From positions 1 through 64,000 of the forward strand of contig NZ_JAINZP010000002.1 of assembly GCF_020166435.1 (NCBI RefSeq): a DNA stretch of 64,000 bases, given 5' to 3'. Within the stretch, counting starts at the first letter, position 1, and each line of letters opens with the position of its first letter. The notes below the pieces were generated by a model. The model worked only from the letters and a program-made list of their open reading frames with translations. It was not told where the DNA came from and did no database searches. The DNA is from Pectobacterium versatile. GTDB lineage: Bacteria > Pseudomonadota > Gammaproteobacteria > Enterobacterales > Enterobacteriaceae. Shown here piece after piece: positions 1 through 64,000 of this stretch. The position numbers and the translations under genes were made by a program.

Positions 1-44
1 AGCCAATCGCGGCCCCTATTTTTTAATCCACGATTAACACTGGA

Positions 45-208
45 TTACATGTTATCGATGATGTCCTGCGCAAACTCGCTACATTTCCGTAGCTTAGCGC
101 CTTCCATCAGACGTTCGAAATCGTAAGTCACGGTCTTGTTCTTGATCGCGCCTTCAACGCCCTTAACAATCAGGTCAGCCGCTTCGAACCATTGCAGGTG
201 ACGCAACA
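45..208 (-). pseudogene. icd: displaced 3' fragment of icd at the left prophage junction
   Basis: This encodes the last 54 or so residues of isocitrate dehydrogenase, ending in IIDNM-stop, but lacks the rest of the gene. It is nearly identical to the 3' end of intact icd at 57874-58037. Three mismatches all lie between 45 and 78 and all are synonymous (Ser, Gln and Ile third positions). This is the original chromosomal gene end, pushed away from the body of icd by phage integration; the phage supplied the replacement end now in the intact gene. An open frame continues into phage DNA up to 380, giving a 111-codon chimera that is probably not a functional gene. Confidence 0.95.
79..208. repeat. 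attL, 130-bp direct repeat with attR
   Basis: These 130 bases are identical to 57908-58037. Identity stops at 208/209, where phage DNA begins on this side, and at 78/79, where the first synonymous mismatch occurs. Integrase crossover must lie inside this block; the exact 7-bp overlap cannot be read from sequence alone. Integration at the 3' end of icd with restoration of the reading frame is known for phage 21 and the e14 element. The distance between the two copies gives a prophage length of 57,829 bp. Confidence 0.95.
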
Positions 209-327
209 GTAGATTGAAGGATAAACCACAACACAATGAATTATATAAAGAAAAATAGAAAATAGCGAATTGAACAGCATCGTTTTCATTAAGATAAATA
301 TCGATAGAAAACAGTGAGCTACTTTGT

Positions 328-337
328 ATTTTACTGA
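328..337 (+). promoter_or_regulatory. candidate Int arm-type binding site, left arm
   Basis: The sequence ATTTTACTGA occurs once here and three times on the other phage arm (57771-57804). The integrase has a lambda-like N-terminal arm-binding domain, so arm sites on both sides of the core are expected. The rest of 209-398 is AT-rich and shows no gene other than the chimeric open frame that reads into the icd fragment. Confidence 0.6.
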
Positions 338-398
338 ATATTTTTCCCCGAAAATTGCCTGCAATCTCACTTCTTAACAAATTTAACGGACTAATAGC

Positions 399-611
399 AT
401 GTCATCTGTAGCCTTCATTCTTTGCCTGATTTTTGCCGCCGTTATGGTGCTGGTGCATCCCGCGTTATCAGTGCCGTTTATCATTGGCGCGTGTCTGATA
501 ACCAGTAAATGCCGCATGGAACTGGATAGCAATACCAGCATCATTCTCGGCATTACCGGATTTCTGTTACTCCTGACACTCGTTATGTGTATCAGGAGTT
601 GGTTGAAGTAA
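399..611 (+). CDS. small two-segment membrane protein next to attL
   Basis: The 70-residue product is almost entirely hydrophobic: one membrane segment at about residues 3-35 and a second at about 46-67, separated by a short polar stretch. No family is recognised. It is the first gene inside the left end and faces the late operon, whose last gene ends 6 bp away on the opposite strand. A small membrane gene at a prophage edge, away from the lytic operons, is a typical place for a gene expressed in the lysogen (superinfection exclusion or lysogenic conversion), but nothing in the sequence proves this. Confidence 0.6.
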
Positions 612-616
612 TCTGG

Positions 617-3600
617 TTAGTCGAAATACGGATGTACCCGCTTCACCGTCTGCTGAACTAATATATTTCGTTTCGCCATCAGGCGATCAATTCGCTCCCG
701 CTTCTGGTCTGCCGTTAAAATACGATCAATCCGGGTTAGCTCAATTTGGTCATTAAGCTGCTTCACCTGCTTTTGTGTCGCCGTGAACGCCTTGCGCTGC
801 GATAGCTTCTCGCGATTATCCTGCAACAGCTCATTGGCATCATCATGACGCCCCTGCTTACGATAGTCGTTAATCGTGCTATTAATCTGGTTGACCTTTG
901 TCATCATCTGGTAAAAATCTTCCGTGAACTGCGTGGATTTTGCCGGGTCTGAGCCGCGGAAAATCGCTTTGATGACGGGTAATTCATCAACGCGTAGTGA
1001 TGCTGACTCTCCGTTGTCGCCCAGATTGCGCATGATGATGTTTGTTGCCCCCAAAATGTATGATCCCAGTGTTCCGGTGTACCCGGTAATGATGTGATCC
1101 AGCATTTTGGGGGATAGGTTCGTCGATTCGCCGATTTCACGCATCAGCAAGCTGGTTTGATCGTTAAATCTGGCTCCGGCAATCACGTTCTTATCTGCCA
1201 TGCCCTCAATCGGTCCACCTTTGAAAAAGTCGTAATTGACAAAGGTTTCAATAATAGGTCGAGTGACCTGTGGGATAGGGTTAAACGCCATGGTCTCAAA
1301 GAAATTATGCGCCATCACTTTGCCAAACTTCCCTGGTGTATCCTCTCCACCCAATGCACGAGCAAAACGCTCAGGCAATGTGCCGAACATCAAACCAATT
1401 TCAAACGGTTTAGGTATACGGATGTGCTGATCGCCAAACCATGCGTGCCAGTACGCATCTTTATCCCAATCCTGTAGCTCTTCGTAACGCTCATCCCCCC
1501 AGTTTAGCGCCAGTAACGCCAGCGATAACCCCGCGATATAACCGCCACGCTTCAACACTTCACGCGGATCATCTTTAATCGCCCGCCCCAGTTTGCTCAT
1601 GCCCTGCAAGCGGGCATTGAAGAACGGCACCATGTCTGACAGGCCAATCACCAGACTACTGGAACCCTGCATGCTAAAATCCATCAGGTCGCGTGATTCA
1701 AATGCGGCCTGCACCTTACTCTTTCCTGCCTTTAGCGCGGCATCATAGGTGGCTACGCGGTTGGCATTCTCCGCCCCTTCACTGACTTTCCGGTATTTCT
1801 CCAGCGCCAAACCCATTTTATCCATCGCCTCCTTGCTATTGCGTACAATCGACGATTCAAATTCACGGATTTGGCTGTCTTTGTAGCCTTTGCGGCGCAG
1901 CACTTTACGGATGTTGGACGCTGTGCCGCCCGGATCATAGACGTTTGAATAACCACCGCCGAATGTCGCACCGGCAAACATCATGTCAACCAAGGTATTA
2001 TCTGTTCGCATCGCCTTGTTCAATCCATCCCAAGACGAGCGGATCGCTTTGAACCCATCCTTATTGATTGCCCACGAGTGAACCGAGTCGCGTATAAAGT
2101 TGCGGATAATGAAGTCGGGCATGGATGTGGTGCCGATGGTTAACACGCGCTTGGCCTGTCGTGCAGCTCGCATGAATAACGATTTGCTGCGCTCCAGATC
2201 AATCATCGTGAAAGCGCGGTAAAGGTCGGGGTCGTTGATTTGAACCAAATTTTCCTGTCCATCAATGTAAACCTTTACCACATTTTTCCCGATGCGTTGG
2301 TAATCCATCTTGTTAGGGTTGTCGATGGCTTCCAGCATGTCGGCGTCTGCCAAATTGGTGACCGAACGGCGCATCGCCTCATTTTTCATAGAGGCATCAA
2401 CCGACTTGGCAACGTAGTTGAACAGGTTTTCAATCGGATCTTTAATGGTGAGATCGGAGCCTTTCAGTTTACGGATTGTGCTGCTCTGGTTGGCAATCCC
2501 ACGTGTCGTCCAAGGACCGTGTGTTTCGCCATTTTCTGCTTCACGATAGTACGGCAGATACCAGGCATCTTCCCATGTTGCCCGACTTTGCGGATCAATC
2601 AGCCCCATATCCTGCTGCAAGTCGATAATAGACTTGATGAACGCATCGTATTTTACCTTCTGATCCGCAAACAGTTTTTCATTGCCACGATTCAGAGACT
2701 TCATGTAGGCAATTTCATCAGCAGTAAAGTTATTCTCCTTGCCCTCTGCCATCAAACGTTCCGAGCGATGACCGGCGATCCACTTGAGAAAGTTTTCACG
2801 ATGGTTGCCAAGGCCGTCCAGAATCCCCATCAAGGAATCCGCTTTGCCAGTTCCGGGAATCCGCTCAGTGATTCCCTCATTTTTGTTATAGCGAACCAGA
2901 CCATGTTCCAGAACCGCCGCAGTCACAGAGCCAGAACCCGCAGACATACGCGCCGCAGTGTAGCCGGAAACCATTGCATCAGATTTACCTGCCGCATCTT
3001 CTGCGTATTTTAACGGTGCCAGACCGTCAAAGGTTTTCGTGTTCAGCTTGCGGAAGGTTTCTTGCCACCACTGCTTCAGCTCCGTCCGATCTTTATCGGC
3101 TGCCATCTGATAGAAGTCTTTGGCTTTATCAAACCAGCCCTTCTCAACGTTGAAGCCCATTTTACGGCTGGTTTCGGCATCCATTGCTGGGTTGCCTGAG
3201 CGCGAGTACAGCGTCTTGTTCTTGCGGATATCAGCGGAAGAGAGTATATTTTTACTTGATTCTGCGGGGTCGCCCTCCTTGGGCAATTGAAGCCCCTGTG
3301 AGTATCGGCGACTGGCAGAGTCTAAACCCTGGTTAGTGCTCTCCCCGGACAATTGGAGCCCGGCTGAATGAGGCTGATTAGGGTTTTCTTTTGCACGCCG
3401 ATACAGCACCAGTCCAGCATCCTCCATCCCTTGCACTTTCGACATTCCGCCTACCGTGCCATAAACTGAAGCGATTTTGTTAATTTCCATGTTCTGCTTT
3501 CTGGCATTCATATGCACCGCTGACACCACCGGATTCCCATTTGTATCTTGCGCCTCAAGTAAAATCACGACGGCATCGTTTTGGGTAGACGAACGGTATA

Positions 3601-6600
3601 CAGCAAGTGGGTCATGCATTAATTCAGGCAATTGCTCGATCACCGATAAAGGCACATCATGCTTCACCCCATTGGTGGCTTTGCGCACGGTATCGCGGTT
3701 AATAAACATATCCAGATTAGGCGCCCCCAACGCTCTTAACACTGGTGGTGTTCTGCCCAATTTCACTGACACATCACCGGACTTCAACGACCGCATAGCT
3801 CGGTCAAGATCGGCACGGTACTGCTCAGCCTCCTGCGGCAATGGCTTTAGTGGGTCAACATCATCTGCTTTTGAATACAGCGCATCGGTACGCGAGAAAG
3901 TATTATCGAACTCACGGGTGCCTGGCTGCTCATTGGCATACATCGCCGTTTTCTGGAAGCGGCCGGTGATTGTGCGCAGGATGTTGCGGATCTCTGCTGG
4001 CGTAATATCCATAGGATTCAACACGCCTGCTTTTCGCAGCGCGTTAGTCATCAGCGTAACGAACCGATCCCAGACACCGCCCAGTTTCGTTAGCTCGGAG
4101 CGCTCGGCCATATGCGCCAAAAATTCATTCGCCTGTGTTTCTAACGACTCCTGCCCGTAGGATTGTTCGACTTGCTGCCAGACATCCTGAATGGTTTTAT
4201 TCTGACTATCCCGCGTCTGATGTAGCACGCGCATGATGCGATCGTATTCCACATCGCCAATCACCGACGCTAGCCCGTGATGCGCGATCACTTCATGACG
4301 CAGCTTGGCACGCAGTTCACGGGCGTTGGCAATGTTGTCGGCGATGACAATCACACGGCTCAGCTCCGGCTGGTAAATGGCATGAACTGTGCCAAATTCC
4401 GCAGGAATGCCGTTAGGCATCATCGCGGCAGCTTCGGCCTGCGTCTGCACCGCCTTCACCTTAATCTTGGCCGCACCATTCAGATGAGAGACAAAGCCGT
4501 CCGCCGCGAGCTGTACACGATCGCGTAACATGCCCGTTTCAGGCTTGCTACCATCACGGCTAAAACTACCGTCATGAATGATGTTGCCGCCGCCAATATC
4601 AGCCCCAGAAACAGAAACGCCCCCAGATTTGGAGGCGTTTTGTCGGGAGTAGAAAGCTGTTCCCTTATCAGTTTCTTTAGTCTTTAGCGTTCGGAAGAGT
4701 TTATCGAATGCCTCGCGAATACCACCATCCAGTTCCGCATTCGTTGGATAAGCATAGCTTTGCGGATCCGCATGCTCATCAGCTTTTCGGATATTAACCA
4801 GGTAGTCATTGCTTATGCCCTTCGTTTGGGCTTTATCCAACACATAGCGCTCAAAGGAACGGGCGGAAAGCTCAACGACAGTAGACCAGTAGGGCTTACT
4901 GCGGGAAGCATCGAGTGTCTGAGAGCGCTCAACCATGCCGCTGTTGTTAATAGCCTGCATGGTGCCTTTGAAAGCATCGTACACCTCTTGGCGAACCGGG
5001 TGTGTTGCTGGCACAAATTTGCCATTTTGCAACACATGATTACGCCGCTTGGATGGCGTCATAAAGCTGTCGCCGCGACCTTTGTTCTCGAAACCACGTT
5101 GATCCGCCTGGCCAAAATAGTTATCCAGCGCATGAAACCATTCGTGTGCCAGCGATCCTGCACCTTTGCCCTTGGTAAGATTTATTGCTACCTGATCCGG
5201 CTCATAGTGGGCTTTAGCACTGTTTTGTCCACCTCGCCCACGGGCACCAAAGGCAAGCCCTAATTCCCCATTGAGAGAGATTGACTGAGCAGGTACACCA
5301 AGCACATCGGCCATATCTGTTAACGCATCGAAGGCATCATTCAAATCCGTCTGGCGACGCGATCCCTCAACGTAGTTACCAAACTGAACGCCCCGAAAAC
5401 CGAAAGCACTACTGAATTGTTCAGGAGAAACATCACCATTACGACGTTCAGGCCCAGTGCGTTTCTGATTTTCAGGATTACGCTGCTCGTCACGGGAGAT
5501 CTTGCGCAGCTTCTCAAGCTTTTCTTCCAATTCTGGACGGTTATCTTGCAAATACTCGCGTGCTTCGGCGTTATTTTTGAAGCCAGCCTTTAACGGCAAT
5601 ACCTGCGTGCTGCCTTTGTAACCAAGGAAGACCTGTCCATCAACACGACGCCGGAATATTTCAATTTTCGACTGTTTGGCGCTTCCTTCGCCTAACGATG
5701 TCCCGATCTGCTGCTCAATATAGCTTTTTGCCTTTGGCAGAAGCTCCGCCAGTGTATCTGCGTAAACGCCGCGTATAGCCTTACCGCTTGTAGTTTCCAG
5801 CTCATAGACTGTTTTACCTTGCGGATATGACTGACCGTTATACATTGAGTAATGAGCTGCGTTGATTCGATATTTCGCCGCATCTTTCATCTGCTCCGGC
5901 TTAAACTGAGATACCAGCTCAATGGTATCCGCCACTTTTGACAAATGAGGTCTGGAGCGCATATTACTGCGAAGTGACTCAAAAGATTGCCTTCCGCTAA
6001 TAAGATCGCTCGCCAAAGATTTAACACTGAGCGCCGTATCTGCCCATGATGAAACTCTTCCTGCATGAACCGGTTTATTCGGTATCTGTGCACGCAGCAC
6101 CGCCAGCGACGCAAGTATACTATTATCGACACCATCGTTAGCCATACGAGCATATTCGGGGTGAGGAAAGACTTTTGAGAGTGGCTGAGCTTTCGCATCG
6201 TCTCGGCTGATATCTGTATCCATCGCTTGAGAAAACTGGCCCCAACGATGTTTAGCTGCACCCTGTAATTCTTCCCCAAAATCCGTGATCTTATTTTTTT
6301 GTTGCTCAGGAGATGGCAACCGCACCGCATAACCACCATCAACCTCTTCAACAGTTGCACCCTGTGTCTTCGCCCACTTGCTGGCTTTTGCAACCCGTTC
6401 ACTGGAATAGGGTCGCCCAGGCTCAAACAATTTCAGTTCCCATACTGACTCCCCTCGGGCGTAGGCTTCTGTTTGTGCATCAACTGGCACACCAGCAACA
6501 CGGTGTCGCTGATCAGGCAATGCGATCTGATTGTTAACGCCCATGGCATCACTAAATTCCCGCGCCTGCCGCTGACTGTGGTTTTCCCCTTCAGTAAACT

Positions 6601-8974
6601 GCGGAGGCTGTGCCGTCTGGCCTTCGTCAATCGTCGGTGAACCAGAGAAAATAATATTTTTATCCTCGATAACATTGGTTGGCACCGCTTCGCCGTCATA
6701 CGTTTTATTGGCGCGGCCAACTTCATTTATAGCTGGAGAGCGTTCAGCGGGAATAAATTCTTGCCCGTGCACCTGCTGCCCAGCATCAAACTGCGGGCCG
6801 GTGCCTGCCTGAGCATCATCACCGACGGGCTGCCGAACGTCTCCCGGCATAGCGATCACAGAAGTTTGACCAGGCGCAGGAAGACGCGGGCGACGTGCAG
6901 TGATAATTCTTTCAGCCTGCTCCAGCGCCTCCAGTTCTTGCGGCGAATAGCCCTGATCGCCCTGCTCAATCTGCTGGCGAATAAGTTGATCAGCGGTAGG
7001 TGAATCAGGTTGTCCCGCAAGCGCGCGCTGCACATCACTGTCTTCAGCAAAGCCCTGAATGCGCGGATCCTCCCTAAGGTAGGCTGGCGTATCACGGAAT
7101 TCATCAATACGGTTTTGTGGCGTGCCAACGACATTTTCGGGATTAAGCGGTGGATTATTTGCGCCTTGAGTGACGGAAATGACAGGTTCACCATCACGCC
7201 ATTCGCCCGTATAGCCAGGAGGCGCTGAATCATCCCCCATTTTCACAACAGGGATAGATGACCCGTTACCGTCTGGGGAAGGTTGTCCAGATGCCTGCCA
7301 TTCGGGCACATCGATCTGCGTAGTCTGCGGTTGGTTGACACCTAACCGCTGAGAAAGCACAGAACGGGCGGCTTCGTATTGAATTTGCTCTTCGTCGCTA
7401 CGTTTCGTTTTTTCGTTTAGCTCACGATAGGCCACCAGTAATTCATCGTCAGGCTGCTGCTGGTATTGCTCTGCAAACTGGCTAACGCTATCTTCCCGAT
7501 CCATTCCCGCTAAACGGTCATTTGCCGCACGCTTGGCATCAGCATTGTTGGATAAGTCCGCATTGGCGTACTCACGCAATACCGCAGCACGATCCATTGC
7601 GGCATAACGCTGCGTGGCTTCTTCGTAAGGAGAAAGTTGTGGCTGAACTGGCGCGGGCGGTTCTGCTGTCGGGCCGGTATCAGCATTTTGATTCGGTTCT
7701 GGTGTCGGGTTATTACTGCGGCCACGCATGCCCCCAACCGCACCAATAGAGCCGCCCAACCCTGCCCCGAGAACAGCATTGTTTGCTCCTACCTCCAACA
7801 CATTCTGCATTGGATCAATATTCTGCCCAGCAGTATCAATAAGTTGCTCGTTTTGGACATAGCGTTGACCAAACCCCTGAGCAAATTCAGTGGCTCCCTC
7901 AAAAAGCGCCCCTTTTGCTGCACCAGATAAAATACCATTTGCGGCGGCTTTCTTGGTCAACAACGAAAGAAGCGTGTGGTCGCCCAGCGTTGATGCTGCA
8001 ATATTCAATGCTAGCATCCGAGGGTCGGACGTTACTGCGCTGGCAGCCTTTTCGGCCACTTGGCTGCGTGCCAATTCAAGCTTTTGACTATCGGATAGGT
8101 TGGCATGGCTTGGGTTGGCATCAATGGCACTGAATGCAGACTGAAACGTAGGGCTTTCCATCAGTTCGTTGAATGACAATCCATTAACCTGCGCACGCAT
8201 ATCAAGGCCGCCCTGCCCTTGCGCGGTTCCGGTCATAGCACCAACGAATGTCGTTTTGCCCGCGACTGCGGCTGCACGATCTGCGGTTTCTTTCGCAAGT
8301 TGTCGGGCAGCTTCTTCAGGCATGGACTTACTGAGCCGATTGAACGTCGCACGTTCTGCCATTTCACGCGCAGCGCCTGCACCCAACCTTGACACACTGC
8401 CAGCCGTTAGTAATTGAGCGATCGTTGGAATAGCATTGATGAACCAGGCATCCTTATCGAAAAGTCCCTCCCCAGCACTGACACCCGTGATATCCCCTGC
8501 CTGATTGTGCTCAAAACTAACAAAATCCAGCGACGCCGCTTTCTTCGCCCCTTCGCTGTAACTATCCTTAATACGTTGGGATGCGGCACCAGCAAGATCA
8601 CCCGCGCCTTCAACAATGAAACTGCCAGCACGCGATAACGGATTTCCGGCATTCTGCCGCATAACGTCCATCATTTGGCTATCAATGCCCAGTGGATTGG
8701 CTGCGGTATCCGCATTTTTTTCATCAAGTATCTGGTTGCCAGCTTTAAATAACTGACCAAAACCAGCAACCATATCTAACGCGCCAGCACCTGCGGCTTT
8801 AACGTAATCCCCCATTGTTGCTTCTGGCTCGACAACGGGTTTATTCCAACTCTCAGCCGAAAAGAACTGACGATCAAAATCGGATGGTTCGCCCGGCTGC
8901 TGAATGTTGAGGGATTGGCGATTGCTATTCGCCACTTGCTGTTCGGGGCGTTGCTGCTGTGGATCGTTGACCAT
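617..8974 (-). CDS. giant virion-associated polyvalent protein (2785 aa)
   Basis: This is the last gene of the late operon and the longest in the window. It looks like a phage polyvalent protein, a multi-domain protein delivered into the cell with the DNA. Visible parts are a Pro/Gln-rich N-terminal third; a HEWFH zinc-metalloprotease motif at residues 1277-1281 in an LPD1-like context; a second metal motif HEVIAHH at 1560-1566; a domain at about 1730-1850 resembling the phage Barnase/EndoU/ColicinE5/RelE-like nucleases (PBECR); an LPD38-like segment at about 2447-2540; and a charged coiled-coil C-terminus. Stx-converting podoviruses carry a gene of very similar size at the same position. The ATG follows a good GGAG ribosome site. 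The domain names come from family knowledge and were not searched. Confidence 0.85.
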   Translation of the reverse strand: MVNDPQQQRPEQQVANSNRQSLNIQQPGEPSDFDRQFFSAESWNKPVVEPEATMGDYVKAAGAGALDMVAGFGQLFKAGNQILDEKNADTAANPLGIDSQMMDVMRQNAGNPLSRAGSFIVEGAGDLAGAASQRIKDSYSEGAKKAASLDFVSFEHNQAGDITGVSAGEGLFDKDAWFINAIPTIAQLLTAGSVSRLGAGAAREMAERATFNRLSKSMPEEAARQLAKETADRAAAVAGKTTFVGAMTGTAQGQGGLDMRAQVNGLSFNELMESPTFQSAFSAIDANPSHANLSDSQKLELARSQVAEKAASAVTSDPRMLALNIAASTLGDHTLLSLLTKKAAANGILSGAAKGALFEGATEFAQGFGQRYVQNEQLIDTAGQNIDPMQNVLEVGANNAVLGAGLGGSIGAVGGMRGRSNNPTPEPNQNADTGPTAEPPAPVQPQLSPYEEATQRYAAMDRAAVLREYANADLSNNADAKRAANDRLAGMDREDSVSQFAEQYQQQPDDELLVAYRELNEKTKRSDEEQIQYEAARSVLSQRLGVNQPQTTQIDVPEWQASGQPSPDGNGSSIPVVKMGDDSAPPGYTGEWRDGEPVISVTQGANNPPLNPENVVGTPQNRIDEFRDTPAYLREDPRIQGFAEDSDVQRALAGQPDSPTADQLIRQQIEQGDQGYSPQELEALEQAERIITARRPRLPAPGQTSVIAMPGDVRQPVGDDAQAGTGPQFDAGQQVHGQEFIPAERSPAINEVGRANKTYDGEAVPTNVIEDKNIIFSGSPTIDEGQTAQPPQFTEGENHSQRQAREFSDAMGVNNQIALPDQRHRVAGVPVDAQTEAYARGESVWELKLFEPGRPYSSERVAKASKWAKTQGATVEEVDGGYAVRLPSPEQQKNKITDFGEELQGAAKHRWGQFSQAMDTDISRDDAKAQPLSKVFPHPEYARMANDGVDNSILASLAVLRAQIPNKPVHAGRVSSWADTALSVKSLASDLISGRQSFESLRSNMRSRPHLSKVADTIELVSQFKPEQMKDAAKYRINAAHYSMYNGQSYPQGKTVYELETTSGKAIRGVYADTLAELLPKAKSYIEQQIGTSLGEGSAKQSKIEIFRRRVDGQVFLGYKGSTQVLPLKAGFKNNAEAREYLQDNRPELEEKLEKLRKISRDEQRNPENQKRTGPERRNGDVSPEQFSSAFGFRGVQFGNYVEGSRRQTDLNDAFDALTDMADVLGVPAQSISLNGELGLAFGARGRGGQNSAKAHYEPDQVAINLTKGKGAGSLAHEWFHALDNYFGQADQRGFENKGRGDSFMTPSKRRNHVLQNGKFVPATHPVRQEVYDAFKGTMQAINNSGMVERSQTLDASRSKPYWSTVVELSARSFERYVLDKAQTKGISNDYLVNIRKADEHADPQSYAYPTNAELDGGIREAFDKLFRTLKTKETDKGTAFYSRQNASKSGGVSVSGADIGGGNIIHDGSFSRDGSKPETGMLRDRVQLAADGFVSHLNGAAKIKVKAVQTQAEAAAMMPNGIPAEFGTVHAIYQPELSRVIVIADNIANARELRAKLRHEVIAHHGLASVIGDVEYDRIMRVLHQTRDSQNKTIQDVWQQVEQSYGQESLETQANEFLAHMAERSELTKLGGVWDRFVTLMTNALRKAGVLNPMDITPAEIRNILRTITGRFQKTAMYANEQPGTREFDNTFSRTDALYSKADDVDPLKPLPQEAEQYRADLDRAMRSLKSGDVSVKLGRTPPVLRALGAPNLDMFINRDTVRKATNGVKHDVPLSVIEQLPELMHDPLAVYRSSTQNDAVVILLEAQDTNGNPVVSAVHMNARKQNMEINKIASVYGTVGGMSKVQGMEDAGLVLYRRAKENPNQPHSAGLQLSGESTNQGLDSASRRYSQGLQLPKEGDPAESSKNILSSADIRKNKTLYSRSGNPAMDAETSRKMGFNVEKGWFDKAKDFYQMAADKDRTELKQWWQETFRKLNTKTFDGLAPLKYAEDAAGKSDAMVSGYTAARMSAGSGSVTAAVLEHGLVRYNKNEGITERIPGTGKADSLMGILDGLGNHRENFLKWIAGHRSERLMAEGKENNFTADEIAYMKSLNRGNEKLFADQKVKYDAFIKSIIDLQQDMGLIDPQSRATWEDAWYLPYYREAENGETHGPWTTRGIANQSSTIRKLKGSDLTIKDPIENLFNYVAKSVDASMKNEAMRRSVTNLADADMLEAIDNPNKMDYQRIGKNVVKVYIDGQENLVQINDPDLYRAFTMIDLERSKSLFMRAARQAKRVLTIGTTSMPDFIIRNFIRDSVHSWAINKDGFKAIRSSWDGLNKAMRTDNTLVDMMFAGATFGGGYSNVYDPGGTASNIRKVLRRKGYKDSQIREFESSIVRNSKEAMDKMGLALEKYRKVSEGAENANRVATYDAALKAGKSKVQAAFESRDLMDFSMQGSSSLVIGLSDMVPFFNARLQGMSKLGRAIKDDPREVLKRGGYIAGLSLALLALNWGDERYEELQDWDKDAYWHAWFGDQHIRIPKPFEIGLMFGTLPERFARALGGEDTPGKFGKVMAHNFFETMAFNPIPQVTRPIIETFVNYDFFKGGPIEGMADKNVIAGARFNDQTSLLMREIGESTNLSPKMLDHIITGYTGTLGSYILGATNIIMRNLGDNGESASLRVDELPVIKAIFRGSDPAKSTQFTEDFYQMMTKVNQINSTINDYRKQGRHDDANELLQDNREKLSQRKAFTATQKQVKQLNDQIELTRIDRILTADQKRERIDRLMAKRNILVQQTVKRVHPYFD

Positions 8975-8995
8975 TACGGACTCCAGAATTTAGGC

Positions 8996-9029
8996 AAAAA
9001 AAAGCCCCACCGAATTAACGGTGAGGCTT
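8996..9029 (-). terminator. intrinsic terminator upstream of the giant gene
   Basis: Read leftward, an 11-bp stem (9002-9012 with 9019-9029, one G-U pair) and a 6-base loop are followed by a U-run. It lies between late element copy 1 (9030-9054) and the ATG of the giant gene, so transcripts entering that gene must read through it. Confidence 0.8.
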
Positions 9030-9054
9030 GGTATCTTTGGAGAATTTAGCGCGT
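9030..9054 (-). promoter_or_regulatory. late control element, copy 1 (weak)
   Basis: This matches the conserved segment of the copies at 15915, 23346 and 31797 with one substitution. Read leftward it is ACGCGC, then TAAATT (-10-like), then a CTCC/CCCC-AAAGATACC stretch running straight into a terminator hairpin. Unlike the other three it has no TTG hexamer 17 bp upstream of the -10, so promoter activity is doubtful here. Confidence 0.4.
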
Positions 9055-9146
9055 TCTCATCAAAAATGACAGGCAGAATTTTTTCTTAGGCTACGATCTT
9101 GTTGCCGCCATTGCGCGGACTACATACATTCAAGGACTCGCTAATA

Positions 9147-9314
9147 ATGAAGAAAGCAATTGCATTAATTTTTGTGATGTTAACTTTAGGTTCATCATTT
9201 CAAGTGATGGCTGGACCTGGCCGTTGTCAGCATGATTCTGATATCGCGGCTGACGGCTCACGCTGCGGTGGGCGATCTGCAGACTCTCGCCCTGGTGGCG
9301 GTGGCTATCGTTGA
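9147..9314 (+). CDS. small secreted cysteine/glycine-rich moron protein
   Basis: The 55-residue product has a clear Sec signal peptide: Met-Lys-Lys, a hydrophobic core, and a likely cleavage after VMA at residue 22. The mature part is about 33 residues with two cysteines and a C-terminal Arg-Pro-Gly-Gly-Gly stretch. This start is chosen because AAGGA lies 10-11 bp upstream and the signal peptide begins exactly here; an upstream in-frame ATG at 9099 would bury the signal sequence. The gene points against the flanking late genes and is not obviously part of the virion, so it is a candidate for expression in the lysogen. Similar short secreted proteins occur in other enterobacterial prophages, with unknown function. 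Confidence 0.7.
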   Translation: MKKAIALIFVMLTLGSSFQVMAGPGRCQHDSDIAADGSRCGGRSADSRPGGGGYR

Positions 9315-9346
9315 TAATTTTTAGGCGCAGTAATGCGCCTATATGT

Positions 9347-10681
9347 TTACTTTCCCGTATAATAAGGCGGATGTGATTGCCCTTCCTTTGATTGCCGCAA
9401 CTGGTTAGCCACAGCAGCATCAGCCGACGCCTTCGCACCTTTCGTATACTGCATATACTTGGCATCCAATTGCTCAGCACTCAATGATGATACCGGCACA
9501 CCCATAGCGATAGCTTTCTGAGCGAATGCAGTCTTGCCCTGATCGCCAGCCGCCCATTGCTGCAACCCTCCGCCACCTTGTGCTTTCGCCTGTGGCTGCG
9601 TTTGACCATATGAATCTCTCACCTGCTGTTCCAATTGGTCGTATTGTGAGTTAATCCCCGCAGCAGTCTGCGGATCCTGTGCCATTGGATCAGCCAGAGC
9701 CTTAGCCCTCGCTTTGCCAACATCCAGCAAGTCTTTACGCAGCCCCTTTGCTTCCTCGCGTACTGCTGTTTTATCAGGTGGGTTAACCATATCGTTGAGA
9801 AACTTCGCCCGGCTACCGTAATTTAGCTGGCCTACCATCTGACTGTAGCCGCGCACCTCTTCCATAAGGCGAGGCAAAGCAATCGGTGCAATAGTGTCAT
9901 TGGGATCTGTCGAACCAAAGCGAGTCATGGGTTTATCCGCAACAGAACCATCCGTGTATGTAACTTTCAGGGTTGGAATTACTCGTTGGCCATCTTCAGT
10001 TAACCCAATATGTCCCAGTTCTTTTGACTTAATCGTCTTACCAGTTTCTGGGTCTTTATCACCTATCCCACGCTGAATATGTGTAGATAACACGTTATTC
10101 ATCACGCTAATGGCAGTTGGATCGTTATAGTCCATGCCGCCATTGAGAACGGCTGGCATGATACGGTTGATTTCTTTAACATTTTTTATGGCTTCATCAC
10201 CAATAAAGCGCTTAGGGTGGCTAGGATTATCAGCCGAAATTTGATTAATTAACTCAGGATCAACATTTCCAGTTTTATCCAACTGGTCATAGAACATTTT
10301 GATAACTGGCATTTCATCTTGAATGCGTTGTTGCCGCGTCGTCTCCGCTACCTGAAAATCAAACCGCTGCTGCGCAAGGTTGTTACTCTGCGCTTGCAGT
10401 GCGTATGAACGATCGGCGTTTTTAGCATTCATTGTGTGCGTCAGCCCCCATCGCTCATCTTCCTGTTTATCCCGCCCAACCTGACGCTGATAATCACGTA
10501 AACCAGTTTCTTTACCGTAATCAAATTGCGCCTGAGCCAGCCCAAACCGCCGATCATCGTTCTTCTGTTGTTGGTCTACCATTAACCGCCGCAGCTCTGA
10601 TTCTTCCCGGCGCTGTAACGCATTATCCATCGTATTGAATCCGGCAAGAAAGCCGTCTGCAAGTCCTCTTACATCTGCCAT
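9347..10681 (-). CDS. putative ejection/internal virion protein (444 aa)
   Basis: The protein is polar, rich in Gln, Asp and Lys, and largely predicted alpha-helical. The first ~110 residues are repetitive and charged (many RxxQ and DxR pairs), consistent with coiled coil. It sits between a run of small Gly/Ala/Gln-rich proteins and the giant polyvalent gene, the position where podoviruses encode proteins ejected with the DNA. No catalytic motif is visible. The assignment rests on position and composition; it could also be a tail-associated structural protein. Confidence 0.6.
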   Translation of the reverse strand: MADVRGLADGFLAGFNTMDNALQRREESELRRLMVDQQQKNDDRRFGLAQAQFDYGKETGLRDYQRQVGRDKQEDERWGLTHTMNAKNADRSYALQAQSNNLAQQRFDFQVAETTRQQRIQDEMPVIKMFYDQLDKTGNVDPELINQISADNPSHPKRFIGDEAIKNVKEINRIMPAVLNGGMDYNDPTAISVMNNVLSTHIQRGIGDKDPETGKTIKSKELGHIGLTEDGQRVIPTLKVTYTDGSVADKPMTRFGSTDPNDTIAPIALPRLMEEVRGYSQMVGQLNYGSRAKFLNDMVNPPDKTAVREEAKGLRKDLLDVGKARAKALADPMAQDPQTAAGINSQYDQLEQQVRDSYGQTQPQAKAQGGGGLQQWAAGDQGKTAFAQKAIAMGVPVSSLSAEQLDAKYMQYTKGAKASADAAVANQLRQSKEGQSHPPYYTGK

Positions 10682-10693
10682 AGCGCCCCCTAA

Positions 10694-10969
10694 TTATGAA
10701 AATAATGAACCCGCGACTAAACCCACCGCCGCGCCAATCCCCGCACCGATTGGCCCCCCCCATGCACCGTAAGAGGCCCCCATCGCAGCGCCACCCATCG
10801 CCCCCATTCCGGCCATCGTGCCTTTCATCTGGTTGGCGGCCTGCTTCTGCTGGGACTTAAGTTGTTCGTTAGCCGATTCCCGCTGCTGTTCCAGCTCTGC
10901 CGCCTGCTGCATACCTTGCAAGCCCTGCTGGCGCGTTTGCGCCGCAATATCAATTAAGCCGTATCCCAT
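10694..10969 (-). CDS. small Gly/Ala-rich putative ejection protein
   Basis: This 91-residue protein has a Gln/Glu-rich helical first half and a second half made of glycine-alanine repeats containing a glycine-zipper-like hydrophobic segment (about residues 48-88). Glycine zippers are typical of peptides that insert into membranes. Its stop is separated from the next late gene by 12 bp and its start overlaps the end of the upstream gene by one base, so it is translated within the late operon. With its neighbours it forms a candidate DNA-injection module; no homologue is recognised by name. Confidence 0.55.
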   Translation of the reverse strand: MGYGLIDIAAQTRQQGLQGMQQAAELEQQRESANEQLKSQQKQAANQMKGTMAGMGAMGGAAMGASYGAWGGPIGAGIGAAVGLVAGSLFS

Positions 10970-11349
10970 TAGGTTTCGCTCCCGATTTTGAGCAGATCGC
11001 GCAGCCCAGTTGAACCGCCGGTTAATATGCTCATTTGCCGATCGGTTTCCGCATCGCGTATGCCATTTTTCGCCCCTGCGGCAGCGAGTGCAGATTTAAG
11101 TCCCAGGCTGTTATCACTTTGATTTGTTTGTTGAGTTGCCCCATAACGCGCCTGCTGATTAGCTGAACCGACGGTTGCCGTATTCAACGCCTGTTGCTGC
11201 GTCGCATCTGCCCGAGCCAACTGGTTATTCATCAGTTGGCCACTGGTTGATAAATCCATCAGGCCTTGTAGCTTTGGAAAGTATCGCTGCTGCCAGTCGG
11301 CGTACTGCTTACGCGTAACGTCGGCAAAGGTATCCGATGCGTATCCCAC
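10969..11349 (-). CDS. putative internal virion protein (126 aa)
   Basis: The product is Gln/Ala/Ser-rich and mostly helical, with no membrane segment and no recognisable motif. It begins MGYASDTF and has an aromatic-rich segment (WQQRYFPKLQ) near residues 19-28 followed by low-complexity helix. It overlaps its downstream neighbour by one base and follows the 221-residue gene by 3 bp, so the group is probably co-translated. A structural or ejection role is inferred from position only. Confidence 0.5.
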   Translation of the reverse strand: MGYASDTFADVTRKQYADWQQRYFPKLQGLMDLSTSGQLMNNQLARADATQQQALNTATVGSANQQARYGATQQTNQSDNSLGLKSALAAAGAKNGIRDAETDRQMSILTGGSTGLRDLLKIGSET

Positions 11350-11352
11350 TTT

Positions 11353-12018
11353 TTACCCCCCCGTATTTCTGAAGTTCGTGCTCATGAAAGGCGTATCAGA
11401 AACCCCAAATACACCACTGGAGCTGCCGCCTGTCGGTGTTGGCGTGCTCTTCGGCAAGCTGGATAACCCCTTACTTACTAAAGCGCCACCCACCGTACTG
11501 ATCAGCCCCTTCGTAGCCTGCTGCTTGGAAAGGGAACTCTGCGCATCCGAAATCGCTTTCTGCTGCGACGCCGTGGCAATACCCTGATAGCCCTGCATTG
11601 CTTCCGCTTTTTGCCCCGCCCCCATTGCTTGAACATCCTGTAACCCAGCGACATGCTTATTTTGCTGGTCGGTCTGAGAGCGATTCGTTGCATCAATCGT
11701 GCCCGTCACCTGGTCAGTCGCAATATCTTTCAGGCCTCCTTGGAATTTACCGCTGCTGGGATCGACACCTGCCGATGCAAGACCATCTGCCGCCTGTCGC
11801 CTAGCCTGACCAAACTGCTGTTGGTAGCCAAGATTGACATCGCCAGCGATGTCGTCGTATTTCTGCTGATCGTTAAGCCCCTCCACCTTGTTCATAAACA
11901 GGTTTTCATAGGGCTTCAACTCGCCTTGATAAAGATCCCACTGTTGCCGCGCAACATCTGCCGCCGCATGCTGCTGGGATGTCTCCTTGATTTCATTACT
12001 GCCTTTACTGCCGCCCAC
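11353..12018 (-). CDS. putative internal virion/ejection protein (221 aa)
   Basis: The first ~160 residues are polar and rich in Gln, Ala, Asp and Gly, with motifs such as GYQQQFGQARRQAADGLASA that resemble podoviral core proteins. A short Gly/Val-rich hydrophobic stretch follows (about 170-186), then a Thr/Pro/Ser/Gly tail. This architecture, a helical body with one membrane-compatible segment, fits proteins expelled from the capsid ahead of the DNA. There is no enzymatic signature. The gene lies 8 bp from its upstream neighbour in the late operon. Confidence 0.55.
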   Translation of the reverse strand: MGGSKGSNEIKETSQQHAAADVARQQWDLYQGELKPYENLFMNKVEGLNDQQKYDDIAGDVNLGYQQQFGQARRQAADGLASAGVDPSSGKFQGGLKDIATDQVTGTIDATNRSQTDQQNKHVAGLQDVQAMGAGQKAEAMQGYQGIATASQQKAISDAQSSLSKQQATKGLISTVGGALVSKGLSSLPKSTPTPTGGSSSGVFGVSDTPFMSTNFRNTGG

Positions 12019-12026
12019 TCTTCACC

Positions 12027-12386
12027 TCACACCGGAATTTTGAAGGTCATGAATCCTTCTTCATTGGGTAATCGCTCAAAACCTAATTTTGCAGCAATCC
12101 GAATGAAGCCTTTTCTTGCCGTATTAAATTCAGCCCATCGTCCTCCAACCATACGGGTTATCGCCTTTACCTCACCCAAATAACGCACGATGCTATCCGG
12201 CTCGGTGCCGACCGCCAGCCAGACAAAAACATAAGGAATACCGTTACGTGATTTTGGCACTAACACGATTCGCCCATTTTCCGAACCAAAGCAAAACGCC
12301 TGCTTTTTACGGCAGGCGTCTTGGATATGGATAATCAAATCTGGTTCACCGACATCTTCGGCGACACGATTCATTATTTTTTCCAT
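12027..12386 (-). CDS. small GNAT-like late protein
   Basis: The 119-residue protein ends with an alpha/beta pattern like the second half of an N-acetyltransferase fold: a VFVWLAVG strand, a helix rich in small residues, then GFIRIAAKLGFERL. T7 gp13 and some other podoviruses encode a similarly sized GNAT-like protein near their core genes, so it may be a structural relative rather than an active enzyme. No clear acetyl-CoA P-loop is visible. Two in-frame ATGs lie 12 bp apart (12386 and 12374) with no strong ribosome site for either; the first is given. Confidence 0.45.
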   Translation of the reverse strand: MEKIMNRVAEDVGEPDLIIHIQDACRKKQAFCFGSENGRIVLVPKSRNGIPYVFVWLAVGTEPDSIVRYLGEVKAITRMVGGRWAEFNTARKGFIRIAAKLGFERLPNEEGFMTFKIPV

Positions 12387-12408
12387 AAATAATGATATTC
12401 AGGTACGG

Positions 12409-14241
12409 CTACGAGAACGCACTAGAGTTCTTTCGCGAAACCATGAATAAAATCCCCTCCGCGCTGCAATTTGCATCGCCTCTGGTTCTTACTTGAATAA
12501 GGACGTTTGATGAGCCAGCGGGAATTTCAGCAGAAAAGGATTTAACATAGCTGACTGATTTCTCTCCAGCAGTCACACCTGGCCCAGTAGCACCACCTCC
12601 AACAACACCCGATAGAGTAGATACAACCCGTCCATTAATCAGGAGATCTAGATATCCATTTAAAACCGTAGTTGATTTCGCAGTGAGGGTCATACTAATC
12701 GCCGCAGAGGAAATAACCATTATTTGGTCTTGCCCCCCGTTATACCTGAATGATCGGGTTTGGTTGTGTCCGATGGGTGGCATCTGATAAACCTGCATCA
12801 CATCCCCTTCGATTTTGTTTGCATAAACAGTGCCTTCAAATCGGCCATCTGTTGCGTAGACTGTTCCCCGAAACACACCATCGGTGGCATAAATACTTCC
12901 TCGAAATTCCCCATCAGTTGCATGCACTGTGCCGCGAAAACTTCCGTCTGTCGCAGTGACGCTTCCTGAGAACGAACCTGACGTAGCAACTACCCGCCCC
13001 TCAATATTTGCATTCGTCGCCGTCATATTACCGTTCGGATCAACGGTAAAATTACCACTCTCAATCCGAGCCGTTTTTATATACGGAGAAACTATTTCAA
13101 TCCCCGCCTTCACGCTGTCAGCAATAATAGTTTGCGCGGCCAATATTTTTATCACAGCATCTTTGGCAATTAATTCATCAATAACCACTTTTCCATCTAC
13201 GACCGCAAAGGGGATCGCATAGGTTGTTTTATCGCTGGGATTATTAGGATCGAAGATAAAGAATTGATTGGCGGCCACCGCTACCTGACTAATGGTATTA
13301 CCGTTTGCATCACGACCGGCCACAATGCCGATCCCTGCTTTTACATCTCCAGCTTGTGCTTTCGTGCTCCACATCGCCCGATATGACGCTGAACCATTTT
13401 TATCCATTTCAGTGATGGTTTTTGCATTTGTCTGCACCGCTGCATTATTTTCTCTCGTTGCAGCCTCTACCTTTTCAACACGTTCCGCTGATGATGAGAA
13501 CTGATCGGAGACCGATTGCGATAACTCCCTTACCGCTGACATATTGCTTTGTGATGACGTTTCAACATCGGTTACCCGTTTTGCCATCGCACTGTTTTGA
13601 TTCTTCACCGATTCAGATAGCGTTTTTACATTTGAATCAACCGTGCCAATATTCTTTGTGTTTGTTTCCAGCTTATCCGTAAGATTGGCAATCAGTGGCG
13701 ACGCATTCAACTGTTCCGTAATCACCTCTATGATGGCCGCCGGATCGGGATGCGTTTGTGCGTAGGTGCCTTTTGAATCATTGAACGGTCCCGGCTCACC
13801 CAACGAGTTAACGTGCCGTATCCAGTAGTACCCTTTCCAGCCTGGATCAACGGGGTCACCGTAAACACCCGCCGCAGAACTGGCGATCAGCACCGCATTT
13901 GCCAGGTTGTCTTCAGGAGAACGGTAGATTTCCGTCAGTGAGCGACCGCGATAATTAGGCATATCCCACTCAAGCAACACGTAAGCAAATCCACCTGTGG
14001 CTTTGAAATTAGTTGGCCGAACCGGTTTTTGTATTCCCCCGCCCCCGCCATCTCCTTTGCCACCACCTGGTGATAATGATGTTTTGCCACCCGCTCCCAC
14101 ACGCAGGTTAGCCAGGCCGAGGGTTGCCAAATCACCATACGTCACCGCGCGATTGCGCCCGTCACCACGTTGGCCGGTCAGCGTTTCAACGTTCTCTAAA
14201 ACCGCCGACGGGTCTTTGCCCGCTCTAAACTTTGCCGTCAT
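12409..14241 (-). CDS. host-specificity J-like tail protein (610 aa)
   Basis: The N-terminal half contains a Gly-rich linker (about residues 58-72) and a fibronectin-III-like domain (about 75-165), then helical Ser/Lys/Asn-rich repeats, as in the C-terminal half of lambda J proteins (DUF1983 region). Residues ~415-480 form a stalk of five to six 11-residue repeats of the form G-x-(V/I)-x-ATDG-x-F-(R/E). The last ~130 residues are beta-rich and probably form the receptor-facing tip. J proteins normally belong to siphoviruses; here it is in a podovirus late operon, as in Stx phages. Its ATG overlaps the stop of the upstream 541-residue gene by 4 bp. Confidence 0.7.
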   Translation of the reverse strand: MTAKFRAGKDPSAVLENVETLTGQRGDGRNRAVTYGDLATLGLANLRVGAGGKTSLSPGGGKGDGGGGGIQKPVRPTNFKATGGFAYVLLEWDMPNYRGRSLTEIYRSPEDNLANAVLIASSAAGVYGDPVDPGWKGYYWIRHVNSLGEPGPFNDSKGTYAQTHPDPAAIIEVITEQLNASPLIANLTDKLETNTKNIGTVDSNVKTLSESVKNQNSAMAKRVTDVETSSQSNMSAVRELSQSVSDQFSSSAERVEKVEAATRENNAAVQTNAKTITEMDKNGSASYRAMWSTKAQAGDVKAGIGIVAGRDANGNTISQVAVAANQFFIFDPNNPSDKTTYAIPFAVVDGKVVIDELIAKDAVIKILAAQTIIADSVKAGIEIVSPYIKTARIESGNFTVDPNGNMTATNANIEGRVVATSGSFSGSVTATDGSFRGTVHATDGEFRGSIYATDGVFRGTVYATDGRFEGTVYANKIEGDVMQVYQMPPIGHNQTRSFRYNGGQDQIMVISSAAISMTLTAKSTTVLNGYLDLLINGRVVSTLSGVVGGGATGPGVTAGEKSVSYVKSFSAEIPAGSSNVLIQVRTRGDANCSAEGILFMVSRKNSSAFS

Positions 14242-15863
14242 GCTGTCATTTCCTGCATCGATGTAGCTAACGTAATCCGGTCTACCTGCACGCTGCCGTA
14301 GACTTCAACCTGCCAGCGTTTACCACGAATGGGAGGTAGCTTAACTAACGACTCTCGCAGGCTGCCCGGCGGCAAATGCAACGCTGAGCGGCCATCAACA
14401 TGCAGAATGACGCCGACGTGCGATAACGCATTGCTCATTACTCGCAGGCAGGAAAAGGCCGTATTCGCCGGAGCCAGATATTGCTTCGAGCGCCAGCGCA
14501 TATTCAGGTTGAAAGCGCCATCGTTAAACGTATATAGCTGCCGCCCCTTCACGATATGGAGCGTATCACCCGTCGGATCGTTGTAAGCCGAATCAAACGA
14601 CGTCGTGATGTGGCGAATATCCATGCTGGCATGATCGAAAATAAATCCCGCCACGCCGTTATCTGTGTCATACAGAGCCAGATATTCGTTTTCCACGCGC
14701 CAAGCCCGGATCGTTGTCGGGTTGAAATCTTTCCGCCACTGCTTAGCTTCAATGATATTCGCCGTGGCAATCGTCGCCGCACCATCGGCACTGATAGAAA
14801 CAAGGCCATTCGGCGAGGCATACAACGCGAAACCATCCATCGTTACCATTGATTGACGTGAGACGCAGGACAGCGCGATCAGGGAATGCGTTGACGTGAT
14901 ATTCGACGGTGTGATGCCTGAAAAAATAGAGGGAATACCTTTCGTACCGACGACCAGCGTTGTACCCACTGGCGCGATCGCCACAACATCATCCTGCGTG
15001 GTCTGCTTGTTGCTGTCTTTCCAGGCATAAGGCAAATAGGCTTCACTGAACATCACCTGATTGCCTTTAAACCCAGCAGCAATGCCGTTAGACATCATGC
15101 ACAAACCAATCATGCCATCCGGTGGCATGTAATAGTCGTAAGTCTCCAGTGAAGCGCTAAGCTGAGCATTTGACAGATCGTCGACAAATACACCGACGGC
15201 AATATCCAGCTCGGCCACCAATAAGAAATCCGCTGCCTGACTGCTGGTCGCCGATCGATAAATCCGGCGTTTGGTGATGTTGTTGTTCTGCTGTCCGGGT
15301 GGTTGCAAATTCAGTTCCACCGAACTCCCAGAATACTTTATCGTTAACTCCGCAGAAGCTGGCCCCGGCGGCCCCTCTTCACCATATGCCGTAACGTAGG
15401 TTTCGGTGTAGAAGCGCGTTTCATCATCCGTTGGATCATCTTCTTCTACGTCAGCCGGCGGCGTGATGGTGCCAATGCCGATCGGGTTGGTAGGCACCGG
15501 AACACCAAGACGGAAAAATGCCGAGGGATAATTGCCGTTACCGCCCGTCGCAATCTGTGCAGATGTGACCTTCGGAAATTCATCGTCAGTGTAATAAACG
15601 CGCCCATAATCATCATTAGCGACCGGACTGCGGATTGCGTCAACAATCTTGTTCCAGGCAAACCAGAAGCTATCCCGATAGTGGAAGATGGTTTTGGGCT
15701 TGAAGGTAAAGGTTTTGCCCTGATCTGTATCATCCAGCATAGGGGTGATAACACCATGCCGAAAGTGGCAGCTCTCCGCCACCGTCGCGTTAGATTCAGG
15801 CAAAAGGTGTTCAACAATGCGTGGCATCATTCCGCGCATTGTGGTGATATCAATGGTCGCCAT
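14238..15863 (-). CDS. tail nozzle/hub-like structural protein (541 aa)
   Basis: The protein is beta-rich throughout, with repeated motifs of the type VYDTDNGV and ALYASPNGLVSISADGA that suggest a beta-propeller. An acidic loop (VEEDDPTDDE) and a fibronectin-like insertion lie at about 135-225. Podoviral tail hub/nozzle proteins have this fold and the same place after the head-tail adaptors. It starts just downstream of a terminator and of late element copy 2. No enzymatic motif is visible. The nozzle role is inferred from fold pattern and position. Confidence 0.55.
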   Translation of the reverse strand: MATIDITTMRGMMPRIVEHLLPESNATVAESCHFRHGVITPMLDDTDQGKTFTFKPKTIFHYRDSFWFAWNKIVDAIRSPVANDDYGRVYYTDDEFPKVTSAQIATGGNGNYPSAFFRLGVPVPTNPIGIGTITPPADVEEDDPTDDETRFYTETYVTAYGEEGPPGPASAELTIKYSGSSVELNLQPPGQQNNNITKRRIYRSATSSQAADFLLVAELDIAVGVFVDDLSNAQLSASLETYDYYMPPDGMIGLCMMSNGIAAGFKGNQVMFSEAYLPYAWKDSNKQTTQDDVVAIAPVGTTLVVGTKGIPSIFSGITPSNITSTHSLIALSCVSRQSMVTMDGFALYASPNGLVSISADGAATIATANIIEAKQWRKDFNPTTIRAWRVENEYLALYDTDNGVAGFIFDHASMDIRHITTSFDSAYNDPTGDTLHIVKGRQLYTFNDGAFNLNMRWRSKQYLAPANTAFSCLRVMSNALSHVGVILHVDGRSALHLPPGSLRESLVKLPPIRGKRWQVEVYGSVQVDRITLATSMQEMTA

Positions 15864-15884
15864 AATGATCCTGAAGCAGAAAAC

Positions 15885-15914
15885 AAAAAAGCCCCGCTTT
15901 TTAAGGCGAGGCTT
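15885..15914 (-). terminator. intrinsic terminator downstream of late element copy 2
   Basis: Read leftward, a 9-bp stem (15889-15897 with 15906-15914, one G-U pair) with loop CTTAAAAA is followed by a U-run. The loop matches that of copies 3 and 4, although the stem sequence is different. Confidence 0.8.
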
Positions 15915-15956
15915 GGTATCTTTGGGGAATTTAGCGCGTATCTTTCACCTACGCAA
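15915..15956 (-). promoter_or_regulatory. late promoter-like control element, copy 2
   Basis: Read leftward: TTGCGT (15951-15956), a 17-bp spacer ending in ATACGCGC, TAAATT (15928-15933), then CCCCAAAGATACC and at once a terminator. The same arrangement recurs at 23346-23387 and 31797-31838. The last of these lies where a lambdoid pR'-tR' late promoter is expected. Confidence 0.5.
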
Positions 15957-15972
15957 TTTAAAAGGATTGAAT

Positions 15973-16194
15973 ATGCACACCATTGATTATCACGGAACGA
16001 CAATCTGCGTACTTGATGAACATGACATGCTGACAGACTGCCCCATTGGAGCATATGCAGTGATAGAAGATTCGGGGTTTTATGTCGCAGTACACATCGG
16101 CGAAACTGATGCACCAGCGATTCACACAGATCCAGTAGAAACGCTGGAGAGTGCGCTCGATATCATTGCTGAGCAATTATCGTTTTTTGCGTGA
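15973..16194 (+). CDS. small acidic protein, moron between late genes
   Basis: The 73-residue protein is acidic and has no membrane segment or signal peptide. It begins MHTIDYHGTTICVLDEHD and has a beta-rich first half and a helical end (LESALDIIAEQLSFF). AAAAGGA upstream of the ATG is a good ribosome site. The gene runs against the late operon and its stop directly abuts the stop of the tail-fibre gene, so it has been slotted neatly between two structural genes. No family or function is recognised. Confidence 0.65.
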   Translation: MHTIDYHGTTICVLDEHDMLTDCPIGAYAVIEDSGFYVAVHIGETDAPAIHTDPVETLESALDIIAEQLSFFA

Positions 16195-18648
16195 TCAGGT
16201 AGGTGAGACGCTATTGCAGTAAACGTTGCTGTGGTTGACAGCTGGCTTTACAGGCTCGGGTTCAGGCATATTGACGCGAACCTGAATGAATAGCCCTTTT
16301 GGGACGTCGATCGGCGTCTGGTCCGGCCATTCCATATCTGGTGTATGCCCCAGCTCAGGGTCGAACGGAGCTTTGTCGAGCGTCAGACGATTTTGTGCGA
16401 ATTGCATCGCGTCAGAGTGTACGCGATGGAACGTGTAGACAGTCACAGAGCCGTCGTCATCAACTTCGTAGTTGTTCCACGTCAGTTCCTGCCCGTTCCT
16501 GCATCTCGGATTACTCACACCGCCATCGATGCCGTTCCATGCGGCATCGGGGTGCATACCCTGACAGCCAGTGATTTTGTAGACACCCTCGCTCAACCGC
16601 TCAACATCCACGCCTTCAGCCTCATATGTAGCAGTGAATGAGCCGTCAGCATAAATATTGATGACTGGGCTGGCTGTTTTCCAAAAACCGCTGGAATCTG
16701 CAACTGCGTTACGACCTTGAACTAAAAAACGCTGGTTTCCGTGAAACACCTCTCCGGTGGTCGGAGTTATGCGTATGTCACCTGTATTCATTAGCTGAAT
16801 ACTAGAGCCCGTAGCATCGTTGTTTAGTTGTATAGTGTTGACATTAGTTGAGCCTCGACCGACCCAACCTTTTCTAGTTACCCCGTCTGAGTCGTAGAAT
16901 GGAATAAAAACAGGGTCGCCTAGGTTCGGCGCTAAAATTCGTAACGGAGTTTGATTCGATTTAAATATTTGCATCGCTGAAAATGTCTGCGCAACGCCTA
17001 GCTGCGCTGGATTTGCTAAATTTCCAGCATCCCAAATTGTATAATCCGAACCGCTCCGTCTCACAACTGCTACGCCGCCTAATGCCGTCGATAGTCGTAT
17101 TGAGCCGTTATCTAACAAAACAAGTCCGCTTGCGACTGCGGTATTAATTAATTGCACTGTTGTACTATTTGCAGCTGTCCGTCCCAACTCAAATATATTA
17201 ACACCTGTTGGAGTTTGACCATTTAGTACCAAAACTCCGTTAGCAACTAATTGACGAAACGCGACCGCAGAATTTTGAAAAACTTTAAGGCCAGTAATAA
17301 CTTGTGACGTGTCTAGCGTCATGGGGTTTGGTAAATTTGCACTTGTCCAAATTTCATTCCATGCAGACCACGCCCCTGCACTATCCAATTTATACCGAAT
17401 AAATATTCTGTTACTGGCGTGAGTTGTATACCGCTGAACAGTACCTACAATGTTGGCTCCGGTGTACTGAATCTCAAGGCTCCCCGCGCTTAAAATTGGA
17501 TAGTTTCGCGCCAATGTAGCCGTTGCTGTTACGCTCTGATACCAATTACCTCTATAGTCAGAGCCGAATAACGTATCTAAATCAGTAGTACCAAGCGACC
17601 CTCTGTCTGCGTACATCCCCGCCAGAGTTATGTTTTGATTTGTCCACAGATCATAAACAACAGGCAGTGGCCCACCCTCTGCGCCAGCTAATATCCGAAC
17701 ACCCTTTCTTTGCTCCACATTGCTATTAGCAGGGTGATGACCGACACTAATTGCGCCCCATGTGTCGGCTGATTTAAATAAAAATACAGGACCGTATGTT
17801 TTCAGTAGCGTTGATTCCGCACTTGCCGGAAATGTACTCGGTCTAAATATCTGACTACCGTTTGCCGCAGAATTCATGAACGCCACTTGCGCGGCTTCAT
17901 TATTAAATGTCCGTTGCCCGCCCTTGCCGCCCAGTCCAAACGCCCCCTCGCCATTTGCGGACAATTTCAATATTCTATTTGGTGTAGCGTCAGTAGATGA
18001 TGTCTGAACCTCTAAACCGATATTTGCACGAAATGCTTCAGCACTAACAATATCAGAACCATTCGCGGACTTTTTCATTGTATCTGACAGCGTCGCCTGA
18101 GCATTCCCCGCCGCTGTCTCCGCCGCATTTTTAGCTGCCGTAGCAGTACTGGCTGAAGCGGTCGCTGATGTTCTAGCTTGCTGTGCCTGCGTTACTGCCG
18201 CACTGAGGTTTTGGGCATACTGTGCTGCCTCATTTTTGGCAGCGGTAGCATCGTGCGAGGCGGCGGCGGCGCTGTTATTCAGCGTTTGTATCGCCGCCAG
18301 CTTCGCGGCAACGTCCGTCTGAATCTCACGGAAATAGACAATGATTGCTGGCGTAACGGTTTGTTCCATCGCAGCCAGTTTTAATAACGCATTGATCGTC
18401 GTCGGCGTCGATTTCTCATTAATAGAAACGGAACCATAGACCGAATTGTAGCCATCACTCTGGATTGAAATAGCGTATTCGCAGATCTCCAACGGAATAG
18501 CGTAGTTGCCATCCTGATCGGTCATAACAGATGCAGAAAAACCATTCAATACCGAAGGCCCGTTGGTCAGCGCGCTAAAGGTGACTTCAGCACCAGAAAC
18601 AGGAACGCCGGCCGGATTCATTAATACGCCACTGATTAATACACTCAC
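16195..18648 (-). CDS. side tail fibre (817 aa)
   Basis: The N-terminal ~100 residues match the prophage tail-fibre N-terminal family (lambda Stf type): MSVLISGVLMNPAGVPVSGA, then a carboxypeptidase-regulatory-like beta-sandwich. Residues ~105-195 form an Ala/Thr-rich coiled coil. The middle carries two pyocin-knob-like segments ending in IWTSANLPNP and IWDAGNLANP. The C-terminal ~150 residues (ADSSGFWKTASP onward) resemble a tip domain shared among enterobacterial tail fibres. This suggests a fibre that attaches through its N-terminus and binds a surface receptor through its tip. No fibre-assembly chaperone gene follows. Confidence 0.85.
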   Translation of the reverse strand: MSVLISGVLMNPAGVPVSGAEVTFSALTNGPSVLNGFSASVMTDQDGNYAIPLEICEYAISIQSDGYNSVYGSVSINEKSTPTTINALLKLAAMEQTVTPAIIVYFREIQTDVAAKLAAIQTLNNSAAAASHDATAAKNEAAQYAQNLSAAVTQAQQARTSATASASTATAAKNAAETAAGNAQATLSDTMKKSANGSDIVSAEAFRANIGLEVQTSSTDATPNRILKLSANGEGAFGLGGKGGQRTFNNEAAQVAFMNSAANGSQIFRPSTFPASAESTLLKTYGPVFLFKSADTWGAISVGHHPANSNVEQRKGVRILAGAEGGPLPVVYDLWTNQNITLAGMYADRGSLGTTDLDTLFGSDYRGNWYQSVTATATLARNYPILSAGSLEIQYTGANIVGTVQRYTTHASNRIFIRYKLDSAGAWSAWNEIWTSANLPNPMTLDTSQVITGLKVFQNSAVAFRQLVANGVLVLNGQTPTGVNIFELGRTAANSTTVQLINTAVASGLVLLDNGSIRLSTALGGVAVVRRSGSDYTIWDAGNLANPAQLGVAQTFSAMQIFKSNQTPLRILAPNLGDPVFIPFYDSDGVTRKGWVGRGSTNVNTIQLNNDATGSSIQLMNTGDIRITPTTGEVFHGNQRFLVQGRNAVADSSGFWKTASPVINIYADGSFTATYEAEGVDVERLSEGVYKITGCQGMHPDAAWNGIDGGVSNPRCRNGQELTWNNYEVDDDGSVTVYTFHRVHSDAMQFAQNRLTLDKAPFDPELGHTPDMEWPDQTPIDVPKGLFIQVRVNMPEPEPVKPAVNHSNVYCNSVSPT

Positions 18649-19307
18649 GCTTGCGAACTCCCGTTATATTGCGCCTGCTTTTTCTGCCCGGCGGCGGTAT
18701 CAGTTTGTGATTTGACGCCCAGCAGATCGACAAAGGTTTGATAGTGCTGGGATGACAGCATCGCGTTATTGCCGTTTTCTGCGTCTTTGCCATAGGCGCG
18801 AAAAAGGATGAACTCAAGAACAGGGTTAAAGTACAGCTCATCAAGAGGGAATAACCGAGCGCTCTGCGGAGATAGGTCGGTAATACTGGCAGGAGAAGGT
18901 AAACGCGCTACGTTAATTTCCAATTGCGCACCAGCCAGTGCGCCAGGAAATACAAAGAAGGTTTTTGGCGTCTGTTCGTCGTAGCAATAGCGCTCAATCG
19001 GACCCGCTATGCTGTGCCAATCGGGATACTGATAATCGAGCGCATCACGCGGAAACGGTTGAATCGCACGCCCTCCGACTACTCGCGTAATTTCCAGTAA
19101 ACGTATCGCGCCCTCGGGCAAATGTTGTCGCGTACCCAGCACGCAATCGAATGTCTCAATCGATGCCCCAGCATCTGGCCTGATGATGATTACGGCGTTA
19201 ATCGCATCATTGTAATAATCCAGCAGCTCGGATTTAGGCCAGCGCAGCCACAGCGAATCCAGCAGTTGCGAGTTCGCTCTGCCGATCATGTCGTTAATCG
19301 TTGTCAT
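18645..19307 (-). CDS. head-tail adaptor protein (DUF6682-like, 220 aa)
   Basis: The N-terminus (MTTINDMIGRANSQLLD, then RWPKSELLDYYNDAINAV) has the pattern of DUF6682-type podoviral adaptor proteins, which occupy the ring between portal and tail. The rest is mixed alpha/beta without catalytic motifs. Its ATG overlaps the end of the 193-residue gene by one base and its stop overlaps the fibre start by 4 bp, consistent with coupled translation. The family name is from memory of the motif. Confidence 0.6.
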   Translation of the reverse strand: MTTINDMIGRANSQLLDSLWLRWPKSELLDYYNDAINAVIIIRPDAGASIETFDCVLGTRQHLPEGAIRLLEITRVVGGRAIQPFPRDALDYQYPDWHSIAGPIERYCYDEQTPKTFFVFPGALAGAQLEINVARLPSPASITDLSPQSARLFPLDELYFNPVLEFILFRAYGKDAENGNNAMLSSQHYQTFVDLLGVKSQTDTAAGQKKQAQYNGSSQA

Positions 19308-19888
19308 TAGTAGAAGTCGTGTTTACGGACTGGATTGTGGAAACCGGTTATCGGGGAGTTATCAAGCGCATCACGATAGGCGCGTCGATAACCATCGGTG
19401 AAAATGGATTTGAAATACGCCGCTCGTTGCGGATCGCTCCACGGCTTACCCGGCATCAGGTAAAGGTCTTCTAACGCACCGGCAGCAATCACATCCGTGT
19501 AATCGTCGGCCAGCGCATCAGGCACGGTATCTACATCACGCCGAGGTTCTACGGCAAAGAGAATGATGATACGGCCAAACGGTCGCGTAAACGCAACGTG
19601 ATTGGCCGAAATCACGGTAAAGTCTATGCCCGCAATTAGTACAGTTGGCTCATCAGGGTTGCTGATATCGGTAACCAACAAGCGCTTGACGCACTTCACT
19701 TCCAAACTCTCCGTCAACGTGAGCGTTACGCCAGATTCAATCTCTGTCAGCACCAGCGATTCACGGCAAAACAGTGACTCACGGCAGAACGTGATAGCGG
19801 CTTCCAATGCAGATTGCCGCATCATGAAATCTAACGGCCCGCTAATATGTTTACGGATCGCTGGCAGGAATGCGTCAAGCGATGCCAT
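19307..19888 (-). CDS. putative head-tail connector protein (193 aa)
   Basis: The 193-residue protein has a helical N-terminus (DAFLPAIRKHISGPLDFMM), a beta-sandwich-like middle, and a C-terminal helical region with YFKSIFTDGYRRAYRDAL. An internal near-duplication, FCRESLFCRESL, occurs at about residues 33-44. This helix-beta-helix layout is common in podoviral adaptors that complete the connector. The gene overlaps both neighbours by one base. The role is inferred from order: portal, scaffold, capsid, two small proteins, adaptor, adaptor, tail. Confidence 0.55.
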   Translation of the reverse strand: MASLDAFLPAIRKHISGPLDFMMRQSALEAAITFCRESLFCRESLVLTEIESGVTLTLTESLEVKCVKRLLVTDISNPDEPTVLIAGIDFTVISANHVAFTRPFGRIIILFAVEPRRDVDTVPDALADDYTDVIAAGALEDLYLMPGKPWSDPQRAAYFKSIFTDGYRRAYRDALDNSPITGFHNPVRKHDFY

Positions 19889-20325
19889 TATTCAGCGCCC
19901 TTTGCTTTAACAGCTTCACGAACGCGTGCGCGGAAATCATCAACTTTTTCCTGAGCGCCTTGCTTCAGAACCGCCAAATCTTCCGCTTCAACCAGCGTCG
20001 CCAGTTGGACGGATGTCAGTTTTGCCAAATCGACATCATCGTTACCGATTTTGACCACCCAGCTATTCGCTTCAGCTTCAGCCTTCTGGCGTGCCAGCTC
20101 TTCCACCGCCAACTGGGCTTTTAATGTCTCGTCCTCAGCAGACTGTGCCAACACCGATGTTACCTGGTCTTCACGTACCCATACGGTAGGGAATTCCAGC
20201 AACTGGTGAGCAATCCCGCTTTCAACGTTGACGGGTTTAAGGCGGGGGAAGATCAGGCGGCTACCTGTCACGGTATCGCGCTTTTTGTCTTTACCACCGA
20301 TGTACACAACAGAAACTTCTGCCAT
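19888..20325 (-). CDS. late structural protein of unknown role (145 aa)
   Basis: The first ~55 residues are beta-rich, including a VYIGGKDKKRDTVTGSRLIFP segment trimmed here to its key Gly and Lys residues (about 7-27). The remainder is a charged, Ala/Glu/Lys-rich helix likely to form a coiled coil. The beta segment resembles short head-completion or decoration domains. It is separated from the upstream gene by a terminator and abuts the downstream connector gene. No motif gives a firm function. Confidence 0.5.
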   Translation of the reverse strand: MAEVSVVYIGGKDKKRDTVTGSRLIFPRLKPVNVESGIAHQLLEFPTVWVREDQVTSVLAQSAEDETLKAQLAVEELARQKAEAEANSWVVKIGNDDVDLAKLTSVQLATLVEAEDLAVLKQGAQEKVDDFRARVREAVKAKGAE

Positions 20326-20339
20326 TTTTGAATCCTTAT

Positions 20340-20362
20340 AAAAAAGCCCACCGGAGTGGGCT
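20340..20362 (-). terminator. intrinsic terminator between two late genes
   Basis: Read leftward, AGCCCAC, the tetraloop TCCG and GTGGGCT are followed by a U-run. It would reduce leftward transcription beyond the 127-residue gene unless RNA polymerase is antiterminated, as expected for Q-modified polymerase. Confidence 0.8.
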
Positions 20363-20381
20363 GGATAGTTAGAGAGGCGGC

Positions 20382-20765
20382 TTAGTAGCCTACCGCAACA
20401 TATTTCACATTGACGATCAGACGACCCGTTGCGGCACCACCAGCAATCGTAGCGGTGATTTTCTCACCACTGATCGCCGTGCTGTACGGCACAACGGGTA
20501 CAGATTTCGCCACCGCCGCTGCATGACTCGCGGCCGCGACAAGTGTCTGATTACCGCTCTTGATCGCTACAGTGGTATTGGCACCCAGCGCATCACTGAC
20601 GACATCAACAGAATAAATCCGCATACCGATCGGCATTTCCAATAACTCAACAACATCGCCAACGGCTGCGGTAGCCAGCACAATCTGGCTTTCTGCTAAA
20701 GACAGATTGCCCTGTGGCCCTTGGTACACAGCGTCACGCATGGACGGCGCTTGAATCGTTGCCAT
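20382..20765 (-). CDS. putative head decoration/stabilisation protein (127 aa)
   Basis: This compact Ala/Val/Thr-rich beta protein follows the major capsid gene immediately. Regular alternation (VAIKSGNQTLVAAASHAAA, then IAGGAATGRLIVNVKYVAVGY) suggests a small beta-sandwich. Decoration proteins of this size commonly sit at this point. No signal peptide or catalytic residue pattern is seen. A strong ribosome site precedes the ATG (AGGAGAAAAATTT on the minus strand). Confidence 0.55.
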   Translation of the reverse strand: MATIQAPSMRDAVYQGPQGNLSLAESQIVLATAAVGDVVELLEMPIGMRIYSVDVVSDALGANTTVAIKSGNQTLVAAASHAAAVAKSVPVVPYSTAISGEKITATIAGGAATGRLIVNVKYVAVGY

Positions 20766-20834
20766 AAATTTTTCTCCTGATAGAACAAAGCAGCAGGCCG
20801 AAACCTGCTGTTATGTGGGGATTAGGGGGATGGA

Positions 20835-22058
20835 TTAACGACCCGTAGAGATCGCGGAATCAACGACGATAATGCCGTGGTCACTCATGCGACCATCTTT
20901 CTGCTGGAAGCGGATTTTCTTCAGGCCGTTGATCCAACGCACTGAAATCTCCGTGCCGTTGCCGTGATCGACTTTCTCTTCGTGGTAACCGAAATGACCA
21001 CCGCCCTCGCCCGTGCCGTAAGCATTCGCCAACGCCTGACCACCCAGCAAGATAGCGCGGTCAATGGTAGTTTTTGCTTCTTTCAGTGCAACAGTGGCCG
21101 CCAGATCATTGTTAGATACAGCGACCTGAGAGCCCGAATTGAAGCGGATCGGCATCCCTGTGTACTTGCGCACCAGAATGTTTCGCCACATTGCGCACTC
21201 ACCTTTGAACAGCGGGTGATCGAAACCTTTAGATCGCTGAATAACGCGCGACAGCATCGCCTGCCAATCTTTACCCGACGTGGAGGTGTACCAGTCATTC
21301 CACTGGCGCGGCGTGACGTTTAGTACGTAATACGGATCGTCGTTCGCCATTTCGTCTTTCGACATTTTGACGGGCTGAAGCGGGTGGGCCATTTCATCGA
21401 TAAACAAAGAGAGGCTATCGACTACACCCAAATTGAAGATATCGGCAGCATCCAGACTTTCAAAGCTGGTCGCATCACCGGCGTAAAAATGGCGATCATA
21501 GGTTGGCGGCAGCACATCGTTAATCATGATTTTGCCGAACTCACCATGCCCCGCCAGCGGCAGAATGGTGTCATCAGCGATGAAATCACCGCGTGCGCCC
21601 GCCAGATGTACCGTCGCGCACTGATCTTGCAGATCATTGAAATAAGTGCCCAACAAAGTACGGCCGGTTTTGTTCAGATTGTGCTTGTAACGCTGTTCGG
21701 ACATTTTACCGCCCGCATCAACCAGGTGACGGCCCTGATTAATCTTGAGAGAGAAATCCGCAAACGCGAGGTTTTCACCGCGCCCTTCCAACTTCGCATC
21801 GCCCATTGTCGGGAGCTTGCTGAGTTTGTGGACGATTTGCATATCCACTTCATCGCCTTTCTGCTTTTGCAGATCGGTGATACGCACCACTGGCGCCGTA
21901 TAGCTGGTTTGCTTCACGCCTTTTTTATCTGGCGTTACCGCCTTTGGCGCTTCCTGCTGTTCCGTCATGATGTTAACGAACGAGCGGTTGCGGTTAGCTG
22001 CGGTGAACAGCGCAACCTGCATCAACTTATTCGCCTGGGCGGAGGTAATGGTAGTCAT
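20835..22058 (-). CDS. major capsid protein, DUF4043/N4-gp56-like (407 aa)
   Basis: The N-terminal arm begins MTTITSAQANKLMQVALFTAAN, and the body carries the motifs of the N4-gp56/DUF4043 capsid family: KGDEVDMQIVHKLSKLP, EGRGENLAFADFSLKI and an RRT-like NKTGRTLLGTYF segment. The length is that of capsid proteins in Stx-converting podoviruses, an HK97-type fold. It lies directly after the scaffold-like gene and before a decoration-like gene. High confidence for capsid; the family name is from motif memory. Confidence 0.85.
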   Translation of the reverse strand: MTTITSAQANKLMQVALFTAANRNRSFVNIMTEQQEAPKAVTPDKKGVKQTSYTAPVVRITDLQKQKGDEVDMQIVHKLSKLPTMGDAKLEGRGENLAFADFSLKINQGRHLVDAGGKMSEQRYKHNLNKTGRTLLGTYFNDLQDQCATVHLAGARGDFIADDTILPLAGHGEFGKIMINDVLPPTYDRHFYAGDATSFESLDAADIFNLGVVDSLSLFIDEMAHPLQPVKMSKDEMANDDPYYVLNVTPRQWNDWYTSTSGKDWQAMLSRVIQRSKGFDHPLFKGECAMWRNILVRKYTGMPIRFNSGSQVAVSNNDLAATVALKEAKTTIDRAILLGGQALANAYGTGEGGGHFGYHEEKVDHGNGTEISVRWINGLKKIRFQQKDGRMSDHGIIVVDSAISTGR

Positions 22059-22069
22059 GTTGATTCCCT

Positions 22070-22097
22070 AAAAAAGAAAACCCGCACGCGGCGGGTT
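22070..22097 (-). terminator. weak terminator between scaffold and capsid genes
   Basis: Read leftward, a 7-bp stem (AACCCGC/GCGGGTT) with a 5-base loop is followed by an interrupted U-run (UUUUCUUUUUU). It could adjust the ratio between scaffold and capsid transcripts. Confidence 0.55.
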
Positions 22098-22114
22098 GGA
22101 TGATGTGAGTAACG

Positions 22115-23164
22115 TCAGATGGCTTGTTCTAACAGCGCTTCAATCTGCGCATCGGTCATGCCAGCAAACATCGCCTGCAATTGATCGGGATCGGCATTAG
22201 CCGCCTGCTCCAGTGGTGATGCAGTATGTTGCGTCGTTGAGCCGACATCTGATGGTGACGCAGGCAGTTGTGACGAGGCATTTGCTTTCGCCAGCAGATC
22301 TGCTGCTTTTTGCTGAAGCTCTTCAGTTGTCGGTTGCTGTTGCGCGGCTTGCATGGGCTGTTGAGGTGCACTCTCCACAGACTCACCATAAGCGGCGCGG
22401 GTTCGCTTCACGACTTCACCGAATCGTTCATTTAACGGTTTATCTTTCCACACGGGATCAAGTTTGAGTGTTTCATCGATATGCACCGCCAACGTAAAGC
22501 GGTCTGGATCGCTACCTTGCCAGTTTTTCAGATCTGGCGTGGCATCCAGTGCCGCCATCGCAGGGTTGTCATTAACAGGTTGAGAAACTACAGGTACTGG
22601 CTGCGCAGATTGCAGGTATTCCACTTTCTGTGTCAGTGCATCAAGCACATTCGCCACTTCAGGGAAACTCTCACGCACGGTAGCGATCTGCTCTGGCGTA
22701 ATCTTAGCTTTCTCCGGCAACTGCGCAGGCTGTAAACCTGCATCGTTAATCTGGCGCGTAAAGACTTCCAGTTGACGCTGAGCTTCAACTAATTCTGTAG
22801 AGGTTCGCTGATTCGCTTCAGACAAGCGGCGCTTTTCGGCACGTTCCGCTTCCAGCACATCATAAGGAATAGTGTGTTTACCATCCCGGCTGAGAATGCT
22901 TTTCACGGTGCTATTGCCGCCATCAGCATCAGTTGACTGTTGGGTCGTGGTCGTCTGTGGTTGTGCAGCTACGCCCGGCGTCAGCGTAGTGGTATCGCCC
23001 TTATTTTCCTGCTGCCCATTCAGATTATCGGCGGTAGCTTGTCCGGTATGGGTTATCGCCCCCGCCGCCTCATCAGAAATATCCACATCGCCCAAACCAT
23101 TCAACAATGCTTCCAGCTCTTCAGCTGTTTCTTCGCCTGTTAAATTATCAATATCAACACTCAC
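22115..23164 (-). CDS. scaffold-like head assembly protein (349 aa)
   Basis: The protein is acidic at both ends, very rich in Gln, Ala, Glu and Asp, and almost wholly predicted helical. There is a coiled-coil region at about 85-170 (a YDVLEAERAEKRRLSEANQR-type heptad pattern) and a Gln-rich C-terminal third ending in MTDAQIEALLEQAI. Scaffold proteins between portal and capsid genes have these properties. It starts about 100 bp downstream of two terminators and late element copy 3, so it heads a potential sub-operon. No protease motif is visible. Confidence 0.65.
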   Translation of the reverse strand: MSVDIDNLTGEETAEELEALLNGLGDVDISDEAAGAITHTGQATADNLNGQQENKGDTTTLTPGVAAQPQTTTTQQSTDADGGNSTVKSILSRDGKHTIPYDVLEAERAEKRRLSEANQRTSTELVEAQRQLEVFTRQINDAGLQPAQLPEKAKITPEQIATVRESFPEVANVLDALTQKVEYLQSAQPVPVVSQPVNDNPAMAALDATPDLKNWQGSDPDRFTLAVHIDETLKLDPVWKDKPLNERFGEVVKRTRAAYGESVESAPQQPMQAAQQQPTTEELQQKAADLLAKANASSQLPASPSDVGSTTQHTASPLEQAANADPDQLQAMFAGMTDAQIEALLEQAI

Positions 23165-23269
23165 GTTGTGACTCCTGCATGTCTATTTGTCGGATAGATC
23201 CGAAAGGGGTGGGACGTATCGCTGCCCATGCGAATAAGCGCTCTAACAAAAACGCTTATCGGCACAAAC

Positions 23270-23291
23270 AAAAAAGCCACCCGAAGGTGGC
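23270..23291 (-). terminator. intrinsic terminator ahead of the scaffold gene
   Basis: Read leftward, GCCACC, the loop TTCG and GGTGGC are followed by UUUUUU. It is the second of two terminators in a row between late element copy 3 and the scaffold ORF; the first is 23312-23348. A further weak hairpin lies at about 23234-23259. Confidence 0.8.
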
Positions 23292-23311
23292 CGATACTGA
23301 TTTTGTGGTAT

Positions 23312-23348
23312 AAAAAAACCGGAGCAGCTTTTTAAGGCATACTCCGGT
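23312..23348 (-). terminator. intrinsic terminator of late element copy 3
   Basis: Read leftward, ACCGGAG and CTCCGGT form a 7-bp stem around a 17-base loop containing CTTAAAAAGC, followed by a U-run. The 60 bases 23313-23372 match 31764-31823 with one difference. Confidence 0.8.
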
Positions 23349-23387
23349 ATCTTTGGGGAATGTAGCGCGTATCTGAATGAGGAGCAA
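23346..23387 (-). promoter_or_regulatory. late promoter-like control element, copy 3
   Basis: Read leftward: TTGCTC (23382-23387), a 17-bp spacer ending in ATACGCGC, TACATT (23359-23364), CCCCAAAGATACC, then a terminator. On the other strand it overlaps the ribosome site of the rightward gene that starts at 23393. Confidence 0.5.
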
Positions 23388-23392
23388 TACCC

Positions 23393-23722
23393 ATGAAACG
23401 ATTTAACTTTCTTACCATTCCAATATTATTTATCACTGCTGTAACCAAACCCAGAAAGTGGATATTAATTACAGGATTTGCATTCAGTTCATGGGCACTA
23501 ACCTCTATAGGAGGGGTAACATCCGATATCATTGCGCTTATTCAGGATTATGGCCTACAAAACATGACGCTTGCAGAGTGGGCTATCACGCTCTACATCT
23601 TTTTGGTTTTATCAGCGCTGACGTATAGCTATAAAACCATGCTCTGCAAGACAGTGTACTATTGCCGCCATCGATTTGGCGTTTATCCGTTTTGGTCAAA
23701 TTTATTTAAAGAACCGATTTAG
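23393..23722 (+). CDS. small membrane protein, moron between portal and scaffold
   Basis: The 109-residue protein has hydrophobic segments at about residues 5-18, 22-50 and 60-82, and a basic, Cys/Tyr-rich C-terminal tail (MLCKTVYYCRHRFG). A good GAGGAG ribosome site precedes the ATG. It runs against the late operon, and its stop overlaps the stop of the portal gene by 4 bp. Orientation and fit suggest an inserted accessory gene, perhaps expressed in the lysogen; no family is recognised. A role in superinfection exclusion would be typical for such a protein but is a guess. Confidence 0.65.
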   Translation: MKRFNFLTIPILFITAVTKPRKWILITGFAFSSWALTSIGGVTSDIIALIQDYGLQNMTLAEWAITLYIFLVLSALTYSYKTMLCKTVYYCRHRFGVYPFWSNLFKEPI

Positions 23723-25866
23723 GTCGGGATAGCGTCAATCTGACCCTGAATGTTCTGCATCATCTGCGCGTTCAACACCTCAATTTCCCGTGTCGTATTC
23801 TCCATATCCTGAAGGATACGACCGGTTTCCGCCTGCGTTTTCGCATCATCAAAGCGCTGGCTGTTCGTTAAAGTTTGCTCACGCTGAGCCGCCGCCGCAA
23901 TGCGCTGAGCCTCGGCTTCCAGCTTCGCCACTTTCCCAGCAATCTCACGCATCGCCAGGTCTTGCTGCTGTGCCTGTAATTGTTGCTGTTGCTGAGCCGC
24001 ATGTTGTTCTTCTGGCGTCATTTCATCCGGCGCTTTCGGCGTACCCAGCGCACTGCGGATCCGCTCAATAAACTCCGCTTTCTTCGGCACATCCAGCAGT
24101 TCGACCCACATATCCAGTACCGTGGCCTGTACCTGCGGCGGTAAGCCAGTGATGACCTGAGACATACGCTCGGCAAGTTGCGATTTATAGGCTGGCGTCT
24201 GCTGGATTGGCGCAAGTGCAATATGCGCACGCAGGCGGGAAACATCGTTAGTCATGCCACCATCGCCCTCGGATTCCTCATTGATGGTGACGGATTTACG
24301 GCGGCGCGGATCGTCACGGTTCACCACAACGGAATAATTGCGCCGGCGCGTCAGATCTTCCAGCAAATACGACAGCAGCAACTGTCCGACCTGCTGACAG
24401 GCAAACTGATAGTTATCGTTGATTTCCGCCAGCGTCGTCGCCCCCTGCTCGACGAGGTTACTGATTGCCACACCGGAAGCGGCGCTGGAGTCCTGCCCGA
24501 GAAAGGCAGAATACACGCCCATCCCGTCCTGAATCAGTTTCATGCTCTCCTGCATAACCTGAAACTGCTGCTGCGCGACTTGGAAATCCTGCTGAATATT
24601 AATAGCATCCGCTGCCGTTGTTTTGTTGTGCCTCTGGGGGTTGAGCGTGATTACGCCATCTGGCCGCTCGACCTCGTCCGCTAACTGCCTGTCAGTCATG
24701 TTGGTTGCATCGGCATCCTTGATGATGCGCTTGGCCTGCAATAGCCAGGTTAGTTTGATGCGACGGAAGTTCACTTCATCCTGAGCAGGGATCGCGCGGC
24801 AGGCTAAGCCATACGGTGCACCCGTTTTGTCTTTGCGATAACCCCAGAACGGCACTAGCGGGAACATACCTTGTGGCGCTAAGCATGGGCGATCGCCAAG
24901 AAAGTGAGGCCCGACAAACCACGCTTCGCGGATCCGGCTGACGCGAGACATCACCACCGATACACGCCCAGTCGCCAGCGCCACGGCGTGCATCACGTTG
25001 TTTTTATCGAACTGGATAACGCGGCCATTGGACAACTCAAGCACTGGCACCCGCTGGTATGTGCGATAGTAGATCACCTGCAACATGACGCGCTTACGGT
25101 TGGCAGATACCCATTCAGTATCCTTGCGGCTCCACTGCTGGTACTCGTCATAGGCACTGATTAAGGCGGACTCCTGCCCCTCGGCAATATCAGTATCTAC
25201 AAACCCGCGCCACTCATTGATCGAATAGTCGATAACTTGCGCCATATCTGGGAAGGTGGCCTTCACCTCATCCACATCCAGCCAGCGCTTGCGCATCAAC
25301 CAGCGGCAATCGCTCAAATCAGCCTCGCGACTATGCCAGTCCCAGAACACTTCATTACGGTGAACGGTTCCAACCTTGTAGCGCGAACCAAACAGATCGC
25401 TATTACGGCGGACTTCAACCCATGATAACCCCGCCTTGATCTGCTCAGCGTAGGCATCAGAACGTGCTTTATTGATATTGGACAAGCGGCAGACATCAGC
25501 AAACTCCGCATTGACTGCATCAGCCAGTTGCTCCATTTCCTCATCAGGATCATCAGCGATAACCATCAGGTCGGTACGTGTCTTGGCCTCCATGCCCAGA
25601 ACACCATCAATGGTTGGCGCAATCAGGTTATGCATCGTCAGCGGTTGACCGCGTTCACGCAGTTTCGCCACCACTTCCGGCGCAAGCTGATCGCCGTCGT
25701 AATACGCACAGGCGGTATTTGCCATGGTGCGCCAGTCTGGCTGCGCGTCAATGTCTGATGAAAGATCCAGTAATTGCCGCTGCGTAAAGCGGTCGCGATT
25801 GTCCTGCTGGCGATTATCCTGCTGCTGTGGCCGTGCCTCAGCGTCAATAGCGGCTGTGTTCATCAA
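23719..25866 (-). CDS. portal protein (715 aa)
   Basis: The protein has the size and order of Stx-phage and P22-type portals and sits between large terminase and scaffold. Supporting motifs include HNLIAPTIDGVLGMEAKTRT near residues 75-94 and FWDWHSREADLSDCRWLMRK at about 170-190. There is a helical barrel-like Gln-rich C-terminal third (EEQHAAQQQQQLQAQQQDLA). As a dodecamer at one capsid vertex it would form the DNA entry channel and terminase dock. Two adjacent ATGs begin the frame; it overlaps the terminase stop by 4 bp. Confidence 0.85.
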   Translation of the reverse strand: MMNTAAIDAEARPQQQDNRQQDNRDRFTQRQLLDLSSDIDAQPDWRTMANTACAYYDGDQLAPEVVAKLRERGQPLTMHNLIAPTIDGVLGMEAKTRTDLMVIADDPDEEMEQLADAVNAEFADVCRLSNINKARSDAYAEQIKAGLSWVEVRRNSDLFGSRYKVGTVHRNEVFWDWHSREADLSDCRWLMRKRWLDVDEVKATFPDMAQVIDYSINEWRGFVDTDIAEGQESALISAYDEYQQWSRKDTEWVSANRKRVMLQVIYYRTYQRVPVLELSNGRVIQFDKNNVMHAVALATGRVSVVMSRVSRIREAWFVGPHFLGDRPCLAPQGMFPLVPFWGYRKDKTGAPYGLACRAIPAQDEVNFRRIKLTWLLQAKRIIKDADATNMTDRQLADEVERPDGVITLNPQRHNKTTAADAINIQQDFQVAQQQFQVMQESMKLIQDGMGVYSAFLGQDSSAASGVAISNLVEQGATTLAEINDNYQFACQQVGQLLLSYLLEDLTRRRNYSVVVNRDDPRRRKSVTINEESEGDGGMTNDVSRLRAHIALAPIQQTPAYKSQLAERMSQVITGLPPQVQATVLDMWVELLDVPKKAEFIERIRSALGTPKAPDEMTPEEQHAAQQQQQLQAQQQDLAMREIAGKVAKLEAEAQRIAAAAQREQTLTNSQRFDDAKTQAETGRILQDMENTTREIEVLNAQMMQNIQGQIDAIPT

Positions 25867-27578
25867 TATGACATCCAGTGAGTGGGTTTAGAACGGTCGA
25901 TAGGTTTCAGTTTCGGTCTGGCTGGCATACGAGCACGCATTTCCTGCGCAATTGCATAGCTCATCACCTGGTCATCGAAACAACCGGTTTGTGCGCCCAT
26001 GCTGCCTTTGGCGTCATAGACATAGGTATTGAGTTCGTTGATGGTGCCGACCCAGCGAATACCGCTGGCCTTTTCGCGCAGTAATGTTTTCAGCCCTTCC
26101 GTCACCACCGGCTTACTCTGCTTGGTCGTCAGCCAGCCCAGCTTCGGCGTCTCGTCGTCGTTATCGCGATCAAGGTGTTGCTCGGCATAAATAGCGCGAA
26201 CGGGGTAAATATCACGCAGCTTCTGCAAAACTGCGTGGCCGTGGTTATTTCGCTCTGGCCCGATATAAGCGGTGTTGTACCACTTGCCGATGTGCGTCAG
26301 CAGTTGTGCGAACAATTCAGCATCCAGATGACCGAACCAGTGCGCCACCTGTTCGCCTGTCGATTTCTTCACAACATCAAATGAAGATCGGTCACCGTTT
26401 TCCAGCCCTTCGGCGATATCCGCGCCGATAGCATAATCCTCGTCGGGATCTGGCAATTCCCACACAAGCAAATGATTTTGTAACGTGCGCTGAAGTTCCT
26501 CTTTATCGCCGCCGCGCAGTGCCTGCACCTTTGTACGTTTACCCGTTTCAGGCTCTACGTCATAGACAATGAACGGAGGACTACAGCGCCCTTCGGCATG
26601 CATCACATTGATGGCGGCGAATACACGGCGGCCAGAGGTTAAGAAGGCTTCCTGCGGCGTGGAAGGAAATTCCTGCTTCATTTCCTCGCCCTGCTCGACC
26701 TCTTTGCGGATATACCACTGCTTTTGCTTATCACTCAGCGTGACGCGCGTTGCTGCTTCAACCGCAGCAAAGTATTCCTGGTGATATTTACTCAGGCGTA
26801 GGCCACCTGCCGGAACGGGCGCAACGTATTTCGGATCGTCGAACCACGGATAGAAATGAAACTTGTAATCCTGCATCGTCAGATCGACACCAGATTGCGC
26901 CAGCTCAAGCGCCCGTGTGCTCATGGTATGGAAATCGCCGCCCACGCCTTCCGCCGTGGATTCGTCAAACACGATACAACCATCATGCACGGCGTTCAGC
27001 GTACCGGTTCGCACCTCTTTGGCTTTGGCCGGATACTTGGCGCAGATTTTCCCGTGCTCAGAAATGTGCAGCCGCTGAACCGTACCCGAGCGAAAAGATG
27101 TGGCCACCTGAATGCTGGAGCCATGAGAAAACAAAATATAGCCTCCATTCGCCCCGCTGCGTCGCTCGGTAATCTTGAATGACGAACGTAACCAGCCAGG
27201 TAGATTGTCGAAGGGTATCGATATCTTGGTACGGAAGATTTCACCTGCGGCATTCTTATCCTGTGCAATGATCCCGCACTTGATGTTCTTATTGAACAGC
27301 GCCTGATCGAGCAGGTAGATATCAATCGCCGTGGAGAAACCAAGCTGACGCGCTTTGAGAATGATGTTGCGGTAATGCATGTGCTTGAACAGCTGGCGCT
27401 GTGCCGGACGCATCCGAAACGTGACCAACTGACCTTTTTCATTCTCGATCTTGTACAGATTATTGAGCCGCCACCATGGATTGCTCAATTTTGACAAAAT
27501 AAAAAGGCGCTGCTGCGCCTCGGTCATTCCGTCAAGCTCGTCTTCTACAAGGCTGGCATCATAGTGTGGTGTCGTCAT
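25863..27578 (-). CDS. terL: terminase large subunit (571 aa)
   Basis: This is the DNA-packaging motor ATPase and nuclease. The Walker A-type segment is KARQLGFST (residues 75-83) and Walker B is CIVFDES (201-207, acids at D205 and E206). The C-terminal RNase-H-like nuclease domain opens with YAIGADIAEG (D387), with a further acid pair at CFDDQVMSYA near residue 540. It overlaps both terS and portal by 4 bp, giving the standard order terS-terL-portal. The nuclease cuts concatemers, and the type resembles headful-packaging Stx phages. Confidence 0.93.
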   Translation of the reverse strand: MTTPHYDASLVEDELDGMTEAQQRLFILSKLSNPWWRLNNLYKIENEKGQLVTFRMRPAQRQLFKHMHYRNIILKARQLGFSTAIDIYLLDQALFNKNIKCGIIAQDKNAAGEIFRTKISIPFDNLPGWLRSSFKITERRSGANGGYILFSHGSSIQVATSFRSGTVQRLHISEHGKICAKYPAKAKEVRTGTLNAVHDGCIVFDESTAEGVGGDFHTMSTRALELAQSGVDLTMQDYKFHFYPWFDDPKYVAPVPAGGLRLSKYHQEYFAAVEAATRVTLSDKQKQWYIRKEVEQGEEMKQEFPSTPQEAFLTSGRRVFAAINVMHAEGRCSPPFIVYDVEPETGKRTKVQALRGGDKEELQRTLQNHLLVWELPDPDEDYAIGADIAEGLENGDRSSFDVVKKSTGEQVAHWFGHLDAELFAQLLTHIGKWYNTAYIGPERNNHGHAVLQKLRDIYPVRAIYAEQHLDRDNDDETPKLGWLTTKQSKPVVTEGLKTLLREKASGIRWVGTINELNTYVYDAKGSMGAQTGCFDDQVMSYAIAQEMRARMPARPKLKPIDRSKPTHWMSY

Positions 27579-28447
27579 TGCGCCAGCATTCCATCATCCG
27601 GCATCGCATGAATATCACGCACCACATCGGTTAGCGGCGTCGTCACATCCTTACTTTCTGCCGTCAACTTCTCCGTTTCTGCTTTCAGCTTGGCGGTCGC
27701 CGCCTTAATGCGCTGCGTGTCAGCACTCAGACGTGGAACATTCACCGCATCCAGCTGTAATTTGCTCAGGCTGTTCTCGATCGACTCAATCCGGGCAATG
27801 TTGCGATCGAGCCCTTGCTCGGCCTTGATGAACTTATCGTAAAGCTCGATACGCGCTTCGACTGACTCCGAGTTTTGCAAATCCTCCATGATTTTGTTCA
27901 GTGTTTTCGTCACTGACAATGCACGGGCGCGGGTGAAAATCAGCTCATCACGCAGTTCAGTTTCTTGCACCGCCTCAAAAAGTTCATCGGCGTCCAGATA
28001 TTTGGCATAAGCAGAATGCTTGCGCGGGATTTGATTGCCAGGCTGGAACGCATTAGCTGGAACACCATAATTCCCGCCCAGATTGTTCCCTTTAACAAAG
28101 CGACCGCTAGCATCCCGTTGCGGTTCAGTTTCAGGCTGCTGATCGCTGGTGTCACTGTCGTCTGCGTCTGCTGATTCCTCCGTATCATTATCGCCAGAAT
28201 CATCGCACTTTTTCTCGCTTTTGCGATTCGCGCCCTTCTCTTTGCGAATCTGCGAATCACTTTTTTGCGAACTGCGAATTTGCGAATTCTGCTCAATGAA
28301 ATCCGTTGCAGCCTTTATCGTGATGTAACGCTTCGCAGAGCTATACGGCACCTCATTCTGAGCGCACCAATCCGCTGGGGAGATTCCCGTTGCTGAGTAT
28401 GCCGCAGCATAATCGGCCAGCAGCTTTTTCCAATCGTACTTTGCCAT
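27575..28447 (-). CDS. terS: terminase small subunit (290 aa)
   Basis: It is the first gene of the packaging block. The N-terminal ~50 residues are a DNA-binding helix-turn-helix-like region (WKKLLADYAAAYSATGISPA, then WCAQNEVPYSSAKRYI). A low-complexity acidic linker (many Asp, Glu, Ser, Thr; about 55-110) follows, then KGNNLGGNYGVPANAFQPGN and a long helical oligomerisation region (about 160-270). This domain order is typical of small terminases that recognise pac DNA and bring it to TerL. Confidence 0.85.
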   Translation of the reverse strand: MAKYDWKKLLADYAAAYSATGISPADWCAQNEVPYSSAKRYITIKAATDFIEQNSQIRSSQKSDSQIRKEKGANRKSEKKCDDSGDNDTEESADADDSDTSDQQPETEPQRDASGRFVKGNNLGGNYGVPANAFQPGNQIPRKHSAYAKYLDADELFEAVQETELRDELIFTRARALSVTKTLNKIMEDLQNSESVEARIELYDKFIKAEQGLDRNIARIESIENSLSKLQLDAVNVPRLSADTQRIKAATAKLKAETEKLTAESKDVTTPLTDVVRDIHAMPDDGMLAQ

Positions 28448-28504
28448 AGCGTCCTACTGAGTAAGCATTATCGAGCCACCTCTGGGAAGTGACTCTGGAA
28501 TGCC

Positions 28505-29449
28505 TTACTCGCTGCACTCCGGTTGCTGTTCGTCTGCGCCTGCCACTCCGTCGTAAACCAGCCAATCGGTCGCCATCAGGTCACCCATTGATGGCACCCA
28601 GCCAGGCTGCATGTTCCCTTGAGCGTTTTTCAGCCCAAGACAATCTTGCATCGGGGCAGACGCCCCACCTTTGGTGTACATGGCGTTTCCAGCATGGATG
28701 ACACACACATACTGATCTTTGCCATTCCAGCCGGCGCGGCAAACGCGCTTACCTTCTTTCAGCCATAGCAGGGCGTCGGAGAAATCGGCGGCTTTATATT
28801 GTGTATCTTCCGCTTTGGGATAACCCATGCCTACATTAGGCTGCTCTTCAAATGCGAGAGCAACATTACCTTTACTGCCTGTATAGGCTTGTACATCTTC
28901 CATCAGGAAAAACGGGATACCGTTGATCTTTACCATCTGTTGGCAATGCAAGATTACGTTTTCGGCCCCTTCTGGTGCTGAAACACAAAATTTGAGAGGT
29001 GTTCTATCAATAATAATTTCGCCAGGAGCGCTTTTTAAGGCGAGTTCCACTTCTGGCGGCATCCACTGCTCATAAAGGCGCTGCTTCAGCAAATATCCTT
29101 CCAACTGCCAGATTTTGTTAACCGCGTTCTGACGGGCAATCTTGCGTTCGATCTCCTCGTCGAAGTTTTCAGACGATGCACAGGCTGATTCGCCAGTGAC
29201 AGTGAAGCCGTTACGCAATACCAGAACGCAGAAGGTCAGCAACGGGTGGGCATTAGCTGTGTGGATGCTGGGCGACGTTCCGACATGCACGTCGTTGTTT
29301 ACCTTGTACGCGCCCAGCACACCATCAGCGGCGGTGAAATAGTTCTCGGCAATAATGACGCTATGTATATGTTCGGGTGTGATACGCGGCGCTGTTAAGT
29401 CTTTGGCTTTAATCTCTTGCTCAATGTGTTGATCGGTGACCTGTGTCAT
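28505..29449 (-). CDS. Gp49-like protein fused to a Tad2-like (DUF2829) domain
   Basis: Residues ~20-125 match the N4 Gp49/Sf6 gp66 family: NYFTAADGVLGA, LTFCVLVLRNGFTVTGESAC and ENFDEEIERKIARQNAVNKI. Residues ~222-300 match DUF2829, the Tad2 anti-Thoeris family: FSDALLWLKEGKRVCRAGWN, then a loop and PGWVPSMGDLMATDW. The middle (~130-215) is not recognised. Tad2 proteins bind the cyclic-ADP-ribose-type signal made by the Thoeris defence and so block it; whether this fusion does is untested. The gene lies between the lysis genes and terS and is followed by its own noncoding gap. Single-domain versions of each part exist in phages. Confidence 0.75.
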   Translation of the reverse strand: MTQVTDQHIEQEIKAKDLTAPRITPEHIHSVIIAENYFTAADGVLGAYKVNNDVHVGTSPSIHTANAHPLLTFCVLVLRNGFTVTGESACASSENFDEEIERKIARQNAVNKIWQLEGYLLKQRLYEQWMPPEVELALKSAPGEIIIDRTPLKFCVSAPEGAENVILHCQQMVKINGIPFFLMEDVQAYTGSKGNVALAFEEQPNVGMGYPKAEDTQYKAADFSDALLWLKEGKRVCRAGWNGKDQYVCVIHAGNAMYTKGGASAPMQDCLGLKNAQGNMQPGWVPSMGDLMATDWLVYDGVAGADEQQPECSE

Positions 29450-29471
29450 GGGATTACCTTTTATTGGGACG

Positions 29472-29499
29472 AAAAAAAGCCCCAGCGGGTGCTGAGGCT
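29472..29499 (-). terminator. intrinsic terminator upstream of the Gp49-Tad2 gene
   Basis: Read leftward, a 9-bp stem (29478-29486 with 29491-29499) with a 4-base loop is followed by seven U. It lies just below the 103-residue gene, ahead of the packaging genes. Confidence 0.8.
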
Positions 29500-29520
29500 A
29501 TGCATAGAAAACGTTATCCA

Positions 29521-29832
29521 CTAGCGGATAGGGCGGCCAGTTTGGGTTGATTCAACATGTATCATTTTGTTGAACATATCATTAACAAGTTGATATTTAT
29601 ACCCAGAAAAATCGTTACCGGCATTGTATTCTTCAGTATATTTTTCGCCATCAATAATGGGGAAAGAATAGTTTTCGCCCTTTTGGGTTTCATAATTAGC
29701 CCAAATAACCAAAATTTCGTCACCACCACGATTATGCACGATGTCGATCAGCATACTTCCGCAATATGACGTTATTCTTGTTCTTGCGTCCTGAATTACG
29801 GCCTTAACGAAATCATCAAAAATAGGATACAC
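29521..29832 (-). CDS. unknown small late-region protein (103 aa)
   Basis: This is an alpha/beta protein with no signal peptide or membrane segment. It begins with a helix (FDDFVKAVIQDARTRI), followed by strands (MLIDIVHNRGGDEILVIWAN), and ends in a polar tail. The base composition is more AT-rich than the genes around it, which may indicate a separate origin. It lies between the spanin genes and the Gp49-Tad2 gene, with about 100 bp of AT-rich DNA upstream and a terminator downstream, so it may be an independent accessory gene. No family recognised. Confidence 0.6.
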   Translation of the reverse strand: MYPIFDDFVKAVIQDARTRITSYCGSMLIDIVHNRGGDEILVIWANYETQKGENYSFPIIDGEKYTEEYNAGNDFSGYKYQLVNDMFNKMIHVESTQTGRPIR

Positions 29833-29935
29833 GGCTCATTCTCCAGTAGAATCTCCCATGACATTATGAGAGATACTTCTTAAATGGGGTCAAACCGCGT
29901 ATATTCAAGCACTCTAATTGTATAAAGTATTTTAA

Positions 29936-30457
29936 TTAAAATTCTTCTGATATTGCCCTCAGTTGCCCATTTGCCAGCTCAAGCGCCGCCAGCAACGGAT
30001 CGATCCAGTAAACAGCCTGCCCATACGTCAATCGGCACTCGGTGGCAGCGGCACCAGAACCGGCTGTGTCAGCTCCGCTGGCAGTGGCACGCATTGCGCT
30101 GGCACGTAGACTGTGCGCGTAGTCGAGCAACCCAGTAGCGACATCATCAGGCACGCACTCACGACCAGCAGGATGATGTTTGATAATTGTCCGGTAAATA
30201 ATTTGTTTCTCATCGGATTTACCCTTGATGGTGATGGCATACTGATTCGCCTGCCTGGCGATTTCGTTGTAACGATGGAACTGAAGTGACTGTCCGGCGA
30301 TAACCGCTTGCTGGCTTGTGCTGATATCTTCCGATTGCTGCTTATCCCGCTGCGCAATATCCGTATCCCACCGCAACCCCTGCGCATACCAACCCGCGCC
30401 GAACGCAGCAGCCAACCCGCCGCATAACAGCAGCGCTTTCATTTTCGTGGTTAACAT
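29936..30457 (-). CDS. Rz: inner-membrane spanin (i-spanin)
   Basis: The N-terminal signal-anchor (MKALLLCGGLAAAFGAGWYA) is followed by a periplasmic helical domain rich in Gln, Ser and Lys (about residues 30-95), as in Rz-type i-spanins that disrupt the outer membrane after the endolysin has cut the wall. A complete Rz1 lipoprotein gene lies inside it in another frame (30028-30213), which strongly supports the assignment. The C-terminal ~50 residues are longer than in a minimal Rz. It is the fourth gene of the lysis block after endolysin, holin and a small membrane protein. Confidence 0.85.
   Translation of the reverse strand: MLTTKMKALLLCGGLAAAFGAGWYAQGLRWDTDIAQRDKQQSEDISTSQQAVIAGQSLQFHRYNEIARQANQYAITIKGKSDEKQIIYRTIIKHHPAGRECVPDDVATGLLDYAHSLRASAMRATASGADTAGSGAAATECRLTYGQAVYWIDPLLAALELANGQLRAISEEF
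30028..30213 (-). CDS. Rz1: outer-membrane spanin lipoprotein embedded in Rz
   Basis: The 61-residue frame lies wholly inside Rz in a different frame. It has a basic start (MRNKLF), a hydrophobic signal and the lipobox LLGC, so the mature lipoprotein begins at Cys29. The mature part is proline-rich (VPLPAELTQPVLVPLPPS), as usual for o-spanins that pair with Rz across the periplasm. A longer open frame extends upstream, but the ATG at 30213 gives the expected signal sequence. Confidence 0.85.
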   Translation of the reverse strand: MRNKLFTGQLSNIILLVVSACLMMSLLGCSTTRTVYVPAQCVPLPAELTQPVLVPLPPSAD

Positions 30458-30541
30458 GGTTTCTCTGTTAAAAAGTGGGAGGATTGATGAGGGTGAAGAA
30501 TTCAGATTTCACGTAGCGTCGCCAAAATAGCCCAAAAAAGA

Positions 30542-30784
30542 CTAATTTTTAGACAGATTAAGCTGTTTTAGGACAAAGTGCCGAATTCCTATCATCGCAA
30601 TACATAGCAAAATAATGCTATCGGCCTGTCTATCTGCTCCATTTCCACCAATCAGAGCCCCCATGCACGAAATAGAAAGTGCCGAATACATTAGTTTGCC
30701 GATTACCCCATCTTTAACGTGGTCACTGAACACGCACCACCCAGCCCACAGAAGAATGGTGACGTAGGCGATGGTGAAAATCAT
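30542..30784 (-). CDS. small membrane protein, possible second holin or antiholin
   Basis: The 80-residue protein has up to three hydrophobic segments (about residues 2-18, 28-40 and 49-66) and a basic C-terminus (FVLKQLNLSKN). The ATG at 30784 is chosen because it overlaps the holin stop by 4 bp; an upstream in-frame start would add a stretch overlapping the holin. Paired membrane proteins beside an endolysin are common, one being the holin and the other its regulator. The role is inferred from position and topology only. Confidence 0.6.
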   Translation of the reverse strand: MIFTIAYVTILLWAGWCVFSDHVKDGVIGKLMYSALSISCMGALIGGNGADRQADSIILLCIAMIGIRHFVLKQLNLSKN

Positions 30785-31101
30785 TGGGCACCTCCACCAA
30801 ACCGGGATCGGATAAGCCCCCACAGATCGGCAGCTTCAATTGCCTTGATAACGGCAGCAATCAGCGAACCGCCGAATGCCCCCAGAAGAAAACCAATCCC
30901 GCCAGCTGACGACGGGTTGATATTGAAATAATCGCCGACAATGCCTGTCAGATAGTGGGCGCAGGCGCTACCCGTGAAAACGAAGATCGCAATCCCACGC
31001 GCCGTTCTCAGGTCGCTTTGAAACGGTACAGATATCAGCGCGCCAATCAGTCCAGCGACCGCCCATTGAAATTGCTCCCACAGCCGGGGTAGCCATTCCA
31101 T
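30781..31101 (-). CDS. putative holin (106 aa)
   Basis: The protein has three hydrophobic segments: about residues 12-28, 38-55 and 67-88, the last glycine-rich (GGIGFLLGAFGGSLIAAVI). It has a charged C-terminus (LIRSRFGGGAQ). It overlaps the endolysin stop by one base and the next membrane gene by 4 bp. A cytoplasmic endolysin without its own signal sequence needs a holin, and this is the best candidate. The family cannot be named from sequence alone. Confidence 0.65.
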   Translation of the reverse strand: MEWLPRLWEQFQWAVAGLIGALISVPFQSDLRTARGIAIFVFTGSACAHYLTGIVGDYFNINPSSAGGIGFLLGAFGGSLIAAVIKAIEAADLWGLIRSRFGGGAQ

Positions 31102-31694
31102 TACGCTGCCCCTTGATATTTGGTATACGCATTCTCAAGTTTGGTGTCATAGCGGTTTTTGGCATACGCAGAGCCGTTATAAATCCGGGCGAAGGTTGCC
31201 CAATCACGATTTTTCAGCGCCGACAGCAGTTTGTTATCCGCTTTAATAAAGCGCACGAACGTATCAAGCTGGCCGGCTGCTGTGTATTGAGCGTTAATGA
31301 AGGCCTGTAATGTTGGGTAGCCGCAGGTTTTCCAGTGGTAGCCCATTATCTGGAATGCTCCCCACGATGCAGATTGCAATGCGCAGCCACGATCAATGGC
31401 CGTTGCAGCCCGATCCATGTCTTTATCTTCTTTATCAGTGGACTGATAACTACCAGGCTTACGCCCCACCAGATCAGGGTGTTTTGCTAATTCAGCATTT
31501 GCCCGAGCGCCGCCGAAATGTTTCGTCAACTGCTGGTACATGACATGCGGCTCATACTGCACTTTTACACGGCCATCTGATAGGAAACCACTGCCATTGC
31601 TTTCAACTTCAGTAACCGCTTTAACCGTAGCAACCGGAACCCCCAAACCACTCGCGGCGACTCGGTAATCTAAAAGGGTGAGAATTTTGGACAT
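31101..31694 (-). CDS. endolysin, N-acetylmuramidase family (197 aa)
   Basis: This is a peptidoglycan hydrolase of the N-acetylmuramidase type (DUF3380/PF11860). The diagnostic segment is VKAVTEVESNGSGFL with the likely catalytic Glu at about residue 31, followed by YEPHVMYQQL. The motifs ALQSASWGAFQIMGYHW and FVRFIKADNKLLSALKNRDW complete the domain. There is no signal peptide or wall-binding domain, so release depends on the holin. It is the first gene after the presumed late promoter at 31797-31838 and its two terminators. Confidence 0.88.
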   Translation of the reverse strand: MSKILTLLDYRVAASGLGVPVATVKAVTEVESNGSGFLSDGRVKVQYEPHVMYQQLTKHFGGARANAELAKHPDLVGRKPGSYQSTDKEDKDMDRAATAIDRGCALQSASWGAFQIMGYHWKTCGYPTLQAFINAQYTAAGQLDTFVRFIKADNKLLSALKNRDWATFARIYNGSAYAKNRYDTKLENAYTKYQGAA

Positions 31695-31716
31695 AACATG
31701 CTCTATGTGCAGGAAA

Positions 31717-31749
31717 TAAAAAAGCCTGCTGGGCGAACCATGCAGGCTT
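31717..31749 (-). terminator. second terminator between late promoter and endolysin
   Basis: Read leftward, AAGCCTGC and GCAGGCTT pair around a 12-base loop and are followed by a U-run. With the terminator at 31764-31799 it forms a tandem pair, the arrangement expected downstream of a Q-dependent promoter. Confidence 0.75.
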
Positions 31750-31763
31750 GAGGACTGGCCAAT

Positions 31764-31799
31764 AAAAAACCGGAGCAGCTTTTTAAGGCATACTCCGGT
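31764..31799 (-). terminator. tR'-like terminator at late element copy 4
   Basis: Read leftward, ACCGGAG and CTCCGGT form the stem, with a 17-base loop containing CTTAAAAAGC and a U-run. It starts within about 10 bases of the predicted transcription start of the promoter at 31797-31838. Confidence 0.8.
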
Positions 31800-31838
31800 A
31801 TCTTTGGGGAATTTAGCGCGTATAGGCGATTAGGTCAA
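31797..31838 (-). promoter_or_regulatory. presumed late promoter pR' (late element copy 4)
   Basis: Read leftward: -35 TTGACC (31833-31838), a 17-bp spacer ending in ATACGCGC, -10 TAAATT (31810-31815), then CCCCAAAGATACC leading straight into a terminator. The site lies after the Q-like gene and its small partner and before the lysis genes, exactly where lambdoid phages keep pR'-tR'. Three further copies lie in the late region. Confidence 0.6.
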
Positions 31839-32230
31839 TCGGGTTTCTGTAGTAATCCGGCGTCTTTTAATGCCAGAACAACATCCATTTGCCCATTTTG
31901 ATTTTTCGCAGCCTCATCAAAATGTTCCGTCGCTTTTTTCCATAAATCAGATTTAGAATATTCTCTGGTTGGTTCACTTAATAACCTTTCAGCAGCTGCG
32001 GCGGCGTATTTTTTATTTGGACTGTCTGGAGGTAAATAATTTCCTCTCGGAATATCTTTTACATAGCCATCCTGACACAACCCAAGAAATGCAGATTTGG
32101 GACAACCTTTTTTCCTGCTTGGTTTGCTGCTGGTAAAACGAGTTATTTCATGCACCCAACACTCTTGCGGCGATTGCCCATAAATGAAATTACGCACTAC
32201 CGCCACTGCTGTTTCGCCATAAATCCCCAT
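31835..32230 (-). CDS. DUF6979-like protein (131 aa)
   Basis: The product starts MGIYGETAVAVVRNFI and carries the motif SSKPSRKKGCPKSAFLGLCQ, a pattern I associate with DUF6979. The C-terminal part is helical. The ATG at 32230 is chosen for its GGAGG ribosome site and because it follows the stop of the Q-like gene by one base, so the two are probably co-translated. The promoter for the late genes overlaps its 3' end. Function is unknown. The family assignment is from recalled motif similarity. Confidence 0.65.
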   Translation of the reverse strand: MGIYGETAVAVVRNFIYGQSPQECWVHEITRFTSSKPSRKKGCPKSAFLGLCQDGYVKDIPRGNYLPPDSPNKKYAAAAAERLLSEPTREYSKSDLWKKATEHFDEAAKNQNGQMDVVLALKDAGLLQKPD

Positions 32231-32231
32231 G

Positions 32232-33050
32232 TCATGCCTCCATTTCGTCATGAATTTTAGTGCTGAGAGCACTAACTGCCTGAGACTCTTCAACATACAA
32301 CCAGTTCATGCAGCGTTTAATCAGATCCAGATATTGCGGCCATTCACCGCGTGGAATCATAGCCCCTGAGATATCCATTAGCGATTGTCGCAGATGCTCG
32401 AATGTCGCCGTAATTCGCCCGTTACCGCCACACTCATTACACACGGCAATCGCTGGGCGCAGCGTTTTCCCCGTTCCGTTACAGCGTGGGCAAGTATTGC
32501 GCTGCCGCGCCTCTTGCTCCGACCAATCATATAACGCCTGTCGCTCCGCCTTGATACGAACACGCAATTGCTCTATTTCACAACCAATATAAAAATAATC
32601 AGCATCACTCACCTTATCTCTACAGCGTTTTTTCTCTAACCGCTTAATGTCGGCATTGAGTGAGTCGGTATTCTTGCGGGTTTGTGATGATCGGGTGCCA
32701 TATCGACGCAGCAGCCTAGCTATCTGATCCGCCTGAGCAGGTAAGCTGCGCTCTAACACCATATTCACTGCCAGATGGCAGGCAATATCCGAATGCTCAA
32801 GGTGCTGGTACGTGGCATAGCCTTCCCACGCATAGATAGCCCCCATGATACGAAACCTTGCATCACTATCATGTCGGTATTTCGCCATTAGTAGATCGTA
32901 GCCAACGGGGTTTTTGCGCTGCGCGGTGGCAAATGCACCCAGAATTTGCTCTTTGGAGAGAATTGCACGCCCGCGCCCCACATTCAGTGATTCAATGCTC
33001 ATACAGCGCGGATCGTGCATTTTGATAAGTTGTTCTATAGCTATGGTCAT
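32232..33050 (-). CDS. Q-like late antiterminator with DnaJ-type zinc motif (272 aa)
   Basis: Residues 187-207 contain a DnaJ-like zinc-binding pattern: CPRCNGTGK, then CNECGGNGR (Cys 187, 190, 204, 207). The rest is helical and basic. Phage antitermination Q proteins of the large family (TIGR02642 type) have this size, this zinc motif and this place as the last regulatory gene before lysis. It would load onto RNA polymerase at the late promoter and carry it through the terminators at 31764-31799 and 31717-31749. It starts with the shared start cassette in a variant form (GGGCTGACCAAATGACC). Confidence 0.75.
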   Translation of the reverse strand: MTIAIEQLIKMHDPRCMSIESLNVGRGRAILSKEQILGAFATAQRKNPVGYDLLMAKYRHDSDARFRIMGAIYAWEGYATYQHLEHSDIACHLAVNMVLERSLPAQADQIARLLRRYGTRSSQTRKNTDSLNADIKRLEKKRCRDKVSDADYFYIGCEIEQLRVRIKAERQALYDWSEQEARQRNTCPRCNGTGKTLRPAIAVCNECGGNGRITATFEHLRQSLMDISGAMIPRGEWPQYLDLIKRCMNWLYVEESQAVSALSTKIHDEMEA

Positions 33051-33139
33051 TTGGTCAGCCCCCTGTTAGTAAGGAGCTAATTCTATTTAGATGCACACGT
33101 CATTGCAAAGATAGCAATGGTTAGTAATTTACTTTCACA

Positions 33140-33577
33140 TTATGCAACATAGCGTTCAATCTCAGTTCGAGCCGCATTGAACCCATGACAAATTTCAGCC
33201 CTATACCCCACACCACGCATTAGCGATTGCCATTCTAACTGTGCCGCCGACGCTTTACCGTTTGCGGCTTTCATTTCGATCCATAAACCAGAATAGCTCC
33301 CACGCGGCAACGCCAGAAACAAATCATGAACCCCCTTCTTCATTCCCAGCCGCTTTGCATCCTTCGCCGCCTTCGGCCCGCGCTTTCCCTCGTTTGGGAT
33401 ATGCAGCAGATAATCCCCAATCTTAACGCCATCAATCACGGTATTATCTGCCCATTCAATCAGCGCGGCTTGTTCTTCCAGCTCAGCTTGGTGGGAAACT
33501 TTGCGCACTGAGCCGTTACATACCTCCAATTTTGCCTGGCTACCGACGGCAGATAGAGCATCAATAGCGTTACGCAA
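33140..33577 (-). CDS. VRR-NUC domain nuclease, probable TTG start (145 aa)
   Basis: The C-terminal ~95 residues contain the VRR-NUC/PD-(D/E)XK pattern: KKGVHDLFLALPRG (Asp), then LWIEMKAANGKASAAQLEWQ (E-x-K). Phage VRR-NUC proteins are often Holliday-junction-type nucleases and occupy the place of RusA or Rap in lambdoids. No ATG fits. A TTG at 33577 has GGGGGT 4 bases upstream and overlaps the DUF1364 stop by 8 bp, so I use it. A longer open frame upstream lies inside the DUF1364 gene and is unlikely to be translated. Confidence 0.75.
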   Translation of the reverse strand: MRNAIDALSAVGSQAKLEVCNGSVRKVSHQAELEEQAALIEWADNTVIDGVKIGDYLLHIPNEGKRGPKAAKDAKRLGMKKGVHDLFLALPRGSYSGLWIEMKAANGKASAAQLEWQSLMRGVGYRAEICHGFNAARTEIERYVA

Positions 33578-33902
33578 ACTTACCCCCTTTCGCAGCCAGC
33601 AAATCTCCCTCAAACCAGATGCGCCATGTCGCATGCAGCGCGGCCAGATACGTTTCCTCTTTTTCACCCGGCCGCCAGTCATACGGCATGCGCCCGTCAA
33701 TCACGTCATGACATGCCGAGCAGCCGAACACTGCATAGAAATCATCCGACTTATAGGCCATACCATGTGTCGAGCTAGGCAGATGACACAGTACCGTCGT
33801 TTCGCGGTCACAGTTGCAGATGCCTGAGATCTGCAAAGTGCAGACCTGCCCACGCGCGGAATCACGGAGGGATTTAGATCGATAAGCCGGAGACTTAAGC
33901 AT
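33570..33902 (-). CDS. DUF1364 protein, HNH-like zinc protein (110 aa)
   Basis: The sequence starts MLKSPAYRSKSLRDSARGQV and contains the DUF1364 pattern: CTLQISGICNCD, TVLCHLPSS, FGCSACHDVIDGRMPYDW. Cys and His pairs (CxxxxxxCxC ... CxxCH) suggest an HNH/zinc-finger nuclease-like fold. DUF1364 genes occur in the nin-type region of many lambdoid phages next to recombination nucleases, as here with the VRR-NUC gene. Enzymatic activity is not shown. Confidence 0.75.
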   Translation of the reverse strand: MLKSPAYRSKSLRDSARGQVCTLQISGICNCDRETTVLCHLPSSTHGMAYKSDDFYAVFGCSACHDVIDGRMPYDWRPGEKEETYLAALHATWRIWFEGDLLAAKGGKFA

Positions 33903-34362
33903 TGCCCTTCTCCTTTATCGCCTTAATATCATCCACTCGCTTCAGCATAAACTGAAGTTCCTGATTTGCTGCGCGGATCTGCCCATTGATATCACTGAGA
34001 CGGTTTTGAGCGTTCCGCATCCGCCCTTTGCAATTGGCCTCTTCACGCTTCAAGGTTCCCAGCCCTTCGCGGTGTGATTTAATTTCCATTCGCAAAGAGC
34101 GTAGTTCCCATTCCACCTTTGTTTCCTGTTTCGCCAAAGCTAACAGATGATCGAACGGCTCCAGCACAGCACTACACAAACGGCATTTCACCGAGCGTTC
34201 GTGCTCAGAAACCACAACCCGCTCATGGTGGCACGTTCGCCCTTCTGGCTTCGGCGCTTCAACAAAATTCCGCATTTCCTTGATATCAGCGTTATCATCA
34301 AAGCGCTTTGTGAACTGCAAAACGTTGTCGCTATCATCTGGAAAATCTGCATTATCGGTCAT
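33895..34362 (-). CDS. zinc-finger/coiled-coil protein (155 aa)
   Basis: An acidic N-terminus is followed by a small Cys/His cluster (TCHH at 43-46, CRLC at 60-63) that could bind zinc. A long coiled coil follows from about residue 85 to the end (EWELRSLRMEIKSHREG onward). No family is recognised. It starts with a copy of the repeated start cassette (AGGACTGACCAATGACC) and overlaps the DUF1364 gene by 8 bp. Confidence 0.6.
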   Translation of the reverse strand: MTDNADFPDDSDNVLQFTKRFDDNADIKEMRNFVEAPKPEGRTCHHERVVVSEHERSVKCRLCSAVLEPFDHLLALAKQETKVEWELRSLRMEIKSHREGLGTLKREEANCKGRMRNAQNRLSDINGQIRAANQELQFMLKRVDDIKAIKEKGNA

Positions 34363-34372
34363 TGGTCAGTCC

Positions 34373-35020
34373 TCAAAAATTCATCAACTGGTTAACAGCA
34401 TTCTCCATTTCGGCTTCATCAGCAAAGTACTGGCTCAACGTCTCGTTCCAGATCACGCCAAATACGCCGCGGTAAACCTTGTCGAACTTCTCTTGCCCCA
34501 TGTTGACGAATGCAATGCTCCAACGCTGTTTAAGCGTGCCGCCATCAGGATTAGGTGCCAGATCGTAGAATCCGGCTTTTACCATGACGTGATTCAGGTA
34601 AGCATCTTTGGTTTTAACCGCTTCGGGATCAAAACGGCGCTTAAGCTGTTCCGTTAACCGCTCCAGAACTCTTTCAGCAATAATCCTCGTAACGTTGTCA
34701 TACAAAGAAGGATCACCCGCCTCCTGAGCGACTTCTTTAGAAACCTCATGAGCTATCCATTTCTCCCGATCGCTGACAAACGACCACGCAGGTTCCCAAT
34801 ACGAAAATCCCAGATCCAGCAACGCCCAGAATTTACGGTGATGTTTGATATTGCGCCGGTCGCCGATAGGTGTGAGTGAGATCGGAGTGCCGATTGGCAC
34901 CCCTTTCATTACGTCACGATCATGATCGGTACAATATTTGATGCCGCCGCCAGGCAACAGAACGCCCAGCGCTTCGGTTTTGTGTTTCTTAGGTGATTTG
35001 GTGCGGGTAGCTGTTGTCAT
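34373..35020 (-). CDS. DUF1367 family protein (215 aa)
   Basis: The motifs KHHRKFWALLDLGFSYW, YLNHVMVKAGFYDLAP and RWSIAFVNMGQEKFDKVYRG followed by FGVIWNETL are characteristic of DUF1367, found in nin-like regions of many enterobacterial prophages. It is basic at the N-terminus (TRTKSPKKHK). Function is unknown, though DNA recombination or repair is often suggested by context. It overlaps the cytosine methyltransferase gene by 4 bp. Confidence 0.78.
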   Translation of the reverse strand: MTTATRTKSPKKHKTEALGVLLPGGGIKYCTDHDRDVMKGVPIGTPISLTPIGDRRNIKHHRKFWALLDLGFSYWEPAWSFVSDREKWIAHEVSKEVAQEAGDPSLYDNVTRIIAERVLERLTEQLKRRFDPEAVKTKDAYLNHVMVKAGFYDLAPNPDGGTLKQRWSIAFVNMGQEKFDKVYRGVFGVIWNETLSQYFADEAEMENAVNQLMNF

Positions 35021-36861
35021 GCAGCTACCCCTTCACGTTCGGCGCACATTTCAGGCATGTTGGCGCGTACCAATGCTTCGGCAAACGGAGGCGGAACAGC
35101 ATTACCGCAACGCGCTACCTGCTTATCTTTTGCGTATTTAACGCCGCGATAGTCTTGGTCGATGATGTACCAATCAGGGAAGCCCTGAGCGGCGTAAAGC
35201 TCATGCGGCTGCAACATGCGCATTCCGATATCTACGATCTGATAATCGATACCCTCGACTGTTACAAGTCCAAAGCGATCATTCGTCGTGACCGTGTGTA
35301 ATGGATCATTCAAGCTGACACCTTCTTTCTCATTGCCGTAATATTTCAACAAGAAAGCGCGCACTTCCCCGAAATGGTTTCCACCTGCGGTAACAGTTTG
35401 AAGCGGCGTGTCAGTGGGTTGGCCTGTGTTGGTGCCACGCATCTTGATAAGATTTGAGGTCACCAGCGCATGGTGATTGCCTGTCGTAAGCGTATGTGCT
35501 GGCGCGTCAACACTGCCGCCCGGATGCCCTGTGTTATTCACCAGCAATTGTGCAGCTACAACAGCGTGATGATCGACGGTAGTCACTGTGTGTGCAGGCT
35601 CATCCATCGCCACGCCTGCGCCGGTATAATTTCCGCCAAAATGTTTAGCCAGAAACGTGGAAACCAACTGCGATTTACCGCCACCGCCAGCCGTAATTGT
35701 GCCGTTTGGCTCGTCAACGCCGTGGCCTATGCTGTTGCCAAATTGCTGGGCTATTACCGGAGCCACAAGCAGGTGTTCGTTTTTGCTAGTGACTGTCGTT
35801 AATGGCGTTTCAGCGTCATATGCCATTCTGTCGCCACCAAACCCAGTTTGCCCAATGCGGGCAATGTATGGTGCAACTACTGCATAGCCGTGCGTCTTGG
35901 TGATCGTCTGCAATGGCTCATCGAGCGACTGACCACGGAAACAGTCATAGCGGGTCTTCGTTGATGTGTGGTTGCATTTCACGATAAACGGATTCGGATT
36001 GTTGATGACGAACCGCTCTAAACCACGCGCAATACGCTTCAAGGTGTTTTCCGCCAGCGGACGGGAACGTTCAAAAATGCTCGGGCATGGGATCGACCAG
36101 TCGATACATTCCGCCGCCGTTCTCCACGGTTGCAGTTTTCCAGCTTGAACCGCAGGTGATTTCGGGTCGCCGTGCGTAACCCCCGGCCATTCAACGGGAT
36201 GCCCATCGCAACGAATCACCATGAAGAATCTTTTGCGGATTGTCGGCGCGCCATAATCACAGGCACGCAGCTCGCGGTAATCAACGTTATACCCCAGCCC
36301 ACGAACCAACTGCCGCCCTTGCGCGCTGTTCTGCTCAATACCTAGGAATTCACACGCTTCGGCAAGAGCGGGATGATCTGCCGGAATCCCGCCAGACAGC
36401 ATGCCGCAGAATGATTCGAACGTTTCCCCTGCACACGCCGGATCGGGCTGCTGAGTTCCATCGTCATTAGTCAGAAGCGGTCCCCACGTTTTAAATTCCT
36501 CTACGTTCTCCAGCATCATTACGCGCGGACGAACCGCCAGCGCCCAGCGCAACACAATCCACGCCAAGCCGCGAATCTCTTTTTTTACTGGCTTGCTGCC
36601 TTTGGCTTTTGAAAAATGCCGACAGTCAGGCGAAAACCAAGCCAGACCAACAGGACGCCCAGCAGTTGCGGCCACCGGATCAATATCAAACACCGATTCG
36701 CAGTAATGCAGCGTGTCTGGGTGGTTAGTGGTGTGCATCGCAATCGCGTTAGGATCATGATTAATCGCAATATCGACACTGCGACCAATCGCCATCTCGA
36801 TCCCTGTGGAAGCTCCGCCGCCACCCGCAAAATTATCGACAACAATTTCCCTGTTTTTCAT
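35017..36861 (-). CDS. DNA (cytosine-5) methyltransferase (614 aa)
   Basis: C5-methyltransferase motifs are present in order: motif I DNFAGGGGAST (9-19), motif IV SPDCRHFSKAKG with the catalytic Cys at 80, motif VI LENVEEF (117-123), motif VIII RKRFFMVI, and motifs IX-X near the end (LQPHELYAAQGFPDWY, RCGNAVPPPFAEAL). Between VIII and IX, residues ~305-540 hold about seven repeats of roughly 35 residues with a (P)xxT(V/I)T core, in the place of the target-recognition domain. No cognate restriction gene is nearby, so a role in evading host restriction is likely. It overlaps both neighbours by 4 bp. Confidence 0.88.
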   Translation of the reverse strand: MKNREIVVDNFAGGGGASTGIEMAIGRSVDIAINHDPNAIAMHTTNHPDTLHYCESVFDIDPVAATAGRPVGLAWFSPDCRHFSKAKGSKPVKKEIRGLAWIVLRWALAVRPRVMMLENVEEFKTWGPLLTNDDGTQQPDPACAGETFESFCGMLSGGIPADHPALAEACEFLGIEQNSAQGRQLVRGLGYNVDYRELRACDYGAPTIRKRFFMVIRCDGHPVEWPGVTHGDPKSPAVQAGKLQPWRTAAECIDWSIPCPSIFERSRPLAENTLKRIARGLERFVINNPNPFIVKCNHTSTKTRYDCFRGQSLDEPLQTITKTHGYAVVAPYIARIGQTGFGGDRMAYDAETPLTTVTSKNEHLLVAPVIAQQFGNSIGHGVDEPNGTITAGGGGKSQLVSTFLAKHFGGNYTGAGVAMDEPAHTVTTVDHHAVVAAQLLVNNTGHPGGSVDAPAHTLTTGNHHALVTSNLIKMRGTNTGQPTDTPLQTVTAGGNHFGEVRAFLLKYYGNEKEGVSLNDPLHTVTTNDRFGLVTVEGIDYQIVDIGMRMLQPHELYAAQGFPDWYIIDQDYRGVKYAKDKQVARCGNAVPPPFAEALVRANMPEMCAEREGVAA

Positions 36862-37733
36862 GCTGCGGCTCCCATGGCTACTGACAATGTTTCTGCGGTC
36901 GTGATGATTGCTGAATCCGGTACGCCTTCGAGCTTCAGGCGGTTGATATGACTGCGGAGTTTGTTTTGAAGACCAGTTGGAAGCGTGGTTGCTGTAGAAA
37001 CTCGCTCAAACAGGAAATTAACCTCCGCAGGCCAGACAGTGTTTCCTGTGTCCGGAGTCTGAATAACGTCTGGACGATACGTGCGCACTAACCGCCCCGC
37101 TTCACGCCGGATCTGCGCTAAAAACGCTTCGCCTGTTGCCAACAGTTTTTCCCGTTGAATGTAGCTGATAGCTGAACCACGCCATTCCTTATCAAACACG
37201 GCGATTGCTGCGCCAAAGCCTGCACTGCTGGGGATCTGTTTATCGTCTTTCGGCTTGAACCAAGTGGGGACGTCAAAACCGATACGTCCACGGATGAATG
37301 CAACGTGATCGGCTTGCTCCGGCCACCACACTTCGGACGTGGCTGACTTGATGAGAAAGACATAGCGCCCGCCTCGTTCCCGCATTTGAGCCGTGTGAGC
37401 CATGATGTGACGCATACCGGTGATGTATTCGCCCTCATGCATTTTCGCTGTGCTGTACGGAGGGTTAGCGAATGCGGCACCGTTCAACTCGGCCAACCGT
37501 GCCGCCCAATCCTGCGCCAGCGCGTTATCCTCTGCCGTGTAAAACGCCGGACATTTGCTATTTTCGCCATCGGTAAACAGATCGAGCACCAGTGGACCAA
37601 ACATCGCATTGATACCCCAGAAAAGCGGATCAGGCGTGCGCCATTGGTCACCAACATCTTTCAGAAGATGTGCGGGTTCTGATTTCTGGCGCAGCAAGGA
37701 AGATACATACTCAGTTTCGGAGAAATCGATCAT
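36858..37733 (-). CDS. phage DNA N-6-adenine methyltransferase (291 aa)
   Basis: This belongs to the phage Dam-like family (PF05869 type). Near the N-terminus is QWRTPDPLFWGINAMFGPL, then LDLFTDGENSKCPAFYTAED, and the catalytic NPPY at residues 90-93. VFLIKSATSEVWWPE follows. The enzyme would methylate adenine in phage and host DNA, paired with the cytosine methyltransferase just downstream. An extra ~60-residue C-terminus with a basic helical pattern is unassigned. Its start overlaps the stop of a preceding short reading frame (37730-37864). Confidence 0.85.
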   Translation of the reverse strand: MIDFSETEYVSSLLRQKSEPAHLLKDVGDQWRTPDPLFWGINAMFGPLVLDLFTDGENSKCPAFYTAEDNALAQDWAARLAELNGAAFANPPYSTAKMHEGEYITGMRHIMAHTAQMRERGGRYVFLIKSATSEVWWPEQADHVAFIRGRIGFDVPTWFKPKDDKQIPSSAGFGAAIAVFDKEWRGSAISYIQREKLLATGEAFLAQIRREAGRLVRTYRPDVIQTPDTGNTVWPAEVNFLFERVSTATTLPTGLQNKLRSHINRLKLEGVPDSAIITTAETLSVAMGAAA

Positions 37734-37864
37734 GCGACATCCCTCCCCGCAATAATCGCCAGGAGGTCTTCAGCACGCGACTCGAAGAAGTGCGGCTGTG
37801 TCTCACGCGGATTCGCCGGGCTGGTGATGTTTTTACCGTAACGCAGTCCCTGTGATGTAACGGA
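37730..37864 (-). other. coding-like frame of 44 codons after an in-frame amber stop
   Basis: Immediately after the TAG that ends the KilA-N gene, the same frame stays open for 44 codons and ends in a TGA that overlaps the ATG of the adenine methyltransferase. The peptide looks like real coding sequence (RYGKNITSPANPRETQPHFF, then ESRAEDLLAIIAGRDVA). No ATG, GTG or TTG precedes it. Either it is read through from KilA-N by suppression of the amber codon, or it starts at an unusual codon, or it is a decayed start. I cannot tell which. Confidence 0.45.
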
Positions 37865-38506
37865 CTAAAATGACTTGATCTGCTTCCCTGTGCTGGGGCG
37901 CGTTTTACGCTCAACAATCCCCGCGGCCTCCAGCCGGACATACGCGATCGCCGCCGTCATGCTGAAACCATGCTGGCGCAACAAATCGGTAAGGGACTTC
38001 GTTGAGCGACTGGATCCATCGACTGCATCGCTAGGCGAATCGATCGCGTAGCTAGGCATCATGTTAGGTATGCCAATGACCGACTGTAATTTTTGATAAG
38101 CCCCGAGTTTTGAACTGTTCGACAGATTTAGCAGCCGAGCAGCAGACTCTATAATCAAGATGCCTGCTTGTACCCGATCACTAATATTGCCAACTGTTGG
38201 GTTTACGTTTGCCACGCTATCGAAAGTACGAATGACTTTCAAATGAAATGCAGGACTGATCCACATCGCATAGGCGTAGACTAATTCTCGGCAAGCGAAT
38301 GTCCCAATCCCTTGTTTTGAATGGATTGCTGGAATTCCAGCAATCTCTATTTCAGCGATTAACGCTTTCGTCTGATCGAGCATAAGCCAGTTACCAGGCT
38401 TATGACGAGCCTCTCCGCCGGCTGCACGGTGCAGATCGTTTAAGCTATAACGCCCTTCGGCATCCTGACGGACAACCACATCCGCGATAATGATCGGCGT
38501 GTTCAT
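37865..38506 (-). CDS. KilA-N domain protein (213 aa)
   Basis: The N-terminal half matches the KilA-N domain: [20 protein letters not shown] followed by WLMLD, then [20 protein letters not shown] and [11 protein letters not shown]. The C-terminal half carries a helix-turn-helix-like segment ([20 protein letters not shown]) followed by a basic tail. KilA-N proteins bind DNA and often act in phage regulation or host inhibition. It overlaps rdgC by 4 bp and lies ahead of the two methyltransferases. Confidence 0.8.
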
Positions 38507-39636
38507 TGCACCACCTCCCCGATCACTGTCCGTGTGCCGTCATGCGTCGGCGCGGAGACTACGCCTTTTCTTTCCATCGCTTCAATCAAATGCGCCGCGC
38601 GGTTATAGCCAATACGGAAATGACGCTGAAGCCCTGAAATTGTCGCGCGACCGGATGTCTGCACAAACTGAACCGCATCAGGATAAAGTTTGTCGTCCTG
38701 CAAATCGTAGTTTTCAGGCTGAGGTGCCACGCGTTTCACTTCACCGCCCAACGCCGCTACCAGCTCGCGAATCAGCGCAGATAATTCCCCTGTCAGCAAC
38801 ACGAAATCAGCGTCAAAGCGTGCGACTTCATCTGCACGATCGATGTCGTCATTCTGCTCGAGTAAAACATCGGAGAATTTCAGTTTTTTGAGGCTGCCGT
38901 CATCGGCCAGCACAAAGCTGATGCGTTCACGCCATTCCAGCGCCAGCTTGGTGACCAGTTTGCCTGCGTCGATATGATTGGTGATTTCGTCACTGGTCAG
39001 ATCCTGATGCTTGCTACGCAGAATACCGCCTTCTTCCAGCACTGCTTTCAGCTCGGCCTCTTCCTGCAAGGCAAAACCTGCAGGAGCTTTACCGTTGCGA
39101 ACCCACTCGGTCAGTGTCAATTCAATGGGCGTTTCCAGCGCCAGCGGCACGACGGGCAGCGATCCCAGCGTTTTACGCAGCAGCGCCAGCGCGTCTTCGG
39201 CTTTTTTGCCGCTGGCGGCATCCACGATGATTAGCCCAGCCCCTGCGTTAATCCAAATCTTGGTGGTATGGTATTTACTGAACGCACGCGGCAGGAGCGT
39301 TTGGATAACTTCATCTTTCAGAGCGTCTTTCTCGGTTTTCTTCAGACGACGCTGTTGCACGGTTTCCATACTGTCGATTTTGGCTGCCAGTTCACGCGCA
39401 ATCACTGGCGCAGGCAGGATCTTTTCTTCACGCTGCAACGTAAGCATGATCTGCCCGTTAGCCTGGTGAGAAAGCGTATCAAGCAGCGGAGAAATCGGCG
39501 ATACCCAGCCCGTTTTCGCTCTGTCCTGGCTGCCGCATGGGGTGAAGGCAAACGGAGCCAGTTTCTCTTCCAGAGAGTCAAACATCACATCGCTATTCAG
39601 GCGATAAATCAGTGCATTTTTAAACGTAATACTCAT
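38503..39636 (-). CDS. RdgC-like protein with C-terminal FtsK-gamma domain (377 aa)
   Basis: Residues 1 to about 305 match RdgC, the ring-shaped DNA-binding protein that limits RecA activity: [51 protein letters not shown] and [15 protein letters not shown]. Residues 316-372 match the FtsK gamma winged helix: [20 protein letters not shown], then [20 protein letters not shown]. In FtsK this domain reads the KOPS sequence and touches XerD. Ordinary RdgC ends near residue 303, so this is a fusion. The gene starts in a copy of the repeated start cassette and lies beside the replication genes. Confidence 0.85.
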
Positions 39637-40451
39637 TGGTCAGCCCTTATTGCTTGGTTTTCATCGGTTGTGCTGTGGTCAGCAGCACGGCGTAACTCGT
39701 CTTGGTAGCGCTTATCTAATTCCTTGTTTGCTTGTGCTCGTCGTTCATCCTGTTCGTGCCGTTCCTGCGCTTCCCGTTGTTCTTTCTGATCCAGCAATAT
39801 CCCGGCGAATGCCTGAATTTTTGCCAACATTCCATCTCGTTTTGCTCTGTCCACCTTTGGCGGCGGCAAGCTGACGGGCGGGGATAAATATCGCGTAGCG
39901 TCCGGTGCGGGTAGTAACCCTGCGTTAACGGCCTGCTCTATCGCACCTTTCACAGCCCCTTTGTCCCAACCTTCCGAAACCGTCCACTGCGGCAAAGCGC
40001 CAGAAGATTGAGCGGTAGCAATCAGGCGTTCATAGGCTGCGATAAACGCCATCCGAGCCCCAACACGATCGCCATCAGTGAAAATAGGTTCAGCAACGCG
40101 CCATGCCTGAGCGATCTCCGTCGTCCAAATCAGCGTGTTGGCCTCATCCTGAGCAGGCAGCGCGATTGCCCACGCTTCATTGGCGCTAACCCATGACGGG
40201 CGGCCAGTGAGCCGCTGGATGTTGCGAATGATATCGGCGGGTTTTGGTGCATAGCGCCCCTGATCGGGATCGGTGATCCATTGGCTGAGCGCCTGCCGGA
40301 TCAGCCCGATATCGAATGAGCCGACGGCATTCCAGTACAGACGGATAACGGATTTCGATGAATCCTTGCCGTACACGGCCAGTGTCGCTTTCAGCAGTTC
40401 GGCAAATTCACGCTTCTCCGCCAGCTCGGTGCGTTCGTCAGTAGCGACCAT
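39633..40451 (-). CDS. probable helicase loader / replication protein P-like (272 aa)
   Basis: The protein follows the O-like initiator and overlaps it by 14 bp, the order seen in lambda O-P. The N-terminus ([20 protein letters not shown], then [12 protein letters not shown]) and the segment [20 protein letters not shown] are common in enterobacterial prophage replication proteins. The C-terminal ~60 residues are a charged helix rich in Glu, Arg and Gln. The ATG at 40451 is chosen over a longer frame that lies inside the upstream gene. A loader role for DnaB is inferred from order and length. Confidence 0.65.
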
Positions 40452-41364
40452 CGATATCTCCCCGGTTATCCAGCGCCTGTGCTTCCTCCTGTAGCCACTC
40501 TTCGAACACCTGCGCGTTACGGGCTTCAAGCGCCTCCTGCTTGTTCAGCGGTACAACACCGCGCCCAGACTGATTACGGTTCGCCAACCATTCAAACTTC
40601 AGCCCCTGCCATCCGGCGGCCATCGCCTCGCCCAATGCCTGATCAACCGTCCAACCAGCGTTAACGGCTTTCGTCAGCTCTTGGCCTAGAATATTCACGA
40701 CGGTTTGCGTGATCAGGGCGCGTTTGGCTTTACGGTGCTTCACGTAATCCCCCCAGACCTGATCGCTGGGCAATGTCGGGAACGCAGAAAAATCGAATGC
40801 AGCCAGTGATGATTTCAGCGCGATTTTTCGCGTGGGCGTACCTTGTGATTCATGTTTTGAATTTACTTGTGGATCATGTGTTGAATTTACTTGTGGATCG
40901 CCTCCAGAATCTGGAGGGTCAAAACATGCTTTAGCGCCAGATTCTGGAGGGTGAAAACCGCTTGAACCTCCAGATTTCAGAGGGTCAGATTTTGAACCGT
41001 CAGATTCTGGAGGGTGAGGATTTGATACCCGTTTAGCCAGTCTGGCCGCTTTAACTTTGGCTATTTCCTGTAAGGCAACTTCTTCCAATCGCTCAGCGTT
41101 CAGGTAATACAGATTTGAGGTATTACGGTTACCTTTACGGCGTCCTTCACGATACAACCAACCCGCTTCTTCCAACTCCGCCATTGCGCCACGTATGGTG
41201 CTTTCCCCAGCGCCTAACTGTCGGGCAATAGTTTCCACGCTGGGATAGCTGATACCATCGTCATTCGAGTAATCAGCCAAACGCACCATGATCAGAAGTT
41301 TTGTATTTTTGATGCCATTGGCGGCACACGCTTCCCATACGTGGCCGGTTAACTTGCTGCTCAT
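40438..41364 (-). CDS. replication initiator, O-like with winged helix (308 aa)
   Basis: Residues ~18-80 form a winged helix-turn-helix (TKLLIMVRLADYSNDDGISY, then PSVETIARQLGAGESTIRGA), as in phage replication initiators of the HTH_36 type. Residues ~125-185 are low-complexity, with PPESG and DPQVNSTHDPQVNSKHESQG repeats; in lambda O the equivalent region of the gene carries ori iterons. On the plus strand 40850-41010 contains the repeated motif CCAGATTCTGGAGGGT, so the replication origin may lie here. The C-terminal ~100 residues are helical. Confidence 0.7.
   Translation of the reverse strand: MSSKLTGHVWEACAANGIKNTKLLIMVRLADYSNDDGISYPSVETIARQLGAGESTIRGAMAELEEAGWLYREGRRKGNRNTSNLYYLNAERLEEVALQEIAKVKAARLAKRVSNPHPPESDGSKSDPLKSGGSSGFHPPESGAKACFDPPDSGGDPQVNSTHDPQVNSKHESQGTPTRKIALKSSLAAFDFSAFPTLPSDQVWGDYVKHRKAKRALITQTVVNILGQELTKAVNAGWTVDQALGEAMAAGWQGLKFEWLANRNQSGRGVVPLNKQEALEARNAQVFEEWLQEEAQALDNRGDIDGRY
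40910..41015. repeat. iteron-like repeats inside the replication initiator gene
   Basis: The motif CCAGA(A/T)T(C/T)(C/T)(G/A)GAGGGTxxAAA recurs about four times: near 40905-40925, 40940-40955, 40968-40988 and 40999-41015. In lambda, the origin of replication lies as iterons within gene O. Coding for repeated PPESG-type residues could also explain the repeat. Confidence 0.5.
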
Positions 41365-41534
41365 TTGACCTCCGTATAATATTTTTGAATTTTCCACAGC
41401 GGCTGACAGCAAGGGTGTGGATAGCCATCACGCATAAAAATCACCAGCTTGTTGGCTCGGTCATACCCAGTAACATGCACAATCACGCCGCGCTGATCTC
41501 GGTAGCGCCGATCAAGCGGCTGAACATGTGTCAT
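41361..41534 (-). CDS. DUF4222 family protein (57 aa)
   Basis: The sequence MTHVQPLDRRYRDQRGVIVH, then VTGYDRANKLVIFMRDGYPH and a Cys-Cys pair, matches DUF4222, a small protein in the cII-O region of many lambdoid prophages. The ATG at 41534 is chosen because it starts the conserved domain and overlaps the upstream gene; a longer open frame has no support. Function is unknown. Confidence 0.78.
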   Translation of the reverse strand: MTHVQPLDRRYRDQRGVIVHVTGYDRANKLVIFMRDGYPHPCCQPLWKIQKYYTEVK

Positions 41535-41706
41535 GCTCGCCTGCCGTGTCGATTTCTGCCGGAGGCTGCTGGCGGGAATAAAACGCTTGCGCCATACCAG
41601 ACAAAGCCCCTGTGATTGCCAAACGCCGAGTTTCATCCCCGGCGATATCAAGTTTTTTGCCGACGATCTCGGCAATCATTTCGATACCTTGCGTTTGATT
41701 CATCAT
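41512..41706 (-). CDS. small early protein (64 aa)
   Basis: The short protein begins MMNQTQGIEMIAEIVGKKLD and is helical, with IAGDETRRLAITGALSGMA in the middle and an acidic tail ending in two Ala. Its ATG overlaps the upstream stop (ATGATGA) and its end overlaps DUF4222 by 23 bp, typical of tightly packed phage early genes. No family is recognised. Confidence 0.6.
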   Translation of the reverse strand: MMNQTQGIEMIAEIVGKKLDIAGDETRRLAITGALSGMAQAFYSRQQPPAEIDTAGEHDTCSAA

Positions 41707-42056
41707 GCAGCTCCTTCCGGTGCCAGCGGCAACCAATCGGGGATCGGCAAACCTGCGGCCTTGAGTTCAGAATGAACGTGATTCAGCATTTCAGGGGATT
41801 CGGCGAACATTGCCAGAAAGCCACGAATGGCAGCGGTATTAGTTTCAACGGCGGGATTGGATGACATGGCGCCAGCCACACTTTTGATGGTGGCCGCTTC
41901 ACTTTCCGTCCAGCGGGTTTTGATCTGGTCTTCCCGCACAACATGGAACGGTAAGCCAGCCTTGCCCACTTTCTTGCGGGAAAGCAATTCCTTGCGAACG
42001 CCAGAAGCGATCGCGGCCCCTGCCGTTGGTGCGGCAGGTTGACGTATTGTGGTCAT
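41703..42056 (-). CDS. early protein of unknown role after cro (117 aa)
   Basis: The position, immediately after cro and before the replication genes, is where lambda keeps cII. The protein is not recognisably CII-like: it has a Pro/Ala-rich N-terminus, a basic middle (GVRKELLSRKKVGKAGLPFH) and a helical C-terminal half (RGFLAMFAESPEMLNHVHSE). A helix-turn-helix is not obvious. It starts in a copy of the repeated start cassette (TAAGGACTAACCAATGACC). Confidence 0.6.
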   Translation of the reverse strand: MTTIRQPAAPTAGAAIASGVRKELLSRKKVGKAGLPFHVVREDQIKTRWTESEAATIKSVAGAMSSNPAVETNTAAIRGFLAMFAESPEMLNHVHSELKAAGLPIPDWLPLAPEGAA

Positions 42057-42072
42057 TGGTTAGTCCTTAGTT

Positions 42073-42318
42073 TTACTGCTTTTCCAAACTTTGCACTTGG
42101 TCAGGGTGCGGAAATAGATGTGGCAAATCTGGGCGAATTTGGTATGCCGAGATGATGCTGTTTGTTGCAATTTCAATACGCTTGGCATTTTCAGCAGATA
42201 CCTTCTTCTTTCCGTGCAGCCATGCCCAAACTGTAGGCTGCTTAACGCCGCAGGCTGTGGCTAGCTTCTGCTGACTGCCAACAAGCTTAATAGCTTCGGA
42301 TATAGCTTTGGTAGACAT
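42073..42318 (-). CDS. cro: Cro-like regulator (81 aa)
   Basis: This is a YdaS/Cro-type helix-turn-helix protein: KAISEAIKLVGSQQKLATAC, then GVKQPTVWAWLHGKKKVSAE. It is divergent from cI across the operator region, as in lambda. The ATG at 42318 is used because an AGAGG ribosome site precedes it and the domain begins there; the longer open frame would run back into the operators. It should repress the cI promoter and lower early transcription once lytic growth is under way. Confidence 0.85.
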   Translation of the reverse strand: MSTKAISEAIKLVGSQQKLATACGVKQPTVWAWLHGKKKVSAENAKRIEIATNSIISAYQIRPDLPHLFPHPDQVQSLEKQ

Positions 42319-42348
42319 AAATAAAACCTCTAGTTTTAACTCACCAAA

Positions 42349-42417
42349 ATAATAACCAAAGCTATTCATAAAGTAAATAACCATAGCTATTTGACTAAAA
42401 ATAGCCACAGCTATAAG
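42349..42417. promoter_or_regulatory. OR-like operator region with divergent promoters
   Basis: Three 16-bp imperfect palindromes with half-site AATARCYA lie at 42351-42366 (AATAACCAAAGCTATT), 42376-42391 (AATAACCATAGCTATT) and 42400-42415 (AATAGCCACAGCTATA), spaced 25 and 24 bp. The leftward (cro) promoter is TTTACT (42372-42377), a 17-bp spacer, TATTAT (42349-42354). A rightward promoter for cI is TTGACT (42391-42396) with TATAAG (42412-42417), spacer 15 bp. Each promoter overlaps operators, so the layout is that of a lambda-type switch. Confidence 0.85.
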
Positions 42418-42426
42418 TTTATGCCT

Positions 42427-43170
42427 ATGAAAAAAGAGACTTTTGCAGACAGGCTGAATCTGGCCATGAGGGAATCAGGGGTTAATCAACCAACCCTTGC
42501 AGAGGCTATTGGTATTAAACAGCCAAGTGTATGGAAAATGACGACTGGCAAGACCCAAAACCCTCGGAAATTGCTGGAAATATCAAAAGTTCTCAATGTC
42601 CGGCCAGAATGGCTATCTAGCGGCGAAGGGCCGATGCGTCCTGATCGCGCAGCACCGTCACAACCACAACAGGAATCTTCCATTCCGCATAAATCAGAAT
42701 GGGGTTCAGTGGCAGCTTGGGATAGCAAAACTGCATTATCAGGGGATGAAGTTGAAGTGCCTTTTCTTAGGGATATCGAGTTTGCCTGTGGTGACGGGCG
42801 CATTCAGGATGACGACTACAACGGCTTTAAACTTCGTTTTTCCAAGTCAACCTTACGCAAGGTTGGCGCAAATACCGACGGTTCCGGCGTTCTCTGCTTT
42901 CCCGTAACGGGTGACAGCATGGAGCCGATGATCCCCGACGGCACCACCGTCGCAGTGGACACCAACAATAAGCGCATCGTTGACGGTAAAATTTACGCCA
43001 TTGCTCAGGAAGGCGGCGGCAACGATAAGCTCAAGCGCATTAAGCAGCTTTACCGCAAACCTGGTGGAATTGTCGTGATCCACAGCTTTAATCGGGATAC
43101 TGATGAAGAGGCATATGAGTCTGAACTTGAGATTATTGGGCGGGTTTTTTGGTATTCGGTGTTGATTTGA
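42427..43170 (+). CDS. cI: CI-type prophage repressor with S24 peptidase domain (247 aa)
   Basis: The N-terminal helix-turn-helix is FADRLNLAMRESGVNQPTLA, then EAIGIKQPSVWKMTTGKTQN. The C-terminal LexA/S24 domain has the likely self-cleavage pair Cys121-Gly122 (EFACGDG), nucleophile Ser164 (VTGDSMEPMIP) and general base Lys203 (KLKRIKQL). The protein should bind the five AATARCYA operators and be inactivated in the SOS response. The ATG at 42427 is chosen because the TATAAG -10 would start transcription at about 42424-42427, implying a leaderless mRNA like lambda PRM; ATGs at 42391 or 42421 lie at or before that point. Confidence 0.88.
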   Translation: MKKETFADRLNLAMRESGVNQPTLAEAIGIKQPSVWKMTTGKTQNPRKLLEISKVLNVRPEWLSSGEGPMRPDRAAPSQPQQESSIPHKSEWGSVAAWDSKTALSGDEVEVPFLRDIEFACGDGRIQDDDYNGFKLRFSKSTLRKVGANTDGSGVLCFPVTGDSMEPMIPDGTTVAVDTNNKRIVDGKIYAIAQEGGGNDKLKRIKQLYRKPGGIVVIHSFNRDTDEEAYESELEIIGRVFWYSVLI

Positions 43171-43188
43171 CCATTTTTATCATAGCCA

Positions 43189-43431
43189 ATGGATGAAATT
43201 ATTATGGATAGCAAAAGCCGATTTACTCCTGAGGAGCAAAGAGAAATAGCTGAAGCCATAGAACGTAATGAGCAAGACGCTCGGCGGAAAAGAGATAATT
43301 TTGGCACTGCCCTCCTTATCGTTTGGGTTCTTGTCGCAACACTACTGGCAAAAAATACTGACCTTGGGCTTACAGTATCCGGTTTTATTGGTCTGGCTTC
43401 TGGATGGTTTGTCGCTTCGCAATTAAAATGA
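43189..43431 (+). CDS. membrane protein downstream of cI (80 aa)
   Basis: The first ~35 residues are charged (RFTPEEQREIAEAIERNEQD) and the rest has two hydrophobic segments (about 39-54 and 58-78). It follows cI by 18 bp and could be co-transcribed with it in the lysogen. That place is often used for superinfection exclusion or other lysogeny genes. Start choice is uncertain: ATGs at 43189 and 43204 are in frame and neither has a strong ribosome site. Confidence 0.6.
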   Translation: MDEIIMDSKSRFTPEEQREIAEAIERNEQDARRKRDNFGTALLIVWVLVATLLAKNTDLGLTVSGFIGLASGWFVASQLK

Positions 43432-43456
43432 GCAGGATCACGGCGAGAGAAATGGG

Positions 43457-43828
43457 ATGAAAAGATTATTACTGGTGGGAATGTTGGGGCTGTCCTTTGA
43501 CACTTTAGCGACAGAAACGGTAGGAAATTTCTCCGACGGTAACGATTTGAATCAATGGATAAAGGCTTCTAAGAAAATAGATCAGGGCATAGAAAGCAAC
43601 TCCGATTATCTCATTCACTCACGGCTTGTTGGCTACACAACTGCAATCTTTGATGTTGGTAGTAACGCTAATTTAGTGTGCGCCCAGATTTCAAATGGTG
43701 TCGTGGTAGAGCAGATTGTTGATATTGTGGGAAATTATGTTGAAAAACACCCAGAAGAAAGAAGCAAGTCAGCTTCACGTATTGCAATGGATGCGCTAAT
43801 ACAGGCGTTTCCGTGTAAGGAGAAATAA
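43457..43828 (+). CDS. secreted Rap1a/Tai immunity-like protein (123 aa)
   Basis: A signal peptide (about residues 1-19, ending TLAT) precedes a small domain with the Rap1a/Tai pattern: LIHSRLVGYTTAIFDVGSN, a lone Cys in LVCAQI, EQIVDIVGNYVEKHPEERSK, and a final ALIQAFPC with paired Cys. Rap1a proteins protect Serratia from its own type VI effector Ssp1, and relatives are widespread. A copy here, in the lysogenic region, could protect lysogens from toxins of rival cells. The resemblance is by motif and is not proven. Confidence 0.7.
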   Translation: MKRLLLVGMLGLSFDTLATETVGNFSDGNDLNQWIKASKKIDQGIESNSDYLIHSRLVGYTTAIFDVGSNANLVCAQISNGVVVEQIVDIVGNYVEKHPEERSKSASRIAMDALIQAFPCKEK

Positions 43829-43853
43829 CGGATACGCCCAGTCATTATAAAAA

Positions 43854-44264
43854 TCAATAGCACGTAGTATTTCCGAATGAGTCAGAATTGCAGCGTGTGG
43901 TATTTCCATTATTATCTCGATACGTGCTATTTCCAAAGCTATCTCTATTACCTCGTATCGTATTGCCACGGTTATCACTGTGGATACTATTGCCAAATGA
44001 GTCAGTATTCCCCCTCATCGTATTGCCGTGATTGTCACGGTACGTGCTGTTGCCAAAGGCATCTGTTCTTCCTCTAACTGTATTCCCTTGATTATCCCGC
44101 CATGTCGAGTTACCGAAAGCATCCGTAGATCCCCGGCTGATGCTCCCATTGTTGCCGTAACACGTAGTATTCCCAAAACTATCGGTATTACATCGTGTTG
44201 TTGCGGCAGCATTCCATGAAAAAATGATTGCCGATAAGACAACAACGTTTTTTAACGCTTTCAT
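43854..44264 (-). CDS. secreted FGNS-repeat protein (136 aa)
   Basis: After a signal peptide (cleavage near Ala22), the protein is built from about six repeats of ~20 residues of the form (T/D)D(A/S)FGNSTYRDNxGNTxRG. It starts and ends with RCN(T/S)DSFGNTTCY-type units holding cysteine pairs. AAGGAG lies 10 bp upstream of the ATG. It is convergent with the Rap1a-like gene and faces away from the pL promoter. Related Asn/Gly-rich repeat proteins occur in other proteobacteria without known function. Confidence 0.7.
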   Translation of the reverse strand: MKALKNVVVLSAIIFSWNAAATTRCNTDSFGNTTCYGNNGSISRGSTDAFGNSTWRDNQGNTVRGRTDAFGNSTYRDNHGNTMRGNTDSFGNSIHSDNRGNTIRGNRDSFGNSTYRDNNGNTTRCNSDSFGNTTCY

Positions 44265-44399
44265 TCGTTTGCTACTCCTTGTTGTTATATCAGTGCGTCT
44301 ACCCCTTAATCATAGGGGGCTCTAGCCGTAAGTTTCAACTTATCAATAGAAAAAAATATCCTTTGTTTTCAAAAGAAAGTGATAAATGCCACACATAAA

Positions 44400-44442
44400 A
44401 ACAACCAAAGCTATTTACATTAAAAATAGCTTTGGTTATATT
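44400..44442 (+). promoter_or_regulatory. pL-like promoter with two CI operators
   Basis: The rightward promoter is TTTACA (44414-44419), a 17-bp spacer, TATATT (44437-44442). Operators AACAACCAAAGCTATT (44400-44415) and, inverted, AATAGCTTTGGTTATA (44425-44440) overlap the -35 and the -10. They match the OR consensus with one or two changes. The promoter should drive N, recombination, xis and int and be shut by CI. Confidence 0.85.
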
Positions 44443-45018
44443 AATTTCATCCCAAGCGGATACGCTCTTTAAAAATCAGGTTAAGTTGCACATTCCTACG
44501 GTCTGCATGTACCGGTGCGACGGCTACGGCTAAACATGAGCGTTACCAACATTGGAGGATACCAAGATGAAGTAATAGCGCGGATAGGCCGCGGCAAGTA
44601 GTGCCAATGCAGCAGTAATGATGCTGCCCCGAGTCTCCACGTAGAGAGCCAGCTTCGCATCTGGTTAGGGTTAATGAATAAAAGTAGCGCCGGGGAAGCA
44701 TCAGGAAAGCCAATCCTGAACTGGTTATGGGCGGCCATAGGGCGGCGTACAACTCAAGGGCATGAGCGCGGCCACTGCGAGAGTGTGGCGAAGTGAATAG
44801 CACAACAGGTAAGAGCATTTAGGGGACGGCGACTGTATATTTATCAGATACATGGTTTTCTTTGGGGTGTGGTGAATGCGCAGGCTGATGCGCTGGTGAG
44901 CAAACTTAGCGACCAGAGTCGATACGTAACGTAGCTGAGCATAAGAGCAAGTGACCATGCCGGATATCAGCGCCGGCCACTACACCACCAAAGCAAACCA
45001 AGAAATAAGGACTGACCA
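44443..45018 (+). ncRNA. structured early leader with boxA (pL transcript 5' region)
   Basis: No convincing gene occurs here. About 20 bp after the promoter is ACGCTCTTTAAAAAT (about 44463-44477), which matches the boxA consensus bound by NusB/NusE. Many hairpins follow, for example CGCGG-ATAGG-CCGCG (44579-44593) and TCAGGA with TCCTGA around 44700. A strong GGAGG is followed by the mini-frame ATG-AAG-TAA (44567-44575). The boxB partner of the N-like protein is probably in this region, but I cannot single it out. Confidence 0.55.
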
Positions 45019-45024
45019 ATGACC
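45006..45024 (+). repeat. repeated translation-start cassette TAAGGACTGACCAATGACC (reference copy)
   Basis: This 19-bp start signal recurs with few or no changes at other early genes. Rightward copies have ATGs at 45414 (variant), 46168, 46388 (variant), 52375 and 56372. Leftward copies have ATGs ending at 34362, 39636, 42056 and 33050 (variant). It combines an AAGGA ribosome site with a fixed spacer GACTGACCA and often the first codon pair ATG-ACC. The copies lie in two operons that read in opposite directions. Confidence 0.85.
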
Positions 45025-45288
45025 AAACCACGTAAAAAACGCCGTACCGCGAATGCTCGTCAGTGCGTAGAGAACCTTCAGCGCATTACTCAGCGGAAAA
45101 GTGACCGCGTAGCCAAAGCGCTGGCGGCTACAGCTTGCCGCGAATCAATGCCAGCCCCTGCCCAACCGCAAAAGTTGCGTTCAGTTAAAGCCAACGACGG
45201 TAGCGATCCAGATCGTTACGTTGGCTACTCAGCGGTCGGTCGCCAGAAAATGCGTGGCAGCAGCAAAATTCCACGCGGCGTTTACTAA
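45019..45288 (+). CDS. N-like early antiterminator (89 aa)
   Basis: The first gene of the pL operon encodes a very basic protein. The N-terminus (TKPRKKRRTANARQ) is arginine-rich like the boxB-binding motif of lambda and P22 N. The C-terminus GRQKMRGSSKIP resembles the end of lambda N (GRQKIKGKSIP). Two tandem terminators follow the gene, as N must overcome at tL1, and boxA lies in the leader. Together these make N the best reading, although overall identity to known N proteins is low. Confidence 0.72.
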   Translation: MTKPRKKRRTANARQCVENLQRITQRKSDRVAKALAATACRESMPAPAQPQKLRSVKANDGSDPDRYVGYSAVGRQKMRGSSKIPRGVY

Positions 45289-45300
45289 ATACCTAAATCA

Positions 45301-45325
45301 AGCTCACTTCGGTGGGCTTTTTTTT
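45301..45325 (+). terminator. terminator after the N-like gene (first of two)
   Basis: AGCTCAC, a TTCG loop and GTGGGCT (one G-T pair) are followed by eight T. It would stop unmodified polymerase right after the N-like gene, like lambda tL1. Confidence 0.85.
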
Positions 45326-45366
45326 CGCCTGAAAAGCGAGTTTTACGCCTCACCAGGGCAACCACG

Positions 45367-45386
45367 GCCACCTTCGGGTGGCTTTT
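45367..45386 (+). terminator. terminator after the N-like gene (second of two)
   Basis: GCCACC, loop TTCG and GGTGGC are followed by T6. It lies 28 bp ahead of the KTSC gene start. Confidence 0.85.
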
Positions 45387-45413
45387 TTATTTCACTCGAT
45401 TAAGGACTCACAA

Positions 45414-45674
45414 ATGACCATCAACATGACTCCCGTTAAATCATCCCAGATCCACAGTATCGGTCACGACCCAGTGACCAACACGCTGGCTATTCGTTTC
45501 AACGGGCGCGATAACGCACCGGGCAACCTGTACCACTACAGCAACGTGAGCGCCGACGATTTCGCCGCGTTCTCCGGTGCTGATTCAGTTGGCAGCCACT
45601 TCTATCGCAACATCAAGCCTCACACCGACCGCTTCCCTTATCAGCGCATCAATGAGGAAAAGACCGAAGAGTAA
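45414..45674 (+). CDS. KTSC domain protein (86 aa)
   Basis: The motifs VKSSQIHSIGHDPVTNTLAI, YHYSNVSADDFAAF and SVGSHFYRNIKPH match the KTSC domain, a small alpha/beta domain found in phages and bacteria, often with RNA-processing proteins. The ATG is set by a variant of the repeated start cassette (TAAGGACTCACAAATGACC). Function is unknown. Confidence 0.78.
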   Translation: MTINMTPVKSSQIHSIGHDPVTNTLAIRFNGRDNAPGNLYHYSNVSADDFAAFSGADSVGSHFYRNIKPHTDRFPYQRINEEKTEE

Positions 45675-45690
45675 CTAAGTAGGCTTTCAC

Positions 45691-45718
45691 CATGCGCCCT
45701 GCTCATACAGGGCGCATG
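45691..45718. other. strong hairpin between KTSC and the 111-residue gene
   Basis: CATGCGCCCT and AGGGCGCATG form a perfect 10-bp stem with an 8-base loop. No T-run follows, so it is more likely an RNA-processing or stability element than a terminator. Confidence 0.6.
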
Positions 45719-45750
45719 AGTAAGTTTATTGGCAAAAAGCGAGGTTTCCG

Positions 45751-46086
45751 ATGAACGAATACAACTACCAACGAATGCGGGAGGAGCGGCTTGAACGGTA
45801 TGAGCACAAGTTACATACCAGCCCTATAGAAAAGGCGGTACTGGAAGAACGCATTGAATTACTGCGCCAAAACGGAAATTTTACCGATCGCCTGAAACAA
45901 CTCATCGTATCAGAGTGCGTTTCTGGCATTGAGAAACGGCCAATTCTTCGATTAGTCGAATCGCCGGAAATGGCTGAATGTTTGGACGAGTTTCAGGAAA
46001 GATTGTTTTTCATGACGGCAGCCACTGAACGCATCAGTGAGCTCGATGCTGAAGAGAACAGCGTACCTGATGAATTTCTCTGGTAA
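45751..46086 (+). CDS. unknown early protein (111 aa)
   Basis: The N-terminus is strongly charged and helical (YQRMREERLERYEHKLHTSP), with further helices in the middle and an acidic end. GAGG lies about 10 bp upstream of the ATG. There is no membrane segment and no known motif. It is a member of the early pL operon. Confidence 0.6.
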   Translation: MNEYNYQRMREERLERYEHKLHTSPIEKAVLEERIELLRQNGNFTDRLKQLIVSECVSGIEKRPILRLVESPEMAECLDEFQERLFFMTAATERISELDAEENSVPDEFLW

Positions 46087-46167
46087 CCCAGAAAGAGAAA
46101 AGCCCCAGTTTGCACCGGGGCTATCCCGGTCAACAGCGACCAAACCGTTGACCATAAGGACTGACCA

Positions 46168-46191
46168 ATGACCATAGTCATCAGCAGTTGA
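46168..46191 (+). other. seven-codon frame driven by the start cassette
   Basis: A perfect copy of the start cassette is followed by ATG ACC ATA GTC ATC AGC AGT TGA, encoding MTIVISS. This is either a leader peptide for the 48-residue gene that follows or the remains of a lost gene. Confidence 0.45.
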
Positions 46192-46223
46192 TCGGGGACC
46201 AACCCGATCCGGAGAATCATACC

Positions 46224-46370
46224 ATGACCATCCGTTCCGTTAAATACATCCAGTACCAGCACCGTATTGGCAGCCACAACATTCACCAAAATCCACAGCA
46301 GAAAAACGGCCTGATATTCCTGATCGTCGTCATCGCAACCGCGTTTTCTGTTTTGTCGTTAATTCTGTAA
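46224..46370 (+). CDS. small membrane-anchored early protein (48 aa)
   Basis: The start MTIRSVKYIQYQHRIGSHNI is polar and basic, and residues ~29-48 form one hydrophobic segment. The ATG lies 12 bp after GGAG. Its stop directly precedes another start cassette. Short early membrane proteins of this type are common in lambdoid phages, where roles in host takeover are often suggested; this one is not recognised. Confidence 0.55.
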   Translation: MTIRSVKYIQYQHRIGSHNIHQNPQQKNGLIFLIVVIATAFSVLSLIL

Positions 46371-46387
46371 TAAGGACTGACCAAACC

Positions 46388-47110
46388 ATGAATATCTATA
46401 TCGACCTTGAAACAATCCCCGCGCAAAATCCGGAGATCAAGGATGAGATCGCAGCCAACATCAAAGCTCCGGCGCAGTATAAAAAGCAGGAGTCTATCGA
46501 CACCTGGCTTGCAGAGAACCGCGATGCGGCAGCCGAAGAGGCTTGGCGAAAAACCAGTTTTGACGGCGGCCTAGGCCATATCGCGGTTATCTCCGCTGCT
46601 ATTGATGATGGGCTGATACGCTCTTTCTACGTCAATGACTGGCAGGAACCGGGCGCAGAAGATTTTATCCTGCGGGATTTCTTCGCGTTCCTGCATGACA
46701 ACTACGACCCGTCGCGCCGGACACCGCCCGTCTTTATCGGCCACAACATCGTGGAATTCGACCTGCGCTTCCTGCTACAACGCGCCGTCGTTCTCAACAT
46801 CGTAATTCCCCCATTCCTACCCGTCGCGGCCCGCCCCTGGGATGGTTCGGTCTACGACACAATGACTGCCTGGGCAGGCCACCGTGGGACGGTGAGCTTG
46901 GACAAATTGTGCCGCATCCTGAATATCCCGCTCAAAGGCTCAGAGATCGACGAGGAGATCGACGGCAGCAAAGTATGGGATTTCATCCAAGCAGGGAAAA
47001 TCAGCAAGGTGGCACGGTACTGCGAAGGGGATGTTGAGCGCGTCCGCGGCATCCATAAACGGATGACATTTTATCGTCAAGAACGCCTAGAAGCCCTGAA
47101 AAACGCATGA
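46388..47110 (+). CDS. 3'-5' exonuclease, DEDD superfamily (240 aa)
   Basis: This is a PolB-type predicted 3'-5' exonuclease. Exo I is YIDLETIP (Asp6, Glu8), Exo II is FIGHNIVEFDLRFL, and Exo III is RYCEGDVERV, with a Y-x-x-x-D arrangement (DEDDy type). Two metal ions bound by these acids would cleave DNA from the 3' end. It lies just before recT; a phage recombinase commonly needs an exonuclease to make single strands, though usually a 5'-3' one such as RecE or lambda Exo. Confidence 0.82.
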   Translation: MNIYIDLETIPAQNPEIKDEIAANIKAPAQYKKQESIDTWLAENRDAAAEEAWRKTSFDGGLGHIAVISAAIDDGLIRSFYVNDWQEPGAEDFILRDFFAFLHDNYDPSRRTPPVFIGHNIVEFDLRFLLQRAVVLNIVIPPFLPVAARPWDGSVYDTMTAWAGHRGTVSLDKLCRILNIPLKGSEIDEEIDGSKVWDFIQAGKISKVARYCEGDVERVRGIHKRMTFYRQERLEALKNA

Positions 47111-47204
47111 CCTCCAGCCGAAAGGGGCATATCACGACCCAGACCGCCGTGAAACATGCCAATTTCCCACAGCATCCGGCATAACTCCACTATAAGGTAT
47201 CGAC

Positions 47205-48290
47205 ATGAATCAGCAATTCCAAGATCAGGCCGCAGCTCCCGCCCAGCGCAATAGCATCATGCACTACCTCGAGGACGATCGAGTGCGCAAAGGGATAACC
47301 GCCGTGGCCGGAAAGATCATGACGCCCGACCGCTTCCTGCGACTAGCTGTCAACGCCATCAAAAAGACTCCGGACCTCGCAAAATGCGATCCTCAGAGCG
47401 TGCTGGGGGCACTGATGGCGTCCGCCGCACTAGGGCTGGAACCAAACACCGTGCAGCAGCAGGCATTCCTGATCCCCTACAAAAAGAGCTCGCCCAGAAA
47501 AACCGTGAACGGCGACATCATGAAGGGCAGCGATGGTAAATGGCTGTGGGATGAAATCTACGAGTGCCAGTTCCAGATCGGCTATCGCGGATTCATCACC
47601 CTTGCTCACCGCTCGCCGCACATCATCGGGATCCAAGCCGAAGCCATCCACGACGGCGACCTGTTTGACCACATGCTCGGCTCTGAATCGTTCCTCAAGT
47701 ACCGGAAGTCGCTGAAAGACCGCGGCTCACTGATCGGTGCATTCTGCTACACGAGACTTGAGTCCGGTGCAGAAATGGCGACCGTCCTGCCACTGGATGA
47801 AATCCTGAAAATCCGCTCAAAATCGGAAACCTTCAACGCTCTCGAGCGGAAGGTTCGCGAGGAGGAAGGGAATAAAAACCAGAAGGATCTCGAAAAAACC
47901 AGAAAAAAACTGGCGGAAACGCCATGGGTTATGTGGGAAGACGATATGTCCGCGAAATCGGCAATCAAGAAGCACGCCAAGCAACTTCCGCTAATGCCCG
48001 GCGACGCTATCTCCGCAGCGGCCGCACTCGACTCAAGCGCTGACGCCGGAATCGTCGACATGAGCGCAATGACCGATCCCGATGTGGTGCGCAGCGTTAT
48101 AGACGATGGTGCAGAGCCGCCAGCGCTGGAGCACCAGGCACCTAATGAGTTGGCAGCCGACCTTGCCAGTCTGCGTAGCGCCCCCGAGCCAGAACGCGTA
48201 GCAGCGCGCCAGCGCACCCAATCCACCACCTCCACGCGCGCCACGCAGCAGGACAGAACCGGCGGCGATATGTTCAGCAACGTCGATTAA
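47205..48290 (+). CDS. recT: RecT single-strand annealing protein (361 aa)
   Basis: Motifs of the RecT family are clear: PDRFLRLAVNAIKKTPDLAK, DPQSVLGALMASAALGLEPN, QQAFLIPYKK, ECQFQIGYRGFITLAHRS and a KHAKQLPL-type basic segment. The C-terminal ~90 residues are acidic and variable. RecT anneals complementary strands and promotes invasion for phage recombination. The gene has an upstream gap of about 95 bp and is followed closely by an SMC-like ATPase. Confidence 0.9.
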   Translation: MNQQFQDQAAAPAQRNSIMHYLEDDRVRKGITAVAGKIMTPDRFLRLAVNAIKKTPDLAKCDPQSVLGALMASAALGLEPNTVQQQAFLIPYKKSSPRKTVNGDIMKGSDGKWLWDEIYECQFQIGYRGFITLAHRSPHIIGIQAEAIHDGDLFDHMLGSESFLKYRKSLKDRGSLIGAFCYTRLESGAEMATVLPLDEILKIRSKSETFNALERKVREEEGNKNQKDLEKTRKKLAETPWVMWEDDMSAKSAIKKHAKQLPLMPGDAISAAAALDSSADAGIVDMSAMTDPDVVRSVIDDGAEPPALEHQAPNELAADLASLRSAPEPERVAARQRTQSTTSTRATQQDRTGGDMFSNVD

Positions 48291-48302
48291 TCGAGGAACA
48301 GC

Positions 48303-50144
48303 ATGAAAATCACTTCCATTGAGGTTAGCAATTTCCAAATGCTAACCGACATCAACATCGATATGACCAACACGCCGATCTGTCTCATTGCCGGCGCAAA
48401 CGAGCAAGGCAAGTCTTCGCTGCATGAAGCTATCCGCTTCGCGCTGACCGGGGAAAGTACGCGCGTCCGGCTGAAAAAAGACCTTGCAGCGATAGTGCGC
48501 ACAGGAGCCAAGCGTGGCCACGTCGACGTGTGCCTGACCGACGGCGACCGCGTGACTCTCAATTTACCGTCCGGCAGCGTTGACAAAACTGGCATGATCG
48601 TCAGCGAAATCCAAGAGAAGGTGTTGCCGCTGGTTTTGGACGCCGGACGTTTTGCCGCTCTACCGGATAATGAGCGTCGCTCTCTGCTGTTCGAGTTAAG
48701 TGACCTACAGCTCAACAGCCGGCTCGTCGGCGAACTGCTGATTAAACGCGGCTGCAATAGCGCGAAAGTTGATGCCATTCTCCCCGCCCTGCGCGCCGGG
48801 TTCCCAAGCGCGGAAGCAGAAGCGCGCGAAAAAATCCGTGAGTCAAAAGCCGCATGGAAGGCCACTGCTGGCGGCGAGACCTGGGGAAAAGACAAGGGCT
48901 CCAAGTGGCAGCCCGCCGCGCTACCGCCAGATGCCGACAAAGCCGAAGACCTCGCAACCACAGCTCAGCGAACTGCAACCAAACTCGAAGCCAAGTTGGC
49001 GGAGGCGCAGCAACGCCTTGGTGCCGCGAAATTCGAAGCGCAGCGCCGGCAGGGGGCCGCGCAACAGCGCGCCGACCTGGAAGAGAAAGTCAGCAAGATC
49101 GAGATCATCCGTGAAAAGGTGGCGAAAATCGAAAAGGAGTTGGCCGCACAGGAATCAGTCATCAAGGATTTGGAGGCGCGGACAGGTACTGGGCCGCGGG
49201 AAGGGCTTGTTCATGATCTTGCCCGGGCTCTAGCTGCGTTTATCGACATTCGCTGCGACAGTTCCGGCGTCGCGGGTTATCACAGGAGTGGCGATGTGGC
49301 TGTCTGGGACGAATTCGAGTTAGATCCTGCCGATGCCGCATTACTGGCCTATGGGGTGCAATACGGAAAGCTGGATGAAGCCGGAGACCCGGAAGCCGCA
49401 ACTGCGCTACCGGCTGCGCACAGGACGCGAACCCAACTCGCAAGCACCGTTGAGCGCGAACGCCGCGAACTGGCCTCCGCAGAAGCCGCCGCCGCCGCGC
49501 TGACCGAAATGACGAATGGCGAAGTCAGCGGCGAAGTCGATCTTGACAACGTGACGCGCGAAGTAAACGGATTGAGCAACGACCTCAACGACCTGCGCGC
49601 AGAGGTCAAGCAGCATCAGAAGGTTGCAGTCTGGGTCAAGCAGCGGCAGGAGTCCATCGATAAGACCGCGGCCCTGCATACCAGCATTCTGGAATGGCAG
49701 AATATCGCCGACGAGCTGGCGCCGGGCGGCATCCCCAGCGAAATGCTGGCCGGCGCCATCAAGCCACTGAATGACCGACTACGCACCACTGCCACAGCTA
49801 CAGGATGGGAGCAGGTCAGGATTGACGGCGATATGCAGATCCGCGTCGGTGACCACCCCTACGGCCTCAAGTCTGAATCTGCCCGCTGGCGCGCCGACGC
49901 CGCCCTTGCCGAAGCGATCAGCTACCTGTCAGACTTGCGGTTTATCGCGCTGGATCGCTGTGATGTGATGGATGCCGATAATCGGCTGGCGTTCCTGCGT
50001 TGGCTGCATGACCTGGCCACCACCGGCGACATCGACACTGCATTAGTGTTCGGTACGTTCAAAACCCTCCCTTCCGCGCCAGCAACATTCTTCACAGCCT
50101 GGCTCGAGGGTGGCGCCATTATTGAATCCAACAATTCTAAATAA
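48303..50144 (+). CDS. SMC/RecF-like AAA ATPase (613 aa)
   Basis: Walker A is GANEQGKSS (31-39), after the start MKITSIEVSNFQMLTDINID typical of RecF/SbcC/RecN-type ATPases. Residues ~215-300 and ~380-470 are helical coiled coils separated by a globular part. A Walker B-like segment FIALDRCDVMD is at about 547-557; it has Asp-Arg in place of the usual Asp-Glu. It resembles a short SbcC-like partner and probably works with the exonuclease and RecT. It ends 18 bp before the next gene. Confidence 0.78.
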   Translation: MKITSIEVSNFQMLTDINIDMTNTPICLIAGANEQGKSSLHEAIRFALTGESTRVRLKKDLAAIVRTGAKRGHVDVCLTDGDRVTLNLPSGSVDKTGMIVSEIQEKVLPLVLDAGRFAALPDNERRSLLFELSDLQLNSRLVGELLIKRGCNSAKVDAILPALRAGFPSAEAEAREKIRESKAAWKATAGGETWGKDKGSKWQPAALPPDADKAEDLATTAQRTATKLEAKLAEAQQRLGAAKFEAQRRQGAAQQRADLEEKVSKIEIIREKVAKIEKELAAQESVIKDLEARTGTGPREGLVHDLARALAAFIDIRCDSSGVAGYHRSGDVAVWDEFELDPADAALLAYGVQYGKLDEAGDPEAATALPAAHRTRTQLASTVERERRELASAEAAAAALTEMTNGEVSGEVDLDNVTREVNGLSNDLNDLRAEVKQHQKVAVWVKQRQESIDKTAALHTSILEWQNIADELAPGGIPSEMLAGAIKPLNDRLRTTATATGWEQVRIDGDMQIRVGDHPYGLKSESARWRADAALAEAISYLSDLRFIALDRCDVMDADNRLAFLRWLHDLATTGDIDTALVFGTFKTLPSAPATFFTAWLEGGAIIESNNSK

Positions 50145-50162
50145 TTAATCAGGAAGAATCTT

Positions 50163-51302
50163 ATGACAACCACAACAACCGCCGCTGGCGTGTTGGAATC
50201 TTCCCTGCGCCCCGTTCGGGCGCAACTCGCTTTAGCGATAGAGCAAACCACAGGAATCGTTCAGCGCTCGATAGAAAGCGCTGAGGTTTTATTAGGCCAA
50301 GCACAGGCCCTGTGCATTGAACAGCTTAATAAAGAAGTCGATGACTACAACGCCATTATTGACCGGCTTGAGGCAGCCGAAAGCGCCCTGACCACCAAGG
50401 CATTGGCGCTGACACAGATTCAGGAACGTATCGATAGCGCAGAACTGACAGCCGCCGAAGCCACTGCCGAGCGTGATAGCGTCACCGCAAAATATAAGCT
50501 GGCCATCACCGAAAAGGGGATGCTGGCGACCGAGCTGAATCAGTTGAAATCCCTTAACCCCGAGCGTCTTAAAGCGCAACTGGCGCGCGTAAAAATCGAC
50601 CTGAACGACAGCCGCACGCTGCGCGATCAGCAACTGGCTGAAATCCGCCGACTGAAGAAGGAAACGGCAGATAAAACCAGCAAGCTATCAACGATGGTTC
50701 AGCTCAATGATGAGTTGAATCACGCGATCGCTGATATGAGATCTCGTCTACAGCGTGCTGATGGCGACGTTGAGCAACGCCACTGGCAGGCGGCCAACGG
50801 CGTGCAATTCTACTTCTACACCTTCCAATGGGGATTGCAGCTTTATTCCCCTGAGTATGACGTGAAAATCCTGAACGATATCGACTGGCACCTTGAGATC
50901 CGCAGCACCATCGGTATCTGCATGATTGTGTCGGTGTCGGAATGGGCAGTGCCAATCTACCCCACGGTAGAAAACTTCAAGGACTCATGGCCGGAAGGCT
51001 TAACAGAAGCCGTTACCGCACGAATTCGTGAGCTGCTGGAAGAAACGCATCCTCACTTAGTTCGTCGCGCTGAATGGGCAGAATCCGTGTTGGCCGGTTC
51101 ACTCCCGTTGAAAGAGCAGCACCTCGACCTACTCAGCGCTGCGGGCATTCACTCGCTGTTTGATGTGGTGCGCCGCACGCCGGATGCGCTGGCCGAGAAA
51201 GTAAAAGGCTTTGGAATCAGCACGGCCCGCCAGGTGCATGCGAAGTGCATGGGGCTGGTAAAGGATTGGGAATTGGCACAAAAACAGAGCGAGGCGGCAT
51301 GA
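50163..51302 (+). CDS. coiled-coil protein with C-terminal helix-hairpin-helix (379 aa)
   Basis: Residues ~20-200 are a long coiled coil (LEAAESALTTKALALTQIQE and so on). A globular alpha/beta stretch with YFYTFQWGLQLYSPEYDVKI is at about 215-290. The last ~50 residues hold a helix-hairpin-helix-like pattern (LAEKVKGFGISTARQVHAKC) of the DNA-binding type. Placement after the SMC-like ATPase suggests that it binds DNA ends or junctions with that module. No family is named. Confidence 0.6.
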   Translation: MTTTTTAAGVLESSLRPVRAQLALAIEQTTGIVQRSIESAEVLLGQAQALCIEQLNKEVDDYNAIIDRLEAAESALTTKALALTQIQERIDSAELTAAEATAERDSVTAKYKLAITEKGMLATELNQLKSLNPERLKAQLARVKIDLNDSRTLRDQQLAEIRRLKKETADKTSKLSTMVQLNDELNHAIADMRSRLQRADGDVEQRHWQAANGVQFYFYTFQWGLQLYSPEYDVKILNDIDWHLEIRSTIGICMIVSVSEWAVPIYPTVENFKDSWPEGLTEAVTARIRELLEETHPHLVRRAEWAESVLAGSLPLKEQHLDLLSAAGIHSLFDVVRRTPDALAEKVKGFGISTARQVHAKCMGLVKDWELAQKQSEAA

Positions 51303-51721
51303 TGGACGAAGAATTGAACCCTGTTGGCGTGCTGTTTAAGCCAGAAGACGACAAATGTAATTGGTTGCCAGTCATCATTTACCGTATGCGCACCCGATCA
51401 TCAATACGTGTGGGGGAACCGTATAAGCCGGAGCCTAAACCCATTTACACGGGCTATGGCCCTCAGAAACAGCAACCAGTAGCCCCGCGTATTGGCGCAC
51501 GGCGTAATTACTCGTCATCCATCATGCTCGGCATTTATCAGTTGCATCGCCGCGGCATCAACGAAAACGTGATCGCCAAAGATACCAGTATCCCAGTAGG
51601 CGATATCCGCAAACTGCTGGCGCACAAAACCCAAATTCAGCGCAAACAGTGGCAATTAGCTCAGCAACTGCCGTTGCCATCTAAAGCGGTGATTTTAAAT
51701 CGTTTGGGTAAGGAGGTTTGA
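51299..51721 (+). CDS. unknown early protein with possible HTH (140 aa)
   Basis: The N-terminal half is rich in Pro, Lys and Arg (YKPEPKPIYTGYGPQKQQPV) and the second half has a helix-turn-helix-like pattern (RGINENVIAKDTSIPVGDIR). The start overlaps the previous stop (ATGATGA), with two adjacent ATGs. It is basic overall, so nucleic-acid binding is plausible but not shown. Confidence 0.55.
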   Translation: MMDEELNPVGVLFKPEDDKCNWLPVIIYRMRTRSSIRVGEPYKPEPKPIYTGYGPQKQQPVAPRIGARRNYSSSIMLGIYQLHRRGINENVIAKDTSIPVGDIRKLLAHKTQIQRKQWQLAQQLPLPSKAVILNRLGKEV

Positions 51722-51736
51722 GTGAAGGAACGGGGA

Positions 51737-52360
51737 ATGATTTTCAATGCCGAAATGGTTCGGGCGATTCTCGACGGGCGCAAGACTCAGACGCGGCGGA
51801 TTATCAAAAATCAGCCATTTGACCGCAGCCAGTACCGCCATGATCACCAGATAGAAATAATCTCAGGCCGCTCTGAAAACGGTGATGAGGTTGATGGCTT
51901 GTATGCATACACCAGCACTGGCGGAACATGGAGCGCTAAATGCCCATTCGGGCAACCTGGCGATCGTCTATGGGTGCGGGAAACCTCTGGGCTTCAAGTT
52001 CGCCGTGATGCCTTAGGCGGTACTGGTGAATTTCGCGTGTATCGCGCCAGCAATCCTGATGCCATCCGATTCACCACGGCAAGCGGGAAAATCTATCCGA
52101 TCAAATGGATACCATCAATTCATATGCCGCGCTATGCGTCTCGCATTCTGCTGGAAATTACAGATGTGCGCGTGGAGCGTCTTAAACATATCCCGCGTGA
52201 TGGGATTATCGCAGAGGGATATCCAGCGGAACGAGCCACTGATGGTGGTGAGTACGATCCGTTCCTCTGGTATCGGGATTTATGGGAATCGATTTACGGT
52301 GCCGGAAGCTGGCAAGCCAATCCGTGGATTTGGGTTATCGAATTTAAGCAAATCAAATAA
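51737..52360 (+). CDS. ASCH-like phage protein (207 aa)
   Basis: The start MIFNAEMVRAILDGRKTQTR, the motif CPFGQPGDRLWVRET, RYASRILLEITDVRVERLKH and the ending NPWIWVIEF match a phage protein family often annotated as morphogenetic or ASCH-like. ASCH domains have a PUA-like RNA-binding fold. The ATG at 51737 is preferred over a GTG at 51722 because GGGGA lies close upstream and homologues begin at MIF. Its actual role in the phage is unknown. Confidence 0.7.
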   Translation: MIFNAEMVRAILDGRKTQTRRIIKNQPFDRSQYRHDHQIEIISGRSENGDEVDGLYAYTSTGGTWSAKCPFGQPGDRLWVRETSGLQVRRDALGGTGEFRVYRASNPDAIRFTTASGKIYPIKWIPSIHMPRYASRILLEITDVRVERLKHIPRDGIIAEGYPAERATDGGEYDPFLWYRDLWESIYGAGSWQANPWIWVIEFKQIK

Positions 52361-52374
52361 GTAAGGACTGACCA

Positions 52375-53184
52375 ATGACCAATAACACCACTGAAGTAAC
52401 AACCGTGAACGCTGCAAGCCTTGCGGTCGATATCGCCGCTCACTGTGCCGCGTTTGAAAAGTCTGACGCGTATCAGCAAATGATCCAAGAGCATGTCGCA
52501 AAGTTGTATGAAAAGGCCATCAAAGATACGTTCAGTTGGGGCACATTCCCCGATGCCGTTAGACGAGCACTGCAATCTGCCCTCCCCGCCAATATCACCG
52601 ATGTTGTCGATCTGCCACGTTATAACCTTCTGCTGTTAAAAGAGCTGGCAACGCAATGGGAGCAAGAAGCGGTATCTAACCAGTTAGTGACGGAGATGCG
52701 CGAAAAAGTCACCGCGTTTATCACCGAAAAGCAGATCCCAAAATTCATTAAAGCGTCCGACTTGTGGACAGCGTTTATTGAAGATCATCAGGAAGAAGCC
52801 GCACAAGATGGCTGGCAGCGTCCTGAAGTACTGATGGAATACAGTGAGTATGGTGGCTTCCGTGTGGGATTAGAGAAAGAACCATTTGAAGAACGGAGTT
52901 GGTCGAGCACCAAACGTAAAACGCATCCATTTGAATTTAGTACCAACCTTTATCTTTCTGAAGCCGTCGAGTATGAGAACGGGCAGAAAAAAGCGATTAC
53001 GCACGACGGGATCAAATGCTACAGCTTGTATTCAGGTAAATGTGACGGCGATATTCTTGGTAAGAAAGTCATCGCCTTCTACACCCGCTTTGAAAAGCTG
53101 GTCGCAGCACTTTACTACGGTGACAGCCTGTTAGCGCTCGATCAGGATGATGCCGACGAGGTGTATTACCCCGGTGATTACTGA
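52375..53184 (+). CDS. unknown early protein (269 aa)
   Basis: The protein has no signal peptide or membrane segment. The first half is helical (KLYEKAIKDTFSWGTFPDAV) and the second half beta-rich with many Tyr and Asp residues, ending DDADEVYYPGDY. It starts in a perfect copy of the repeated start cassette. No family is recognised. Confidence 0.6.
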   Translation: MTNNTTEVTTVNAASLAVDIAAHCAAFEKSDAYQQMIQEHVAKLYEKAIKDTFSWGTFPDAVRRALQSALPANITDVVDLPRYNLLLLKELATQWEQEAVSNQLVTEMREKVTAFITEKQIPKFIKASDLWTAFIEDHQEEAAQDGWQRPEVLMEYSEYGGFRVGLEKEPFEERSWSSTKRKTHPFEFSTNLYLSEAVEYENGQKKAITHDGIKCYSLYSGKCDGDILGKKVIAFYTRFEKLVAALYYGDSLLALDQDDADEVYYPGDY

Positions 53185-53268
53185 TCACTGATTTCCCTCA
53201 TTAAATTCCACCGCATCAGTTCCGTGATGCGGCTATCCCCTTTCCAATTAATACCGAAGGAGGCCGCC

Positions 53269-53442
53269 TTGTTCGGTCTATTTCTTTACGTCTGTTACAC
53301 GTTCCAGCCCTGCCAATACGAGCCACAAGGCTGGATTTATCCCGATCTGCAAAATTGTGAAGCCGATATCAGAGCCCAGAAATTGCCTAGCACTTATGAG
53401 TGCTTGCCTGTTGATGCCGCTGTACCTGCGCGAGGTGATTAA
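53269..53442 (+). CDS. DUF1482-like small protein, TTG start (57 aa)
   Basis: The product begins (M)FGLFLYVCYTFQPCQYEPQG and holds four cysteines, ending with a YECLPVD-type motif as in DUF1482. The TTG start is chosen because AAGGAGG lies 5 bp upstream; an ATG at 53224 lacks a ribosome site and would add an unrelated N-terminus. It is a short hydrophobic-start protein typical of lambdoid early regions. Confidence 0.65.
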   Translation: MFGLFLYVCYTFQPCQYEPQGWIYPDLQNCEADIRAQKLPSTYECLPVDAAVPARGD

Positions 53443-53941
53443 TGCCCCCCAACGTCCAATTCTTGATATGTGCAGCGGATCGCGCATGTTTTGGTTCGAT
53501 AAAAGCGACAGCCGCGCTGTATTTTCCGACATTCGCCGAGAGCGTCATGTCTTGTGCGATGGACGCAGCCTAGAGATTAATCCCGATTTTATCGCCGATT
53601 TCCGCGCCCTTCCCTTTGACGATGAGCAATTCGCCCTTGTCGTTTTCGATCCGCCCCACCTTCTACGCGCTGGCGAGAGCAGTTGGCTGCGTAAAAAATA
53701 CGGCGCGTTAGACAGGGATACATGGCAAGACAATTTACGAGCCGGATTCAGTGAAGCCTTTAGAGTCCTGCGGCCACTCGGCACGCTCATCTTTAAATGG
53801 AACGAAACGCAGATCCCAGTTCGTGACGTGCTGACACTTACCGATCAAAGGCCAGCCTTCGGACACCTATCTGGCAAGCGCAGCAACACCCACTGGATTT
53901 GCTTTCTCAAAGGAGAAACACATGACAAACAAACCGATTAG
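53435..53941 (+). CDS. class I SAM-dependent methyltransferase-like protein (168 aa)
   Basis: The glycine-rich SAM motif is reduced (PILDMCSGSRMFWFDKSD), followed by VVFDPPHLLRAGE, with the DPPH motif of N-methyltransferases, and FRVLRPLGTLIFKWNETQIP. The domain suggests a base- or protein-modifying enzyme. A GTG at 53435 overlaps the DUF1482 stop and is preferred; an upstream ATG at 53357 would overlap that gene by 86 bp. The substrate is unknown. Confidence 0.7.
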   Translation: MINAPQRPILDMCSGSRMFWFDKSDSRAVFSDIRRERHVLCDGRSLEINPDFIADFRALPFDDEQFALVVFDPPHLLRAGESSWLRKKYGALDRDTWQDNLRAGFSEAFRVLRPLGTLIFKWNETQIPVRDVLTLTDQRPAFGHLSGKRSNTHWICFLKGETHDKQTD

Positions 53942-54464
53942 TGAAGTGATTGCGGAAGTTAAAGCGGCTTCAGAGTTGATAGAGAGAGGTTATCGACAGC
54001 CGTGGGGGTGTGAAGATAGTGATGATTGTATCCATGTCGGCACATTTAATGAAGAAGGCGACCTATGCCCATTCATTGAAACATTCATTTCCAATTGGTC
54101 AGGTAATGAGAAAGACAACGAGGATTTAGCTAATTACCTCGTCGTTGCAAATCCTGTGAGCGTTAAGCGCCTCATTGACCACATCGCAGCACTTGAGCAG
54201 CAGTTAGCAGCCAGTGTGGTGAGGTTGCCTGATTTGAATGCGGCACTTATCGAAATCCTCGGTCGCCCGAATTTCCACTGTAGCCCTGTAGCAAAGTGCC
54301 TGCGTATCGGTGGTGCAGAAATACCGCGTAAATCGGAAAACGAACAGGCGGCGTGCATACACTGGATGCTCAGCTTGTATCTGGAGCACGGGGAGAGTTG
54401 GAGAACCGTAGCGCAAGACGAACTGAAACGCATCGCTGACGGCATGCAGGTTGAGGGGGAATAG
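53922..54464 (+). CDS. unknown early protein (180 aa)
   Basis: The acidic protein has a helical beginning (EVIAEVKAASELIERGYRQP) and an Asp/Cys-rich middle (GCEDSDDCIHVGTFNEEGDL). Its C-terminal half (CLRIGGAEIPRKSENEQAAC, then IHWMLSLYLEHGESW) resembles a shared module of phage Ead/Ea22-like accessory proteins. AAAGGAG is a good ribosome site. The gene overlaps the methyltransferase by 20 bp. Confidence 0.6.
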   Translation: MTNKPISEVIAEVKAASELIERGYRQPWGCEDSDDCIHVGTFNEEGDLCPFIETFISNWSGNEKDNEDLANYLVVANPVSVKRLIDHIAALEQQLAASVVRLPDLNAALIEILGRPNFHCSPVAKCLRIGGAEIPRKSENEQAACIHWMLSLYLEHGESWRTVAQDELKRIADGMQVEGE

Positions 54465-54772
54465 TGAAAGAACTGAAATTCTATGGCATGAGCGATGACC
54501 TTTTCGAATGTGAAGGCGCTATTCGCGAAGAGATCTGCGTGTACAGAAACCCTGGCATTTATCACCTCAAGTCATCCGAGGGGGAAATGCTGGTTGTTGC
54601 TTGTTACACGGTCGCTAGCTGTTGGGCGATTGGTATCGGGCAAGTCAATGAAGACACACCACTTCCGGCGTGGCCTGCATCTTTCGGGCAGTGGGATAGC
54701 GGTTATAGCGCAGTTATGACCATTCAGGTTCCTGACGACACCTATATTGTTACAGGGGATAGCGATGACTGA
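54464..54772 (+). CDS. unknown early protein, probable GTG start (102 aa)
   Basis: The GTG at 54464 overlaps the previous stop (TAGTG) and has GAGG upstream. An alternative ATG lies at 54488. The protein is acidic and beta-rich, with MLVVACYTVASCWAIGIGQV in the middle. It overlaps the next gene by 8 bp. Nothing in it suggests a function. Confidence 0.55.
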   Translation: MKELKFYGMSDDLFECEGAIREEICVYRNPGIYHLKSSEGEMLVVACYTVASCWAIGIGQVNEDTPLPAWPASFGQWDSGYSAVMTIQVPDDTYIVTGDSDD

Positions 54773-55505
54773 TTTATTGAGCAAAGAGGCCATCATGGCC
54801 GTGGCAGATTTAAAGACTGGTTACCACCTCGGGCACGCTGATATTCTGATTCTGAAAGGTATATCCCAAGAACTGATGCGACGCCGTGAGGCGGCGGAGA
54901 AGCTGTTTGAATACCCAATGCCAAACCCTGAACTATACAAACTGTCAGGATGGCGGATATGCCCGGAGTTTCTTGGCAGGATCAGGGAGCAAGCGATAAG
55001 AGTAGGCGGGGACTATGGTCCGGATATGGAAGGCGTGGAGGCTGTTTTGCTTGCTTTGAAAAACATAACGCCAACCGCACAGCTCATCAACTCCGAACAG
55101 GAAGAGCCTACGGCATGGATGGTTGTACGGGACGGTGACGCAACATTCCCACGTCTTTATAAAACTGAGGTTGAGGCTGATTCTATGGTGAGAAAGGTGG
55201 ATCTAAATCCACGCGCCATAAAAATGCCACTCTATGCGGCACCACTTCTGCCTGTAATGTGTATCTCAAGTGATATTGACGAGGAAGAGTATCAACGTGA
55301 ACTAGAACAAGCGCCGCGAGGTGACATTTTCGTGCGCCATCCACTAGTCGAAATCCAGCATTACAAGGTTCCTGATCAGATGGCCATATCTGACGACATG
55401 GGTTTGACTCAGCAGAGCTTTGCAAAAGGCCATAACGCCTGCCGCGCCGCCATGCTCCAGCAACTTGACGAGCCAAAGGCAACTTCAGATTTGGCGAAGC
55501 AGTAG
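54765..55505 (+). CDS. unknown early protein (246 aa)
   Basis: The N-terminal ~100 residues are helical, including GHADILILKGISQELMRRRE. A middle segment (PTAWMVVRDGDATFPRLYKT) followed by YAAPLL resembles the linker often seen in Ead/Ea22-type phage proteins. The C-terminal end is helical and polar. The ATG at 54765 overlaps the previous stop. Such accessory proteins vary between phages and have no assigned activity. Confidence 0.6.
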   Translation: MTDLLSKEAIMAVADLKTGYHLGHADILILKGISQELMRRREAAEKLFEYPMPNPELYKLSGWRICPEFLGRIREQAIRVGGDYGPDMEGVEAVLLALKNITPTAQLINSEQEEPTAWMVVRDGDATFPRLYKTEVEADSMVRKVDLNPRAIKMPLYAAPLLPVMCISSDIDEEEYQRELEQAPRGDIFVRHPLVEIQHYKVPDQMAISDDMGLTQQSFAKGHNACRAAMLQQLDEPKATSDLAKQ

Positions 55506-55583
55506 CCCCAAAAATTAGGTACCAACATTGTCGTGATAGCACTATTCCCCTGACGCAATAACGCGATCTATTGGGAAAAGAAA

Positions 55584-55769
55584 ATGACTACGATAGACGA
55601 TCAAACCATCGATAAGGTTATCTTAGCCTTATCAGACGTCAACAATCCTGCCACAGCGTTTGGAGCTGCCAAACTTATAAGCAAATGGCTCAAGGAGCAC
55701 GAGCTAACTTACTTATCGTTGACAGATGGGCAAATCAAGCGCCTCAGAGAGGCTGAGGAATCAATTTAA
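55584..55769 (+). CDS. small unknown early protein (61 aa)
   Basis: The short acidic, helical protein starts MTTIDDQTIDKVILALSDVN. No membrane segment or motif is seen. GAAAAGAAA upstream gives only a weak ribosome site. It is followed within 8 bp by a terminator (55777-55799). Confidence 0.55.
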   Translation: MTTIDDQTIDKVILALSDVNNPATAFGAAKLISKWLKEHELTYLSLTDGQIKRLREAEESI

Positions 55770-55776
55770 CTCCTAC

Positions 55777-55799
55777 ACCCTGCGAATGCAGGGTTTTTT
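55777..55799 (+). terminator. intrinsic terminator in the early operon
   Basis: ACCCTGC, loop GAAT and GCAGGGT are followed by T5-6. It separates the accessory genes from the xis/int end; N-modified polymerase would read through it. Confidence 0.8.
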
Positions 55800-55816
55800 A
55801 TTATCTGGAGAAACAC

Positions 55817-56293
55817 ATGTATCAAACCTGGTCGGTTCCATTCCCGGAATCGAAAACTGAACATAACGGCTACCCCGTTTACTGGCGATATTTTGAAACT
55901 GTTCAGGAAGCGGGAATTGAAGTTATCGCCGAGCAATATATTGCCTTTCACCAAACCAATAGTTATGCCTTTCTGTGCCCTGCTCACTGGGCTAAGGATT
56001 ATGATATTGATCGCGATAAGGCGCGATGGCTCGACGGGTGGAAAAAGAAAAATATGCGATACGCGATCAAGAAAGTCGCGAAATCAGCAGAACGCTCTTT
56101 TGCCTTTCCATCACAACAGCTGGCGCTAGAAAGCCTGCTACGTCGAAAGAAATATCATCTGGGACGGCTAAATCAGGATATCGCCATTATCACCACCGTT
56201 GTTGAAGAAATGAAAAAACTGGATTTGTCATCTCCTCAGATCGGATACAACTTCGGCCATAACGCCGAAACGGAAAGCTGGACTTTCTTCTAA
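55817..56293 (+). CDS. unknown protein upstream of xis (158 aa)
   Basis: The protein has an aromatic-rich first half (YPVYWRYFETVQEAG, then SYAFLCPAHWAKDYD) and a basic helical second half (RYAIKKVAKSAERSFAFPSQ). The ATG has GGAG 8-10 bp upstream. A terminator sits before it and about 75 bp of noncoding sequence after it. No family is recognised. Confidence 0.58.
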   Translation: MYQTWSVPFPESKTEHNGYPVYWRYFETVQEAGIEVIAEQYIAFHQTNSYAFLCPAHWAKDYDIDRDKARWLDGWKKKNMRYAIKKVAKSAERSFAFPSQQLALESLLRRKKYHLGRLNQDIAIITTVVEEMKKLDLSSPQIGYNFGHNAETESWTFF

Positions 56294-56371
56294 CCTAAGC
56301 CCCTTCCTTCTACAGACAAAACGACCAAAACTAGGGCATGTCTTTGGCATGCCCTTTATAAGGACTGACCA

Positions 56372-56608
56372 ATGGCGCGAATGCTTTTACTCAAAGTCTG
56401 GGCAATAGATGAATTCGGTGATGAAAAGCCATCGAATAACACGCTATATCACTATGCCAAGCACAATATGATTTCCCCGCCACCGAAAAAAGTTGGGCGT
56501 AAATGGATGGTTGAACAAGATGCGCGTTTTATCGGAATGATCTCCGAACCCACAATAAATAAATCAGATAACCCTCTGCTAAAAAGGATTCTTTCGGATG
56601 GCCGGTAG
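56372..56608 (+). CDS. xis: excisionase (78 aa)
   Basis: This is a small winged-helix protein similar to lambda-type Xis: LLKVWAIDEFGDEKPSNNTL, then YHYAKHNMISPPPKKVGRKW. It overlaps int by 11 bp. Xis bends the attR arm DNA and directs Int towards excision. It starts in a copy of the repeated start cassette (TAAGGACTGACCAATGGCG). Confidence 0.83.
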   Translation: MARMLLLKVWAIDEFGDEKPSNNTLYHYAKHNMISPPPKKVGRKWMVEQDARFIGMISEPTINKSDNPLLKRILSDGR

Positions 56609-57737
56609 ACCTCGGAAACATAACATCAAAGTACAAAATCTATTTTGTTTTACCGACCCACGAACAAAGCGGGTTTATTGGCAATATAAACACCCTTTAA
56701 CGGGTAAGAGACACGGACTTGGAACGAATGAGGCTGACGCTACCGCAATAGCAATAGAAGCCAACCTCCGAATTAGCGAACAGCAGGTGAAACAGGCATT
56801 TGCTATCCGTGAACGCACTCTGTCAATCACAGGAAAAGGTATAACCGTAAGCGGTTGGCTAGAAAAATATAAAGCGATTCAAGATGAGAGGCTGAAATCA
56901 GGCGATATCAAGTTCAATACTCACAAACAACGTAATAAACCCATATCCTTATTTAATCAGCACGCAGGTATGAAATTACTCATGGAGGTGGGGGCTAAAG
57001 ATATTGCAGAAATTTTGGACGACTATAAAGCTAACGGGCAATCACGCATGGCGCAGGTAGTTCGCTCCGTCCTCATTGATGTTTTCAAAGAGGCGCAGCA
57101 TGCTGGTGAAGTCCCTCCTGGTTATAACCCTGCACTTGCCACTAAGCAGCCACGTAAAAGAATTCAGCGCCAGCGTTTGGATTTGGATGAATGGCAGGCA
57201 ATTTTTGATGTGGCCGATGCTCAGCATCAATACATGGGGAACGCCATGCTACTTGCTCTGGTGACGGCTCAACGCTTAGGGGATATTGCCAATATGAAAT
57301 TTTCAGATATCTGGGATGACCACCTACATGTTGTTCAAGAGAAAACAGGTGCCCGGGTTGCCATCCCACTATCACTGAAATCCAACGCCACAGGATGGAC
57401 GCTACGCGATGTCATTGCACGGTGCAGAGATTACGTTGTCAGTCCTCATCTGGTTCACTTCTTTCGTTCCACCTCACAAGCGGAGCGTGGCGCTGCCGTG
57501 GCATCCAGAACCATTACAATGCGATTCAGTGCAGCTAGGGATAAGACGGCGCTTGTGTGGGAAAACGGTACACCGCCGACATTTCACGAACAGCGGTCAT
57601 TAGCAGAGCGGCTTTATAGGGAGCAAGGTGACGTAGATACTCGAATGCTTCTGGGCCATAAATCACAGCAGCAAACTGATCGCTACAATGATGATCGCGG
57701 TAAAGATTGGTTAACAATTCAGATTAAAGCAGGATGA
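56598..57737 (+). CDS. int: tyrosine recombinase integrase, lambda Int type (379 aa)
   Basis: The N-terminal ~60 residues resemble the lambda Int arm-binding domain (YWQYKHPLTGKRHGLGTNEA). A core-binding SAM-like domain covers ~80-175. The catalytic set is complete: Arg226 (TAQRLGD), Lys249 (QEKTGA), His330 and Arg333 (FHEQR), His354 (LGHKS), Tyr363 (DRYN). It integrates the phage into icd through the 130-bp core region and likely binds the ATTTTACTGA arm repeats downstream. It ends 136 bp before the icd stop. Confidence 0.93.
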   Translation: MAGRPRKHNIKVQNLFCFTDPRTKRVYWQYKHPLTGKRHGLGTNEADATAIAIEANLRISEQQVKQAFAIRERTLSITGKGITVSGWLEKYKAIQDERLKSGDIKFNTHKQRNKPISLFNQHAGMKLLMEVGAKDIAEILDDYKANGQSRMAQVVRSVLIDVFKEAQHAGEVPPGYNPALATKQPRKRIQRQRLDLDEWQAIFDVADAQHQYMGNAMLLALVTAQRLGDIANMKFSDIWDDHLHVVQEKTGARVAIPLSLKSNATGWTLRDVIARCRDYVVSPHLVHFFRSTSQAERGAAVASRTITMRFSAARDKTALVWENGTPPTFHEQRSLAERLYREQGDVDTRMLLGHKSQQQTDRYNDDRGKDWLTIQIKAG

Positions 57738-57742
57738 AATCC

Positions 57743-57764
57743 CACCATCAATGTGGTGATTTTT
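57743..57764 (+). terminator. weak terminator after int
   Basis: CACCA and TGGTG form a 5-bp stem with a 6-base loop, followed by ATTTTTC. It would end early transcription before icd on the opposite strand. Confidence 0.45.
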
Positions 57765-57770
57765 CACTCT

Positions 57771-57804
57771 ATTTTACTGAGGAATTTTACTGAGATTTTA
57801 CTGA
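57771..57804 (+). promoter_or_regulatory. three candidate Int arm-type sites, right arm
   Basis: ATTTTACTGA occurs three times in a row: 57771-57780, 57784-57793 and 57795-57804. One further copy sits on the left arm at 328-337. The spacing and place between int and the core are as expected for integrase arm sites. Confidence 0.7.
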
Positions 57805-57873
57805 ATGGATTTTTCGATGTTAAAAATCAGCGAGAGCAAAGCGCCCCCGCCGATCAATGTGATAACAGTAAGA

Positions 57874-59127
57874 TTACATGTTATCGATAATGTCTTGCGC
57901 AAACTCACTACATTTCCGTAGCTTAGCGCCTTCCATCAGACGTTCGAAATCGTAAGTCACGGTCTTGTTCTTGATCGCGCCTTCAACGCCCTTAACAATC
58001 AGGTCAGCCGCTTCGAACCATTGCAGGTGACGCAACATCATTTCAGCAGACAGAATAACGGAACCTGGGTTCACTTTATCCTGACCCGCATATTTAGGTG
58101 CTGTACCGTGCGTGGCTTCAAACAGTGCGCATTCGTCACCGATATTCGCGCCTGGGGCAATACCGATACCGCCAACCTGTGCTGCCAGCGCATCGGAAAT
58201 GTAATCACCGTTCAGGTTCATACAGGCGATGACATCATATTCAGCAGGACGCAGCAGGATTTGTTGCAGGAACGCATCGGCGATCACGTCTTTTACCACG
58301 ATCTCTTTGCCCGTGTTCGGATTCTTGATTTTCACCCACGGGCCGCCATCGATCAGCTCACCGCCGAATTCTTCACACGCCAACTGGTAGCCCCAGTCTT
58401 TAAACGCGCCTTCGGTGAATTTCATGATGTTGCCTTTGTGTACCAGCGTGACGGAATCACGGTCGTTGGTGATCGCGTATTCGATAGCGGCGCGAACCAG
58501 ACGTTTGGTACCTTCTTCGGAACACGGCTTCACGCCGATACCGCACTGCTCAGGGAAACGGATTTTACTAACACCCATTTCTTCACGCAGGAATTTGATC
58601 ACTTTGTCTGCCTCAGCAGAACCCGCTTTCCACTCGATACCTGCATAGATGTCTTCGGCGTTTTCGCGGAAGATTACCATGTCGGTCAGCTCAGGCTGTT
58701 TAACCGGGCTAGGTGTACCTTCGTAGTAGCGTACCGGACGCAGGCAAACATACAAATCCAACTGTTGGCGCAGTGCAACGTTCAGAGAACGAATACCACC
58801 GCCGACTGGCGTTGTCAGCGGGCCCTTAATCGCTACACGATATTCACGAATCAAATCCAGTGTTTCTTCCGGCAGCCAGACATCTTTACCGTAGACCTGC
58901 GTGGATTTTTCACCCGTGTAGATCTCCATCCAGGAAATCGTGCGCTTGCCTTGATAGGCTTTCTTCACGGCGGCGTCAACGACGTTGATCATGGCTGGCG
59001 TTACATCGATACCGATGCCGTCACCTTCGATAAACGGAATGACCGGGTTGTTTGGAACAACCAGTTTACCTTGAGCATCAACCGTGATTTTCTGACCTTC
59101 TGTCGGTACAACTACTTTGCTTTCCAT
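57874..59127 (-). CDS. icd: isocitrate dehydrogenase (NADP+)
   Basis: This TCA-cycle enzyme converts isocitrate to 2-oxoglutarate with NADPH formation. The 417-residue sequence agrees with E. coli Icd (416 residues). The substrate-binding segment [20 protein letters not shown] is present; the Ser of RSLN is the AceK phosphorylation site in E. coli. [20 protein letters not shown] and [10 protein letters not shown] are also present. The last ~54 codons were supplied by the phage on integration and keep the protein sequence. The ATG at 59127 has GGAGAGG upstream; an earlier in-frame ATG (59148) is not supported. Confidence 0.97.
57908..58037. repeat. attR, 130-bp direct repeat with attL
   Basis: Identical to 79-208; identity ends at 57907/57908 and 58037/58038. 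It lies inside the coding end of intact icd. Bases 57874-57907, left of the block, are phage-derived and differ from the displaced end by three synonymous changes. Confidence 0.95.
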
Positions 59128-59173
59128 TAACCTCTCCTTCGAGCGCAATTTTGTTAATGACTTGTAAGATACG

Positions 59174-59179
59174 TGTCAA
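59174..59179 (-). promoter_or_regulatory. possible icd promoter -35
   Basis: Read leftward, TTGACA lies 47 bp upstream of the icd ATG. A -10 at 17-bp spacing would be TAACAA, a weak match, so another promoter may exist. Confidence 0.35.
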
Positions 59180-59223
59180 TACTACTTGAATATTTAGCCC
59201 GCGCCAATCGCAAACCATTTGAG

Positions 59224-59229
59224 TATAAT
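59224..59229 (+). promoter_or_regulatory. -10 of the rluE promoter
   Basis: A perfect TATAAT is present with no convincing -35. It places transcription start near 59236, which rules out ATGs at 59219 and 59228 as rluE starts. Confidence 0.5.
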
Positions 59230-59254
59230 GCTTTTGTTATCCGCGACTATAAAG

Positions 59255-59884
59255 ATGATGAATAAATTCTCTGTTAAAAATCACAAAGTTAAACGATTCA
59301 GCTCACAGCCGGCAAGAAAAAGACAGCCTGACAACGCGCCGCGCCGCATCGTTTTGTTCAATAAACCCTTCGATGTGTTGCCACAGTTCACCGATGAAAC
59401 CGGACGTCGCACGCTGAAAGATTATATTCCGATTAGCGGTATTTATGCCGCTGGGCGTCTGGATCGCGACAGCGAAGGCCTGATGATTCTCACTAATGAT
59501 GGAAAACTTCAGGCTCGACTGACCCAACCGACGCAAAAAACAGCCAAAATTTACTATGTGCAGGTCGAAGGTATTCCTGACGACGACGCACTGACGCGCT
59601 TTCGTATCGGTATAGAGCTAAATGACGGCAAAACGCTGCCCGCAGGGGCGGAGATCGTACCGGAACCCAGCTGGCTGTGGCCGCGTAATCCGCCCATACG
59701 CGAGCGTAAAAGCATTCCCGACTGCTGGTTAAAAATCACGCTGCATGAAGGTCGTAATCGGCAAGTCCGTCGTATGACAGCGAATATCGGATATCCTACA
59801 TTGCGTCTGATTCGATACGGCATGGCCAATCAGACCGTAGAAAACCTGTTACCCGGTGAATGGAAGGAGATAACGGATGTTTAA
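59255..59884 (+). CDS. rluE: 23S rRNA pseudouridine synthase RluE
   Basis: This enzyme isomerises U2457 of 23S rRNA to pseudouridine (RsuA/RluB/E/F family). The catalytic Asp lies in [21 protein letters not shown] near the start, then [18 protein letters not shown] and [19 protein letters not shown], closely follow E. coli RluE. The start is chosen downstream of the TATAAT at 59224; two adjacent ATGs (59255, 59258) fit equally. It overlaps nudJ by 8 bp, so the two form an operon. Confidence 0.93.
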
Positions 59885-60323
59885 ACCTCATGTGACAGTC
59901 GCCTGTGTGGTACAGGCCGAAAACCATTTTCTGGTCGTCGAAGAGTTAATTAACGATAAATTATTGTGGAACCAGCCCGCGGGCCATCTGGAAGCTGACG
60001 AGACGTTGATTCAGGCGGCAAGCCGTGAATTGTGGGAAGAAACGGGCATTCAGGCCACGCCGCAAAGCTTCTTACGTCTGCACCAATGGATCGCGCCCGA
60101 CAGCACACCGTTTCTGCGCTTTTGCTTCGCGCTCGATTTGCCTACGCGGGTCGACACCCAGCCGCACGACAACGATATCGAATGCTGCCGCTGGCTGACC
60201 GCCGAGGAAATTCTGCATTCGCGCCAGCTTCGTTCGCCGCTGGTGGCCGAAAGTATTCGCTGCTATCAGCAGCCAGAGCGCTATCCGTTAACCGTACTGG
60301 GCACGTTCAACTGGCCTTTTTAG
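59877..60323 (+). CDS. nudJ: Nudix phosphatase NudJ
   Basis: The 148-residue protein has a complete Nudix box: [20 protein letters not shown] followed by TG. NudJ hydrolyses HMP-pyrophosphate and nucleotide di- and triphosphates. The sequence begins [20 protein letters not shown], as in enterobacterial NudJ. The conserved order rluE-nudJ-mnmA-hflD-purB supports the name. Confidence 0.93.
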
Positions 60324-60460
60324 ACATCTTGTTATTTTTGCCATGAGTGGGCTAACACCCCGTGGCAGGAATAGCGATGCAGCCCTTGGTTCAACATGCT
60401 AAAATACGCCGCTTGTTTTTCGCATCAATGCGTCAGTAAATTTCAGTTCGCGAGACTCCC

Positions 60461-61567
60461 ATGTCAGATAACAGCCAGAAAAAAGTGATTGTCGGTATGT
60501 CCGGCGGTGTTGATTCCTCCGTTTCCGCTTACCTGTTACAGCAACAGGGCTATCATGTTGAAGGCCTATTCATGAAGAACTGGGAAGAGGACGACGACAC
60601 GGAATATTGTTCAGCAGCGACAGATCTTGCCGATGCGCAGGCTGTTTGCGACAAGCTGGGTATCGAATTACATACCGTCAATTTTGCCGCTGAATATTGG
60701 GACAACGTTTTTGAACTCTTCCTTGAAGAATACAAAGCGGGCCGTACCCCTAATCCCGATATTCTGTGCAATAAAGAAATCAAATTCAAAGCCTTCCTGG
60801 AGTTCGCCGCCGAAGATCTCGGGGCAGACTATATCGCGACAGGCCACTACGTCCGTCGTCACGACATTGACGGCAAAAGCCATTTGCTGCGCGGTATGGA
60901 CGGCAACAAAGACCAGAGCTATTTTCTTTATACGCTGAGCCACGAACAGATCGCACAAAGTCTGTTCCCGATCGGCGAGCTGGAAAAACCGCAGGTACGT
61001 AAAATTGCCGAAGAGCTTGAACTGGCAACCGCGAAGAAGAAAGATTCTACCGGTATTTGCTTCATCGGCGAACGTAAATTCACTGATTTTCTGGCGCGCT
61101 ACCTGCCCGCACAGCCCGGTCCGATTTTGTCCGTCGACGACAACAAACCGATGGGACAGCATCAGGGGCTGATGTACCACACGCTGGGGCAACGCAAAGG
61201 GCTGGGTATTGGCGGCGTCAAAGATGGCGGTGAAGATCCCTGGTACGTGGTGGACAAAGATGTCGCCAACAATATTCTGTATGTCGCACAGGGTCACGAA
61301 CACCCTCGTCTGATGTCGTACGGTTTAATCGCACAGCAACTACACTGGGTCGATCGTCAGCCGCTCACCGCTGAATTACGTTGTACGGTGAAAACTCGTT
61401 ATCGTCAGGCAGATATCCCCTGCACCGTCACGCCACTTGGCGACGATCGCATTACCGTGCGTTTTGATGAGCCCGTCGCAGCCGTGACTCCGGGCCAATC
61501 TGCCGTGTTTTATCTGGACGAGGTTTGCCTTGGCGGCGGCATCATCGAAGAACGCTTACAGGAGTAA
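60461..61567 (+). CDS. mnmA: tRNA-specific 2-thiouridylase MnmA
   Basis: The enzyme adds sulfur to U34 of tRNA-Lys, -Glu and -Gln, receiving persulfide sulfur by the TusE relay. The PP-loop is GMSGGVDSS (13-21), the first catalytic Cys is in [12 protein letters not shown] (near 102) and the second in [10 protein letters not shown] (near 199). Length 368 is normal. About 137 bp of noncoding sequence precede it. hflD follows 2 bp after the stop. Confidence 0.96.
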
Positions 61568-61569
61568 CC

Positions 61570-62208
61570 GTGGCTAAGAACTATTATGAAATCACGCTAG
61601 CGCTAGCGGGCGTTTGTCAGTCGGCACACTTAGTCCAACAGTTGGCCCACACAGGGAACTGTAATAACGATGTGCTGCATACCTCGCTGAACAGCGTTTT
61701 GAATCTCAATCCGGCGTCTACGCTGGCCGTTTACGGTAATGACGAGCAAAACCTGAAAGTTGGGCTGGAAACGCTGCTCGGCATTCTGAATAGCAGCAGC
61801 AATAAAGGCGCGGGTGCAGAACTATCGCGCTACGCTTTCAGCCTGATTGCGTTAGAACGCAAGCTGAATGCGAAGTCTGCCGCGCTTGACGAATTGGGCA
61901 AACGCATCGGGCAGTTGGAGCGCCAACTGGAGCATTTCGAGCTGCTCTCCGAGACGATTGTGAGTGCGCTGGCCGCGATTTATGTGGATGTCATCAGTAC
62001 GCTGGGGCCACGTATTCAGGTTACTGGTTCACCGGAAGTGCTGAAAAACAGTCAGGTGCAGGCTAAAGTGCGTGCCGCGCTGCTGGCCGGTATCCGCTCT
62101 ACGGTGCTCTGGCAACAGATTGGCGGCGGACGCTTGCAGCTGATGTTCTCACGCAGCCAGTTGGTCAAAGAAGCGAAACAGATATTGGCGCGTTGCCCGT
62201 CCGTTTGA
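61570..62208 (+). CDS. hflD: HflD, high-frequency lysogenization protein
   Basis: The 212-residue protein follows E. coli HflD over its length: [54 protein letters not shown]. It is a peripheral membrane protein; in E. coli it interacts with lambda CII and affects the lysis-lysogeny choice. The GTG at 61570 has GGAG at 61561-61564, 5 bp upstream, and gives the family start MAKNYY. It lies 2 bp after mnmA. Confidence 0.94.
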
Positions 62209-62313
62209 TGGTATTCTTGCCGCTATGATCGACGCTGGTGTGAGTAACGCCAGCGTCACGAAATTTATTATTGTTAATAATTCATTGTCCTTATCGAAAT
62301 TAATCGTTATTGA

Positions 62314-63708
<1,395 letters not shown>

Positions 63709-63737
63709 CGGTTTTCACGCAAAATCATGTATTCTCC

Positions 63738-63764
63738 CTGGCGGGTATTCTGCTCGCCAGTTTT
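63738..63764 (+). terminator. purB terminator
   Basis: CTGGCG and CGCCAG pair around an 11-base loop, followed by T4. It separates purB from phoP. Confidence 0.75.
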
Positions 63765-63798
63765 CGACCGCATTAACAATTACTCATCATTTTCACCC

Positions 63799-63833
63799 CG
63801 TTTACATTCGGTTTACTCTCTCTTGTGGATAAT
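63799..63833 (+). promoter_or_regulatory. PhoP box and autoregulated phoP promoter
   Basis: CGTTTA-CATTC-GGTTTA (63799-63815) matches the PhoP direct repeat (T/G)GTTTA-N5-(T/G)GTTTA with one change. GATAAT (63828-63833) lies 12 bp downstream, as a -10 should. A second, PhoP-independent promoter may lie near 63871 (TATGAT). Confidence 0.78.
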
Positions 63834-63964
63834 TCAGCAAATAAAATAGACTATTCTCCTTGTGTATAACTATGATATGTACAAGCGAGGAATGCGTAAA
63901 AGAGATGGTGTAATAAAATCGTTACGATAAACATCACCATTTCTATTCGACAGAGGATATCGTG

Positions 63965-64000
63965 ATGCGGATTTTGGTCGTTGAAGATAATGTATTATTA
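63965..64000 (+). CDS. phoP: response regulator PhoP, start only
   Basis: The first 12 codons (MRILVVEDNVLL) match the beginning of enterobacterial PhoP, with the acidic Glu-Asp pair of the receiver domain. GAGGAT lies about 10 bp upstream. The gene continues past the window. The location after purB and the PhoP box upstream support the name. Confidence 0.9.
   Translation, partial: MRILVVEDNVLL

Follow-up and report, generated by a model that had tools for sequence, protein, structure and literature searches.

Four promoter-terminator elements at fixed places in the late region of a Pectobacterium versatile prophage as probable loading gates for a Q-like antiterminator

The 64,000-nt stretch of Pectobacterium versatile DNA analysed here (the window) carries a prophage flanked by direct repeats of 166 nt at 43-208 and 57872-58037, which are 98% identical and represent its probable ends. 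The late genes point leftward and comprise the Q-like gene, a DUF6979 gene, lysis genes, terminase, portal, scaffold-position gene and major head protein, continuing with the tail fibre, the internal virion protein and a giant gene of 2785 aa. They are akin to those of 933W/Stx-type podoviruses, the major head protein at approximately 74%. Table 1 lists the coordinates of the principal features. The 3' end of the Q-like gene runs into the DUF6979 gene, whose own stop codon overlaps the -35 hexamer of the first of the four elements considered below. This gene is recognised in some relatives only; in several relatives no gene intervenes and about 37 nt separate the Q-like gene from the element. 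The gene following the third element, called nozzle-like in the first-pass annotation, instead matches the internal virion protein family phrog_511, and the SU10-adaptor-like gene is a separate one. Further features of the prophage include a leftward gene (28505-29449) whose protein has Phage_gp49_66 and Tad2-like (Thoeris anti-defence 2) Pfam domains, and a repeat with the core AAGGACTGACCAATGACC, or part of it, at 44995-45026, 46144-46175, 52351-52382 and 56355-56374 on the plus strand and at 34352-34379 on the minus strand. This repeat is associated with the start codons of genes on both strands and seems to include the ribosome-binding site.

Table 1. Coordinates of the four elements and of neighbouring genes in the window
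Feature	Position	Strand	Details
Q-like antiterminator gene (putative)	32232..33050	-	272 aa; TIGR02642; CxxC zinc motifs
DUF6979 gene	31835..32296	-	between Q-like gene and copy 1; Pfam
Copy 1 (slot 1, pR'-tR')	31764..31838	-	-35 TTGACC 31838-31833; spacer 17; -10 TAAATT 31815-31810; pause-like AAAGAT 31805-31800; hairpin and T-run to 31764; predicted leader about 40 nt
Endolysin gene	31101..31694	-	first gene past copy 1; phrog_1224; holins also among lysis genes
Cargo (moron-like) ORF, slot 2	23393..23722	+	no Pfam family
Copy 2 (slot 2, before scaffold position)	23312..23387	-	-35 TTGCTC 23387-23382; -10 TACATT 23364-23359; AAAGAT; hairpin
Scaffold-position gene	22115..23164	-	first gene past copy 2; named from place in gene order, no library function
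SU10-adaptor-like gene	18645..19307		
Cargo ORF, slot 3	15973..16194	+	no Pfam family (scanned from 15967); start codon by eye
Copy 3 (slot 3, before internal virion protein)	15885..15956	-	-35 TTGCGT 15956-15951; -10 TAAATT 15933-15928; AAAGAT; hairpin
Internal virion protein gene	14238..15863	-	first gene past copy 3; 541 aa; phrog_511
Cargo ORF, slot 4	9147..9314	+	no Pfam family (scanned from 9099); start by eye; N-terminus signal-peptide-like by eye
Copy 4 (slot 4, before giant gene)	8996..9071	-	degenerate -35 TGTCAT 9071-9066; -10 TAAATT 9048-9043; AAAGAT; hairpin
Giant gene	617..8974	-	2785 aa; first gene past copy 4

At up to three mismatches, the 23-mer core GCGCTAAATTCCCCAAAGATACC has exactly four matches in the window, all on the minus strand (31797-31819, 23346-23368, 15915-15937 and 9030-9052), bearing out the four leftward elements that the first-pass annotation had placed there. 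No match occurred in 100 dinucleotide shuffles of the window, and a search of the host genome with GCGCTAMATTCYCCAAAGATACC at the same tolerance returned the same four copies and none elsewhere; chance is therefore excluded for the four elements. Copies 1-3 consist of a TTG-type -35 hexamer, a spacer of 17 nt and TA[AC]ATT, while copy 4, as the annotation had described, is without TTG at the -35 place. On the leftward strand of positions 1-34000 the arrangement TTG-17-TANNNT is found five times, three of which are copies 1-3. The pause-like AAAGAT lies 3' of the -10 in every copy, and a hairpin followed by a T-run is present in 4/4, with minimum free energies of -14.7 to -19.6 kcal/mol and z scores of -2.9 to -4.8. 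A rule-based terminator scan listed the promoter of copy 1 and missed its hairpin, which is bulged. The loop core CTTAAAAAGC, described as kept in the first-pass annotation, was found in copies 1-3, the loop of copy 4 being GTTAATTC. No convincing rightward -35/-10 pair that could serve the flanking genes was seen by eye within the element, and blastn of copy 1 with its flanks (111 nt) gave no match in the phage collection.

The comparison of related prophages proposed in the first-pass annotation shows the element recurring at the same four places: between the Q-like gene and the lysis genes (slot 1), portal and scaffold (slot 2), tail fibre and internal virion protein (slot 3), and a 444-aa gene and the giant gene (slot 4). 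Named contigs with the element come mostly from Pectobacterium and Brenneria and also from Symbiopectobacterium, in addition to IMG/VR records. Four relatives (G007, G014, G015 and G312) have all four elements, spread over one or two contigs. In clade A, the close relatives, four copies are present in 6/6 whole IMG/VR records, and in clade B, the sister group, in 12/14, with three copies in the other two; one of these twelve, G327, is counted with a fourth copy that is a 2-mismatch match not confirmed by the next gene. The clade B element mostly ends in GATGCC. For its slots 3 and 4, 18 of 19 fetched stretches were confirmed by the next gene, the exception being slot 4 of G327, and the distance from core to next gene is 73-78 nt for the internal virion protein and 77 to 818 nt for the giant gene. 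A family-wide pattern search at 2 mismatches, positive in 46/295 genomes, mixes true and chance matches and was excluded from the evidence. The elements are thus, on comparative grounds, the property of a prophage family and a real conserved system.

Among Stx/933W-like loci (approximately L164-L194) no repeated element was detected by script, a weak negative because the majority extend to slot 2 but probably not to slot 1; L181 alone gave a repeat pair above the script threshold (17/22). In L203, a more distant relative whose portal matches at 59%, two like hairpins at 1200-1260 and 3702-3760 are each preceded by the same 22-nt block, GTTATTTTCTCCCAATAATGCA. They are located in the lysis region, away from slots 2-4, and the 2.5 kb that separate them hold a 519-codon ORF; the sister record G341 has one copy of the block. 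The doubled block may be another type of promoter duplicated around cargo.

The promoter signature was analysed in diverged elements. After elements too near the end of a locus or without a T-run had been set aside, 110 distinct element contexts were reduced to 66 by removal of 44 with upstream flanks at least 70% identical. In 50/66 of these, the TTG begins exactly 23 nt upstream of the -10, and in 65/66 a T is found there. The spacer columns -19 to -9 are nearly random (0.03-0.31 bits), and columns -8 to -4 (ATACG) are again conserved (0.7-1.6 bits). The search pattern fixed CGCTA, AT[TA] and AA[AT]GAT with the next two bases, so that conservation of these parts is partly by construction; no constraint was placed on the -35, the spacer or columns -8 to -4. 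Constant placement of the -35 beside a drifting spacer is the mark of a sigma-70 promoter, as read from the alignment. By slot, in a set of 122 elements, TTG occurs in 9/9, 34/34, 22/24 and 3/21 for slots 1-4, that is, in 65/67 of slots 1-3 with the sigma-70 -35/-10 at 17-nt spacing, and in 32/34 elements without a recognised next gene and hence without an assigned slot; two of these 34 (L055 and L105), from other organisms or poor matches, are probably chance. At slot 4, TTG is absent from 18/21 distinct elements and TT is kept in 15/21. The weak -35 of copy 4 is therefore a slot 4 trait across the family, and the promoter at this slot, mostly without TTG, may be weak. TTGACC-type hexamers belong to slot 1, the TTGC type mostly to slot 2 and often to slot 3, and degenerate ones to slot 4. 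In clades A and B the -10-like AAAGAT or AATGAT occupies a fixed place, this hexamer being part of the search pattern.

The first-pass annotation had suggested selection on an RNA or promoter function. What is selected seems to be chiefly the promoter DNA. Since the hairpin stems are not the same from slot to slot, the feature most conserved is not a common RNA structure. A known RNA element type was also considered and rejected, as no Rfam match was obtained in the window and the stems vary.

The protein encoded just before copy 1 matches TIGR02642, an unnamed hypothetical phage family of NCBI, at 280.9 bits against a cut-off of 101.4. This family was matched by 23/23 Q-like members at E up to 0.01; the uncharacterised phrog_17382 was also matched by 23/23, and phrog_127, labelled 'Q-like', by 22/23. 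The Pfam Q families are PF06530, PF03589 and PF06323 (PMC7171158); searched against the Pfam Q families, including PF03589 and the Q21 family, the protein gave no hit up to E 0.1. A profile of the 23 sequences against the PDB retrieved lambda Q (7ubm) at E 0.0043 in two colinear segments, each weak by itself (0.71 and 30), and the zinc domains of DnaJ (1e-6) and anti-TRAP (2e-4) scored above lambda Q in the same search. Alignment with lambda Q by hhalign gave 86.5%, covering the zinc-motif and C-terminal part. The AlphaFold model is of middling quality (mean pLDDT 71, pTM 0.55), and VIA-align of this model was led by unrelated coiled coils, lambda Q not being among the matches listed. Phage records with a match to the protein at E 1e-5 were Pmp11 and phiARM81mr only. 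The protein is a putative, divergent antiterminator, possibly related to lambda Q; this role rests on gene position, distant matches and co-divergence.

This co-divergence can be observed in the block just 5' of the -10, which is conserved and differs between Q clades and is a candidate Q-binding element. All 30 loci whose Q-like hit has 49-84% identity contain two or more elements of the GCGC-TANATT type, at up to two mismatches. In clade C (three loci, Q-like protein 37-39%) the form is TTGC-17-(AAGTGAGC)-TAAATT/TAATTT-AAAGAT/AACGAT at slots 1 and 2, a pattern found in 3/7 records. The two records followed further have a hairpin without promoter at slot 4 and, by eye, neither at slot 3; since the clade C promoter is confined to slots 1 and 2 in these two, four copies are not essential. 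The Aeromonas phage phiARM81mr (Q-like protein 26%) has its own type, [AG]GCGT-TA[GC]NAT, at four matching places. The first follows the Q-like gene and carries AAAGAT; the second follows the portal gene, one small ORF separating it from the scaffold-position gene; the third precedes the internal virion protein; and the fourth comes past the gene preceding the giant gene, with the annotated giant start 1.9 kb further on. The four predicted -35 sites stand at L128 8778, 15133, 24053 and 32779. In Aeromonas sp. ARM81, ciprofloxacin is reported to have increased ARM81mr particles 140-fold (PMC10432266). In the 45-kb stretch of this phage, GCGTTA[GC]NAT occurs exactly four times, on one strand and all at those places, while a closely similar pattern appeared 0.01 times per run in 100 first-order Markov runs. 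TTG-17-TANNNT is found five times on the same strand, four of them at those places. The blocks of clade C and phiARM81mr differ at matching sites, so the places are kept and the letters change with the Q-like protein, a covariation based on four Q clades, two of which (A and B) have one block in common. In L288 and L289 (Q-like protein 34-35%) no repeated element was seen by eye after the Q-like gene.

The plan of the elements is that of lambda pR', which reads TTGACT-17-TAAATT-TGACTC-AACGAT in its record. The -10 TAAATT is identical, a -10-like hexamer lies in the initial transcribed region, and one copy stands just past the antiterminator gene. A control search found the lambda pR' block once in lambda versus four times here, and the distance from -10 to pause hexamer is 3-5 nt here versus 6 nt in lambda. 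Lambda tR' lies about 194 nt downstream, whereas the terminator of the Pectobacterium elements is nearer, at approximately 40 nt. Only slot 1 is positioned straight after the antiterminator gene, slots 2-4 being 8-23 kb away. According to PMC6606751, Q loading needs a -10-like early transcribed sequence and, between -35 and -10, a binding element; AAAGAT and ATACGCGC are the respective candidate counterparts. Phage 21 Q and its binding element likewise combine an element between -35 and -10, a -10-like pause sequence and a downstream terminator (same source); its binding element is a direct repeat of TGAGCA, whereas no such repeat is evident by eye here, and the Q-like protein is without a Q21 family hit.

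Similar arrangements are described beyond lambdoid phages. AlpA of Pseudomonas aeruginosa is one antiterminator acting at more than one promoter, with an element between -35 and -10 and downstream terminators, but its targets are two separate operons, whereas the copies here stand in series in one late region (PMC7969949). GafZ of the Caulobacter gene transfer agent also antiterminates a phage-like cluster, its putative element likewise lying between -35 and -10 (PMC11150451). It differs in acting together with the activator GafY and in its terminator, which consists of a set of long repeats within that cluster. A single late promoter is reported for P22 and almost certainly applies to phage L (PMC8022706), and a single late promoter with terminator is proposed for Pseudomonas phage YA3 (PMC7326022). 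Screening of open-licence literature by title and start of abstract returned no report of several Q-dependent promoters in one late operon.

Taken together, these observations probably reflect four Q-loading pR'-tR' modules arranged in series in one late operon. Each module would comprise a sigma-70 promoter made up of a -35, a 17-nt spacer and a TAAATT-type -10, with the clade-specific block just 5' of the -10 (ATACGCGC) as putative Q-binding element. Among the initially transcribed bases, the -10-like AAAGAT would retain RNA polymerase through a sigma-dependent pause, and the intrinsic terminator would end the leader at about 40 nt. In the lysogen, each element would yield the short leader alone. 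Upon induction, the Q-like protein would load onto polymerase at all four elements and allow read-through, so that the lysis, head, ejection and giant-protein genes would each receive fresh Q-modified polymerase. Several gates could restore the supply of polymerase after long or cargo-laden stretches, or set the dose for each block. Anatomy, fixed places and conservation are seen in the sequence itself; the transcription starts, the pausing, the Q binding and the read-through are inferred. The earlier suggestion that Q-type antitermination is re-loaded at several points thus gains from the fixed slots, the kept -35, the pause-like hexamer with terminator and the clade-specific block, its Q step staying putative.

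The inserted genes beside the elements bear on a different explanation, namely that each element is a linker or boundary carried with a moron, or a homology block for cassette exchange, with no transcriptional role. Its appeal is that copies 2-4 of the window adjoin inserted rightward genes, and that in 13 of the 34 loci in which slot 2 was measured the portal stop and the -35 are separated by 331-2896 nt of additional DNA, the insertion point being just 5' of the -35. Nevertheless, in the other 21 of the 34 just 3 nt separate the portal stop from the -35 and no gene intervenes; the element is therefore independent of the inserts and probably older, and on this comparison the morons are secondary to the elements. 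Slot 1 of the window has no rightward gene, and a linker would not hold TTG at exact spacing while the spacer drifts. This explanation, which the first-pass annotation had offered as its alternative, is consequently highly improbable. The statement that three copies sit beside rightward morons holds for copies 2-4 of the window and does not extend to relatives, in which the ORFs inserted at slot 2 are on either strand or absent.

Among the inserts sampled at slot 2 are colicin-like genes, in which Cloacin is combined with Pyocin_S or Cytotoxic domains, and also DUF2971 genes. Colicin/pyocin-like genes lie between the portal stop and the element in L133 (9759-12164) and L136 (9755-11344), and in three other genomes (L120, L121 and L122) an apparently similar gene with the same N-terminus is still beside the element, where mere scraps of phage late genes are recognised. 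On a cursory look, such remnant contexts comprise L114, L118 and L120-L123. The DUF2971 genes of L132 (9673-10500), L147 (9615-10454) and L157 (9632-10471) resemble the PADLOC candidate defence family PDC-S31. In phiARM81mr a reverse transcriptase gene (L128, 22319-23605; retron-type annotation, best PADLOC hit RT) is located before slot 3, slightly upstream of the late element.

Two further explanations accept a transcriptional role of another kind. The elements might be intra-operon terminators that block stray transcription, their promoter-like parts being relics of pR' duplication. Hairpins seen by eye without a recognised promoter at slot 4 of clade C and at slots 2 and 4 of PhiR5_2, the latter also scanned for the promoter, are in line with this, as are the intra-operon terminators of unknown role in phage L (PMC8022706). 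PhiR5_2 is a 933W/Stx-type relative (major head protein 74%, portal 70%) that is alike in its slot hairpins and differs in having no TTG-17-TANNNT in its slots within the stretch fetched. Against this explanation, the -35 is conserved in slots 2 and 3 of clades A and B, and in phiARM81mr it recurs next to different letters, which makes the terminator explanation unlikely. The elements might otherwise be ordinary Q-independent promoters giving short terminated RNAs, such as small regulatory RNAs, or leaky late expression, since a promoter and a terminator by themselves predict an RNA of about 40 nt. This is very unlikely in view of the conserved block beyond -35 and -10, which differs between Q clades and is shared by slots 2-4 with the copy beside the Q-like gene, and of stems that differ between slots.

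Serial Q loading would change the usual picture of lambdoid late operons, in which Q-modified polymerase proceeds from one late promoter to the end; here there would be four gates. It would suggest a function for the unnamed family TIGR02642, and it would provide natural matched sets of promoter and antiterminator with different blocks for studies of Q specificity and processivity. In a broader reading, to which about an even chance is assigned, the late operon consists of independently charged units: the same Q protein would re-load fresh polymerase at four gates, the strength of each -35 would set the dose of its block, and foreign genes (bacteriocins, DUF2971 genes, reverse transcriptase) could be inserted 5' of the -35 harmlessly. 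Cargo just upstream of a gate would do no harm downstream because every gate restarts transcription, and serial gates, if real, would explain why accessory genes collect at these sites.
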